Shown here in pieces: positions 1 to 64,000 of a stretch of DNA of 64,000 bases; position 1 is the stretch's first letter, and each line of letters begins with the position of its first letter. The DNA is taken from NCBI GenBank assembly GCA_021234155.1, contig JAJEKV010000054.1:496001-560000 (forward strand). Reading direction: 5' to 3'. Made by a program: the position numbers and the translations under genes. The notes under the pieces were generated by a model. It was given only the letters and a program-made list of their open reading frames with translations, was not told where the DNA came from and searched no databases. Source of the DNA: Isoetes taiwanensis (Eukaryota; Streptophyta; Lycopodiopsida; Isoetales; Isoetaceae).

Positions 1-391
1 AGTGGACCCCTGAATTCATCTCCTTTGATCCGTGCTGCATCATGACAGTATCATTGGTTAAGACCTTTTGCAAATAAAGGGCATTATTATAAGCAAACTT
101 CATGAAGCCCTAGCAAAATTTCGGTTTTTAAATTTGAATTTCTGGGCGGTGCCCGCCTTCCGTGTGTTTGCCCAACTTACGCCACAAAATTCGTACCAGA
201 TTCCAGATTCCACTCACAGAAGCCCAAGAATCATGCAAATGAACTAAAAATAAGGGTGCATGCTAGATGGGTAGGGGGTGAGTAGGGATAGACAGCAGAT
301 TGGCCTACTTTGAACGCCTATAACTCTGGTTCTGGACACCCGATTGCCCTGATTTTTTGTTTCTATGAACAAATTAGCTCTCAAGCTTTCC

Positions 392-424
<33 letters not shown>

Positions 425-1107
425 CCTGTTTTGACAAAAAAATCCAAGCCTCTGCTCTGTTCAAACTTAAATGCACGGTTTATGGGCATCCCCCTTACGT
501 ATGTGTGCAAAGATGAATATAAAGCACTGAACATTCAACATATTAATGCCAAACGGAGACCCTTTTATTGTGACATGGTTGTTTTGAAAGAGAACTTTAT
601 ATTCATTAATTCTACCCTTCTCCACAAATTCCAACTGAGCAAACTCCTACAAACATTAAACATTTCAAACCTATAGCTCAAATATTCATAAATAATTTCT
701 TAACCCCAAAATAAAGGCTAGCTTGATCAGTGTTTCTTGCCTGGAATTTTCGTGATGTAGAGCTGACTTACGAGGATCGGAGTACAAACTTATCTAATAT
801 GGTCAATCCAGTTGTTGACCAGATGCCACAGAGACATAAATTCAAAATTCTATCCATGAAAACACTAAACTACTCATTTACATAGACAATTCGATCGAGG
901 GACACTTGTGGACGGGCTTGTACATGAATATAGGGGAACTACAAACTGATTGTAAGAACATGGTAGGGGTCTACTTTAATTTAAATATAGATTATTGAAT
1001 ACATAACTTCACGTTTAGATTTAGGCCACCTCACCCTCAAGAAACTGGAGGGCAACCCTCTATGCGCAGCACCTTGTTTTTATTTTATTTTTTATTTTTT
1101 TCCCTGG
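1..1107. other. No gene recognised
   Basis: AT-rich sequence with a 28-base T tract at about 397-424. The short open frames here are low-complexity and match no family I know. I see no TE coding domain in this stretch. Confidence 0.6.
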
Positions 1108-1514
1108 ACGTCGCATGCGACGTATCCATGTGGCTTTTTTTATTGCCACGTGGATTTTTTATTGCACGTGGCTTTTTTTAATTACACGTGGATTTTTATA
1201 ATTTTTTTGCGTAACGTCGCATGCGACGTATACACGTGGCTTTTACGGCACACGTGGATTTTTTTGATATTCCACGTGTATATTTTAAAAAATAGCATAC
1301 GTGGCTGCGACGTTTGCGAGACGTCGCATGCGACGTGTACACGTGGCTTTTACAGCACACGTGGATTTTTTTAATATTCCACCTGTATATTTTAAAAAAT
1401 AGTACACGTGGCTGCGACGTCCAGTATACGTCGCATGCGACGTCTGTGTCACATCTGCGTCACGTCTGTGTCACGTCTGCCAACGTCGCATGCGACGCGC
1501 GTCGCATGCGACGT
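1108..1514. repeat. Palindrome array with 107-bp tandem repeats
   Basis: The perfect palindrome ACGTCGCATGCGACGT, or one base less, occurs at about 1108, 1214, 1321, 1428, 1483 and 1499. The first four are 106-107 bp apart. Between them are G-box-like CACGTGG motifs and TTTTAAAAAATAG blocks, forming about three copies of a 107-bp unit. Subterminal palindromes of this kind in CACTA/En-Spm elements usually serve as transposase binding sites; that role is inferred here. Confidence 0.85.
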
Positions 1515-1609
1515 GTCTCCAGCGACGTCTGTGTCACGTCGTCAGACGTCGCATAGACGTGACCCAGACGTCGCTATAGACGTCACTAAATGACCTTTCT
1601 CCTGTTGTG
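1108..1609. mobile_element. CACTA-like transposon end (fragment)
   Basis: The right edge, about 1570-1609, reads as paired GACGTC motifs followed by CTAAATGACC and a terminal CCTGTTGTG. This closely matches the right terminus of the complete CACTA-like element that ends at 37952, including the subterminal GTCGCTATAGACGTC. I found no matching inverted terminus (CACAACAAG-like) upstream to position 1, so this is either one end of a truncated copy or a copy whose left end has decayed. No transposase frame is present. The family assignment rests on the shared terminus, not on a protein. Confidence 0.6.
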
Positions 1610-2313
1610 GATATTGGAAACCGTTTGTTTGCAAGACAAAAGGCATGAGACACTCATATTAGTAGTTTTACCACACATGATTGTGTCTACAAACTTCTGC
1701 ATATAAGCTGTAACATAGAGACCACATGAATCCCCATCTTTCTACTGTGGACACTTATAAATTTTCACAACTGGTGAAGGGTTTTGTCCATGCTTCAAGA
1801 AAGTGGGACACTCGACACAACCGCGTGCCATAGTGAGGATATGGATCCTGCAAAAGACCAGATCAACTCTGTAGCAAATGAATGAAAACAATTGCTGATA
1901 TGGTATCCAATCTACTCAATATACTTTAATAAAAGGAGATGTGAAATACAAAATACCTCTTAAGTGTAACCATGTCAATGTCAATGTCCTCGGCAGAATT
2001 GAAGATGTGAATATTTATGGTGTTCTTACTCTTAATAAGGGTCATGTTGAAGATGGCCAAAGTGTGATGTTCAGTAACAGCACATAGCATTGGAATCATA
2101 ATCCATCTGCACTTGAACCAATTTATCCCTGTAAGAGCTCCCTTTACAATATCTCTTCCATGCTCGGAGGCTGCTATAGATTTATCTTTTTAGCTTGCCT
2201 TGCAGTGTGCTGCAAATTCCACGTCGGCCTTCTTATCTGCAGGAACACAGAGCTGCAGGAACCTATAACAAGTGTTTCTCAATTTTGCTGTAGAGAAGCT
2301 ACATCATAATACC
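1610..2313. other. No gene recognised
   Basis: Unique-looking AT-rich sequence between the CACTA-like end and the copia protease. Upstream copia gag would be expected here, but I could not recognise a gag frame or zinc knuckle. Confidence 0.5.
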
Positions 2314-3390
2314 TGGCTAGTTGACTCCGGGGCAACCAAGCACTTAACATGTCAGTCAAATGTTTTCCAGCATATTAAATTTTTTGATAAAACGGTGGTA
2401 AAGATGGCAGATGGCAGATGGCAATCTAGCCAAGTCTACGGGTAAAGGAAATGTTTCTATTCCCACCACAAAATGTCTTACTCTCTCAGTTGAAGATGTG
2501 ATCTTAGTACCTGGATTACTTGTAAATTTGCTTAGCGTAAGCGAATTTGATAAAAATATGGGCTATTCAGTCCTGTTTTCAGATGGTCTTGTGCACATTC
2601 TCCATAAAAATCCATTGAAGTTTATTGACCTTAAACTGCTAGGACCCATTGCTCAAGGTTATCTTAATGAGGAGGGCTTGTATATTTTGGATACTCCAAC
2701 AACTAGTTCAAATGCAAAGGCAGAGTCCTCTCTTACTATTGCTGTCCCTAAAACAATAGTCTTTACGGCTTGCTAGATTTGGGCATATTCATCTCCCGGG
2801 CTTTAGTTTCAGCATCCAAACGCAATATGGTTCAAGGCATGCCTCCATTCACAACAAAGGACCTTTCGTGTACTGCATGTAGTCTTGGTAAACAAATACA
2901 AGCGCCCTATCCCCTACAGGCTGAATTTAGGGCTCAACAACCATTGGAGCTTCTTCACACTAATATTTGTCACTTATCAATAGAATCTCTAGCTATAAAC
3001 AGGTACTTTCTTGTGATTGTTGATGATTTCAGTAGATATACGTGGGTTTATCTCATTAAGCTCAAGTCTCAAGCATTTCCTATTTTTAAAACATTCAGCC
3101 TGCAAGTGGAAAAGGAGTTCTCTACTCCTATTAAAGCTCTCCGATCTGATAATGCCAAGGAATATCTCTCTCAAGAGTTTCAGGCTTATATTGAATCCAA
3201 AGGGATACAACGAGAGCTGATTGTGCCGTATGCCCACTCCCAAAACGGCGTGGCAGAAAGGAAAAACCGAACACTTATGAATTTGACTCGTAGCATGCTA
3301 AAATTTAAAGAATTGCCTCCACAACTCTGGGATGAGGCAGTTCTAACTGCTGCCTACCTTTGTAATAGGGCTCCCACTCAAGCTAAATGA
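2314..3390 (+). pseudogene. Ty1/copia protease-integrase fragment (broken)
   Basis: Three copia pol modules are visible in order. At 2314-2352 is the aspartic protease motif WLVDSGATKHLTC. At about 2770-2910 is the pre-integrase His/Cys region, with GHI then CTACSLGK. From 2990 is the integrase core: D in VIVDDFSRYTW, D in LRSDNAKEY and E in NGVAERKNR, the expected DD35E order. The reading frame is broken at least twice. A third copy of the 7-mer GATGGCA near 2404-2424 adds 7 bases after the protease, and another shift lies near 2775. The ORF stops at 3390, soon after the integrase core; no RT or RNase H follows. It is an inactive truncated remnant. Confidence 0.9.
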
Positions 3391-5051
3391 AGTTTGTCTT
3401 TTTCCTTCTGTCTTCCTATTTAAATTCTTCCACGTTTCCTTCCTTCTTTATCAGCTCTCTTTGTGCATCTCCATCCTTTTGCTTAGTGTTTCGCCCCACC
3501 CCCCCAATCTTCTTTCAATTGTATGTCGTAGTTTGTGTTACTTACCTAGTTTGTGTTACTTACCTGTTGTTGGGTTTCTAGTACCTGAGTGGAGGCTTCG
3601 TGCCTAGTTGTGGCTCTCATGCCTGGTTGAGGCCCTCGTGCCTGGTTGGAGGCCCTCGTGCCTATGTCAGCCCCTAGTGGCTTTTGGTTTTTGTATTCTG
3701 TTGTATGCAGGTACAGTTAGTCAGTCAGCGCATTTTCTAGATGAAGGTGGCGTTTTTCTTACGCACAAGACAAAAATTAATAGTGAAGTCATTTCGAGTA
3801 TAAAATTCAACTTCATTGTTGTTATATGAATTTTGCCCAACAAGGCTAGTCAGCATGAGGGTATCAACTCCGTTAATTTTCTTTTGACCCTAGCATAGAT
3901 TAGTGATACCATTATTGTCAGGGTTTTTCCTCGAAAACTCGAAAGGGCGAGGTTTTTTAATCCCGGCCATAATGTTTTCACTATCTGGGTCTCAATATGT
4001 ATTTGAATTGAGTTTGGTTATGAAAGGAGATGCCCAGAGCAGCATGCATTCCGACACAACAAGCAACCATATGTAGACACGAAAAACACCGTTCGAGCCA
4101 TGATCTTATACTACTAGCAGTAAACCCATTATAAAATTACAACGGCCCGTAAAAACACTTGCAAAATAATGGTCTCATCCCGTTAGTTTACTTGCATTGA
4201 TTTAAATGCTCGTTCATGCCTTGTTAACATACATTCAAATTATTAACATAACCTATGAATCGATGAGACTTAAAATATGAAGGCAAGAAATTCGTTACGG
4301 TTAATTAAAGCAAAAACAAAGGAAACTTACGAATGAAAAAAAATCAAAACAGAAAAAGTTAGGTCTTTGCACAAGTCTGAAGATCCGGCCCACAATCTCG
4401 GCATACAAACTGCTTGAATCCGGAGTTCCAAGTCTGCAAATCCGAAATAAAGAATCCATGCAGCCCTTAGGTAGGTTAGATGAGGTCAGAAAAGGTAAAA
4501 GGCGCAGATGGGACACGATAAACAGAGCTTGATTTATCACAGGTCTCTAGATTTGGCTGGCCCTTTGCTAATGATTCTGAGCCATTAATCGTCCGCTGCC
4601 AAGGTAGATCAAGTATAAAACAACAGGACATTAACACATGCAGCCAGCCGGTGGACAGAATGATTGACAGTAGAAAAATCGAAGAGAAACAAGCTGAGAA
4701 ACCAAACCATTTCAGGAACCTTCTTCCTGAAACTTGCTTCTTATACAGCTTAAGAAAAAATAACTTTATTCCGTCCATCCACAAACAACACCATGAAACA
4801 AAGAACACAGATTCTTAGAGCCCCATTTTTGGGCCGTTTTTCAAATCAAGCAGGGTTAAATCCCCCATCTCATAGAACTCTGCAACCCTTGGTCCCTCCC
4901 TATCCCTGATGCAGATTATATTCTTCCTGTTAGAAATCAAAGAATTACCTCTATCGATGATGGCTTAGGCTGCTGCATCCAAGGTTTTGCGCATCTGCAA
5001 ATGGCGCTCCAAATCCCGAAAATAGTCTTCCAATTAATTCATCAAATCAAA
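3391..5051. other. No gene recognised, short tandem repeats
   Basis: Non-coding sequence downstream of the truncated copia integrase. Apart from the short direct repeats at 3529-3665 I see nothing recognisable. Several 60-110 codon frames exist, but their composition is not protein-like. Confidence 0.5.
3529..3665. repeat. Short direct repeats
   Basis: TAGTTTGTGTTACTTACC is repeated twice in tandem (3529-3564). It is followed by about four imperfect 19-25 bp units containing GAGGCCCTCGTGCCTGGTTG (about 3585-3665). Confidence 0.75.
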
Positions 5052-5323
5052 CTATTTTATGTTTTCGTGATACTTCAAGAGAGGGACTCTTGCCCTCCTG
5101 TTCTTTTGTTGGATCTCCTCCTGCAGAGAGGAAATCCTGGACTCCAAAGCCACAATAGTTTCTGCTTTAGTGTCATTGAGATGGTCTAACTTAGGCTGTA
5201 ACCGATTCTCCAAAGGGTCGTTCAGGTTTTCTAACTTAGCTTCCAACCTGCCCTCCATGGCTTTAAGCCAAGCCGGAATCTGCTCAGAAGAATCCGATGC
5301 ATGCTTCTTCCTAAGCTTTGTAA
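5052..5323 (-). pseudogene. 3' part of coiled-coil ORF split by element A
   Basis: This minus-strand frame encodes a charged, helical segment with heptad-like runs (for example LEAKLENLNDPLENRL and LESRISSLQEEI), ending at a TAG. It looks like part of a coiled coil. When element A and one copy of its TSD are removed, the frame joins without a shift to the minus-strand frame at 44502-44616, giving 129 open codons including the stop. The protein is not recognised; it could be a host gene exon or part of another element's gag. I infer that A inserted into a coding sequence. Confidence 0.55.
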
Positions 5324-6408
5324 TGTGACGTTCCACGTATTTATACGGTATACGTACAAATATACTGACACGTCACACAACAGAGAGACGCTACCATGGG
5401 GTATTTTAACCTAGGGGGTTGACCTAAAAGGGATTAATTTAGAATAAAGGGTTAATTAAAGGTTGATTACCTATAATTAAGGAAGTATTATTTAATTAAC
5501 TCAATTGAGTTAATTAAGTTAGGATAATTGATTAATTAGCTACTTGGCCAAATTCGATGGGCCAGTAGGAGGATTCTAACTTGGGGCATCAAATTGGATC
5601 CCTATCCCATTTGGACCCCAAATCGAACCAAGAGTAGGAGCTGCTGAGTGCGCAAGTTGCTTGTGGAGATGCCACATGATAATGGATCTAGCAGAAATTC
5701 GGGTTAGTGGATAGACTAGTTTGATATCTCTAGGGCTAGTGCTTCAGTCAGTCTTCTCTGGTTGTCTTTGTCTAGGATTAACCCTTCTTTGATACGTAGG
5801 ATTATGTTTCAATTATGGATTATGCTTTGTGATGTATGGATGGATGAATCTATGGTTGTATCTTTGTTAGCCCTCCGTAAAGCAGGGTTTAAAGGGGGGT
5901 AGAGACCTCTGTACCTTATGTTCTTAGTATGCTCCTAGTAGTTCCCCTAGTACCCAGTACTTGCGGCCTGTGCACAAGAGACCGGATGCTATGGAATTGC
6001 TCAGCACCCGAGAAGGGACGCAGTGGTGAAGTGGGGGTGGGGTCTTGCACGAACATAAAAGGCTCCTAAGACTCCTACAGTGGGCTAGGCCTGATAGTCG
6101 GTCACGTAGAGGGCCGGGTATGGGTCTGACACTCCCTGGGTGCAGTGGTGTGACCCGTATGGGGCATCCCGTACTTTGATGATAAAGTTAGGGGAGTAGG
6201 TCGGATACGGATGCGGGGGTCGCTGATGCGGCACGTATTCTCTAGCTCACCCATGGAACCCCTGCGAACCTGGAAGGGGACACTTCTCCGACCTGCCTCA
6301 TCGGACCAGGGAGATGTAATCTGGAGTAGACTCGAAGGGTGGTACCTTGAGTCTGCGTATCCGGAAGGCTATAGTGATCCCATAGCATGATTCGACTCAT
6401 CTGCAAAA
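5324..6408 (+). repeat. Element A 5' LTR, part 1
   Basis: Starts TGTGACG directly after the TSD TGTAA. It aligns with 31225-31906 and then 43619 onward of the 3' LTR, with few differences. It is interrupted after CTCATCTGCAAAA by element F. Confidence 0.93.
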
Positions 6409-6993
6409 ACAATGTTTAAAATGAAACGCACTTATTTAAGAAGTGCGTTTGAAAGATTCCTTCTGAAAATTTACAAAATTTTAAAATCCCCCTAAAAAGG
6501 ATCCTTTTATTATCTTTAGTCCAAATATTTACAAAACGGCTCATGAAAACAGACATTTTAGGAAGGTTTAACGTTATGGAGGAAACCAAAAAAAAAAAAT
6601 ATCACATTTTGGAGGGGAAAAGAACTGCTACGAAAGCCAAAGATTTATTATGGGGCAAATTCATATGAAAAAAATAAATGCTTTTGTACCTTGTCCCTGA
6701 AATTTTTTTTGTTGGCAGTTATAGAAGAAAAAAAATTCTTATTTTACAACCGCTTTGGCTAAACGTCTTAGTTGACCTTAAAACACATCCAGAGCCAATT
6801 GAACAAACTGCTTGAATGACAAACCATTGTTTTTGCATCACATAGTATTACAGACGCCAATACATCCACAATATTTCACAATTAGCTGAAGTTTCAGTTG
6901 AGGATGTCGTATAAAATTTACACCGAGGAAGCAAAAGTTGAAGTAATGAAGGTTTGTGCTTCCATGCCCTTCGTTGTTGTTCTCGAAGATGTA

Positions 6994-7230
6994 TTAGTAC
7001 ACGTCTCTAGGCTTGCACAAACCAATCCGCAACGTGGTGATGCTCAGAAGATAGTCATCCTCCTTGTCAATGTTGAGCATCTTCATCGCAATTTTGTCAT
7101 ATGTAGCAGTGGGTGTCACTGCACATTTCTTTACTAGCAAAGTGTTTATCTGTCTTGCCCTTTCCTGTCTGTTTGCAAATGAATAGGTAAACTTCTGAGG
7201 GGTTGCTACTCGTCGCACCCCTTTAGACAA
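6994..7230 (-). other. Possible captured coding fragment in element F
   Basis: A 78-codon minus-strand frame has a protein-like composition (for example CAVTPTATYDKIAMKMLNID). A plus-strand frame overlaps it. I recognise neither. It may be a piece of a host gene carried inside F, but a chance frame cannot be excluded. Confidence 0.25.
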
Positions 7231-7599
7231 ATCATGTGCTTTCCTTCTTAGAACTTTCGTGTCTCCGTAACATTTTGGGGTTCTTTTTGGGGTTTCTTGC
7301 TTTTAGTAGCAACTTTTAAGCTGTTAAAGTGAAGTTAGCATGTGTGTAGAGTAAAAAAAGTAAAAATAACAACACGATTTGACTAATTTATGGTCTAATA
7401 TTGCATTACAAGCTCAGAAATTTTAGAATCGATTTAGAACTTTTTGAACTAAAAAACTAATATTAATGTATAAAATTATCCCTTAAGTGTGTTATTTCAT
7501 CAATATTAAGTTGCAAAACCTTTGGGGGGCAAGAATGACTCCACAAGGACACGGTATATATTATATATGTATATATATATATTTTATATATATAAAATT

Positions 7600-8205
7600 C
7601 CATTAAGATTCCCTTAGATTCTCAAAACTTTTCAGAAGATTCCCCTAGATTCCCAAAGATTCTATTAAGATTCTCCTAGATTTCTAAAGGTTTTCTTGGA
7701 TTCTTAATGTTCTACAAAGATTCCTCTAGATTCTTAAGATACTATAGAGACTCCCCTAGATTTTATTAAGATTCCCAAAGATTCTCTAAAGATTCCCCTA
7801 GATTCCAAAAAAATACCCTAAGATTCCTCTAGATTCTCCAAGATTCTATCAAGATTCTCCTAGATTATATAAGATTCTCCTAGATTCTTTTAGATTCTTC
7901 GAGATTTCATTAAAATTCCCATAGATTCTTAAAGATTTTATGAAGATTCCTTTAGATTCTCCTAGATTCCCAAAGATTCATTTGAGACTCCCTAAGATTC
8001 TATAAAGATTCCCTTAGATTCTAAAAGAATACCCCAAGATTCTATCAAGATTCTTCTAGATTCTCTAAGATTCCATTAAGATTCCTTTAGGTTCTTAAAG
8101 ATTTTATCAAGATTCTCCTAGATTCCCAAAGAAGTGCTTGAGATTCCTATAGATTCTCTTGAGATTCCTCTAGTTCCCATAGATTCTATGAAGATTCTAG
8201 TCCAC
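7600..8205. repeat. Degenerate AGATTC-rich tandem array
   Basis: About 600 bp in which AGATTC or GATTC recurs every 8-25 bases in blocks such as AGATTCTCCTAGATTC and CCCAAAGATTCTA. The copies are diverged and the spacing varies, like an old minisatellite inside element F. Confidence 0.8.
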
Positions 8206-8851
8206 TAATAAATGCTTTGCCCACCTCACTACTTTTTTTTATTAATGAGGGTGCCACCTCACATCTTTAAAAAAAAAAACTAATTTAATATTAAAAAGTT
8301 AATGGCTAGGATTTATACTCACCTTTTGATCTAACGGTTAGAATCTGCTACACCAAATTCACTTTTTGGCACCTTCCTTGCACCTTCCCTATAAAAATCA
8401 AGGGCTAGGATTTCGCCTTCCCCTTTGATCCTACGGTTCACAGATGGGGTGTATGCCCCCATGCATGACTCATGCATGCCCCCATCAAAATCCAAGGGCT
8501 TAAGCTACGCCACCTCACCAACTTTTTATCCAAGGGCCAAGATCAAAACTTTATATGTAATGTGCTATTTTATGACCACCCCCATGAGTTTCTATATACA
8601 TATTAAGATAGTATATATATATTAATGTTTTTACCGGGACCTGATCCGACAAAATTTTTTCACTAACTTGGTTGCCCCAGGGAAGCCAGCGAGGGTTTCG
8701 CGTTCGTACCTGTAAAAAAAAATGGTATAAATTTACACCGCTAGAACTCTTACCGTATAAATTTATACGGCAAGAGTTGACTTTTTGATTTTTGTTATAT
8801 ACTATATATATACTATATATATACTATATATACATAAAAAATATATAAATC

Positions 8852-9015
8852 CGGTATAAATTTATACCGAGAGAACTCTCGCGGTATAAGTTTATACCGA
8901 GAGAGCTCTCGCGGTATAAGTTTATACCGAGAGAGCTCTCGCGGTATAAATTTATACCGAGAGAGCGGTATAAATATATACCGTTTGAGTCCTCTTGCGG
9001 TATAAATTTATACCG
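8852..9015. repeat. 30-bp palindromic tandem repeat
   Basis: The unit alternates two palindromes: GGTATAAATTTATACC (or GGTATAAGTTTATACC) and GAGAGAGCTCTC. About five units are present, of which the central ones are exactly 30 bp and nearly identical. Read through, one frame gives a 10-residue peptide repeat, but this is a by-product of the DNA repeat. The sequence could form a set of hairpins or cruciforms. Confidence 0.9.
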
Positions 9016-9620
9016 TTGAACTATCTGGCGTACTATGTCCACACATTACTATCTATTGTGGTATGAATGTATACCACCTAGAAATTTGTTTGGAAGAAAC
9101 TATGGACTACAAAAAATAAATACATTATAAATTTTGAAAAAGTCAAGGTTATACAGAAGTCTCGGTATACAGAAGTCTATAGCGAGCCGACAGAGCAAAT
9201 AAGAGCATGTATATAAGGCAAGAGTGAGCTTCAGTGAGACAATGTCAAAATATGTTGAATTTTTTACAATTTTGTTCATAATCCTGTAATGATTTTAAAA
9301 ACTTTAAATATAATACCTTTTTGGCACTCTAGTAGACTTGTTGTTTTTTTTCAATGTCTATTTTTTTTTAGTCCTTGAAAATGTTACTATTTCTCAAAGC
9401 AAACTAGGGGGCCAAAAAAGGGTATCAAATTTTTTTTAATGGAAGCTGAGTTCAAATCCCCCCTCAAAAATGGTGCCTAAAATATTCAAATTGTCACACA
9501 TGTCACAACTATACCGAGAAAATGGACCCTTTTTGGGGAATTTTAGGGAATCTTTTAAAGATTCCTTTTGAAGTGCGTTTGGAGCAAATTAGTGCGTTTC
9601 ATTTTAAACTTTGTTCAAAG

Positions 9621-10075
9621 TGTGTACAGGAGGGGCGGAAGGAGTGGACAACCCTAGCCGATATTCTATGCCAGCCAACGCCATGTCAAGATTCTGTCTA
9701 TTGATCTCCTGAGACCCAGCCGTCAGTCGATCCCCATTGGAGTCTGAGCCGGGGTAGAACCTTGGGTTTGGGGTGTTTTCTCTAGTATTAAAGGTATCTT
9801 CTCTGTGATCATCAGTGGATGGATGTGCCACCCTTCGTGGTGGTAATTTATTATATGATTATGTTGTATGCTAACTTGTATTCACGCTTCCGCAACATAG
9901 GAGTCCCATCGAAGGCGTGGGCCGAATGACACCTCCGTATCCTTCACCGGGCATCTTTTCATAGATGGTCCGAGTTAGACGGAGGGCCCTGCTCATGGCG
10001 AGTTGGTTGCCGTGGGAGGGGAAAGTCCCCGTATGTATACGTCCAGAGCACCGTATATGTTCAAGGAACGTCACA
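9621..10075 (+). repeat. Element A 5' LTR, part 2
   Basis: Resumes the LTR after element F at GTGTACAGGAGG and ends GGAACGTCACA, the inverted match of the LTR start. It aligns with about 44035-44496. Confidence 0.93.
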
Positions 10076-10076
10076 G

Positions 10077-10092
10077 TGGTAACAGAGCTGTG
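10077..10092 (+). promoter_or_regulatory. Element A primer-binding site
   Basis: One base after the LTR end comes TGGTAACAGAGCTGTG. It resembles the plant initiator-methionine tRNA primer site TGGTATCAGAGC, with one mismatch in the first 12 positions. It primes minus-strand DNA synthesis. Confidence 0.85.
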
Positions 10093-10253
10093 TTTTGGGA
10101 AAACCAAAGTACTGCACTGGCCACATACTAACCCGTTAGATTGTAGTTAGTGAGTGAGAGTCTTGGAGTAGCCTGGGATTCTGGGTGGTGTAGTAGGTAC
10201 TGTCTTAGTTAATTCAACTGGATTCATACGTAAAATCTTAGTTTTTTTTCCGG

Positions 10254-10466
10254 AAACCCTAACCCTAATCGGCGGGCAGGCGGTACCCGGGCGTTTCTGG
10301 CATCGGTGGCGAAATCAGGGTAGGGCCTGTCTGCAGACCTAGTTTTTTTTTAAAAAAATAAAATAAAATAAAAAACCCTAACCCTAATCGGCGGGCAGGG
10401 GATATCCGGACGTCTCTGGGGGCCGTAGCGGAGTTGCGGTAGGGCCTGCCCGCAGACCTAAAAACG
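10254..10466 (+). repeat. Leader tandem duplication in element A
   Basis: Two diverged copies of about 95-120 bp. Each starts AACCCTAACCCTAATCGGCG and contains GGTAGGGCCTG and GCAGACCT. The CCCTAA pairs resemble telomere repeats, but with two units each this is not a telomere. The copies lie in the untranslated leader between the primer site and the first ORF. Confidence 0.8.
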
Positions 10467-10692
10467 CGATTTCCGCCACTTAAAAAAAAAAAAAAAAAAT
10501 TTCGGGTAAAAATTTAAATTAAGGTTAAGGGTAATGTTTCTTTTTTTTACCTTAATGCTTTGTTGCTCCTTTGAGCTCCGCCTAGCCGCCATAGCCACCG
10601 GATCTAAAGCTCTCTTCCGCCATAGCCATTTTCACCTGTAACCTCCTTTCTTGTCTTCCTATCCCGAGCGCCCACTCAGCGCCCACCCATTC

Positions 10693-12069
10693 ATGATGGA
10701 GGAACACAAGCAAGTATACAAGCGGATGCCTCGCTATTCTAGATGCTCCATAGCTTCCCTAATGGCCGAACGTTTGCCACACCCAAACCCATCGGCCGAA
10801 GAGGAGGCAAAGGCCGAAGGGTTATTAGAACATTTTGCTAAGCGTTTTTTTGAAGGGGCTAAGATACCATACCCGCTCTTCTGCTACAATGAGCGCTTTG
10901 TCTTTAAACTTAACGCCAACCAGGAGTCTTACACCGTAATTGAGGAGGAAGATGGCGTCCAGAATTATACACGGTTCTGTCCATCGGAAGGGGATGAGCA
11001 GGCTAAAGCGGAGGCCATACAGATGCAGGCCCATAAGATCCTACAAATGGCACAAGAGGCTGACCGGCAATGGCTTGCAACCGATGACCCTGCTGCGCAA
11101 GCTCTAGGGTACCGCTATCTTGGTAATGGGATGTGTCTCTTTGGTGGTGGATCATTTACCATTCCATCTTTTTCTTATGAGGAGGAAAATAATCGTATTA
11201 TTTGGGAAGCCGGGTCACCCCCATATTTCACCGATCAGTTCCAGCGAGCTATTGAGCAGGATATGCAGGCAAATCCCCCACGGTATTTTCTGGAGCTTAA
11301 ACGAAGAACAGATGTTCGGATAGCCCTGGAAAAGCGAGCAGATGAGAAGGCAACACTCCAGGCACAATCACAGAGGGCAACTCACTTGGCAGAGGAGGCT
11401 GCCAAACTTTATGAAGATACCCTCCGTGCACGGCAAGTGGAACAGGAGCAAGCTCGGAAAAGAATGCAAGATGACGCGGAGCGGATAGCAAGAGAAGCAA
11501 CCGAGACAGTTAAAGAACGGCTTAGGAAAGAAGAAGAAGAACGCAACAGGTTGGATAAACACAACTTGCCACCTCCGAGTAATCCTCCGATTCGCAGAAA
11601 GCGGAAGAGTACGGCCCGCAAGTCGGGTGCTCAGTACAGGGATCAACTCAAGACTCGGGGTGGGGTCACTAAAGCTGCGGGGGATAATCAGCGGGATGAA
11701 ACGATACGAAGGGCGCGGCATCCAAAAACCGCGGGGAAAACTATTCCCGGAGCTCCCCCGCAACCTAAGAGGAGGCACCGTTACAAACCAGGCACGGTGG
11801 CACTGAGAGAGATACGGAAGTATCAGAAGTCCACTGGCTTTCTGCTACGCAAACTTCCGTTCCAACGCCTGGTCCGGGAAATAGCCCAAGAATATAAGAC
11901 GGATCTGCGGTTCCAGGTACACGCAGTCCTGGCACTTTAGGAGGCGGCCGAAGCTTATTTGGTGGCCCTCTTTGGGGACGCCAATTTGTGTGCTATTCAT
12001 GCTAAATGGGTCACCATAATGGTGAAAGATCTTCAGTTAGCACGCCGGATTCGCGGGGAACGGCCTTGA
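10693..12069 (+). CDS. ORF with C-terminal histone H3 domain (amber-interrupted)
   Basis: From the ATG at 10693 (an ATGATGGAG context; the frame is also open upstream) this frame runs 458 codons to the TGA at 12067-12069, with one in-frame TAG at codon 416. Residues 1-220 are a globular region I do not recognise. About 220-290 is a charged coiled coil rich in Ala, Glu, Arg and Lys. A Pro/Lys/Arg linker follows, and from about 301 a histone H3 tail and fold to the end. The TAG replaces the Gln of the conserved ALQEAAEAY helix, so CAG to TAG is the likely cause. The ORF sits between primer site and gag on the element's sense strand, so I take it as element-encoded. The product may package element DNA or bind chromatin; that is inference. 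A host pseudogene captured by this copy alone is the alternative. Confidence 0.85.
11593..12066 (+). other. Histone H3 domain
   Basis: The core from 11779 carries the diagnostic H3 stretches [61 protein letters not shown] and [11 protein letters not shown] in order, with no gap against canonical H3. Changes from the canonical sequence include [12 protein letters not shown] for IHAKRVTIMPKD and a terminal Pro. The tail keeps KSTARKS, matching the K4-K9 region (TARKS around K9), and a QL like Q19-L20. It lacks the K14 and K27 contexts and has about 20 extra residues before the core. Because it is fused to about 300 residues, its tail is internal rather than a free N-terminus. Confidence 0.95.
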
Positions 12070-12388
12070 GGATGTAAAATTGAAAGATGTATATACTTTT
12101 TTGTGTATCAATTTAAAACTAAGTTTTTGACTCTTCTTTCCAATTGTAACAATCAAATTTCTTTTCTTGTTATTATTATTTAAGATTCCGAGAAGAATAA
12201 AATAATGATAATAATAATAAAAGAAAAACATTTAAAAAAAATAAAAAATAAAAATAATATATAATTAGCTGGCGCATCGAACTCCGTGCCTCAATGTCTA
12301 AAAGTCAGATTCACTTTAAGTTTTTCATTTCCTTCAGTCTCCCTTTTCGTTTTGCTCCTCCTTCTTGCTCTCTTCTTTGTCATGGATT
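12070..12388 (+). other. Spacer between element A ORFs
   Basis: AT-rich stretch (A/T runs at about 12160-12260) with no coding potential, between the histone ORF and the next start. It could hold an intron or an internal leader; no splice signals are convincing. Confidence 0.5.
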
Positions 12389-13239
12389 ATGCCGGACGTC
12401 TTGCCTGGTATATGGGAGGCGAGGTGGGATCCTCAGGTTCCCTATCCTCTTCTAGACCCCATGCTGCAGTGCAGGGTCGATCTTGTCGATAATATGCGGG
12501 CACACCCTCATTATAATGAGTTCCTCGAGTTCTATAACGAGGAAATCTTACCGCAGGCGGAACTCTTGGGCGAGCCGCCTCAGCCCTATCTCCATAGGAA
12601 CATCTTATGGCAAATGTTTGGGGATGATCACCATGGCGATGCCATACTCAGAGGCATTGTTCGACGTGCCAAGCATGGCCCCATTCTTGACTTTGGGTCT
12701 AATCAAGTTTATTTTGAAGCTCAGTTTGCTCTTGCCCTACTCATGGATAGATATATTGAAAGTAGTGACACCGCCTTGGAGCAAACCAAGGCTCCACTAC
12801 CTCAGGATCCGGAGGAGGATGAACAGATAAGCTATGCGGATTTCACCAGGTGGAAGGAGCTAGTTACAGAGAAGCCTTTATCTCGTAGTAAGGGCCAAGC
12901 GCTTATAGGATTGGGTGCACTTCCCACTATAAAGGTTGGGGATCAGGATTACTTGTTGCTTAGTGACATTCAATGGGCATACCAACATGTTGCCAATAAG
13001 GCAGGCCAAAGACGGCTCATCTTCTGTATGAGTTAGCCGAGTATTGCCAGGGGCAAGATGACTTCATGGATTACTCTAGACCTGTCTACCCGCCAGAGAT
13101 ACACCGACTGCTCAATTATCACCCTCTTGATATTGAGCCCGTCAACACTCTGTTGTCTCTACGTCAACTAATGATCCAAGATGTTCCTTCATCGGTTCCT
13201 GAATCGGCTTTCCACGATACGGCACCACATGTCCCTTAA
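12389..13239 (+). CDS. Element A extra ORF 2, unknown (one frameshift)
   Basis: The ATG at 12389 opens a frame of about 215 codons. Near 13000-13015 coding potential moves to another frame, which stays open to the TAA at 13237. The predicted protein of about 280 residues is acidic and aromatic-rich, with segments such as LEFYNEEILPQAELLGEPPQ and ELAEYCQGQDDFMDYSRPV. I recognise no domain. An ATG at 12382 in a different frame gives only 36 codons. It lies in the same orientation as the histone ORF and gag and looks like an accessory or gag-leader protein of this element. Confidence 0.6.
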
Positions 13240-14416
13240 CATCAATGATGTTACCGTCAAGATGGAAGACGACCCAACCACGGAGGATCTTTGTGATGAA
13301 GCCCAGTACGTTCAGGAGGAGAAAGATTTTGTTAAGGAAGAGGAACTGCCGCAGAACTTCGAATCTGAGTTGGCTTCCTTAACCCATCCGAGTGTCGAGG
13401 GGTTAAAATGTCATATCACCCGGTTCTTCTTGTCGGCTTTTACGAGCAGACAAGTGCTCTTCTTTGCCAAAGCAATTGCACTCGAAGCTGAGGCAGCTGT
13501 ATAGGCACTCCGAGCACTTTCTACAACAGCTGGCCATAAGAAGCTACCAATTAATCTCGAGCAGGTCATCCTCGTCAATCGTGATCTTGCCATTGCTGTA
13601 TTTGACCACGATATTGGCTCTTGGATGAACTTGAGTTTACTGGTTGCAGCGCCGTTAGCTACAAATGTTCCTCCAGAGATAGCTTCATCAGCTGCTTCAT
13701 CAATTAATCCTAATGTGTTACTTCTTCAGCACCGACCCGACCTCTTAGTTCTAGACTTTATCAGATACTTGTACTCAGTTCTATGTAATTTTGATTGGCA
13801 TTTTCTTTAATGAGCCATCACATAATATATATACTATTTTCTTATGTTCCATCGTATTGTTGAATACAATTACATTGTCTTTCTCCTACAATGCTTGTCT
13901 CTCTTCCTTAAAGTTGAAGCTCCGTTATTGTATATTCATCCTTGCCGTCTTACAGACGATGAAATGGAAGAGAATGAGGACGGAATACCCGAGGAACTGC
14001 GGGGGGAAGATCAGATACCTCTAGAACAGGACTATGGTCAGGAGTATGCCGACTGTCAGACAGGGGATCACGCTTATGAGGCAGAGGAACTTGTGGAAGA
14101 AGAAGAGCCCTACGATCCAATTAGGGGGTTAGAAGTTGTCAATATCCTCTGTGAGCGCGCCTTCGAGCATCTAGAACAAACTCTCCGTCGTACCTGGAAC
14201 TACTGGGATATGACAAAGCGCGAGGCTTTTGCCGACGCAAATGATCATCTATAGCAAATCTTCTACGCACTGAGAGATCTCTTCCATTTGCTCATCATTA
14301 GCCCTACGTTAGATTACCAGTATGTTATCATCCAGGCATGGGCTCGTTACAAATTAGTCAGGGCAGTACGGGAGAGTATTCGATACTCTATCCTGTCCCC
14401 TTTCGCGGAGCCCTAG
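13229..14416 (+). CDS. Element A extra ORF 3, unknown, possible histone-fold segment
   Basis: The ATG at 13229 overlaps the end of ORF 2. The frame continues to the TAG at 14414, with ambers at 13502 and 14252 and a stop inside a likely 171-bp intron (13785-13955). The N-terminus is acidic. At about 13400-13610 is a helical segment with the order long helix (ALEAEAAV, amber, ALRALS), a loop with HKKLPI, then LEQVILVNRDLAIAV. This resembles helix 2, loop and helix 3 of H2A, H2B or H4. The match is weak. A second acidic stretch (about 13970-14110) and a helical Arg/Trp-rich end follow. The same frame (mod 3) is used by gag from 14669, so ORF 3 and gag may be joined by splicing. Confidence 0.5.
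13785..13955 (+). other. Putative intron in extra ORF 3
   Basis: GTAATTTTG at 13785 and a pyrimidine-rich CTTGCCGTCTTACAG ending at 13955 bound an AT-rich 171-bp segment. Its length is a multiple of 3; it contains the only TAA in this frame, and its removal leaves an open frame. This is an inference from sequence alone. Confidence 0.4.
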
Positions 14417-14668
14417 GCCTGATTTTCACAGTTTTTTTCATGGCTGAGTGTGTGTTGGTTAAAATTATCCACTGTTAATCATGAATTTTGTATTGTACAG
14501 TCTCAAATTTTGTTAAAACACCCCTTCAATGTAACCGTCACTCTGGCTTCATAATAAAGCTACTTTCCTTATTTCTCTTTCATTGTCCTTATCGTTGTTT
14601 CGTGGTACTGTTCAAAATGATCTTCATTGTGACACTCTGTATACCATTACTTTCACTTATACCTTCTT
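14417..14668 (+). other. AT-rich spacer or second intron before gag
   Basis: Non-coding, T-rich sequence ending in ATCCATATAG just inside the gag ORF. The frames on each side are in register, so a second intron is possible. The donor is not clear. Confidence 0.35.
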
Positions 14669-16222
14669 ATGATCCATATAGACGGTGTACGTAATGCTTC
14701 TTGGCACACCCCCTCGGATGCTGGCAGATTGACACCCGAACAAGAGCTCTTGTTGATAAAGAGACAGTTGGTAGAACTGCAGATGTATGTGTTGAACACC
14801 AACCCTCCGCAGTATGGACCGGAGTTACCGCCACCACCGCCAAGTCCACCAACCGAGCAGCCACCTGCACTGGCCCCATCACCCGCGCCTGTGCAAAGGA
14901 AACACTGTGATAAGCGACGTAGAAGTTCTTCTAGCGAGAGTGCCACGTCTTCACATACCGACACCTCTGAATCTTCGGAATCATCCGTGTCGTCAGGTCA
15001 CCATGCTAGGAAGGACAAAGAGTACCGCAAGACCGTGGATACCGCCATTACCAGTATATGGAAAAACAGGAAATTGGCTCAGTTTGATGGGAAATCTAGA
15101 GGTGGCCTGAACGCAGAGTCTTGGTTGAATGAAATGAAGGAGTTCGGAAAATCCTATGGGATGACGGAGAAAGATACAGGAAAAGTTGCCACTACAAACC
15201 TTACAGGGGCCGCTCGTATTTGGTGGAAGGGCTATGCTAGAGCCAAGCATCTAGACAGAAGCAGATGCAAGTTTAAAAAGTTTGCCAAAGCTTTTAAGTC
15301 GCATTATGTGCCCCGTGCGCACAAATGCCAACAGATACAGACTTTTTACAGGTTGGAGCAGAAGGGTATGGCAGTTCAGGCCTACACAGATGAATTCATG
15401 TGCTTGAGGCTGTATGTTCCAGGTATGAACGAGAAGCGAGCGGTGGAGGGCTATATTGAAGGGTTGGCCCCCTCAATTAAACGAATGGTTAAGGCCATAG
15501 ACCCGAAGTCAGTCGCAGAGGCTGAGGCTAAGGCATTGAGCCTTGAAGAGGACACACCAAGAAACCAGTACCAACGCCCCACCTCTTACTCCCAGCCACG
15601 CCCGTGTACACCTTACAAGCCCCGTTCACCAAGTCCTGCACCTTCTCAGCAGAACTCTTACGGTCGCCAGGAAAAGAAAGTCACCTTCAACATGCCCAAC
15701 AAATCGAACAATGTCGGTAACTCAGTTCGGAACCTCTTACAGTCTATTCCTAAAGAGGCCCGAGAGCAGCTCCGCAAAGAGAAGGCATGTTACAGGTGTA
15801 TGCGGCCCGGGCACTTCATGCAGAATTGTCCTTATGTCACACAGACTGCCCAGCTAGCCATGGCAGACCTTGATTGGGATGATCTCGAGTCTACACCACC
15901 CGTCGACGAGGAGGCTCCCGAGTATATTCACGGTGCGTCCCATATCTTTGCAGCCATTAAAACCGGCAATGCTGAAAGTCAGCCTGCCGTTATTTCCACT
16001 ATAGGTCAAGTAGACAGTAAGCCTTTCATAATTCTTATGGATACCGGAAGTACACATAATTTTGCTTCTCCTAGAATGGCCCAGGTGTTGCAACTTGAAA
16101 CTTTGAGATCCCGACCGAAGCCTGTGACTTTAGCCAGTGGTAAGATCAGACATACAAACGGCCATCCATTAACCTCAAAATGCAGCTGCCGGGTGCACCA
16201 GTTACATTGGGTGCCGAGTTAA
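14669..16222 (+). CDS. gag: Element A gag-protease
   Basis: A 517-codon frame starting at ATG 14669. After a Pro-rich and Ser-rich leader, residues about 115-280 form a Ty3 gag (capsid) region with [26 protein letters not shown] and [13 protein letters not shown] zinc knuckle ([14 protein letters not shown]) is at residues 374-387. The aspartic protease follows, with its catalytic DTGSTHNF at about 458. The frame is lost near 16165 by one indel; the rest of the protease ([15 protein letters not shown], then DLIVGMEFL) continues in the pol frame at 16180. In an intact copy gag and pol would probably be one polyprotein. The product forms the virus-like particle and matures it. Confidence 0.93.
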
Positions 16223-19200
16223 TGGATATTGGCAAATATGATTTGATTGTTGGCATGGAATTCTTGGCATCTGCAAAAGCCAATATAGACTGCGAAACAC
16301 GGGAGGTTACCTTCAACGCAGCTAATGGAGCCCGCGTAACTATAAAAGGTGATCCATTAAACCCCATTATGCAGTCTATATCCATCAGGCAGTTAAATAA
16401 GGCTATACGCAAGAATAAGTTACTTTGCATCATTAGAATTGCCTCCATTGAGTCGGATGCCAAACAAAAGCAAGTAGTTGATGCATTGCCAGAGAATATT
16501 GCTAATCTTCTCAGGGAATTTAGTGATCTTTTTCCAGATGAGATCCAGAAGCTTCCTCCTTTCCGAGGGGTGGAATGTGAAATAGCCTTGGAGCCGGGTA
16601 CCAAGCCTACCAGTAAGGCCCCGTACCGTATGAATCCCTTTGAATTGGTAGAGCTTAAGAAGCAACTTCAGGAGTTATTAAACCTAGGCTTCACTCGGCC
16701 TAGCGTTTCGCCTTTTGGCGCTCCTATCCTTTTTGTTAAGAAGAAGGATGGCTCCTTGAGGATGTGTATTGACTATCGACAGCTCAACAAGCATACGATC
16801 AAGAATCGCTATGCTTTGCCTAGGGCAGATGATCTTATGGACCAGTTGCAAGGGGCCAAGTACTTCTCAAAGATTGACTTACGCTCCAGGTATCACCAAA
16901 TAAGAATTAAAGAGGAGGACATCCATAAGTCTGCTTTTCGCACTAGATATGGGCATTATGAGTTTACAGTTATGCCTTTTGGGTTAACTAATGCCCCCGC
17001 AACTTTTATGCGGTTAATGAATGATGTCTTCCGAGAATACTTGGATGATTTTGTTGTGATTTTCTTCGACGACATTCTCATCTATAGTAAGACTCTGGAG
17101 GAGCATGAGAAGCATCTTCGGCTAGCCCTACAGAAGCTAAGACGTCATCAGCTCTTTGCTAAGCTCTCTAAGTGCAAGTTTGCCGCTCCCAAGGTGGATT
17201 ATTTAGGCCATGTCATTTCAACTGAGGGAATTGCTACAGATCCAGCAAAAATAGAGGCAGTCAAGGATTGGCCCATTCCAGGTAATGTTTCAGAGGTCCG
17301 AAGTTTTTTAGGATTGGCAGGGTATTACCGGAAATTTGTTAAGGATTTTGCAAAGATTGCAGCACCTCTTACCGATCTTACGAAGCATGAGAAAGTGAAG
17401 GATTGGATTGAGCATTAGAAAGCAAAGGCCCAGGGAAGTTTCCAAAAGCTTAAGGATGCTTTGACCTCTACACCAGTCCTCACATTACCGGACCCGGAAA
17501 AGGATAAACTAGTAGCAACGGATGCCAGTAAGATTGCTACTGGAGGAGTTCTAATGCAAGAGGAGAGGGTTATTGCGTATGATTCTAAGAAGATGAATGA
17601 AGCTGAACAGCGATGCCCTACCCATGATCAGGAATTGTTAGCAGTTGTACGCGCTTTGCGTATATGGAGACACTACCTTCTTGGTAGGAGATTTCAGCTA
17701 GATACGGATCACCAGAGTCTCCGTTATCTCTCTACCCAGCCAAATCTCAACCTCCGTCAGAGAAGATGGATGGAGTTTCTTGAAGAGTATGATTTTGAGA
17801 TTATGTATAAGCCTGGGAAACACAATGTGGTTGCGGATGCTTTGTCACGCCATCCCTTAGTAACCCGAACCCATTGTAATGCAATTTCCACACTCACCAG
17901 TGAGTTCGGGAAACAGATAGAGCAGACATTAGTCACGGACCCAGAGTTCCGTGATGTCTGGGATAGTTTGGCCAACGAGGCACGCACAAATAAGGAACGT
18001 GAAGCTTTCTGTTCGTATAAGAAAGAGGGTAATTTGTTATATTACAAAGATAAGTTGTGTGTACCTGAGACTTCAGGAGTACGTAAGCTTATTCTCCATG
18101 ATACACACAACAGCCCTATAGCTGGACATGCAGGTTTCATGAAGACCTACCTTAAGATCCGCTCCAGTTATTTTTGGCCGTGTATGAAGGAGGACATTGC
18201 CAGGTATATTAAGCAGTGTCAGATGTGTCAGCAAACCAAGGCTGAGCAATTAAGGATTCCAGGAGAATTACAACCTCTGGATGTGCCCAATGCCAAATGG
18301 GAAGTGATAACCATGGATTTCATTGTGGGCCTTCCACGTACTCTCCGTGGATATGATGCATTGCTGGTAGTGGTCGACAAATTGTCGAAAATGGCTCATT
18401 TCTTGCCATGTCGTACCACGGATACAGCCTTCGATACCACTTTGCTGTTTACAAAGGAGATCTTCAGATTGCATGGAATGCCACGAGTTATCGTATCCGA
18501 CAGGGATCCCAAATTCGTAAGTGCATTCTGGAAAGATTTCTTTGCCACCATCCAACCCAAGCTTGCTATGAGTACGGCATATCATCCTCAGACGGATGGT
18601 CAGACAGAGCGTACCAATCGCATTATAGAGGATATGCTGCGAAGTTATGTGTGGAGTAAGCAATCACAATGGGCTGACTATATTTATTTGGTCGAGTTTG
18701 CCTATAATAGCATGAAATAGGAGTCTTCTAGAATGTCTCCCTTTATGATAAATTATAGGTATCAATGCCTTACTCCCGATACATGGCATAATCCCGTTTC
18801 TAAAGTGGAGGTTTCTCAGCAACTCCTCTTGGAAATGCAAGCTTTGGTTGAAGAAGTTCGTGACTACTTATTGGCTGCCCGCAGTCGTCAGAAGAGTGTC
18901 GCGGATAAGCACAGGACCCCACGAATATTCTAGGTGGGCGAATCAGTTTGGCTCAAGATTAAGGTTAAGCAAGCCAAGCTTAAGATTGGTAACTGCAAGA
19001 AGTTGGCACCTAGATGGGCTGGGCCGTTCAAGAGCATTGAACGTGTTGGAGAACAGGCATATCGCTTGGATTTGCCACCCCGTTTGAAGATCCACAAGGT
19101 CTTTCACGTGAGTCTTCTGAAGCAACACACCCCTGATCCGGAGGAGATGTTGGATACACCCACCCTCCTTGAAATGACAGAAGAGCATCTAGAAATCGTG

Positions 19201-19407
19201 CCTGAAGCTCTTCTTGATCGAGCCTATAAGCACACCAGAAGGACTCAAATGCTGCAATATTTGGTTAAGTGGAAACACTTGCCAGTTGAGGATGCTACAT
19301 GGGTGATGAAGATAGACCTTGATAAGCATTATCCGGACTTCATGCGGGAATCTCAGAGCCGCACCATCAACGATGTCATCAACCCCGCACCCGGCGGTAA
19401 GCTTTGA
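16180..19407 (+). CDS. pol: Element A pol: RT, RNase H, integrase, chromodomain
   Basis: One frame holds all of pol, with ambers at 17416, 18718 and 18931. [23 protein letters not shown] and the catalytic FFDDILIYS (about 17070). RNase [23 protein letters not shown] and DTDHQSL, with DALSRH at its end. Integrase: a HHCC finger ending CQMCQ, and catalytic D, D, E in [19 protein letters not shown] and [10 protein letters not shown]. Then comes a GPF-type module ([15 protein letters not shown]). The C-terminus (about 19230-19345) is a chromodomain ([16 protein letters not shown]). This order and the chromodomain define a chromovirus. Each amber sits where CAG (Gln) is plausible. Confidence 0.95.
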
Positions 19408-19755
19408 AGACTTGATTCGCCGAGAATCATGCAGTACAATGGGGTAGATGCATCGTAAATAAAAGTAGTTACCGATGATGAGATCACATTCCTGTTCTCT
19501 AGGATGTGGTGTATTGTCAATGTTGGCATGACCGCTGATTGCTTGGAAAGCATGTAGTTGATAGGCCGCGTTCATCGGCTATAATGGGAACTTGGCCATT
19601 CCTTATGCCGCAATGAATTGCGAACCATAGGCATGATAGGTCCCATTGTAGATAGGTTTTCCTTTTATTTTCTTATGGGGGTGGTCCCTTCAACCACAAC
19701 TTTCTTATATTATCTATATATACTAATGTATTGACATGTGCAGGCCAGTGAGCAG
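19408..19755 (+). other. Element A 3' untranslated region, first part
   Basis: Non-coding sequence after the chromodomain stop. It continues at 30907 beyond nested element C; AGCAG (19751-19755) is the duplicated target site. Confidence 0.8.
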
Positions 19756-20348
19756 TGTTTGGGGTCTGGGTTCGGGAACTCCTGCAAGACAGCCCTCTGT
19801 GAGGACCCGTGGATCTAACAGGAGAATCCGGGGACTATGTCACGCGGGATTTGCAAGAAAACAAAGGAAAGGGAAAAGAAAACAAAAGAACAATGAGACA
19901 ACAATGATAAGCTTCCTTGATAATAATGATGATGATACATAAGCTCTCGCAACCGAGAGAAGACTGAAAATGAGACAAGACTCAAAACTCATCTAGAAAC
20001 TAGAGCGCTAGCTCTACTCATATATATAGTACAATAGCCTTTGGCCCAATATAGACACTCTGACTGATCTCGGTGCCGACTCCTGGAAGGAGGCCTGATT
20101 TGCAGGAATGCTGGCGGTGCCTCTTGAAAAAGCCTGAAATCCCGCTAACGCTAACGCGGGCGGTGACGAGCCGTCACTTGTCTGAGCGCCGCCTCTTGGT
20201 ACCAGACGCAGGCTTTGACTGCGTGGTCTGCTGCTTGGTCTTTTGCTGGGCTTTTGACGGCTGACCCGTGCCTGTCTGTGGATCCTTGAGCTTGACTTGG
20301 TCCGTTGTATGCATGAATAGTCCTGTACCAGGAGGCACAGGACTAACA
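19756..20348 (-). repeat. Element C 3' LTR
   Basis: Element sense runs TGTTAGTCCTGTG to GGGGTCTG-type ends, closing in CCCCAAACA. It contains a TATA-like CTATATATATG (minus strand, about 20017-20030) and, unusually, the last 58 or so codons of the extra ORF at its start. It is nearly identical to 30309-30901. Confidence 0.95.
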
Positions 20349-23300
20349 CTTCCCCCCACCAAACGACACTCAGGTTGAAGAAATGGAGGAAGTGATTCTG
20401 ATGGCGGGAATCCAGGAGTTTGAAAATGATCCTCACGGGAATGAGGGCGGGCGCCATTATGGTAAGTGCTAATGAGGTCCTGACGTGCTTGAAGAGCGTC
20501 AGGAGTGTTGAGCCCCAGGGCAAGATCTGCATCAACAAGGAAGTGAGAGCGCACCATATCTTCCAAGGTAGCATGTGCTTCTGCAGGAACGAACTGGCAC
20601 TCCATGAGAAGGCAGGTCTGGAGACCGAAGGCACTGACGCTGGCATTCGGGTTGCAGTAAAAGATTGGACACTGCCGATGTAGAGAGCTTACCAGGATGC
20701 ATTTGAGAGCAGCACAGAAGCCAGCTTGACGGTGAACCGAAGGATCTGGGGAGGTGGCTGCATTCTGTAAGAAGGTATCAAGGCCATGCAGAGCATCAGC
20801 AGGCCGTTGCCAACCACGCTCATTAGCAATGTAGATCCAATTGGTAGTTTGGTCCAAGGTGGCATCAGCTTCCCACTCAGAGCGTCGGACAAAACGGGGA
20901 TCCCACCGCAGATCTGTCGAGATCTGTGGAGGAGTCCACCCAGCGTGGCCATCCATGACCTTCGTCCAAAAGGGAAGCCGCCAGTCAGAGGTAAGAAACC
21001 GGGGGCGTGGAGGGGCTCCCAGTGAAGCATATGGAGAAGGAGCCATGCCCGTGGGTGTGGGCTGCTGAGCCTGCTCCCGGAATTCACGCACAAGGTCGGG
21101 ATCAAGAGCGTTGCACCATCTATCCCATTCAGAAGTTGAGAGCTGAGTATAAACAGGAGGACTATCCCATCCCGTGGGTACAGTCTTGCTATCCAGAAGG
21201 GCACGCAATTGATTGTAGCCTGCCAAATGCTGCATATAAACTTGAGCAAACGGAAGATCTTCAGGATGCCCAAGATTCTTTCGCACCTGTTCCAGCGCTT
21301 CGGCTTGCCAGAGAGGTAAATGATGAGCAAGCTCTGGCATGTACTCCTGATGAAGTGTGTGAGTCTGATCATGATCTGCCAGATAGGAGCTGCTATCCAA
21401 GAGCAACCATTGAACCTGTGAGTCACCCTGAAAGTTCTGATGGGGCCCGTCACGAAATTTGTCCTGGGTATCAGCTAGATAGAAGTCATGGAAGATCTAC
21501 ACCATCGGTTGGACAACTCGGAAAGTGATTAAATCAGGGTCCTCACAGTGAAGGAGGTCGAAGACCAAAAGGGCACAGAGCAAACCTTTGTCTGCTATTG
21601 AGAGGTCCAGCCAGATCCGGAAAAAATCCGCACTGCGCAGGGGAACATCAACCTTACCATCTGCGGCGTACCACTTGAAAAGAAAGTAGTGGCGTCGGGC
21701 AACCACATAATCCAGGTAACTGGAAGGAATAGGAAAATCCACAGACGTGTGGATACCAAGACTAAAATAGCCTTCCTGTTTGGTTTGGGCTTCTTCAGCA
21801 GACTGAACTGCTTGCTGGAGCTGATGTTCCAGGTCACGGATCCGGTGGTCCTTTTCTAACAGAAGACGTGACTGATCACGGACCCGTTTCGGAGGTAGCG
21901 TGGCATGCGAAGAAGATTGCCCGGGAGTCTGGAGGCGCAGCGTTGCAATCTCAGCGTCATCAACAATTTTCTGCTTCTGGGCCTCCGTAAGCTGAACCTG
22001 GAGAGATGTCAATTGAGTGGTCAGCGTGGAAAGCTGAGCTTCTAAGGAGGTGAGGCGAGCATCACGCTCGGTCAGATCATGAACTTGAGTGCGGTAAGTC
22101 CGAGAAAGCTCTGCATACAAGGTGTCGAGCTTAGCAATGTCTTTCTCCTTGTCACTCAGGAGGGTGTCCTTTGTCTTGTTCTGCTCCAACAATTCCTGAA
22201 TAGTGGTTTGTAACTGAGCCTGCTGATCAGCAAGCAGGCTGGTCCGATCTTCAGCAGTCTTGAGATCCTCACGGACCCGTAAAAAGGCCTCGTGCTTTTC
22301 TTGAAGCTGTGTCTCCAGAGTGTGCACTTGCTGGGTAGCAGCTTGAAGGTCTTGGTGAACCTTATCTGAGGCCTCCAGGGATGCTTGAACCCCTTGCATG
22401 AGAGCTTCCTGTGATTCTTGTAACTTGAGGGCAGCAGCTTGAACATCCTGCTGATATTGATACAGGAGCTGGCGAGGATGTGGAGGTGGAGGGCCCTGTG
22501 GTGGTCATGTTTGGGACGTCTGAGAGACATGATGAGAAGTGGAGGGCGTGGCTTCAAAGGAAGAAGAGGAAACAGTGACATGGGTATGGTTTTGTTGATC
22601 ATGACCAAGAGAAGTCTGGCGTGAAGGTGCAGCCTGTTGGGTTTGGCGCTGGGAATGCAAAGACTGCTGAGTGGTGGCATGAGAAGCGGAAGGGGACGCA
22701 GGAATAAAAAGATAATGATGAATAAGAGCTTGAAGATGGCCACCCACCAAAATTTCTGAGACAGAGGAGGGGTTAGCCCGAAGGCGATCTACTTCTTGGA
22801 GGAGTCTGTAAAACAATATTTGTGGCCAATCAAGAAAGTGAATGGAGCAGACGGCCGTGATAACCACATTGTAGAATGGTTTATTGATATGGGTGTTCTT
22901 GATAGAATACCCAAGGAATTTACGCCATAGAAATTTGACAAAAGTGTCATGAGGCCTTGCGATATTGGTGAGGCGATGCATGTTTGCTTGATATTGAACA
23001 GCGCCAAACTCGGTGACATCAATATCTTGTAAAGCAGCCCAAGATAAACAAGGTGTTTGCAAAGGAATATGGAATACCTCAGAAATTAGGGGCTGAGTAA
23101 GCAAGATCGTGGTGCCATCGACCACAGTAGCAAATCCTTCTGGACGATTGACGATATTAGCCACAAACTGCTTCAATTGGTCTGGATTTGGTGCCGGAAG
23201 GTCCATTTGGGAGAATTCATAAAGCTTGTGGTGTTCCGCAACTTCCCGATTTGGGCCAACAAGGGCTTCCCGAAAGGTGGGCGTCAAGAAAGACACCGAC

Positions 23301-23365
23301 TCGAAAAGAGCCGGATCCCTGGGAGTAGAAGCTTGTAGGGTCGGAAATTTGGGTGCAGGAACCAT
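20174..23365 (-). CDS. Extra ORF of element C, about 1063 residues, unknown
   Basis: From the ATG at 23365 (ACCATGG context) the frame runs to the TGA at 20174, with only two nonsense codons: TGA at 22505 and TAG at 21497. Residues 1 to about 240 are a globular region (for example DGTTILLTQPLISEVFHIP, NKPFYNVVITAV). Next is a Gln/Ser/Pro/His-rich linker, then a coiled coil of about 280 residues with regular heptads (SLEAQLSTLTTQLTSLQVQL). A large Trp/Pro-rich C-terminal domain follows, ending in TKRRRSDK, a likely nuclear localisation signal. No signal peptide or membrane segment is visible, so it is not an obvious envelope despite its position. Element D carries the same ORF. The N-terminal part may belong to the plant-transposon accessory domains seen in Athila/Tat elements; that needs an HMM search. 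Confidence 0.8.
20349..20360 (-). promoter_or_regulatory. Element C polypurine tract
   Basis: The minus strand reads GGTGGGGGGAAG immediately before the LTR, the usual place for the plus-strand primer. It lies inside the reading frame of the extra ORF. Confidence 0.85.
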
Positions 23366-23831
23366 GGTGAAGAGCGTCAGACAGGAACCGAAAGGATGAT
23401 CTTGAGAAGGCGGAGAGCGGAGAGCGGAAGACGAAAACACAGATAGACGAAAAGGAATTAGGGCGCACAAGTGTTGGCGAAGGGGCATGAGGAGGATGAA
23501 CCGGCAACCGTTGATGATGCCAGGTGGCAACAGATGCGAAGGAGGCGTTTGAGGGGCAAAATTTCGGCTAAGTCCCCAAAGGGTAAAGGGAGAAGCAATG
23601 AATGGTGAAGATGAGACGTAAGAGAATGATCAGATGTGACAGCTGGCGAAAGGACGCACATTAATGTTCGACGGGCGTGAAAAGAAGGAATGGTATTTAA
23701 TGCTGGCAACTCGAAGTGAGATATCATTAAAACGAAGGCGTCAGAAGGTACCATGGCTAGATATGCGGCGGGAGAAAAGATTCTCCATTTAGAAACAGCC
23801 TTGCATTGCGAACCCGTTGGCAAAATTTCTG

Positions 23832-23873
23832 ATTGGTCCACGTCGACAGGGAGGTCCTCGGTTGGCTATATAA
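23832..23873 (+). promoter_or_regulatory. CCAAT/TATA promoter of the antisense gene (C)
   Basis: An inverted CCAAT box (ATTGG, 23832-23836) precedes a canonical TATATAA (23867-23873). The coding ATGs follow at 23904 and 23916, about the distance expected for a transcript starting near 23898. The same two boxes are conserved in element D. The interval back to 23366 separates this gene from the divergent extra ORF and may serve both. Confidence 0.65.
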
Positions 23874-23903
23874 GACGAACATTGAGCGAAGCTGGGACAC
23901 CCG

Positions 23904-24170
23904 ATGGCGCTCAGTATGTCTGCTGCTGGATTGCACGACAAATGCACTATGCCATCTAACTGTCTGGAGTGGATTACTTGTAAAATGGACTGCCTGGACC
24001 TCTGGCGGTGCCACAATCGTGGCATTGCTATGGACGGATGGTGTGCCGGCATGGCTGAGCATGCCGATCCCCATACCAACGGGATGGAGGTAATTCTGCA
24101 CCTGCGCTGGGATCCTGAGAACAACTGGTACCACATCCTGCGTATCACCTCTGCTCCTAACCCGGAGTAG
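23904..24170 (+). CDS. Antisense small Cys-rich protein (copy in C)
   Basis: An 88-codon ORF on the strand opposite to gag-pol, lying tail-to-tail with pol and head-to-head with the extra ORF. The likely start is ATG 23904 or 23916 (the latter has A at -3). The protein has six Cys in the pattern C-x5-C-x5-C-x3-C-x5-C-x10-C (DKCTMPSNC, WITCKMDC, LWRCHN, then WC), then HADPH and a conserved end WYHILRITSAPNPE. The D copy differs mostly at third codon positions and by Leu/Arg synonymous first-position changes, which argues for selection on the protein. I do not recognise the family. Metal binding or disulfides are possible; regulation of the element or of host defence is only a guess. Confidence 0.75.
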   Translation: MALSMSAAGLHDKCTMPSNCLEWITCKMDCLDLWRCHNRGIAMDGWCAGMAEHADPHTNGMEVILHLRWDPENNWYHILRITSAPNPE

Positions 24171-24200
24171 AGGGTGTTTCTTCTTAGGACGTAGTAGATA

Positions 24201-24263
24201 GGGCTCTGAGCCCGTTTTTGTAAATAGGGCTCTGCCCATAGCGGAAATAGATGGGCTCTGCCC
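24201..24263. terminator. Three GC hairpins between convergent genes (C)
   Basis: GGGCTCTGAGCCC (24201-24213), then GGGCTCTGCCC at about 24227 and 24253, separated by T-rich spacers. They lie between the stop of the antisense gene and the stop of pol, where both transcripts should end. A similar set is found in D near 51080-51140. A role in 3' end formation is inferred. Confidence 0.5.
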
Positions 24264-24306
24264 TCATTTTGTAAAAATTCCACTTATAATATAAATATGC
24301 CGCCAG

Positions 24307-26983
24307 TTAGTCACTATCTGTGGTGTCTGTGTCTGGAACAGCATCTGTTGTATGATTGTCACTTTCTGTTGTATGAAATTGTTTGAGGCGAAAGCCATTA
24401 ACTAGTGTAGGTAATAGAGTTCCATCTAATTCAGCCAGCTTGAAAACACTGGGTTGCACCACTTGAACAATTTGATAAGGGCCAAGCCATCGAAATTTTA
24501 ACTTGCCCGGAAAGTTTTTGTAACGAGAATCATAAAGAAGAACCAAATCTCCTTCTTTGAATGTTTTTGTCTTAATACGTTTGTCATGTAAGGATTTTTG
24601 CAACTGTTGTCCATGAAGAACACGAATGTAAGCATCACGCCTAAGTTCATCCAACTGTTCCAATTGATAGACCCTTTCTTTGAGTGCAAAGAAGCGGATT
24701 ATGGGTCAGAGGTTTGAAAATGGAGAGTTGGAAGAATGTATTCAAAAGGCATGAGAGCTTCTTGACCGTAAACCAACTTGAAAGGAGTGTGACCAGTAGC
24801 TATTTTGAAACAAGTATTGTAAGCCCAAAGAACAAAGAGGGAAGCTTGTTGTGCCAATCAGGCGAGAAGGCGCCACAAATTTTCTTGAGAATTGTGACCA
24901 GAGTTTTGTTGGTGCTTTCACCAAACCGTTCCCTTGAGGATAGTAAGGTGTGCTCTTGTGATGATGTATCGAAGAGATAATCCGCCGGCTCCTTGATGGT
25001 ATGATTGATAAAATGGACACCTCTATCTATCGACCCCAGCTCCGCGGGGCTGCCAAAACGCCGATGATGATTTGCTGATAGATGACCTTGGTCGTGGCCG
25101 GGCCGCAGTTGTTGTCCGGAAGTGCGCAAGCTTCCGCCCATTTGGTAGCGAGTCGGTGAGAACCAGGAGAAATGTAGCGGCGGGTGTGCCTCCTCACGGA
25201 GGATCAATGGGTCCCACAAAATCCATCTCCCATTTGTCGACAGAAGTGGCGTGGCGGCCGGGCGTCAATGGAAGAGCCGCCACGGTGGTGGGCCTTCCCA
25301 CACGCCGACAAGCATCACACGTCGGGCGTGGGCGTGAGCGCCTTTGAAGAGCGTGGGCCAAAAATAACCCGCAAGAAGGATTTTGGCGCGTCGCGGGTGT
25401 CACCATGAAAATGACCACCACCGAGCCCTTCATGGGCTTCTCGGACAATATCCGGGACCTCATGAGGGAGAACACGCCGGCCGAAGGATCGGTATCCTTG
25501 CCCCTTTTGTAAAGATGGCCCGCAACCATGTTGTAGTCATGGACCCTCACGGAGAAATTGGTGTCGACGGGATTGACGCTGGCTGGAGAGAGCGGGCGCC
25601 CTCTAGTGGAAGAGCACCCCGTGAGGAGATACTGCTGAAAGTTGTGGAACCAATGTGGCGTGCCGTGACCGTAAAGAGTTGAGCGTCGGGAAAGGCGTCC
25701 CGAGACTCCGGTGGGAGGGATCATCCGTATGGATGCGTGAAAGATAATCCGGGACAACATGAGATTTGGCCGCCTTGTGAACAATTTCAAAGGTGCAAAT
25801 TCTTGCGAATGAGGACCCAACGAGCAATGCGCCCCGGGCGTGGACTTGTTGATTAAATAAAGGAGTGCTTGGTGGTCAACAAAGAATTTGATCTGACTGC
25901 CTAAAAGGTAGTGACGGAAGCGTTGGACACAGAAAATTAAACCCAAGGCTTCACGCTCTGTGGCAGAGTAGTTGCGCTCAGCAGGATTGAGTTTTCTGCT
26001 GGCATATCGATTTGGTTTGTCAGTGTGCGCATCATATTCTTGAGAAAGAACAGCTCCAATATAGCGAACGCTGAGACATCTACATGAACATGAAAGGGCT
26101 TGTCCCATTGAGGAGGAACAAGAACCGGTGCCTGAGTAAGCAAAAGCTTCAACTGTTGGAAAGCAGCCTCCGCATGGGAATTCCAAGCCCAGGTGGATTC
26201 ATCACCCGTGAGTTTATGAATGGGATCTGCAATGGCTGCAAGTCCAGGAATGAAGGTAGAGTAATAATTTACCTTACCCAGGAAAGAGCGTGTCTCCTTG
26301 ATATTGGCTGGTGCTTGAGCCTTGAGCACACAACTGATTTTAGCAGGATCCGTGGTGATACCTGCTTTGCTGACAACGTGTCCTAACAGAACACCTGAAG
26401 TGACGCAAAAGGTGCATTTCTCGGGATTGAGACTAATGCCGGACTCATCACATTTCTGAAAGACGAGTTCTAATTTATCCAAATGGTCAGCCATGGAACT
26501 GTAGGCAGAGAAGTCATCTTGAAAAATTTGCAAGAAGGGATTTTCCTTCATGAAATCATGAAAAACTGAGAGCATTATGCGTTGAAATGTTGAGGGAGAG
26601 TTTGATAATCCAAAAGGAACCACCTTATAGGCAAAAGTGCCCCACGGGGTGGTGAAAGTTGTCTTGAGTTGATCAGATTCTTTGATTGAGATCTGATTGT
26701 AGCCAGAAAAACCATCCATGAAGGAGTACATCTCATGTCCAGCGACCTCTTCCAGAACCTGATCTGTGAAGGGAAGTGGAAAATGATCACGCTCCGTGGC
26801 CTGATTTAGTTTCCGGTAGTCCACGCAAACGCGGATCTTTCCATTGTGTTTGAGTGCAATGACAATGGGGCTCACCCATTCAGAATGTTTGACCTCATAG
26901 ATCAAACCTGCAGCAAGGAGTTTGTCAATTTCTGCCTTGACGCGATCACGGTAATTGGGGTTGAGCCGGTACTGTCGTTGCTA
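24307..26983 (-). pseudogene. pol: Element C RT-RNase H-integrase (frameshifted)
   Basis: RT starts just after the UAG at 26981-26983: EVKHSEWVSP, RVCVDYRKLNQ, FMDGFSGYNQI, VVPFGLSNSPSTFQR and the catalytic FQDDFSAY (about 26510). RNase H is visible (LSATTLPQ and YLLGSQIKFFVDHQALLYL near 25850-25990). Integrase pieces follow to the TAA at 24307, with an acidic tail ending DTDTTDSD. Frameshifts near 26060, 25830, 25220, 24990 and 24690 break RNase H and integrase. The copy cannot make a full pol. Confidence 0.9.
26981..26983 (-). promoter_or_regulatory. In-frame UAG between protease and RT, likely readthrough site (C)
   Basis: The minus strand reads CCCGTG TAG CAACGACAG. The frame is open on both sides. 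The same stop and the same CAACGACAG context occur in B and D. UAG followed by CAA matches the CAR-type context known to promote readthrough (as in tobamovirus replicase). Confidence 0.7.
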
Positions 26984-29900
26984 CACGGGACGTGCATCGG
27001 ATTTGGTAGGAATGGTGAGTTCCCCCAAGGTTTTGTTGATCCCCCGAAGATCTCTGTAGCTCCAGGTGAAAATGTGTTTGAACTTTTTGAAGAGCGTGAC
27101 GGCCCTGTTACGATAGGGTGGCGGAAGATTGGCAGTTATGCGGACAGGCTGATTGTTGCCCACGTCCACAATCTCGACTTCAGGAGTCTGAATATGTGGG
27201 ATAACTTCCGTGTCTTGGACAATATGAGCAGGAGGTTGAAGCATGACAGGGTGAATGGCGCTCTGCGTGGTGAAAAAGAGAGGCTGCTGATGTTCATCCA
27301 GCAGAGGTTGCTTCATGACAGCGTGTACATCAACAGGATCAGGAGGAAGTTCGGCCTCTGAGAAGTGATCAACACGTTGGATGCGATTGCAAGGAGCCAG
27401 GTAGGGGTCAAGCAAAGCCACCACAGCCTGGTCCTGATCAAGAGTCATTTCTCCCCAAGGATCAGCATATTCGGGGTAGGAGGACATAGGCAAACTCGCA
27501 GGTGGAGCCTGAACTTGATAGATATTCTGGGCGTCCTCAGAATCGGTGTCGGAGAGAGAGGGTTCAGCATTGTCGACCGAAATGATCTTACCGGTTTCCA
27601 AGTCCATAGTGGCATTGAGGTGACCATCTGTGATGACCAACTGATCCGTGGCCCAATAATGGATACTCTTGGCTTGGCGGAGAAAAGGTCTGCCGACCAA
27701 CATTTCATAATCACCTGGATCTTCTCCAGCCTTCCAAACACCAAATTCTAAGGGAAATCGGAGATCACCAATGTTGATGTGAAGAAGAGGTGTGACGCCT
27801 TGAGGTCTCGTGATATGGCCATTAGCCAATTTGATGTCATACGGGGCACGATAGAGTTGTTTGATGCCCATTTGCTTGCGGAGTTTATCCGTGATGAGAT
27901 TGACAGCGCTACCTCCGTCAATTTGAACATGATTGACTTGTTGATTGCCCACCGTGGCATGGACCGTGGGTGTAGAGGTAGCCACAGCCCCAACCAAAAC
28001 TGTTGGGAGTGGTAACTGGTCCTTTAGAGCAGGACATAGTTTCAAAATTGTTGCAAGACTTAAGGGAATTTTGATTTTTGCCAGCTCCTCTTGGAGTTCC
28101 AGAGGCACATGAGAAAAAGGATCTGCTGGATCCACGGGTGCTGGAGTGCGTGGTAATGAAGCAGCAACTTCTTTGAGTAAGTCGACCTCGGCAGCAATAT
28201 TCGGATATGTCTGAGTGCGTGGAGGTTGAGATGTGGAAGGTGCATCTTGTCTTTGCTGAGCTCTGGTGGTGGCATGAACATTAGCCAACGTGCGGCCTTC
28301 CGCAGCTTGCATTAGGTTCAGAATGCTTTGGCGTACTTTGGGCATGACATGAGGCATGAGTTTTTCCAAGTCAGGTGCAAAGTGAACCTTTTTGTCCTCT
28401 TCATGAGGGACTGTGTCAACTGCAAAGGCAGATTGCGTGTGGTTAAGGGACGTGACGCCCTGGTCTGGCGTGAAACCAAACCAACCCAATTTGACGGCTG
28501 AACTGGAGGATTAAGAGCCTGAAAAATTTCTTCCTGTGCTTGTTGATCCATCTGAGGTTGATTGGCAGGAGCTGGTTGATAGCGTGATTGCTGAGGCGCG
28601 CGAGGTGGCTTCCGTAGAACGGGACGCGGGCCTTGTTTGCCATTGGCAATCCAGAGTTGGTAAGCCGTGAGGCGAACCGAGGTGGTCTGATTGGTGCCAG
28701 GAAGCTGCACCTGAACTTGTGGGAGGTGAGGACATGCCGTGGTGGTATGACCCCATTCGTGACAATGATAACACTGAGCTTTAGAAGGATCAAAAGGGGG
28801 GCGTGTGTTGGGTCCCCGTTGTTGCTCCGTTTGCTGATAGAGTTGAGTGGGTTGAGCCTGCAGTGGTTGCGGCTGATATTGCGATTGTTGCTGAGGTGTT
28901 GTTTGCACTTGATAAACCATCTTGTTGCGGAAGGGTGTAGGATGAGTGCGAGTGCACTCTTCCGTGGCATGATTGCACATGTTGCATCTTTTACAATGAG
29001 GCGGGCCATTGGTGGAGTTGCATTCATTTGCCAAGTGGCCTTGGTATTTGCAGATATGGCACCAGATCTGACTGCGCTGCTGATTGGCGTGTTGAGGTTG
29101 GACAGCAGTCTGTGGAACCATGACGGGTGGAATGAAAGGGAGCTCCCGAAGAGCCATGCCACGGGAGGAAACATTGACTGAGTGATTGACAAGATCGATA
29201 GCCTGCTCCAAAGTCTTCGGGCGCAGGTATTCAGTCATGAGTCGGATAGCTGGAGGAAGTCCTTGGAGAAACCAGACCAAGATCTGGCTCTGTGTCGGGT
29301 ACTCCTTGAGTTTGCTAAGCAGGATGTGAAGTCGATCTGCAAAATCCCTGGCGGACTCCGTGGGCTCTTGTTGAAGGTCATTGAGTTGCTTGAGATGAAG
29401 TTGATCATCATCCGTGGTGCCATAGTGAGAAAGAAAAGCAGTTTTCATTTCTGACCAATCTTGTTTCCAGTGGCTTTTGTTGGACATAAGCCATTGATGA
29501 GGAGAGCCACGCAGTGTGGTGGAAAAGATATGGAATTTCAGTTGAGGTTGTGCATGACCATTTAGGGCAGCCAGAGCCTCAAATTCTTCCATGTGGGCCT
29601 GAGCACTTTGGTCTAATGGTTTGCCTTTCGTGTTGCCAAAGGTTGGATAAGTCAGCTTAAGGGTCTGAAAGGTAGAGGTGAAAGTGCTTGGCTGGACCGG
29701 AACTTGATAGGGAATATAGTTAGGTGGAGTTGGAGGTGGCATGGTGCCTGAAAGACCCTGATGAAGGGGTAACTGAGGGGGAGGTACGGGAGGTGCCTGA
29801 TCATTGGTTTTGAGGTCGGTAAGGTTGTAAACAGGAAGAGTGGTGGGAAATGTAGGGAAGGGAAATTCCTGGGGAGAAGCAAAAGAGACATGTGGATACC

Positions 29901-30261
29901 CCTGTCCGCCCGTAGGAGATGATGGTTGTGAAGGCAGCGGTGTATGGCCAGAAGAATGATGGATGTAGGCATGGTCGGGAGTATGAAAGTAAGGTTGAGA
30001 AGGTTGAGCCTGATAGGGCTCCTGATAGTGATGAGGTGACTGAGGCTGTGAGCAATGTTTGCACGCTTGAGGCGGGGAACTGGGAGGAGACAGGACACGA
30101 GGGGTGGGTGGCGCCGACTGAGCCCTCGACCGAATGTGGCCTCCCTCAATGTCATAAGCAGATCCATACATGTCGCGAACAACTTCCCTTCGATGATGGC
30201 GCTCCAAGCGAGACGCCGTCTGGGAAAGGAGTTCTTCTGGCGTGAAGTTTCGGACAGACAT
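26984..30261 (-). CDS. gag: Element C gag-protease (one frameshift)
   Basis: ATG at 30261 (start MSVRNFTPEELLSQ). A Pro/Gln/His-rich leader of about 200 residues precedes the capsid region (MEEFEALAALNGHAQ, SARDFADRLHIL, PPAIRLMTEYLRP). Three CCHC knuckles follow: CHICKYQGHLANEC, CKRCNMCNHATEEC and CYHCHEWGHTTTAC (about 29.05, 28.98 and 28.75 kb). A linker leads to an aspartic protease with IDGGSAVNLIT (about 27.9 kb) and DYEMLVGRPFL. One indel near 28450 separates gag and protease frames. The protein ends at the UAG at 26981. Three knuckles are more than the usual one or two. Confidence 0.9.
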
Positions 30262-30286
30262 GGCGACAGAAGAAGGGAAAATAAAA

Positions 30287-30307
30287 TCAGACCCGGCATC
30301 GGCGCCA
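30287..30307 (-). promoter_or_regulatory. Element C primer-binding site
   Basis: One base inside the 5' LTR the minus strand reads TGGCGCCGATGCCGGGTCTG. This resembles the TGGCGCCG-type primer sites of plant Athila/Tat elements; I do not assign the tRNA with certainty. Confidence 0.7.
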
Positions 30308-30308
30308 G

Positions 30309-30901
30309 TGTTTGGGGTCTGGGTTCGGGAACTCCTACAAGACAGCCCTCTGTGAGGACCCGTGGATCTAACAGGAGAATCCGGGGACTATGTCACGCGG
30401 GATTTGCAAGAAAACAAAGGAAAGGGAAAAGAAAACAAAACAACAATGAGACAACAATGATAAGCTTCCTTGATAACAATGATGATGATACATAAGCTCT
30501 CGCAACCGAGAGAAGACTGAAAATGAGACAAGACTCAAAACTCATCTAGAAACTAGAGCGCTAGCTCTACTCATATATATAGTACAATGGCCTTTGGCCC
30601 AATATAGACACTCTGACTGATCTCGGTGCCGACTCCTGGAAGGAGGCCTGATTTGCAGGAATGCTGGCGGTGCCTCTTGAAAAAGCCTGAAATCCCGCTG
30701 ACGCTAACGCGGGCGGTGACGAGCCGTCACTTGTCTGAGCGCCGCCTCTTGGTACCAGACGCAGGCTTTGACTACGTGGTCTGCTGCTTGGTCTTTTGCT
30801 GGGCTTTTGACGGCTGACACGTGCCTGTCTGTGGATCCTTGAGCTTGACTTGGTCCGTCGTATGCATGAATAGTCCTGTACCAGGAGGCACAGGACTAAC
30901 A
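30309..30901 (-). repeat. Element C 5' LTR
   Basis: Same as 19756-20348 apart from a few substitutions. In plus coordinates it starts TGTTTGGGGTCTGGG and ends ACAGGACTAACA, followed by the TSD AGCAG. Confidence 0.95.
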
Positions 30902-30906
30902 AGCAG

Positions 30907-31211
30907 TACCTGCCCTGCCCATGTATAGAGAGTTGCTGATGGCCCGAGTTTTTTAAGTTTTCATCTTGTCTACATGAGTTATATTTTATAAGTGTAATGT
31001 TGTCATTGGGCTTCGGTCCTTGAAACTTCTTTTTATGATAATTATGTGAAATGCACCTTGGTGCTTAAACTCTTATATGCTTTAAACTTTAATGTTATTA
31101 CCTTCGGAAATAAGGAATTACCTTCCTTTCTTATGTATTATTTTTTGTATTTCAGTTTCTTCGATTGTTCGTCATTTGTTTAATTAACCCCAATGCTGAG
31201 GACAGCATTAT
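30907..31211 (+). other. Element A 3' untranslated region, second part
   Basis: Continues 19750 after element C. It is T-rich with no coding potential and leads into the polypurine tract. Confidence 0.75.
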
Positions 31212-31224
31212 TTCAAAGGGAGAA
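31212..31224 (+). promoter_or_regulatory. Element A polypurine tract
   Basis: TTCAAAGGGAGAA lies immediately before the 3' LTR start TGTGACG. It is the expected plus-strand primer. Confidence 0.85.
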
Positions 31225-31906
31225 TGTGACGTTCCACGTATTTATACGGTATACATACAAATATACTGACACGTCACACAACAGAGAGACGCTACCATGG
31301 GGTATTTTAACCTAGGGGGTTGACCTAAAAGGGATTAATTAATAAAGGGTTAATTAAAGGTTAATTACCTATAATTAAGGAAGTATTATTTAATTAACTC
31401 AATTAAGTTAATTAAGTTAGGATAATTGATTAATTAGCTACTTGGCCAAATTCGATTGGCCAGTAGGAGGATTCTAACTTGGGGCATCAAATTGGATCCC
31501 TATCCCATTTGGACCCCAAATCGAACCAAGAGTAGGAGCTGCTGAGCGCCCAAGTTGCTTGAAGATGGAGATGCCACATGATAATGGATCTAGCAGAAAT
31601 TCGGGTTAATGGATAGACTAGTTTGATATCTCTAGGGCTAGCGCCTCAGTCAGTCTTCTCTGGTTGTCTTTGTCTAGGATTAACCCTTCTTTGATACTTA
31701 GGATTATGTTTCAATTATGGATTATGCTTTGTGATGTATGGATGGATGAATCTATGGTTGTATCTCTGTTAGCCCTCCGTAAAGCAGGGTTTAAAGAGGG
31801 GGGTAGAGACCTCTGTACCTTATGTTCATAGTATGCTCCTAGTAGTTCCCCTAGTACCCAGTACTTGCGGCCTGTGCACAAGAGACCACCGAGCCGTGGA
31901 TGCTAT
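31225..31906 (+). repeat. Element A 3' LTR, part 1
   Basis: Aligns with 5324-5995 of the 5' LTR. It is interrupted after GGATGCTAT by element B; GCTAT (31902-31906) is duplicated at 43614-43618. Confidence 0.93.
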
Positions 31907-32501
31907 TGTTTGGGGTCTGGGTTCGGGAACTCCTGCAAGACAGCCCTCTGTGAGGACCCTTGGATCTAACAGGAGAATCCGGGAGCTATGTCACGCGGGA
32001 TTTTGCAAGGAAGAACAAGAAAAAAGAGAAAAGTGGAACAACAAGAACAATGAGATCACAAATATAAGCTTCCTTGATGTCAATGAAGATACATGAGCTC
32101 TCGCAATAGAGAGAAAACTGAACTGAGACAAGACTCAAAACTCATCTAAAACTCATGTGCTAACTCTACTCATATATATAGTACAATGGCCTTTGGCCCA
32201 ATATAGACACTTTGTCAGATCTCGGTGCCGACTCCTGGAAGGAGGCCCCGATTTGCGGTGAATGGCGGTGCCTGCCTCTTGAAAAGCTCGAAATCACGCC
32301 GACGCCGATGATGCGCAGGCGGGCCGTCACTTGTCTGAGCGCCGCCTCTTGTTGACGCCAGGCGTGGTCTTTGTCTGCGTGGTCTGCTTGGTCTTCTGCT
32401 AAGCCTTTGACGACTAACCCGTGCCTGGTTGCGGGCTCTTGGCCTTGACTTGGTCCGTTGTATGCATGAATAGTCCTGTACCAGGAGGCACAGGACTAAC
32501 A
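31907..32501 (-). repeat. Element B 3' LTR
   Basis: In plus coordinates it starts TGTTTGGGGTCTGGG and ends AGGACTAACA, followed by CTCCCCCCC, the complement of the polypurine tract. A TATA-like ATATATATAG lies near 32173. Confidence 0.95.
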
Positions 32502-33360
32502 CTCCCCCCCACCAAACGACACTCAGGTTAAAGAAATGGAGGAAGTGATTCCGATGGCGGGAATCCAGCAGTTTGAAAATGATCCTCACGGGAATGAGGA
32601 CGGGCGCCATTATGGTAATGGGCAATGAGGCTGACAGCACCTCACATGCCCATTACTAGTTTGAAAGGAGTGTGGCCAGTAGCTATTTTGAAACTAGTGT
32701 TGTAGGCCCAAAGAACAGTAGGCAACTTTTCTTGCCAATCTGTGCGAGAAGCGTCACAAATTTTCTTTAGAACAGTGATGAGAGTTTTGTTGGTACTTTC
32801 AGCCAAGCCATTGCCTTGAGGATAATAAGGTGTACTCTTCCGATGTTGGATGTGAAGATAATCCGTCAGCTCCTTGATGGTGTGATTGACAAAATGCACA
32901 CCACGATCACTAACAAGTTTCGTGGGACAACCAAAACGCGTGATGATGTGCGTGTAGAGAACCTTGGTTGTGCTGGCAGCAGTGTTGTCTGGAAGTGCAC
33001 AAGCTTCCGCCCATTTAGTAGCATAATCCGTGATGACCAGAATATAACGGGCACGGGTGTGCCGCGCCGGTGGGTCCATGGGCCCCACAAAATCCATTCT
33101 CCATTTGCTGAAGGGGTGTGGTGTTGCGACCGGCGTCAAGGGAAGAGCGTCACGGGCCGTGGGCTTTCCCACACGCTGACAGACGTCACACGTGTGAGCA
33201 TAAGCGTGGGCATCTTTAAAAAGCGTGGGCCAGAAGTATCCTGCCAAAAGAATTTTGCGGGCTGTGGCGTCACCACTAAAATGACCACCACCAAGCCCAT
33301 CGTGAGCTTGTCGAACAATGTCGGGCACTTCATGAGGGAGGACACAACGTCGGAGGACCA
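32502..33360 (-). pseudogene. Element B integrase, C-terminal part deleted
   Basis: 32502-32640 is a remnant of the extra-ORF end. From 32642 upward the minus strand encodes the integrase zinc finger (CDVCQRVGKP) and the D, D, E core (WRMDFVGPMDP, LVSDRGVHFVN, GNGLAESTNK), then stops after GHTPFKLV where the deletion begins. On the other side the frame is cut by the CACTA-like insertion at the codons for GKDM. Confidence 0.88.
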
Positions 33361-33649
33361 TGTCACAACAAGAGAATGGACATTTAGCGGCGCGGCTTGC
33401 GGCGTGCAGGCGACGTGGACGTCGCGAAATAACGCGGACCATGCGACGTCCGCGCGAACACGTCGCATCGCGACGTGTGGTCGCGACGCCCGACAATCGC
33501 GACGCGGGCGGACCATCACGCCCAGTGCACCACGTCGCATCGCGTGCGTCACTTTTGTGCGACGTGACGTCGCGTGCGACGTGACGTCGCGCGGGACGTG
33601 ACGTCGCGCGGGACGTCTGCTGGACGTCTAGTGTACTTTGTTCTTTTTG

Positions 33650-35700
33650 GAGAACAAGGGTGGTCTTCTGGCCACGAAAGTTGGTCCCTGTGGTAATGTC
33701 GATATTCGAGTCCATTGGAAGAGCCAAATCATGGTTTTGAGAGGGGAAATTGCTCGTCCATCGCCGGAGGGCCTTCGTGAAGAGAACTTTTGTGGCGGCA
33801 TGTGAGCTCTGGAAGACTCGAGCTATTTCATCGTGCACCAACATCGCATATCCTAGTGAAATGTTTTTCTCATGTCCGCACCGCAAGACGCTGTAACCGC
33901 GCTTGTAAAAATTCCACCTTTTTTTAGTTATCGTTCTTTTGCATTCATGCTTCATAAATTCGTAATTAATGCATGGTATGGAATTAAATTCGATTTTTTG
34001 TCGGTTGGCTTCCTATGTCATCCCCAAAGATACAGGCAAATTTTTAGAATTTCCGGATAAAGTTTCGATCAAATAGGTAGCATTGGAACGGTCTAGGCTG
34101 ACTGTTGTCAAGCAAGAGTAGCAAGACATTCATAAATTCGTAATTAATGCATAGTAAGGAATTAAATTTGATTTTTTGTCGTGAGGCTTCTTAAGTCATC
34201 GCCAACGATATGCCGGTTTTCAAAATTTCGCACAAAGGTTTAGATCAAAGTGTTTGCATTAGTACGGTCCGGGCTGACTGTTGTTGGGCGTACCGAGTGG
34301 GCACACTTGCCCAAGTCAAACAAGGCGGGGACCTTGCAAGGCCGCCTCATTAGAGGGGAGAGTCCAGAACCCCAAGAGGCGAGCCACAAAAGTTTCCGAG
34401 GCGAGCCTTTCTGGCGGGCTCCTGGAGGGCGACGCTAAAGACCACACTCGGGATCTCGGTTCCCCTATCCGACCGTTGAATCCTTCGTTCAAGGGCCCCT
34501 GTCCTCGATAAGGTCCAAAAATCCAACATCCGTCCGTGAGAACTTATCAAACCGCTGAAGCGCCCCGCGATCGACCGTAGAAACCAAAGTGTTTTGTCGT
34601 TCGGACATTGCGGAGGCTCTGCAGATGGCGATTCGACTTAGCCACATCGTCCGGGAGGCCGAAATTACCCTAGAGACCAAGTTGCATGGTCGGGTTTTGC
34701 AAAAGAAAGAAACACTTACGCCCTACGTTAAAAGATTCGGATGACCACCTCCTAGGCCAATTGACTACGAGTGTGTTGGACATGAGATAGTTTGACGCTA
34801 CCTCGAAGGGTGGTCTTTTGGCCATGAAACTTGGTCCCTGTGGCAATGTCGACGTCCGAAGTCCATTGGCGAGCGAATCACGATTTCGGAGAGGGGAAGT
34901 TGCCCGTCCGTTGCCGGGGCCTTCGGGGAGAGGACTTTGGGGCAAGCCGCCTTCGGATGGTTTTAGGGTCCGTGCTCAAGGCCAACACCCCCCTCTACGC
35001 CAAGACACGCCGCAAGATCCTAGTCGAATCGACAAGGATAGAGCCCCTCCAAACGTAAACCCTATGAGTTGCCGTGTTCTAGCGGTGGTTTGGCGTTTTG
35101 GGTGCCGAAGTTTTGGTCCTTTGCACTTGGGACTTGGCCGATAAGATGGGTTGAGAAGCGAAGCAAGGGGAACTGACGGAATGGAGTTTGGATCTGTACT
35201 CCTCCCGTTGTGGCAGTTAGAAGTAAAGGGCAGCTTTTGCAGTAGCAAGACATTCATAAATTCGTAATTAATGCATAGTACGGAATTAAATTCTGATTTT
35301 TTGTCGCCAGACTTCCTAAGTCATCGCCAACATACTGAGGCCCGAGTTTTCAAAATTTCCGGACAAGGTTTAGATCAAAGTGTTTGCATTAGAACGGTTA
35401 AGGCAGCTGTTGTTGGCAGGCCGAGCAGGCACACTTGCCCAAGTCAAACAAGGCCAGGACCTTGCAAGGCCACCTCATTAGAGGGGAGAGTCCGGACCCC
35501 AGGAGGCGAGCCCCAAAAAGTTTTTCCGAGGACCTTTCTCGGGCGCTCCCGGGGGCCAGACGCTTAAAGACCACACTCCCGGATCTCGGTTCCCCTATCC
35601 GACCGTTGAATCCTTCGTTCAAGGGGCCTCGTTCGATAAGGGCCAAAACAATCCAACATCCGTCCGGGAGAACTTATCAAACCGCCACCCCAGGCTCAAA
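33650..35700. repeat. Duplicated blocks inside the CACTA-like element
   Basis: A block with CATAAATTCGTAATTAATGC occurs at about 33943, 34128 and 35250. A 320-bp GC-rich block (CCCAAGTCAAACAAGGC to CAAACCG) occurs at about 34300-34560 and 35430-35690. Another (GGTGGTCTT to GGGGAA) occurs at about 33655-33800 and 34805-34950. Together they form a diverged duplication of about 1.1 kb. No gene is recognised in it. Confidence 0.75.
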
Positions 35701-35919
35701 CACGCCACCCCAGGCTCAAACATTCGTAAGTAGTAGCAATAGAAGATTGGTTAAATCCAGAATGTGATTTTGACTGCATATATGGCTCCGGGAATGTCCA
35801 AATTAGCATAAGGACAAACTTTCATGACCATCGATGAAAAAAGGCACCAAAAATTAAAAAGTGTTAGACGTCGCTATAACAAAAAATACGTCATGGGACG
35901 CCGTCGATGCGACGTTAAA

Positions 35920-36000
35920 CCGTATATACGATTTTGAAATCGTATATACAATTTTGAAATCGTATATACGATTTCAAAATCGTATATACGATTTCAAAAT
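35920..36000. repeat. Palindromic 20-bp tandem repeat
   Basis: About four copies of CGTATATACGATTTCAAAAT or its inversion-like variant, mixing the palindromes ATCGTATATACGAT and ATTTCAAAAT/ATTTTGAAAT. It is flanked by GACGTC motifs. Confidence 0.85.
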
Positions 36001-36189
36001 TACGTCACTTTATCTGACGACGTCGCATCTTGACGCCGTGTGTTTTTTATCCGTCCCGCCGTCTTTTAGGGACCATTCCTAGGCTTCCTTCTATCGACTA
36101 TTTTGGGCGATCTTGCGTACGACCTTGAACGACTTGCAAGCACTCTTTTTAAGGTTAGTAGATCATGCTTTTTGGATTGAATGGTTTTT

Positions 36190-36570
36190 TGGATTGAATG
36201 ATTTAGTGTAGATTTCAAATTTTTTTTTCTATCTCTTTCCTTCTTTTTCTTCTTCTTGTTTCTGCATTCTTCTTCTTTTTCCTTCTTTCCTCATTTCTTT
36301 CTTCGATTCTTCCCTTATTTCACTCTTCCATTCTTCCATTCTTCTATCTTCTTCCATTTCATTCTCTTATTTCTTCCATTCTTCTCTTTCTTCCCCTAAT
36401 TTCTTTTTTCTCCTCTTTCCCCTTCTCTTCTTTCTCCCACCCTTCTCTTCTTCTTTGATTCATTCATTTTTTTTTTTTCTTTTTTGTTTTAATATTTCTT
36501 CATCTTTTTTTTTTTTTTGTTTCTTCTTCGATCTTTTTTTCCGTTGTTCTTATTCTTCTAACTCTTTGTT
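36190..36570. repeat. Pyrimidine-rich tract
   Basis: About 380 bp of almost pure C/T (TTCTTC, TTTCTTCC and T runs). It is a low-complexity tract with no coding content. Confidence 0.9.
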
Positions 36571-36683
36571 GCTTTCTATTTCGATTTGGACCCTCAGGAT
36601 CTTGTTACACACGCCCTTCTTTTTGGTAAGTTGATCGCTTGCATTTTATTTTTATAATTTTAAGCAGGTTAAAAAAAATTGAT

Positions 36684-36975
36684 GGAGTGGCTTGTTCAAG
36701 GGCACGGGTCGGCTCCACCTAGAGTGGGGAGGACCATGTACCCGGGTTCGAAGTCCACTTCACTACGATCATATATTTTTCCTAGGTTAAGGAGTGGCTT
36801 GTTCAAGGGCACGGCCGGCTCCACCTAAAGTGGAGAGGGCCACGTACCCGGGTTCAAGTCCACAGCCACTTGTTATTTTTAGGTTTAAAATAAAATTGTA
36901 GTGGCTTGTTCAAGGGCACAGTGAGGCTCCACTCACAGTGGAGACGACTGGTGTTCGGGTCCAAGTCGACTTTTC
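36684..36975 (+). repeat. Three tandem tRNA-like 108-bp units
   Basis: Units start near 36685, 36792 and 36900, each with AGTGGCTTGTTCAAGGGCAC, a CTCCAC/GTGGAG hairpin and a pol III B-box-like GGGTTCAAGTCC (exact in the second unit). The second unit also closes with AGCCACT, complementary to its start. A normal T-stem is missing, so these are not functional tRNAs; they look like a degenerate SINE-type repeat. Confidence 0.5.
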
Positions 36976-37089
36976 TTGTAATTCTTAGGTAGAGGTGGCC
37001 AAATCTAGCTTATAACCCTAAAGCATATGTTAGCCAACTCTAGCTTTTAATCCGACTAATCCAGATTTGGAAGGGGCTCATTTCGATGA

Positions 37090-37475
37090 TGGGGGGAGCT
37101 ACTTCGAAAAAGAAGGTACATGACCTAGTCATAGTCTTATTTTTATTCTTTTGTTTTGTGTTAATCTATCGATTTATAGAAAAGGCAAAGAGTGATTGCA
37201 AAATTGAAGTCGAATGCCAAAAAATTGGGAGGCGATTGGTCAAAGGTCCCTAAACCACTTAATCTGTCCATAAGGAAGATATCAAGGTATTTGTTATTTG
37301 TTGCCATTCGTTCAATTCGAAATAAGACATTTAACTTGTCATGTTGTATTCCTTGCAATCAGATCACTTTCGAACGTGCAAAGGATTCCAAGAAAAACAT
37401 CCGCCTCCCTGGTTTGCTAAGGCAACTTCAAACAAACAATTCCGCCTCACTTGGGTTACGGCGTAGAAATAGATT
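37090..37475 (+). other. Exon-like segments in the CACTA-like element
   Basis: ATGATGGGGGGAGC opens a short frame ending AAGAAG, then GTACATG. After TTTATAG a second frame encodes KRQRVIAKLKSNAKKLGGDW and on to ATATCAAG, then GTATTTG. A third segment follows CAATCAG (FQEKHPPPWF in one frame). The exon/intron rhythm suggests a captured or eroded gene, but the third junction does not keep one open frame. Not recognised. Confidence 0.35.
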
Positions 37476-38088
37476 CGTAAGTGCTATAAACTCTTAGTTC
37501 ACGTTAACTTTCAATGTCATTGTCTAATATTGGTCGTATTGTTATAGAATTGGCTATACGGGTTTTCCCCTAACAGGGAACACGTAAAGATAGCCACTAC
37601 TCGCCTCTTGTATATGATATTGTAACTAACTATTAAAATTCTTTCCTTTTTTTTTTTTAATTTTTTTTTAAATTTTTTTTAAATTTTTTTTTTATTTTTT
37701 TTTTCGTCCACCACGTCGCACGCGACGCCATGCCGTCGACGCCGACGTCGAGCGACGAGTCCGCGTCACGAGTCGAACACGTCCCGCGGCGACGTCCGAA
37801 GCGACGCCGCCGTCGCGACGCCGCGACGCATCGCCGCGCGCGACGCGGTTCCGTGAACGACGTCGTGAGGCGTGCGGCGACGCCGACGGCGTCGATAGGC
37901 GTCGTTCGGGACGTCGCTATAGACGTCGCTAAATGACCCTTTTCTTGTTGTGTGTCTTTGCCGCGTTTGTAGAGATGACCTGCAACCATAGTGTAGTCAC
38001 GGACTTCTCGGAGGAATTGACGCCGGCGTGAGCGAACCTTTTCGGGAGAGAGCGTCGGATCTTCTGGAGGAAGAGCACCAGTGAGAAG

Positions 38089-38335
38089 CAAGGGGGATTC
38101 ACTCATGTATAAGGGGGATATGCCATCTGCGTGCATGGGGTGGCAAAAAACCCCCCTGTATATGGATCTTTAAAAGCAAATTTTGACCCCTTTTGAATAA
38201 AAATTACATAGGATAGTGCAAAAAATACCAGAAAAAGGACCCCCTGCCGACCGTATATGTACGAAAATGGGTCCAAAAAACCCCCTTCCCGTGCATGCAG
38301 ATGGGTTATACGCCCAAAACTGTGAACCCCCCTTG
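38089..38335. mobile_element. 247-bp hAT-like MITE
   Basis: The ends CAAGGGGGATTCAC and, inverted, CAAGGGGGGTTCAC form a 14-bp TIR with one mismatch. The 8-bp TSD GTGAGAAG flanks it (38081-38088, 38336-38343), and the empty site is present in D near 52480. It is rich in homopolymeric CCCCC/GGGGG and has no ORF of its own. Confidence 0.88.
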
Positions 38336-39696
38336 GTGAGAAGATATTGCTGAAAGTTGTGAAACCAATGGGGCATGGCCGTGACCAGGAATAATTGAGC
38401 ATCTGGAAAGGCGTCAGAAACACCCGTGGAGGGATTATCCGTGTGGATGTGTGAAAGATAATCAGGCACCACATGAGACTTGCCTGCCTTGTGAACAATT
38501 TCGAAGGGAGCGAATTCTTGCAGAAGAAGGACCCAACGAGCAATGCGTCCCGTGGGCGTGGCTTTGTTGATCAAATAAAGGAGAGCTTGATGATCAACAA
38601 AGAACTTGATCTGGCTTCCCAACAAATAATGTCGGAAACGTTGGACACAGAAAACTAAACCCAAAGCTTCCCGTTCTGTGGCAGAATAGTTGCGCTCAGC
38701 AGGATTGAGTTTCCTGCTGGCATAGCGGATTGGTTTATCCGTGGTTTCATCATAGGCCTGAGAGAGAACAGCACCAATGGCGAAAGCAGAGACGTCAACA
38801 TGAACATGGAAAGGCTTGTCCCATTGAGGAGGAACAAGGACCGGGGCCTGAGTTAGTAACAGCTTCAACTGCTAAAAAGCAGCTTCCGCTTGGGAATTCC
38901 AAGCCCAAGTGGATTCATCCCCCGTGAGTTTATGAATGGGGTCAGCGATAGCTACAAGTCCAGGAATGAAGGTGGAATAGTAATTTACTTTACCTAGGAA
39001 AGAGCGTGTCTCTTTGATATTAGATGGTGCATGAGCTTTCAGTACACAACTGATTTTGGCGGGATCCGTGGTGATGCCTTCTTGACTGACCACATGACCC
39101 AACAGAACACCTGAGGTGACGCAGAAAGTGCACTTCTCAGGATTGAGACTGATGCCAGATTCATCGCATTTTTGAAAGACAAGCTCCAATTTGTCCAAAT
39201 GATCAACCATGGAGCTGTAAGCAGAAAAATCATCTTGAAAGATCTGAAGAAAAGGTTTATCCTTCATAAAGTCTTGAAAGACGGATAACATGATGCGCTG
39301 AAAAGTTGAAGGAGAGTTTGACAACCCAAAAGGGACCACCTTGTAGGCAAAAGTGCCCCACGGGGTAGTGAAAGTTGTTTTGAGTTGATCTTCTTGCTTG
39401 ATAGAAATTTGATTGTACCCCGAAAAACCATCCATGAAAGAGTACATCTCATGACCAGCAACTTCTTCCAGAACCTGGTCAGTGAAGGGAAGCGGAAAGT
39501 GATCACGCTCCGTGGCTTGATTGAGTTTTCGGTAATCCACGCAAACGCGGATCTTACCATTGTGTTTGAGAGCAATGACGATGGGGCTCACCCATTCAGA
39601 ATGTTTGACCTCATAAATCAGGCCAGCAGCCAAGAGTTTGTCAATTTCGGCCTTGACGCGGTCACGGTAATTTGGGTTGAGCCGGTACTGTCGTTG

Positions 39697-39699
39697 CTA
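39697..39699 (-). promoter_or_regulatory. In-frame UAG between protease and RT (B)
   Basis: The minus strand reads CCAATC TAG CAACGACAG, at the same position and with the same downstream context as in C and D. The frame is open on both sides. Confidence 0.7.
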
Positions 39700-42600
39700 G
39701 ATTGGGCGGGCATCAGGTTTGGTAGGAATGGTGAGTTCCCCCAATTCGCGTTTGATACCTCGAAGGTCTTTGTAGCTCCAAGCAAAAATATGTTTGAATT
39801 TCTTGAACAGCGTCACAGCGCGTGCTTTATAGGTCGGTGGAAGTTGAGCAGCTAAGCGGACGGGTTGATTGTTTCCAATGTCCACAATTTCCACTTCTGG
39901 AGTTTGAATATGAGGAACAACCTCCGTGTCTTGAACATGATGAGCAGGAGGCTGAAGCATGACAGGAGGTGCAGTATTTTGCGTGGTGAAGAAAAGAGGC
40001 TGCTGAGCGGCATCAAGCAAAGGTTGCTTCATGACAGCATGAACATCGACTGTCTCGGAAGAAGAAAGTGGGTCAGAAAAATGATCAAGATGTTGAATGC
40101 GATTGCAGGAAGCCAGGTAAGGGTCCAAAAGAGCGGCCACAACCTGGTCCTGGTCTAGCGTCAGGTCACCCCAAGGATCAACATACTCAGGGTAAGACGA
40201 GAGAGGGAGACCCGCTGGAGGAGCTTGAACATGATAGATATTTTGGGCTTCTTCAGAGTCCTGTCCGAGATGGAGGGTTCAGCATTCTCAACAGAGATTA
40301 ATTGGCCAGTTTCGAGATCCATCGTGGCATTGAGATGGCCATCGGTGATGACAAGTTGGTCCGTGGCCCAGTAGTGAATACTCTTGGCCTGGCGAAGAAA
40401 AGGTCTGCCAACAAGCATTTCATAATCACCAGGATCCTCTCCTGCTTTCCAAACTCCAAATTCCAAAGGGAATTTGAGATCACCAATGCTGATATGTAGA
40501 AGAGGAGTGACGCCTTGAGGTCGCGTGATATGGCCATTGGCCAACTTGATGTCATAAGGGGCACGATACAATTGTTTGATGCCCAATTGTTTCCAGAGCT
40601 TATCAGTAATGAGATTGACAGCACTACCACCATCAATTTGAACATGATTGACTTGCTGATTGCCCACCGTGGCATGCACCGTGGGTGTTGAAGTGGCGAC
40701 AGCTCCAACCAGAACCGTGGGAAGAGGTAACTGATCTTTGAGAGCCGGACAGAGTTTCAAAATGGTGGCCAGGCTCAAAGGAATCTTGATCTTGGCAAGT
40801 TCTTCCTGAAGTTCCAACGGAACATGTGAAAAAGGGTCCGCAGGGTCTAGTGGAGCCGGAGTCTGTGGTAAAGAAGCTGAGACTTCTTTGAGAAGCTCGA
40901 CTTCAGCAACAATATTTGGATACGTGTGAGAGCGGGCACCAGTGGATGATGACGGCTCGGCCTGACGCTGCTGAGCACGAGTGGTGGCATGAACATTTGC
41001 CAAGGTTCGACCTTTCGCAGCCTGCATGAGTTTCAGAATACTTTGTCTCACTTTAGGCATGACGTGAGGCATAAGTTTGTCAAGATCAGGGGCAAAGTGA
41101 ACTTTTTTGTCATCCTCATGAGGGATGGTGTCCACAGCAAAAGCAGGTTGCGTGTCGTGTGGAATGATAGTCAAAGGGCGTGAAGCCCGAGCGTGACGCG
41201 CGACAAGACCAACCCAGTTAGACTGCTGGACAGGAGGGTTGAGAGCCTGATAAATCTCCTCCTGAGCTTGTTGATCCATAGGATTGGAAGTAGACACAGC
41301 TTGCTGAGGTCGCTGTTGTTGAGGTGGTCGAGGAGGCTTTCTCAAAACAGGACGAGGGCCTTGTTTACCGTTAGCCACCCAGAGTTGATAAGCCGTGAGA
41401 CGGACAGAAGCTGGTTGATTTGAACCCGGAAGTTGAACTTGAACTTCAGGAAGCTGAGGACACGCCGTGGTGGTGTGACCCCATTCATGACAATGATAAC
41501 ATTGAGCTTTTGAAGGATCAAAGGGAGGACGGTTGTTTGGTCCCCGTGGCTGCTGAGATTGCTGCTGTTGTTGATACTGCTGCGGTCGTTGGGACTGATA
41601 TTGCTGAGGCTGATAGTTCTGTTGTGGTTGAGGCGTGGTCTGGACTTGAAAGACCATTTTATTGCGAAAAGGTATAGGATGAGAACGAGTGCATTCTTCC
41701 GTGGCATGATTGCACATATTGCATCGTTTGCAATGAGGAGGTCCATTGGAGGCGTTGCATTCATTGGCCAGATGACCTTGATATTTGCAAATAGTACACC
41801 AGATGTGAGCGCGTTGTGGATTGGCTTGCTGAGGTTGAACAGAGTTCTGGGGAACCATGACGGGTGGCATGAAGGGGAGTTCATGAAGAGCGACACCCCG
41901 TGAAGAAACGTTGACTGAGTGATTGACCAATTCAATGGCCTGCTCCAGAGACTTTGGACGCAGGTATTCGGTCATTAGGCGAATAGCAGGAGGAAGACCC
42001 TGCAGATCCTGTAGTTTACTGACGAGAATGTGAAGACGGTCCGCAAAATCCCTGGCAGACTCTGTGAGCTCTTGTTGAAGGTCATTGAGTTGCTTGAGGA
42101 GTAACTGATCATCGTCCGTGGTGCCATAATGAGACAGGAAGGCAGTTTTCATTTCTTGCCAACTCTGTTTCCAGTGACTTTTGTTGGCCATTAACCACTG
42201 GTGAGGGGCGCCTCGTAGCGTGGTCGAAAAGATATCGAATTTTAGTTGTGGCTGTGCATGACCATTCAGAATGGCCAAGGCTTCAAATTCCTCCATGTGG
42301 GCTTGAGCACTCTGATCCAGAAGTTTGCCTTTAGTGTTACCGAAAGTTGGATAAGTCAGCTTCAAATTAGGAGTGGGAGGTGAAGATGGAACTGACGCAT
42401 AGATAGGTGGATTCGGTGGAGGATAAGCGGAAGTATAGAGAGGTGGAACTGTCTGAGGCGGAGAGCCAGGAGGCGGAACAGAAAAAACATGAGGTCCAGC
42501 AAAAGCAACATCTGGTGGGGAAGGGCCTTGGGAGCCGTCCACATTAGGCTTGAGATCAGTGGTTTGATAAACAGGAAGAGCATGCTGAAAGGATGGAGAA

Positions 42601-42995
42601 GACTGAAAGTCGTGAGCGTGGGAAGGGCCAAAAGACACTTGATGGTAGCCCATCCCACCCGGAGGTGAAGAAGGTTGTGACGGAAGAGGGGTGTGACCTG
42701 AAGGAATATTGGTATAGGTGCTGTCAGGAGTCTGAAAATAGTGAGGCATGGGCTGAACAGGGGTATGTTGTGGAGATTGCGGTTGGGAACAATGACGACA
42801 CACCGGGGGAGACCCTGGGCGAGAATGGACACGAGGGGTAGGAGGTGCCGACTGAGCTCTTGAGCGGATACGACCTCCCTCGATGGCATAAGCAGTGTCA
42901 TACATATCCCTAACAGCCTCGCGTCGTTGATGGCGCTCGAGACAAGCCGCCGTTTGGCAGAGGAGTTCTTCAGGAGTGAAACCTCGAGTGGACAT
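39700..42995 (-). CDS. gag: Element B gag-protease (one frameshift)
   Basis: ATG at 42995 (MSTRGFTPEELLCQ). A 944-codon frame covers the Pro-rich leader, capsid region, three CCHC knuckles (CTICKYQGHLANEC, CKRCNMCNHATEEC, CYHCHEWGHTTTAC) and the protease (IDGGSAVNLIT). One deletion near 40262 ends it at 40161; the last 150 or so codons, including IFAWSYKDLRGI, continue in the next frame to the UAG. A short deletion relative to C and D lies near the capsid end (about 42005). This is the best-preserved gag of the family in the window. Confidence 0.92.
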
Positions 42996-43009
42996 GATGG
43001 AAGAAAAAT

Positions 43010-43029
43010 CAGACCCGGCAGCGGCGACA
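43010..43029 (-). promoter_or_regulatory. Element B primer-binding site
   Basis: The minus strand reads TGTCGCCGCTGCCGGGTCTG one base from the LTR, differing at position 3 from the TGGCGCCG form in C. Confidence 0.65.
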
Positions 43030-43030
43030 G

Positions 43031-43613
43031 TGTTTGGGGTCTGGGTTCGGGAACTCCTGCAAGACAGCCCTCTGTGAGGACCCTTGGATCTAACAGGAGA
43101 ATCCGGAAGCTATGTCACGCGGGATTTTGCAAGAAAGAACAAGAAAAAGAGAAAAGTGGAACAACAAGAACAATGAGATCACATATATAAGCTTCCTTGA
43201 TGTCAATGAAGATACATGAGCTCTCGCAATAGAGAGAAAACTGAACTGAGACAAGACTCAAAACTCATCTAAAATTCATGTGCTAACTCTACTCATATAT
43301 ATAGTACAATGGCCTTTGGCCCAATATAGACACTTTGTCAGATCTCGGTGCCGACTCCTGGAAGGAGGCCTGATTTGCAGGAATGCTGGCGGTGCCTCTT
43401 GAAAAGCCTGAAATCACGCTGACGTTGACGCAGGCGGTGACAGGCCGTCACTTGTCTGAGCGCCGCCTCTTGTTGACGCCAGGCGTGGTCTTTGTCTGCT
43501 TGGTCTTCTGCTGAGCCTTTGACGACTGACCCGTGCCTGGTTGCGGGCTCTTGGCCTTGACTTGGTCCGTTGTATGCATGAATAGTCCTGTACCAGGAGG
43601 CACAGGACTAACA
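43031..43613 (-). repeat. Element B 5' LTR
   Basis: 583 bp, matching 31907-32501. It ends AGGACTAACA before the TSD GCTAT. Confidence 0.95.
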
Positions 43614-43618
43614 GCTAT

Positions 43619-44496
43619 GGAATTGCTCAGCACCAGAGAAGGGACGCAGTGGTGAAGTGGGGGTGGGATCTTGCACGAACATAAAAGGCTCCTGAGACTC
43701 CTACAGTGGGCTAGGCCTGATAGCCGGTCACGTAGAGGGCGGGGTATGGGTCTGACACTCCCTGGGTGCGGTGGTGTGACCCGTATGGGGCATCCCGTAC
43801 TTTGATGATAAAGTTAGGGGAGTAGGTCGGGTACGGATGCGGGGGTCGCTGATGCGGCACGTATTCTCTAGCTCACCCATGGAACCCCTGCGAACCTGGA
43901 AGGGGACACTTCTCCGACCTGCCTCATCGGACCAGGGAGATGTAACCTGGAGTAGACTCGAAGGGTGGTACCTTGAGTCTGCGTATCCGGAAGGCTATAG
44001 TGATCCCATAGCATGATTCGACTCATCTGCAAAATGTGTACAGGAGGAGCGGATGGAGTGGACAACCCTAGCCGATGTTCTATGCCAGCCAATGCCATGT
44101 CAAGATTCTGTCTGTTGATCTCTTGAGACCCAGCCGTCAGTCGATCCCCATTGGAGTCTGAGCCGGGGCCCGGGGTAGAACCTTGGGTTTGGGGTGTTTT
44201 CTCTAGTATTAAAGGTATCTTCTCTGTGATCATCAGTGGATGGATGTGCCACCCTTCGTGGTGGTTATTTATTATATGATTAGGTTGTATGCTAACTTGT
44301 ATTCACGCTTCCGCAACATAGGAGTCCCATCGAAGGCGTGGGCCGAATGACACCTCCGTGTCCTTCACCGGGCATCTTTTCATAGATGGTCCGAGTTAGA
44401 CGGAGGGCCCTGCTCATGGCGAGTTGGTTGCCGTGGGAGGGGAAAGTCCCCGTATGTATACGTCCGGAGCGCCGTATATGTTCAGGGAGCATCACA
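43619..44496 (+). repeat. Element A 3' LTR, part 2
   Basis: Resumes the LTR at GGAATTGCTCAGC and ends GGGAGCATCACA, followed by the TSD TGTAA. It lacks element F, so it shows the empty site for F near 44034. Confidence 0.93.
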
Positions 44497-44501
44497 TGTA
44501 A

Positions 44502-44616
44502 GGTCTGCCTTTTCGATTTTATCTGGTCCATCTTTGCCTACAGATTTGGGCTCTAGATCGGAGCTTGAAGCATGTCGCTTCTTTACCTCAGCAAGCCGCA
44601 GTTCCCTCGCCTCACC
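44502..44616 (-). pseudogene. 5' part of coiled-coil ORF split by element A
   Basis: The minus-strand frame from about 44616 to 44502 encodes a charged segment with VKKRHASSSDLEPKSVG. It joins in frame to 5323-5052 once A and one TSD copy are removed. A TAA lies immediately upstream (44617-44619), so the start or a splice acceptor is unclear. An Ala/Gly/Lys-rich segment in another frame lies further upstream. Confidence 0.5.
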
Positions 44617-44619
44617 TTA

Positions 44620-45239
44620 CTTCTTGCTTTGCCCCATTTCTTGCTTTGCCCCAGTGCTTGCCGCCATTCTTGCCCGCCATTCTTGCTCGTCTTACTGGCG
44701 CGGAGTTCTTGCTTGCAGTGCCAGCGAACCATACATTATATACAGGAGGTATTAATATTAGTTTTTCTTTTGGAGCCTGCTTATATCTATAATGTGTCCG
44801 CTTTGCTATCAAAAACAATAGTTATTATTTTTCCTCGAGGGGATTGAAGTAATGTTTTTGTGCCTAGACCTTGATCTTGATGTTCTGGATCCATTGCAAC
44901 CCGTTAAAGTTTATGCATAACCTAGTCTTCCCCTTTCTTTACTTAAAGTTTGTTAACTCTTATGGGCAGGATCTCCGACAGCCCAAGCCTCTCAGATTAA
45001 TCAAGGGTGCTCTCTACCTGCTCTCCGCCCAACTAATCCAAGCACTTCTGTGTTTTATCTGCAGTCCGGTCTGTATCCCAAAACCGTCCGCCTCCTTTAC
45101 GCTTTTCTGTCAAAAGACTCTCTGTTTGATCGATTAGGTTCTTACATTTTGTCATATTCTTCTGGCCACCGCTTTCTTCAATGCTCACATGTGGCCCATG
45201 TATCTTGCACCACGTGTACAGGCTGGATTTAACCTGTCA
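44620..45239 (-). repeat. Probable 3' LTR and flank of minus-strand copia
   Basis: In minus orientation an LTR-like start TGACAGGTTAAATCC (45239 downward) follows a polypurine tract GAGGGGGAGAA. The other end of the LTR was not resolved. The rest of this interval has no recognisable gene. Confidence 0.55.
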
Positions 45240-46637
45240 TTCTCCCCCTCAGCCTGTACAACTAGTGATTCCTACCTGCCCCTTCGCAACTTCGAGTTTT
45301 GGCTCAGTGAGAGCCTTGGTCAAGACATCTGCTTGTTGCAATCTAGTAGGAATGTATTTCACATCTATTTCTCCTTTATCTACCTCATCTCAAATGAAAT
45401 GGTGATGGATCTCTATATGTTTAGTACGTGAATGACATACCGGATTTTTACTCATTGCTATCCCGCTCTTGTTGTCACAATAAATTGTTGTAGCTCCTGC
45501 ACATGATTTTTCTAACTCCTTGAGCATTCTTCGCAGCCAAATGATTTCTGATGCTGCCAGAGATACTGCCACATACTCTACTTCTGCACTGGACTTCGCA
45601 ACACATTCTTTCTTTTTGCTCGTCCAAGATATTGCTGTATCTTCAAGTTTACAGAGATACTCGGATGTTGACTTTCTATCATCAATGTCTCCTCCCCAAT
45701 CCGCATCTGCATATCCAACCAATTTGTTTTCCATGTTCCTTCTAAAGCACAGACCGTGAGTTAAGGTACCTTTCAGGTACCTAAGGACCCTCTTCGCGGC
45801 TACCTAATGCTCCTTTCCAGGATTGTTCATAAATCTGCTTAGAAGATTAACGACATAAGTGATGTCCGGCCTTGTGCTATTTGCAGCATACAACAGACTC
45901 CCCACTAATGGTCTGTAGGGTCTGGCTACCATTTCTTCCTTCTCCTCATGTGTTTTTGGGCACATTTTCCCTGATATTCTTGTTCCTGGAGCTATTGGTG
46001 TTTTTGCAGCATTACAATCCACCATCCTGAATTTGACTAGCATTTTCTTGATGTATTGCTCCTGGGTGAGGGACAGTACCCCTTGCTTCCTATCTCTTCT
46101 GACTTCCATTCCTAATAGCTTTTGGAGATCTCCAAGATCAGTCATCTGAAAGCGACTTCTCAGCAACAATTTGCATTTGTCTAGAAGAACTTTGTCATTG
46201 CTGGCAATGACGCAATCATCAACATATAAGGCCATTATTAGGCACTTACTCCCTTCCTTCTTCATGTAAAGGTTACCTTCGGTTTTTAATTTGACAAGTC
46301 CACTAGCAACCAAAAAATTGTTTATGCATAAGTACCACTGCCTAGATGCTTGTCTAAGTCCATAAATAGCCTTTTTCAACTTGCATACCAAATCATCACC
46401 TTGCTCATACCCATAGGGCTGCTCCATATAAATCTCTTCTTCTAACTCTCCATTCAAGAAGGCAGTCTTGACGTCCATGTGACTCAACTCCATGTCATTA
46501 TGTACTGCAATTGCTATAAGGACTCTCAAACTAGTCATTTTAACAATGGGTGAAAATGTGTCTTTGTAATCTACACCTTCGAGCTGTGTATACCCTTTAG
46601 CAACTAGCCGAGCTTTATACCTTTCTATTGATCCATC
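45240..46637 (-). pseudogene. Ty1/copia RT-RNase H (3' part), interrupted by element D
   Basis: Minus-strand copia pol. From 46637 down: [13 protein letters not shown], then [31 protein letters not shown], the catalytic [10 protein letters not shown] (about 46225) and [16 protein letters not shown]. Copia RNase H is seen as GYADADWGGDIDDRKSTS, SSAEVEYVAV and IYCDNKSGI. An amber at about 45804 follows NNPGKEH, where TGG (Trp) or CAG is plausible, and another stop lies at 45390. A polypurine tract follows at 45240-45253. The 5' half should lie beyond D, outside the window. It is a separate copy from the plus-strand copia at 2.3 kb. Confidence 0.92.
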
Positions 46638-47230
46638 TGTTTAGGGTCTGGGTTCGGGAACTCCTGCAAGACAGCCCTCTGTGAGGACCCTTGGATCTAA
46701 CAGGAGAAATCCGGGAGCTATGTCACGCGGGATTTGCAAGAAAAGAACAAGACAAAGAGAACAGAACAAAAGAGAACAATGAAATCGCAATAATGAGAAC
46801 AACTTCCTTGATGTCAATGAAGATACATAAGCTCTCGCAATCGAGAGAAAACTGAAGTGAGACAAGACTCAAAACTCATCTAAAACTCATGTGCCAGCTC
46901 TACTCATATATATAGTACAATGGCCTTTGGCCCAATATAGACACTCAGACTGATCTCGGTGCCGACTCCTGGAAGGAGGCCTGATTTGCGGGAATGCTGG
47001 CGGTGCCACTTGAAGTGCCTGAAATCACGCTGACGCTGGCGCGGGCGGTGACGGGCCGTCACTTGTCAGAGCGCCTCCTCTTGACGCCAGGCGTGGTCTT
47101 TGTCTGCATGGTCTGCTTGGTCTTCTGCTGGGCCTTTGACGACTGACCTGTGCCTGGTTGTGACTCCTTAGCCTTGACTTGGTCCGTCGTATGCATGAAT
47201 AGTCCTGTACCAGGAGGCACAGGACTAACA
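46638..47230 (-). repeat. Element D 3' LTR
   Basis: 593 bp. In plus coordinates it starts TGTTTAGGGTCTGGG and ends AGGACTAACA, followed by CTCCCCCCC (polypurine tract complement). It has the same TATA-like element (near 46908) and the same embedded C-terminus of the extra ORF. Confidence 0.95.
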
Positions 47231-50200
47231 CTCCCCCCCACCAAACGACACTCAGGGTGAAGAAATGGAGGAAGTGATTCCGATGGCGGGAATCCAGCAG
47301 TTTGAAAATGATCCTCACGGGAATGAGGACGGGCTCCATTATGGTAAGAGCCAATGAGGTCCTGGCGTGTTTGAAGAGCATCAGGAGTGTTGAGCCCAAG
47401 GGCAGGATCTGCATCAATGAGGAATTGAGAGTGCACCATGTCTTCCAGGGCAGCATGGGCTTCCGAAAGGAACGAACTGGCACTCCATGAGAAGACAGGT
47501 CTGAAGACCAAAGACACTAATGCTGGCATTCGGGTTGCAATAAAAGATGGGACGCTGCCGATTTAAGGAGCTTACCAGGATGCATTTGAGAGCAGCACAG
47601 AAGCCAGCTTGACGGTGAACTGAAGGGTCTGGTGAGGTGGCTGCATTCTGCAAGAAGGTATCAAGGTCATGAAGAGCATCAGCGGGCCGTTGCCAACCAC
47701 GCTCATTAGCAATATAGATCCAATTTGCAGTGTGATCCAAGGTGGCACCATCTTCCCACTCAGAGCGTCTGACAAAACGGGGATCCCACCGAAGATCCGT
47801 CGAGATCTGGGGAGGAGTCCACCCTGCGTGGCCGTCCATAACCTTCGTCCAAAATGGAAGATGCCAGTCGGAGGTGAGAAACCGTGGGCGTGGAGGGACA
47901 CCCAGTGAAGCATATGGAGAGGGAGCCATGCCCGTGGGCGTGGGCTGCTGAGCCTGCTCCCTGAATTCACGTACAAGGGTGGGATCAAGAGCTTTGCACC
48001 ACCGCTCCCACTCAGAAGTAGAGAGCTGAGTATAGACAGGAGGACTATCCCATCCCGTGGGTATTGTCTTGCTATCCAAAAGGGCACGCAATTGATTGTA
48101 GCCTGCCAAATGCTGCATATAAACTTGAGCAAACGGAAGATCCTCAGGATGCCCAAGATTCTTCCGCACCTGTTCCAATGTTTCGGCTTGCCAGAGAGGT
48201 AAATGATGAGCAAGCTCGGGCATGTACTCCTGATGAAGAGCATGAGTCCGATCATGATCTGACAGATAGGGGTTGTTATCCAAGAGCAACTAGTGAGCCT
48301 GTGAGTCACCCTGAAAGTTCTGATGGGGCCCATCACGAAATTTGTCCTGTATATCAGCCAGATAGAAGTCATGGAGAATGTACGCCATCGGCTGAACAAC
48401 TCTAAGGGTGATCAAATCCGGGTCTTCACAGTGAATGAGGTCGAAGACTAAAAGGGCACAAAGTAAACCTTTGTCTTCAACGGAGAGGTCTGGCCAAATC
48501 CGAAGAAAATCCTCAGTGCGCATGTGGGCATCAATCTGACCATTTGCCGCGTACCACTTGAAAAGAAAGAGGTGGCGTCGGGCGACCACATAATCGAGAT
48601 AACTGGAAGGAGTGGCGAAATCCACAGACTGGTGGAGAGCGAGATTAAGGTAGCCGTCTTGTTTAGTTTGGGCCTCTTTGGCAGACTGGACAGCTTGCTG
48701 GAGTTGATTTTCAAGATCGCGGATCCGGTTGTCCTTGTCTAACAGAAGACGTGACTGATCACGGACCCGTTTCTGAGGAAGCGTGGCGTGGGAAGAGGAT
48801 TGCCCAGGGGTATGGAGTCGAAGCTTGGCAATCTCTGCATCATCAAGGAGCTTTTGCTTCTGGGCCGCCGTGAGTTGATCTTGGAGAGGCGTGAGCTGAC
48901 TGGTCAGCGTGGAAAGCTGAGCTTCCAAGGAGGCTATTTAAGCGTCACGTGCTGTAAGGGCATGGGCTTGAGTGGTGTAATTCTGAGAAAGCTCTGTGTA
49001 CAGCGTGGTAAGCTTAGCAATGTCGTTATCCTTGTCAGCCAAAAGAGTTTCTTTTGGACCTGGTCCAACAATTCCTGAATGGTAGTTTGTAACTGAGCCT
49101 GCTGATCAGCAAGCAGGCTGTTCTGATCGTGGGCATTCTTGAGATCCTCACGGGCACGTAAAAAAGCTTCGTGCTTTTCTTGAAGCTTTTCCTCCAGAGT
49201 GTGAACTTGCGTGGTAGCAGCTTGAAGGTCTCTGTGAACCGCATCTGAGGTCTCTAGAGACGCTTGAACCCCATTCATGAGAGCTTCCTGGGATTCTTGC
49301 AACTTGAGAGCAGCAGCCTGAACATCCTGCTGATATTGATACAGAAGCTGGCGAGGATGTGGAGGTGGAGGGGGCTGCTGTTGCCGTGTTTGTGACGTTT
49401 GAGAGACATGATGAGAATCAGAAGGCACTGATTTCGTGGAGGAAGAAGAGACTGTGACATGCGAGGTGTTGCGTTGATCATGAACTGGAGAAGAAGGGCG
49501 TGAAGGTGCAGCCTGTTGAGTATGAGGAAGGGAATGAAGGGACCGCTGAGTGGAGGCATGAGAAACAGAAGGTGACACAGGAACAGGAAGATAATGACGG
49601 ATGAGAGCTTGAAGATGGCCACCCACCGAAACTTCAAAAACAGAGGAGGGGGCAGCCCGAAGGCGATCTACTTCCTGAAGGAGTCTGTAAAACAACATTT
49701 GTGGCCAATCAAGAAAGTGAGTGGAGCAGACGGCCGTGATAACAACATTGTAGAACGGTTTATTGATATGGGTGTTCTTGATAGAATACCCAAGCAATTT
49801 GCGCCATAGAAACTTGACAAAAGTATCATGGGGCTTTGCAATATTTGTGAGGCGATGCATGCTTGCTTGATAAGGAACAGCACCAAACTCAGTGACATCT
49901 ATGTCCTGTAAAGCAGCCCAAGACAAAGAAGGTTTTTGCAAAGGAATATGGAATACCTCAGAAATCAGGTGCTGAGTAAGCAAGATAGTGGTGCCATCGA
50001 CCACAGTAGCATAGCCTTCCGGGCTGTTGACGACATGCGCAACGAACTGCTTCAATTGGTCTGGATTTGGTGCAGGGAGGTCCATTTGTGAGAATTTAAA
50101 AAGCTTCTGGCGTTCCGCGACTTCACGACTCGGGCCAACGAGGGCGTCCCGAAAGGTGGGCGTCAAGAAAGACACAGACTCAAAAAGAGCCGGATCCCTT

Positions 50201-50244
50201 GGAGTAGAAGCTTGAAGGGTAGGAAATTTGGGTGCAGTAGCCAT
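47059..50244 (-). pseudogene. Extra ORF of element D (broken copy)
   Basis: ATG at 50244 in GCCATGG context. The same domain order as in C: N-terminal region (DGTTILLTQHLISEVFHIP), Gln/Pro-rich linker, long coiled coil, Trp-rich C-terminal domain and an end VKRRRSDK inside the LTR (stop at 47059). Two frameshifts (about 49060 and 47470) and two nonsense codons (about 48931 and 48290) break it. The breaks differ from those in C, so the common ancestor had an intact ORF. Confidence 0.85.
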
Positions 50245-50710
50245 GGCGAAGAGCGTCGGAGAGGAACCGGAAGGATTGTCTTGAGAAGGCGGAGAGCGGA
50301 GAGCGGAAGACGAAAACACAGATAGGCGAAAAGGTTTTAGGGCGCACAAGTGTTGGCGAAGGGGCATGATGAGGATGAACCGGCAACCGTTGATGATGCC
50401 AGGTGGCGACAGATGCGACAGAGGCGATTGAGAGGCAAAATTTTGGCTAAGTCCCCAAACGGTAAAGGGAGAAGCAATGAACGGTGGCGATGAGACGTAA
50501 GGGAATGATCTGACGTGACAGTTGGCAAAAGGACACCCATTAATGTGCGACGGGCGTAAAAAGAAGGAATGGCATTGAATGCTGGCAACTCGAAGTGGGA
50601 TATCATTAAAACGAAAGTGTCAGAAGGTACCATGGATAGATATGCGGCGGGAGAAAAGATTCTGGAATTAGAAAGAGCCTTGCATTGTGAACACGTTGGC
50701 GAATTCTCTG

Positions 50711-50752
50711 ATTGGTCCACGTCGACAGGGAGGTCCTCAGGTGGCTATATAA
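50711..50752 (+). promoter_or_regulatory. CCAAT/TATA promoter of the antisense gene (D)
   Basis: Inverted CCAAT (ATTGG, 50711-50715) and TATATAA (50746-50752), in the same spacing as in C. Confidence 0.65.
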
Positions 50753-50782
50753 GACGAACACTTGATGAAGCTAAGACACCCG

Positions 50783-51049
50783 ATGGTGCTCAGTATGTCT
50801 GCTGCTGGACTTCACGACAAGTGCACCATGCCGTCGAACTGTCTTGAATGGATAACATGCAAGATGGACTGCTTGGACCTGTGGAGGTGCCACAACCGTG
50901 GCATTCCCATGGATGGGTGTTGTGCAGGGATGGCTGAGCATCCCGATCCCCATACCAACGGGATGGAGGTGGTGATTCATCTGCGCTGGAATCCGGAGCA
51001 GAACTGATACCATATCCTCCGCATCACCTCTGCTCCCAACCCGGAGTAG
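50783..51049 (+). CDS. Antisense small Cys-rich protein (copy in D)
   Basis: Counterpart of 23904-24170. It starts at ATG 50783 or 50795 and keeps the Cys that C shows (DKCTMPSNC, WITCKMDC, LWRCHN), with one extra Cys (DGCC for DGWC). A TGA replaces Trp at 51005-51007, 14 codons before the shared end YHILRITSAPNPE. Most differences from C are silent. This copy would make a slightly shortened protein. Confidence 0.7.
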
Positions 51050-51069
51050 ATGGTGTTAAAATTTAGGAT

Positions 51070-51145
51070 TTTGTATATAGGGCGCTCAGCCCGTTTTTGT
51101 AAATAGGGCTCTGCCCATAGCGGAAATAGATGGGCTCTGCTCACA
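51070..51145. terminator. GC hairpins between convergent genes (D)
   Basis: GGGCGCTCAGCCC, AGGGCTCTGCCC and a third partly decayed GGGCTCTGCTC, equivalent to the set in C. Confidence 0.45.
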
Positions 51146-52914
51146 TTTTGTAAAAATATCACCTCGATAATATAAATATGCCGCGTTTTTAGTCACTATC
51201 TGTTGTGTCTGTGTCTGGAACTGCATCTGGTGGATGATTGTCACTTTCGGTTGTATGAAATTGTTTGAGGCGAAAGCCATTAACCAGAGTAGGTAATGGA
51301 GTCCCATCTAGTTCAGCAAGCTTGAAAACACTGGGTTGCACCACTTGAACAATTTGGTAAGGATCAAGCCATCGAAACTTTAACTTGCCCGGAAAAGTTT
51401 TGTAACGTGAATCATAAAGAACAACCAAATCTCCTTCTTTGAATGTTTTAGTCTTAAGACGTTTGTCATGTAATGATTTCTGTAACTGTTGGCCATGAAG
51501 AACACGAATGTAAGCATCTCGCCGGAGTTCATCCAACTGTTCCAATTGATAAAACCGTTCCTTGAGTGCAGCAGGAGGATTATGTGCTGTAGCAAGTTGA
51601 AAACGGAGAGTTGGAAGAATATATTCAAAAGGCATGAGAGCTTCTTGACCATAAACCAATTTGAAAGGAGTGTGGCCAGTGGCGATTTTGAAACTGGTGT
51701 TGGCGATTTTGAAACTGGTGTTGTAAGCCCAAAGAACAGTAGGCAGCTTGTCTTGCCAATCTGTGCGAGAAGCGTCACAAATTTTCTTTAGAACAGTGAT
51801 GAGAGTTTTGTTGGTACTTTCAGCCAAGCCATTTCCTTGAGGATAATAGGGTGTACTCTTCCGGTGTTGGATGCGAAGATAATCCGTCAGCTCTTTGATG
51901 GTATGATTGACAAAATGCACGCCACGATCACTAACAAGTTCCGTGGGACAACCAAAACGCGTGATGATGTGCGTGTAGAGAACCCTTGCGGTGCTGGCAG
52001 CAGTGTTGTCTGGAAGTGCGCAAGCTTCTGCCCATTTGGTAGCATAGTCCGTGATGACCAAAATATAGCGGGCACGGGTGTGCCGCACCGGTGGGTCCAT
52101 GGGCCCCACAAAATCCATTCCCCATTTGCTGAAGGAATGTGGCGTGGCGACCGGCGTCAATGGAAGAGCGTCACGGGCCGTGGGCTTTCCCACACGCTGA
52201 CAGACGTCACACGTGCGAGCATAAGCGTAGGCATCTTTGAAGAGCGTGGGCCAGAAGTATCCTGCCAAAAGAATTTTGCGTGCCGTAGCGTCACCACTAA
52301 AATGACCACCACCAAGCCCATCGTGGGCTTGTCGAACAATATCGGACACCTCATGAGGGAGAACACAACGAGGGAGGACCATGTCTTTACCGCGTTTGTA
52401 CAGATGGCCAGCAACCATAGTGTAGTCACGAACTTCTCTGAGAAATTGACGGCGTCGGATCTTCGTAAGGAACAGCACCAGTGAGAAGATATTGCTGAAA
52501 GTTGTGAAACCAATGGGGCGTGGCCGTGACCAGGAATAATTGAGCGTCTGGAAAGGCGTCAGAAACACCCGTGGAGGGATCATCCGTGTGGATGCGTGAA
52601 AGATAATCAGGCACCACATGAGACTTGCCGGCCTTATGAACAATTTCAAAAGGAGCAAATTCTTGCAGAAGAAGGACCCAACGAGCAATTCTGCCCGTGG
52701 GCGTGACTTTGTTGATCAAATATAGAAGAGCTTGATGGTCAACAAAGAATTTGATGTGGCTGCCCAACAAGTAATGACGGAAACGTTGGACACAGAAAAC
52801 TAAACCCAAGGCTTCACGTTCCGTGGCAGAATAGTTGCGCTCGGCAGGATTGAGTTTCCGACTGGCATAGCGGATTGGTTTATCCGTGGTTTCATCATAG
52901 GCCTGAGAGAGAAC

Positions 52915-55643
52915 CAGGGATAGGTTCTATACGTACAAAATTAAAATTCCTGACGTATAAAGTCAAAAAATACGTATTTTTTAATAAAATACGTATTTAA
53001 CGTATTAAAACCTCGCCGGCCGGAAAAAAAAAATTTGGCGTCTGGCGAAAAGCTTAAAAGCGTCTGCGAAAATTTTTCGCGTCGCGAAAAAAAAAACCAG
53101 CGTCAAAAAAAAAAAAAAAAAAAAACCTTTAAAATTTGGACATCCAAACTTTTCACCTTCCATGAACCTTATTCAAGGAACATTTTAGGTCAATTTGCAG
53201 TCCTAGACTAAAACAGGTGTGCCTTTAATCTAGGCCTTAAAATATGTACACAAGCCATAAAATCAAAAGAACCTTTTGTATTACTGAAATCATTGGAAAT
53301 GTACAACAAAGAAACAGCAGTGTATGCTTTTTGCAATTTGAAGACTAAATTAAAACAAAAAGGTTTCAATAATTATAATATAGAGTTAAGAATACATCCT
53401 GTAGTGGCCTCTGGCATGTAATTCAGTCTGAATCCTTTCAGCTTTAGAATAATGCTTTTCTAGTCATTGATGGAAAAACATAACAAGGAGCAAGAAATCT
53501 TGTTACCTGCAGCAAACCATAGGAACATTAGCCTTAGTCAGGGTAAAGACCTAAGCACTAGCAGGTAAGCATAGATTTCTTGGGCTCTTCGCCCTTCACC
53601 TTGCTTGTTTAAATAAGCAAAGTAGACAGATCAAATTCCTGCCCTTAATTTACAGCAGTTGGTAAGTCACTTAAACTATTTAAGTGTTAGTATCTAAAGA
53701 AACTCCTCCATTCGATTTGAGGAGAGACCCAAACGCTGCCCTAAATTCAAAATATAACAGCCCAGCAGCAATAAACCCCTTATTTTCAAGTTTAAGTTCA
53801 TTTATTTTTTCAGATCTGTCATTCTAGCATGCATTGATCTATCTTATTCAGCCTCCTGCACTTGAAGTATAAGGAAACCACTCCAGCATTACAATTTCCC
53901 TTAATTAGTGGTAGAATCACCTTAGTTATCATAATAGAAATGGTACTAAAATTATTGCAGAATCCCCTTAATCAATCATAATAGAAATGGATCTAATATT
54001 ATTGCAGCAATAAATTGCATAACTAGAGATGTAGTTCTGAGATCTATTATAATATGTATCATAGGAACACACTAAACTATTTTTGATAATGCTTACAAGC
54101 AAGCTTCAAGATATTAAATCTGTGAATAACCATCAAAAGCCAAAGGTAACTTAAGCAATATGCAGTCAAACCTGATGAGTTTGAAGCTGTTTCCCCTTGT
54201 CTTGAGCAGATGCTTTTGCTTTTTTGTTGGGAGGGACATATTTGATGCTCTTTTCTCCATCATCCAGCTCCTCTATGGATAAAGAATTCTGAACAATGTC
54301 TTGTGCTACACTTTCCTGATCTGTGCATTGGATGAGATCTTGCACAGATTTAACTACTGAACCAGTGGCCTTGACAGGATCTCTTCTCTGCCTCTGGAGT
54401 AACAGCGGTCCTATGATATTGGAAGAATTTGCTCTTCATTTTTGTAGAGCTGGCTTTTTCTTCCTCGATCCTCTTTCTTGTTGCCATATTTAGATCACCT
54501 TTTTTGCGAGTCATCCTATCCAATCTATCTAAGGCAGAAAGCCAGCTAACAGCCCAGCGGCAATGCAAGCATCTTTACCAATCTATCTAAAGCTGAAAGA
54601 CAGCTAAAAGCCCAGCGGCCATGCAGGCATCTGCTCTTGGCGAATTCCATATTTTCCTATTATATAAGAAGGAAAGGTGAGTACCTATTACCGACAGTAC
54701 TTTGAGTTTGGCTCCGAACCACTTCCGCATGTCGTGTCTTTTGCCCACGATAATAGCTCTATTCAGTTCTTGATCTGTTACGATCTTTTTCAGAAAACCC
54801 TAATGTTTTGCCATTGTTAATGGTTTGTCAAAAAATAGATGCTTCGTCATCACAACCTTGACTATCTTAAATATTTTAAATGACCAAAAATAATACTATG
54901 TGCATATTTCAAGCATCACCTCCATATGCTCACCTCCAAGTTAAATTGCAAATGTCTTAATCCCCTAAGCTTCAACGGTGTGAAGACTTCAATCTGTAGG
55001 CCACTGTTTATTTAATCAGAACACCATAAAGATATATCTGTTGAACATATAATTAATGGGTATATGAAGTTTTGGAATCAAATAACCCCTATATCCGTGC
55101 AAACTTTAGATTAAACCAACCATGGCTCAATTAATGCCATAGGTTCTAAGTTATTCAAAGGTTATAAATAGACCTTTGAATATTTATACATATTATGGAA
55201 ACTGTGTTTTGTTCCCAATGGGAATGCCATCCATTGTATGACAACAACATGTTAATAAATAAATAAAAAAAAAAAAAAAAAAAAATCACGTTATTTTCGC
55301 AGACGCAAAAAAAAAAAAAAAAAAATTTTTTTTTTTTTTTTTCACAATTCGTCTGTAATTTTCAGATCGCGTCTCTGCGAAAATATTTTCGCGTCGCGCG
55401 ATCTGAAGGTTTCGGCGTCTGTGATTTTTTTTTTTTCACAGACGCGGTTTTTTCAGCGTTTCAGCGACGCGAAAAATTTCACAGACGCTTTCACGTTGTT
55501 TTCAGCAGACGCGAAAATCTTCCGACAGCCGAATTTTTTTTGCGAGATTTTTTTACGTTTTATCGGCAAATATGTCTGTCAGTATCATACAATTCATAAT
55601 GTGATTCCGTATAAAGCATTACAGCGTATTGAACCTATCCCTG
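52915..55643. mobile_element. hAT-like DNA transposon, 2.7 kb
   Basis: The ends CAGGGATAGGTTCTATACG and, inverted, CAGGGATAGGTTCAATACG form a TIR with one mismatch. The 8-bp TSD GAGAGAAC is exact (52907-52914, 55644-55651), and the empty site is seen in B near 38757. Subterminal zones repeat GCGTCTG/CAGACGC and GCGAAAA motifs. 8-bp TSDs and CAGGG ends are typical of hAT. No hAT transposase is recognisable; the interior (53.1-55.2 kb) is AT-rich and partly gene-like. Confidence 0.9.
54172..54568 (-). other. Possible captured gene fragment in hAT-like element
   Basis: Two overlapping minus-strand frames look protein-like: one with MTRKKGDLNMATRKRIEEEK, the next with SVQDLIQCTDQESVAQDIVQ and YVPPNKKAKASAQDKGKQLQ. 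The second is open up to CAG followed by GTTTGA, a plausible splice donor at 54171. A Lys-rich nuclear-type protein fragment is the impression; no family recognised. A local 58-bp duplication lies at about 54520-54640. Confidence 0.4.
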
Positions 55644-56572
55644 GAGAGAACAGCACCAATGGCAAAAGCAGAGACGTCAACATGAACGTGGAAAGGCTTG
55701 TTCCATTGAGGAGGAACAAGGACCGGGGCACGAGGTAAATGCGGCTTCAACCGGCGGCTTCGGCTTTGGGAATTCCAAGCCCAAGTGGATTCATCACCCG
55801 TGAGTTTATGAATGGGGTCAGCGATAGCTGCAAGTCCAGGAATGAAGGTAGAATAGTAATTGACCTTACCCAGGAAAGAGCGTGTCTCTTTGATATTAGA
55901 CGGTGCTTGAGCTTTCAGTACACAACTGATTTTAGCAGGATCCGTGGTGATGCCTTCTTTACTGACCACATGACCCAACAGAACACCTGAGGTGACGCAG
56001 AAAGTGCACTTCTCAGGATTGAGACTAATGCCAGATTCATCACATTTTTGAAAGACAAGCTCCAATTTGTCCAAGTGATCATCCATGGAGCTGTAGGCAG
56101 AAAAATCATCTTGGAAGATCTGAAGAAAAGGTTTATCCTTCATAAAGTCTTGAAAAACAGAGAGCATGATGCGCTGAAAGGTTGAAGGAGAGTTTGACAA
56201 ACCAAAAGGGACCACCTTGTAGGCAAAAGTGCCCCACGGGGTGGTGAAGGTAGTTTTGAGTTGATCTGCTTGCTTGATAGAAATTTGATTGTACCCAGAA
56301 AAACCATCCATGAAAGAGTACATCTCATGACCAGCAACTTCTTCAAGAACCTGGTCAGTGAAGGGAAGCGGAAAGTGATCACGCTCCGTGGCTTGATTGA
56401 GTTTTCGGTAATCCACACAAACACGGATCTTACCATTGTGTTTGAGAGCAATGACTATGGGGCTCACCCATTCAGAATGTTTGACCTCATAAATCAGGCC
56501 AGTAACCAAGAGTTTGTCAATTTCAGCCTTGACGCGGTCACGGTAATTTGGGTTGAGCCTGTACTGTCGTTG

Positions 56573-56575
56573 CTA
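56573..56575 (-). promoter_or_regulatory. In-frame UAG between protease and RT (D)
   Basis: The minus strand reads CCGATC TAG CAACGACAG, as in B and C. Confidence 0.7.
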
Positions 56576-59500
56576 GATCGGCCGTGCATCAGATTTGGTG
56601 GGAATGGTGAGTTCCCCCAATTCTTTTTTGATACCTCGAAGGTCTTTGTAGCTCCAAGCAAAAATATGTTTGAATTTCTTGAACAGCGTCACAGCGCGTC
56701 CTTTATAGGTCGGTGGAAGTTTAGCAGCTAAGCGGACTGGTTGATTGTTTCAATGTCCACGATTTCCACTTCTGGAGTTTGAATATGAGGAACAACCTCC
56801 GTGTCCTGAACCTGATGAGCAGGAGGCTGAAGCATGACGGGAGGAGCAGCATTTTGCGTGGTGAAGAAAAGAGGTTGTTGAGCGTCATCAAGCAAGGGTT
56901 GCTTCATGACAGCATGAACATCAACTGACTCGGAAGAAGAAAGTGGGTCAGAAAAATGATCAAGACGTTGAATGCGATTGCAGGAAGCCAGGTAAGGGTC
57001 CAAAAGAGCCGCCACAGCCTGGTCCTGATCGAGCGTCATGTCACCCCAAGGATCAGCATACTCAGGGTAAGATGAGAGAGGGAGACCCGCTGGAGGAGCT
57101 TGAACATGATAAATATTTTGTGCTTCTTCCGAGTCAGTGTCAGAGATGGAAGGTTCAGCATTCTCGACAGAGATCAATTGGCCAGTTTCCAGATCCATTG
57201 TGGCATTGAGATGGCCATCGGTGATAACAAGTTGGTCCGTGGCCCAGTAATGAATACTCTTGGCCTGGCGGAGAAAAGGTCGTCCAACCAGCATTTCATA
57301 GTCACCGGGATCTTCGCCGGCTTTCCAAACACCAAATTCCAAGGGGAATTTGAGATCACCAATGCTGATGTGGAGAAGAGGAGTGACACCTTGAGGACGC
57401 GTGATATGGCCATTGGCCAACTTGATGTCATAAGAGGCACGGTATAATTGTTTGATGCCCAGTTGCTTCCGGAGTTTATCAGTAATGAGATTGACGGCAC
57501 TACCACCATCAATTTGGACATGATTGACTTGCTGATTGCCCACCGTGGGGGTTGAAGTTGCAATAGTGCCAACCAGAACCGTGGGAAGAGGTAACTGATC
57601 TTTGAGAGCCGGACAGAGTTTCAAAATGGTAGCCAGGCTCAAAGGAATCTTGATCTTGGCAAGTTCTTCCTGGAGTTCCAAGGGAACATGTGAAAAAGGA
57701 TCCGCAGGGTCCAGTGGAGCCGGAGTCTGTGGTAAGGAAGCGGAGACTTCTTTGAGAAGCTCAACCTCAGCAGCAATGTTTGGATATGGCTGAGAGCGTG
57801 CACTGGTGGATGATGACGGCGCGGCCTGACGCTGCTGAGCCCGAGTGGTGGCGTGAACATTGGCCAAGGTGCGACCTTCCGCAGCCTGCATGAGTTTCAG
57901 AATACTTTGTCTCACTTTAGGCATGACGTGAGGCATGAGTTTGTCAAGATCAGGTGCAAAATGAACTTTTCTATCTTCGTCATGAGGGACAGTTTCCACA
58001 GCAAAAGCAGGTTGCGTGTCATGAGGAATAATGGTCAAAGGGCGTGAAGCCCGAGTGTGACGTGCAACGAGACCAACCCAATTAGACTGCTGGACTGGAG
58101 GGTTGAGGGCCTGATAAATCTCTTCTTGAGCTTGTTGATCCATAGGATTGGAGGTAGATGCAACTTGCTGAGGGCGCTGTTGTTGAGGCGGCCGTGGGGG
58201 CTTCTTCAGAACAAGACGGGGGCCTTGTTTACCATTAGCCACCCACAGTTGATAAGCCGTGAGGCGTACAGAAGCAGGCTGAGTGGAACCAGGGAGCTGG
58301 ACTTGAACTTGAGGAAGTTGAGGACACGCCGTGGTGGTGTGACCTCATTCATGACAATGATAACATTGAGCCTTAGAAGGATCAAAGGGAGGACGATTGC
58401 CCTGTCCTCGTGGTTGCTGAGATTGTTGCGTTGGTTGATACTGCTGCGGTGGTTGAGACTGATATTGCTGAGGTTGATATGACTGTTGTTGTTGAGGCGT
58501 GGTCTGGACTTGAAAGACCATTTTATTCCGAAAAGGTGTAGGATGAGAACGAGTGCATTCTTCCGTGGCGTGATTGCACATATTGCATCGTTTACAATGA
58601 GGAGGTCCATTGGAGGAGTTGCATTCATTTCCCAGATGACCTTGATATTTACAAATAGTGCACCAGATGTGAGCACGTTGTGGATTTGCTTGCTGAGGCT
58701 GAACAGAGTTCTGGGGAACCATGACGGGGGGCATGAAAGGGAGTTCCTGGAGAGCAACACCCCTAGAAGAAACATTGACCGAGTGATTGACCAATTCAAT
58801 GGCCTGCTCCATAGACTTGGGACGCATGTATTCTGTCATGAGTCGAATGGCAGGAGGAAGGTCCTGCAGAAACCAGACGAGGATCTGGCTTTGCGTGGGG
58901 TACTCCTGGAGTTTACTGACGAGAATGTGAAGACGGTCCGCAAAATCCCTGGCGGACTCCGTGGGCTCTTGTTGAAGGTCATTGAGTTGCTTGAGGAGTA
59001 ACTGATCATCGTCCGTGGTGCCATAATGAGACAGAAAGGCAGTTTTCATTTCTTGCCAACTCTGTTATGGTCGAAAAGATATGAAATTTAAGTTGTGGCT
59101 GCGCATGACCATTCAGAATGGCCAAGGCTTCAAATTCCTCCATGTGGGCTTGAGCACTCTGATCCAGAGGTTTACCTTTAGTGTTGCCGAAAGTTGGATA
59201 AGTCAGCTTCAAATTAGGAGTGGGCGATGAAGGCGGAACTGGCGCATAGAGAGGTGGATTCGATGGAGGATATGTAGAAGCATAGAGAGGTGGAACAGTC
59301 TGAGACTGAGAGCCAGGGGGTGGAACTGAAAAAACATGTGGTCCAGCAAAAGTAGCATCTGGTGGGGAAGGGCCTTGAGAGCCATCCTCTTGAGGCTTGA
59401 GATCAGTGGTTTGGTAAACAGGAAGAGCATGCTGAAAAGATAGAGAGGACTGAAAGTCGTGAACGTGGGTAGGGCCAAAAGACACGTGATGATAGCCCAT

Positions 59501-59842
59501 TCCCCCGGGAGGTGAAGAAGGTTGTGATGGGAGAGGGGTGTGGCCTGAAGGGATATTGATATAGGTGCTGTCAAGAGTCTGGAAATAGTGAGGCGTGGGC
59601 TGAACAGGGGTATGTTGTGGAGATTGCGGTTGTGAACAATAACGACACACCGGGGGATACCCTGGTCGAGAATGAACACGAGGGGTAGGAGGGGCCGACT
59701 GAGCTCTTGAGCGGATACGACCTCCCTCGATGTCATAAGCAGTGTCATACATATTCCGAACAGCCTCGCATCTTTGATGGCGCTCCAGGCGAGCCGCCGT
59801 TTGGCAGAGAAGTTCTTCAGGAGTGAAACCTCGAGCCGACAT
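56576..59842 (-). pseudogene. gag: Element D gag-protease (broken)
   Basis: ATG at 59842 (MSARGFTPEELLCQ). Same leader, capsid, three CCHC knuckles and IDGGSAVNLIT protease as B. Damage: a deletion of about 90 bp and shift near 59070, a TGA for Trp in the third knuckle (58347, CYHCHE then stop then GHTTTAC), and a one-base deletion near 56748. Confidence 0.9.
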
Positions 59843-59868
59843 GATGGAAGAAAGATCAGACCCGGCAG

Positions 59869-60441
59869 TGTTAGTCCTGTGCCTCCTGGTACAGGACTAT
59901 TCATGCATACGTCAGACCAGATCAAGCTCAAAGATCCTCAGTCAACCACGGGTCAGACATCCAAGCCTCCATGAAGAAGACTAAGCGGCGAGCCACCTTG
60001 ATCAAAGCCTTTGGTGTCAACAAGAGCGCGCTCGGACAAGTGACTGACCCGTCGCCAGCGTCGGCGTCGGCGTGATTCTAGGCACTTCAAGAGGCACCGC
60101 CAATATTCTGCAAATCGGGCCTCCTTCCGAGTCGGGCAGAGATCGGTCGAGTGTCTATATTGGGCCCAAGGCCATTGTACTATATATATGAGTAGAGTTA
60201 GCTCATAAGTTTTTAGATGAGTTTTGAGTCTTGTCTCCTTTCGGTTTTCTCTCTCTATTGCGAGAGCTCATGTATTTTCATCATTGATATCAAGGAAGCT
60301 TATCATCTTTCTCTCAATTGTTCTGTTCTCTTCTTTTTCTTCTCTTTCGCCAAATCCGTGACATAGTCCCGGACTCTCTGTTAGATCCACGGGTCCTCCG
60401 AGAGGGCTGTCTTCCAGGAGTTCGAACCCGGACCCCAAACA
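59869..60441 (+). repeat. Element E 5' LTR
   Basis: Starts TGTTAGTCCTGTGCC and ends GACCCCAAACA. It contains ACTATATATATGAG (TATA-like, about 60178). It is more diverged from the B, C and D LTRs than these are from one another. Confidence 0.92.
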
Positions 60442-60483
60442 CTGCATGCCGCTGCCGGGTGCGATTTTCTCCTACTTTCTTAC

Positions 60484-63400
60484 ATGTCGCCATATGCGTC
60501 CGTAATTTCACGCGGAAGAACTCCTTTCTCGAGCGGCATCTCGCTTGGGCGCCATCGGCGTCGGGAAAGCTGTTGGCGACATGTATGGATACGCTTATGA
60601 CATAGAGGAGGCCATCTTCCGGTCTAGGGCTCGATCGCGCCACCCACCCCTCGTGTCGGTCTCGTCCCGGTTCCCGCCATGCAGCGTGCAAACATTGCTC
60701 ACAACCTCGGTCCCCTCATCACTATCGGGAGCCTTATCCGGCTCAACCTTCTCAACCGTACTTTCACACCCCCGAACATGCCTACATCCATCATTCTTGG
60801 GCCATCGCCTCTTCCGCCCATAACCATCATCTCCCCGGGGCACCGCGGCTATCCACATGTCTCCTTTCGCCTACCGGGAATATCCTTTCCCCTACGTTTC
60901 CCACGGCTCTTCCTGTTTACAACCTTACAGATCTCAAAACCAATGCTCCGGCTACTTCAGTTTCTCAACCGCAGTCACCCCTTCATCAGGGTCCGTCAGG
61001 CACAATGCCACATCCACCTCAACCTCAATATCCTCACTATCCTGTTCCTGTCCAGCCCAGCACTTTCACATCTACCTTTCAGACTCTACGAACCGACTTA
61101 TCCCACCTTTGGCAACACGAAGGCAAACCGTTAGACCAAAGTGCTCGGGGCCCACATGGAAGAATTTGAGGCTCTAGCTGTCCTAAATGGTCACGCGCAA
61201 CCTCAACTGAAATTCCACATCTTTTCCACCACACTGCGTGGCTCTCCTCATCAATGGCTCATGTCCAACAAAAGCCATTGGAAACAAGACTGGTCGCGAA
61301 ATGCGCACTGCTTTTCTCTCTCATTACGGGACCACGGATGATGATCAACTTCATCTCAAGCAACTCAATGAACTTCAACAAGAGCCCACTGAGATCCGCC
61401 CGGGGATTTTTGCGGATCGACTTCACATTCGCTTTCGATAAGCTCAAGGAGTACCCTACACGAGCAGATTTTGGTGCGGTTTCTCCAAGGACTTCCTCTG
61501 CTATTCGACTAATGATGAATACCTGCGCCCCAAAACTTTGGAGCGGGCTATCGACCTTGTCAATCACTTTCCGTCAATGTTTCCTCAGGCGTGGCTCTTC
61601 AAGAGCTCCGTTCATTCCCACCGTCATGGTTCCACAAGCGGTACATTTCAGCCTCAACACGCTAATCCACAGCGATCAAATCGGTGCCATATTTGCAAAT
61701 ATCAAGGCCATTTGGCCAATGAGTGCAACTCCACCAATGGCGCCTCATTGCAAGCGATGCAACATGTGCAATCATGCCACGGAAGAGTGCACTCGCACTC
61801 ATCACCGTTCGCAACAAAATGGTTTATCAAATGCAAACCACACCTCAGCCACAATCGCACTATCGGCGGCCACCTCTTGGTGCAGCCCATAACTCTATCG
61901 ACGCGGGACCAACCCGGGGATCCAACCAACGTCCTCCTTTTTGATCCTTCTAAAGCTCGGTGCTATCTTTGTCAAGAATGGGGTCATACCACCCCGGCGT
62001 GTCCTCAACTTCCACGGGTTCGGTGCGGCTTCACGGTACCAATCGGGCCGCATCGGTCCGCCTCACGGCTTACCAACTCTGGCTAGCTAATGGCAAACAA
62101 GGCCCGCGACCAGTTCTTAAGAAGCCACCAAGAGCGCCTCAGCAATCACGCTATCAACCCGCTCCAGCAAATCAACCTCAGCTGGATCAACAAGCCCAAG
62201 AGGAAATTTTTTCAGGCACTTAATCCTCCCGCATCTGACCATCAAATTGGGTTGGTCTCGGTTTCACGCCGGACCAAGGCATCCGTCCCTTGACTATTAT
62301 TCGGAAGGACACGCAAACCCGCCTTTGCGGTTGACACCATTCCTCATGAGGGCCGAAAAAAGGTTCACTTTGCACCGACTTGGAAAAGCTCATGCCAAAT
62401 GTCATGCCCAAAGTTCGCCAAAGCATTTTGAATCTCATGCAAGCTGCTGAAGGCCGCACATTGGCCAATGTTCATGCCACCACTAGAGCTCAACAAAGAC
62501 AAGATACCCCTTCAACATCTCACCCTCCACGCTCTCAGACATATCCCAATATTGCAGACGAGGTTGACTTACTCAAAGAAGTTGTTGCTTCCACGCCACG
62601 CACTCCGCACTGGTGGAACCAGCGGATCCTTTTTCTCATGTACCTCTCGAACTCCAAGAGGAGCTTGCCAAGATCAAAATTCCTTTAAGCTTGGCAACCA
62701 TTTTAAAACTCGTCACGCTCTCAAGGACCGGTTACCACTCCCAACCGTTTTTAGTTGGGGCTGTAGCTACCTCTACACCCACGGTCCATGCAGCGGTGGG
62801 AAATCAGCAAGTCAACCATGTTCAAATCGATGGAGGTAGTGCGGTCAATCTCATCACGGATAAACTCCGCAAACAAATGGGCATCACACAACTCTTTCGA
62901 TTGCCCCATATGACATCAAATTGGCTAATGGCCATATCACGAGACCTCAAAGGCGTCACACCTATTCTTCACATCAACATTGGTGATCTCCGCTTTCCCA
63001 TGGAATTTGGAGTTTGGAAAGGCTGGTGAAGATCCGGTGACTATGAAATCTTGGTGGGAAGACCCTTTCTCCGCCGGGCAAAGAGTATCCATTCTTGGGC
63101 CACGGACGGTTAGTCATCCACAGATGGTCATCTCAATGCCACCATGGACTTGCAAAAAGCGGGATCATTTACGTTGACAATGCGGAACCCTCTCTCTCGG
63201 ACACGATTCGAAGGCGCCGTAATATTTATCAAGTTCGGGCTCCCCTGGCGGCGCGCGCCTCGTCATCCTACCCGAATATCGATCCTTGGGGAGAAATGAC
63301 TCTTGATCGGGACCGGGATGTGGCTGCCTTGCTTGACCCCCTACGGCTCCTTGCAATGAATCCCAGCGTTGATCACTTTTCGATCGCGACACTCCACGCA

Positions 63401-64000
63401 ACTCTGTTGATGTACACGCGGTCATGAAGCAACCAACGCTAGATAAAACCGAGCAACCTCTCTTTTTCACCACGCAAAGTGCCCGCATCGGTTATGCTTC
63501 AACCTCCCCGCACACATTGTCGGGATAATGAAGTCATACCCCATATTGGACTCGAAGTCGAGATTGTGGATGTTGGCAACAATCAACTGTCGCATTCTTT
63601 TGCAAACCTTAGGCTCCTTATCGTCCACGAGGGCCGTCCGCATTTGTTCAAAAATTCAAACACATTTTCACGGAGTTACAAAGATCTTGGGGAATCAACA
63701 AAAGCTTGGGGAACTCACCATTCCTACCAAATCGATGATGCGACCCGATTAGTAGCAACGGCAGTCTGTGCTCAACCCTAATTACCGTGATCGCGTCAAG
63801 GCGGAAATTGACAAACTCCTTGCTGCAGGTTTGATCTATGAGGTCAAACATTCTGAATGGGTGAGCCCTATCGTCATTGCCCTTAAGCACAATGGTAAGA
63901 TCCGCGTCTGTGTAGACTATCGGAAACTCAATCAGGCCACGGAGCGTGATCATTTTCCACTTCCTTCACAGACCAAGTTCGGAAGAAGTGGTGGACATGA
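60484..64000 (+). pseudogene. Element E gag-protease-RT remnant
   Basis: Pieces of the family gag are recognisable in changing frames: MEEFEALAVLNGHAQPQLKF (61156), CHICKYQGHLANEC (61687), CKRCNMCNHATEEC (about 61750) and CYLCQEWGHTTPAC (about 61960). The protease QIDGGSAVNLIT is at about 62826 and the TAG-CAACGG junction at about 63752. RT begins at about 63790 (EVKHSEWVSPIVIALKHN, RVCVDYRKLNQ) and runs off the end. Indels occur every 50-200 bases, so nothing here is translatable as a whole. Confidence 0.88.

Follow-up and report, generated by a model that had tools for sequence, protein, structure and literature searches.

A Ty3/gypsy chromovirus of Isoetes taiwanensis carries a long reading frame, ORF1, whose C-terminal third is, by its sequence, beyond doubt a histone H3. 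The element lies in a 64,000-nucleotide stretch of genomic DNA (hereafter the window, to which all positions refer). An earlier, sequence-only reading had described it as a chromovirus carrying an H3 fused to an N-terminal domain; this holds for the one copy examined, although the histone in that copy has a premature stop. We favour the explanation that a host H3.3 was captured and then kept as a chromatin-binding accessory protein, known from one broken copy, and we give this an even chance of being correct.

A chromovirus with nested insertions

The element (element A) occupies positions 5324-44496, is flanked by TSDs and has three further insertions nested within it. The TSD, TGTAA, is found at 5319..5323 and as the same five bases at 44497..44501. 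The LTRs have TG..CA ends and are about 1.55 kb each. The 5′ LTR (5324..10075, plus strand), which runs from TGTGACGTTCC to GGAACGTCACA, is interrupted by 3.2 kb of inserted sequence (about 6409-9619), and the 3′ LTR (31225..44496, plus strand) is split by a nested LTR element, C (31907..43613). When three blocks of the 5′ LTR are compared with 31225-31887, 43614-44034 and 44034-44496, 1499 of the 1534 aligned bases are identical (97.7%, with 16 gap columns), a divergence of 2.3%, or about 1.1% per copy since insertion. Another nested LTR element, B (19756..30901, minus strand), sits between pol and the 3′ LTR; its own LTRs are 98.7% identical and AGCAG flanks it on both sides. Without the nested insertions the internal region of element A measures about 10.0 kb. 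One base past the 5′ LTR the sequence reads as a primer-binding site, TGGTAACAGAGC (10077..10088, plus strand), which we take to resemble initiator tRNA-Met primer sites, and a stretch with a terminal polypurine tract, AAAGGGAGAA (31205..31224, plus strand), stands ahead of the 3′ LTR.

Some other features of the region are worth recording. The insertion in the 5′ LTR has near-perfect terminal inverted repeats (AACAATGTTTAAAATGAA and AACAAAGTTTAAAATGAA) and internal tandem arrays, and is probably a DNA transposon; within it, at 8852-9015, is a palindromic tandem array of 5.6 copies of a 30-base unit, CGGTATAAATTTATACCGAGAGAACTCTCG. The leader before ORF1 holds two telomere-like 88-base copies (10254-10341 and 10373-10460) that are 81% identical and start with AAACCCTAACCCTAA. 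Element A is adjoined by a Ty1/copia reverse transcriptase (45807-46640, minus strand, RVT_2 E=2e-66), and the window holds Ty3/gypsy and Ty1/copia elements mixed, which, like the H3.3 type, the chromodomain and the CG/CHG pattern described below, points to a plant. Two related elements on the minus strand have a TAG at the same spot (26981 and 39697), after DARPV or DARPI and before QRQYRLNPNYRD; this common TAG might be a programmed stop. A tRNA scan of the window and an Rfam search at the gathering score returned no tRNA and no family.

Along the sense strand of element A the order is primer site, ORF1, ORF2, gag and pol. Pfam matches to Ty3_capsid, Retrotrans_gag, the zinc knuckle and the protease place gag and the first part of the protease at 14633..16222 (plus strand); the zinc-knuckle models score under their cut-offs, nevertheless the CX2CX4HX4C pattern is plain in the sequence. 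The pol frame (16144..19407, plus strand, with TAG at 17416, 18718 and 18931) has Pfam matches for the protease end, RT, RNase H, integrase and chromodomain, and the RVP_2 protease match is divided between the gag and pol frames. Gag, protease, RT, RNase H and integrase follow one another in the order of Ty3/gypsy elements, and element A combines paired TG..CA LTRs and a TSD with an integrase chromodomain, as chromoviruses do. The chromodomain, at the integrase C terminus (19198..19347, plus strand), matches PF00385 at E=9.9e-9 and Chd1 in the PDB at E=1.9e-6. Visual inspection suggests that it lacks the first and third aromatic cage residues.

Between ORF1 and gag is a second coding region, ORF2 (12395..14416, plus strand), of about 620 codons and in pieces. 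Followed by eye, its coding seems to shift frame near 13015 and again near 13237 and has TAG codons at 13502 and 14252, and splice signals suggest a possible GT..AG intron at about 13785-13955. ORF2 matched no Pfam family at cut-off, its pieces gave nothing below E=0.45 against PDB sequences, and a fold search with its single-sequence model (pLDDT 41.6) had no match at E<=0.001. The by-eye idea that 13367-13783 encodes an H2A-like histone was rejected as unsupported. Four ORF2 pieces were scored with home-made H2A, H2B, H4 and H3 profiles, ranked alongside 200 shuffles per piece, and none was among the 12 best scorers. ORF1, ORF2 and gag, compared with one another, show no sequence relation (the smallest E listed was 1.6).

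The histone within ORF1

ORF1 (10693..12069, plus strand) consists of an N-terminal region, a helical stretch, an H3 tail, an H3 core and a TGA stop. The sequence-only reading had placed it in sense orientation, after the primer site and before gag of a TSD-flanked element, and the TG..CA LTRs with TGTAA on both sides bear this out. It had overlooked an in-frame TAG at 11938..11940 (plus strand) that cuts the H3 core, so that the frame is not open to 12069. The copy at hand therefore cannot make the full fold. The open frame is 415 codons long; when the region was shuffled 1000 times by mononucleotides, no frame exceeded 270.

Scanned apart, the portions before and after the TAG (10693-11937 and 11941-12066) match the Pfam Histone family at E=1e-17 and E=2.2e-13, and ORF1 read through the TAG finds H3 chains in the PDB with a best E of 3.4e-49. 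The core is made up of the last 96 codons (residues 363-458, 11779..12066, plus strand). As had been claimed, it aligns without gaps to the canonical H3 core, with 82 of the 96 residues identical to H3.3. Between its first 16 residues and its last one, our H3.3 reference agrees with PDB 7ux9 chain E, presumably a plant H3.3. The alignment score is 429 against H3.3 and 411 against H3.1, and the H87 and L90 that we take to mark plant H3.3 are both kept. The fourteen core differences are R42K, E59G, L60F, I62L, D77E, F78Y, S86V, G102A, E105G, T107A, R116W, P121V, I124L and A135P, some of which may be later than the insertion. Residues that contact DNA, H4 or the second H3 (H3-H3′) are mostly kept, with S86, E105 and R116 changed; E105 and R116 are sites of yeast Sin-type mutations. 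The ORF1 core, ungapped against canonical H3.3, is unlike that of a CenH3, which has a longer loop 1 and a divergent core.

Ahead of the core is a degenerate H3 tail (residues 301-362, 11593..11778, plus strand). The TARKS motif that had been reported around a K9 equivalent is there, at 11611-11625, and TKAA is kept as well. The rest of the tail is only partly kept: a K27-type ARKS is absent, 20 of 39 residues are identical with four gap blocks, and 132 of 1000 shuffles match the local alignment score. The global score was reached by 265, 76 and 33 of 2000 shuffles under three gap settings, whilst the longest exact match (5 residues) was equalled by 95 of 5000 shuffles and the shared 4-mer count by 6 of 5000. 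Instead of a free N-terminal tail with K4, K9, K14, K27 and K36 there is an internal one with some 300 residues ahead of it. The tail region and the linker are basic.

Residues 1-300 matched no Pfam family at cut-off, and a protein search with residues 1-340 gave 0 of 3725 candidates at E<=0.001. Single-sequence AlphaFold2 predicts a long helix at residues 195-289 (11275..11559, plus strand), which is probably a coiled coil judging by its residues; the only high-pLDDT stretch of the model (about residues 210-290) is within this helix. With an overall pLDDT of 48 the model is too weak beyond the helix, the H3 fold is not seen in it, and a fold search with it found no match at E<=0.001. Searches of viral contigs with ORF1, the first ORF2 piece, gag, RT, the H3 part and integrase found no relatives. 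The same was true of ORF1 against prokaryotic genome contigs. Neither is a plant collection, and absence from them says little.

Age, constraint and competing explanations

In-frame stops number one in 458 codons of ORF1, three in 1057 of pol, none in 498 of gag and two in 621 of ORF2, counts that are a guide and too small to separate rates, with the frames picked by eye and frame-change zones left out. The ORF1 rate is comparable with that of pol; quite possibly, then, ORF1 was still open when the element inserted, as pol was, and decayed later with the rest of the element. The LTRs carry transitions at 14 of 227 CG and CHG sites versus 11 of 507.5 CHH sites (p=0.008, with one transition unclassed; p=0.10 for CHG alone). 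This excess fits the decay of a methylated plant element, a process that can yield TAG codons by itself.

The core is better preserved than the tail (82/96 versus 20/39, Fisher p=1e-4); host H3 tails and cores are about equally conserved. In a neutral simulation from H3.3, stopped when the core reached 82/96, the tail fell to 20/39 or below in none of 1500 runs (the lowest value was 21), and the neutral path to the observed core took about 7.4% substitutions per site. Set against the roughly 1.1% per LTR copy, this means that most of the H3 change seems older than the present insertion. From this contrast, which none of the neutral runs reproduces, and from the age of the H3 change we infer a constraint on the H3 fold in earlier transposition cycles, before the insertion. 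The open H3 frame and its stop count are by themselves no proof of selection, because the neutral runs average 1.3 stops over 135 codons and 61% of them have one or none. The contrast between core and tail could also be explained by the capture of an odd H3 variant or of a copy with a damaged tail.

Several other explanations have to be weighed against capture and retention. One is that TAG is decoded as an amino acid in the host, leaving the H3 frame intact. All six in-frame stops in the frames we followed are TAG, ORF1 and pol terminate with TGA, and the TAG closing ORF2 has a TGA two codons on. We nevertheless regard this as very improbable indeed: the protease match split over two frames and the apparent frame changes of ORF2 speak for decay (a programmed shift being possible), the CG/CHG transition excess can create TAG codons, and the frames of other elements in the window contain TGA and TAA too, although the coding status of each is not established. 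It is also quite improbable that the histone arrived privately, as a host H3 retrocopy, or a whole ORF1, inserted into this single copy of element A. In its favour, there is no intron in the H3 part, the sequence near 12200-12265 is rich in A, and the two sides of the whole ORF1 share seven 8-mers where shuffles lead us to expect 1.7. These are mostly A runs, and TTTCTTGT, at 10647 and 12163, is the 8-base pair that brackets ORF1 most closely. However, the flanks of the H3 part itself (11480-11640 and 12060-12340) share no 8-mer, the H3 divergence exceeds what the insertion age allows, and the H3 frame runs on from a 300-codon ORF. That the H3 ORF belongs to the element is supported only indirectly, by its place within boundaries marked by TSDs, the missing 8-base repeat around the H3 part, the pol-like decay and the divergence older than insertion.

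A more serious contender is that a host H3.3 transcript was gained by template switching and that the chimeric ORF spread as baggage without ever being useful, which we think possible but doubtful. Extra ORFs, varied in origin and of doubtful function, are frequent in plant LTR elements, according to parts of PMC6317226. The copy at hand is broken with a stop count compatible with neutrality, and neither the protein search nor the prokaryotic contigs gave relatives. Yet the core has been preserved better than the tail, the divergence seems mostly older than the insertion with the frame open meanwhile, and the H3 is fused to a second long open frame. Alternatively, the fusion might have its place in the particle, in capsid or cDNA packaging, where it would bind DNA or RNA as a basic protein, and none in host nucleosomes. 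An ORF upstream of gag on the same strand, with a basic tail region and linker, would suit such a role, but H3 folds stably only with H4, and a two-sequence H4 profile picked out no H4-like frame among the frames of at least 40 codons in the window (best E 2.1); we consider it unlikely. Packaging of the nucleic acid, and replacement of H3 at the integration site, had both been put forward as possible roles by the sequence-only reading.

Capture followed by retention as an accessory protein is the explanation we prefer. An ancestor of the element would have captured an intronless host H3.3 coding sequence, joined to an ORF of the element, and the lineage would have kept the H3 fold through several rounds of transposition for the advantage it gave the element. 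The H3 core would pair with host H4, so that the fusion protein could sit in host chromatin or be chaperoned to it. The N-terminal part, probably a coiled coil, may bind proteins of the element and might then anchor its particles or integration complexes there, in a role complementary to that of the integrase chromodomain. After the present insertion the copy would have decayed, leaving an ORF1 no longer able to make the whole fold. The capture itself is supported by the setting of the H3, since the TSD-flanked element around it also encodes gag, RT, RNase H, integrase and chromodomain. Weighing against an accessory protein are the single copy seen, with no relative in the viral and prokaryotic contigs or the protein search, the broken ORF of that copy, the changes at E105 and R116, and a tail that is not free.

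A bolder version, to which we assign only a slender chance, is that the chromovirus makes both a reader and a mark carrier: an H4-pairing histone of H3.3 type, with the K9 motif TARKS and without the K27 motif, alongside the integrase chromodomain. If true, the element could seed its own H3 in chromatin, which would make landing sites or act as a sink for the host silencing machinery. Against this, the chromodomain appears by eye to lack two of three cage residues, and here too the tail is not free.

Significance and known systems

Few eukaryotic proteins are as constrained as histones, and chromoviruses rely on chromatin for target choice. A lineage that keeps a captured H3 would be a natural experiment in the rewiring of host chromatin by a mobile element. 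Should other copies turn out to have an intact and constrained frame, one could test directly whether a transposon can use a nucleosome component of its own.

The term 'additional ORF' is absent from the sections consulted of PMC3605345. Plant LTR elements with extra ORFs (eORFs) include Ogre, Retand, Athila and SIRE, and such ORFs are frequent in the OTA and SIRE groups, neither of them chromoviral (PMC6317226, in part). Like ORF1, eORFs have at least 250 codons and lie in the 5′ part on the forward strand, and their sources appear to be many (same sections of PMC6317226). A histone eORF is not named in the main text of that paper, whose single use of the word 'histone' concerns H3K9. Plant chromoviruses with group II chromodomains share the Ty3/gypsy order and the integrase-end chromodomain of element A but, unlike it, have no histone ORF mentioned in the sections consulted of PMC3350952. 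Chromodomains without two of the three aromatic cage residues form a group whose partner is unknown, as portions of PMC3350952 and PMC6317226 describe. A limited literature search turned up no LTR retrotransposon with a fused H3, and we make no claim that none has been published.

Compared with H3.3 itself, with which it shares an ungapped core, the ORF1 H3 differs in its C-terminal place in a fusion, its fourteen core changes, its longer and degenerate tail, and its stop. An H3 within a mobile element already has an example, in a fungal hAT element (PMC3538342, in part). This hAT DNA transposon of Pyrenophora tritici-repentis carries an H3-like gene; the extracts of PMC3538342 that we used count 26 H3L genes for the reference genome and report ESTs. 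As in element A, the ends enclose an H3-like gene together with a mobility gene and an ORF without known function. The hAT element is, however, a fungal DNA transposon with terminal inverted repeats (same portion of PMC3538342), whereas element A is a plant-type LTR retrotransposon with its H3 fused to a long N-terminal region. Where a hAT element would have terminal inverted repeats and a hAT transposase, element A has LTRs, RT and integrase. If its H3 was kept in the lineage, element A would add an independent second case to that of the fungal H3L-carrying hAT element.
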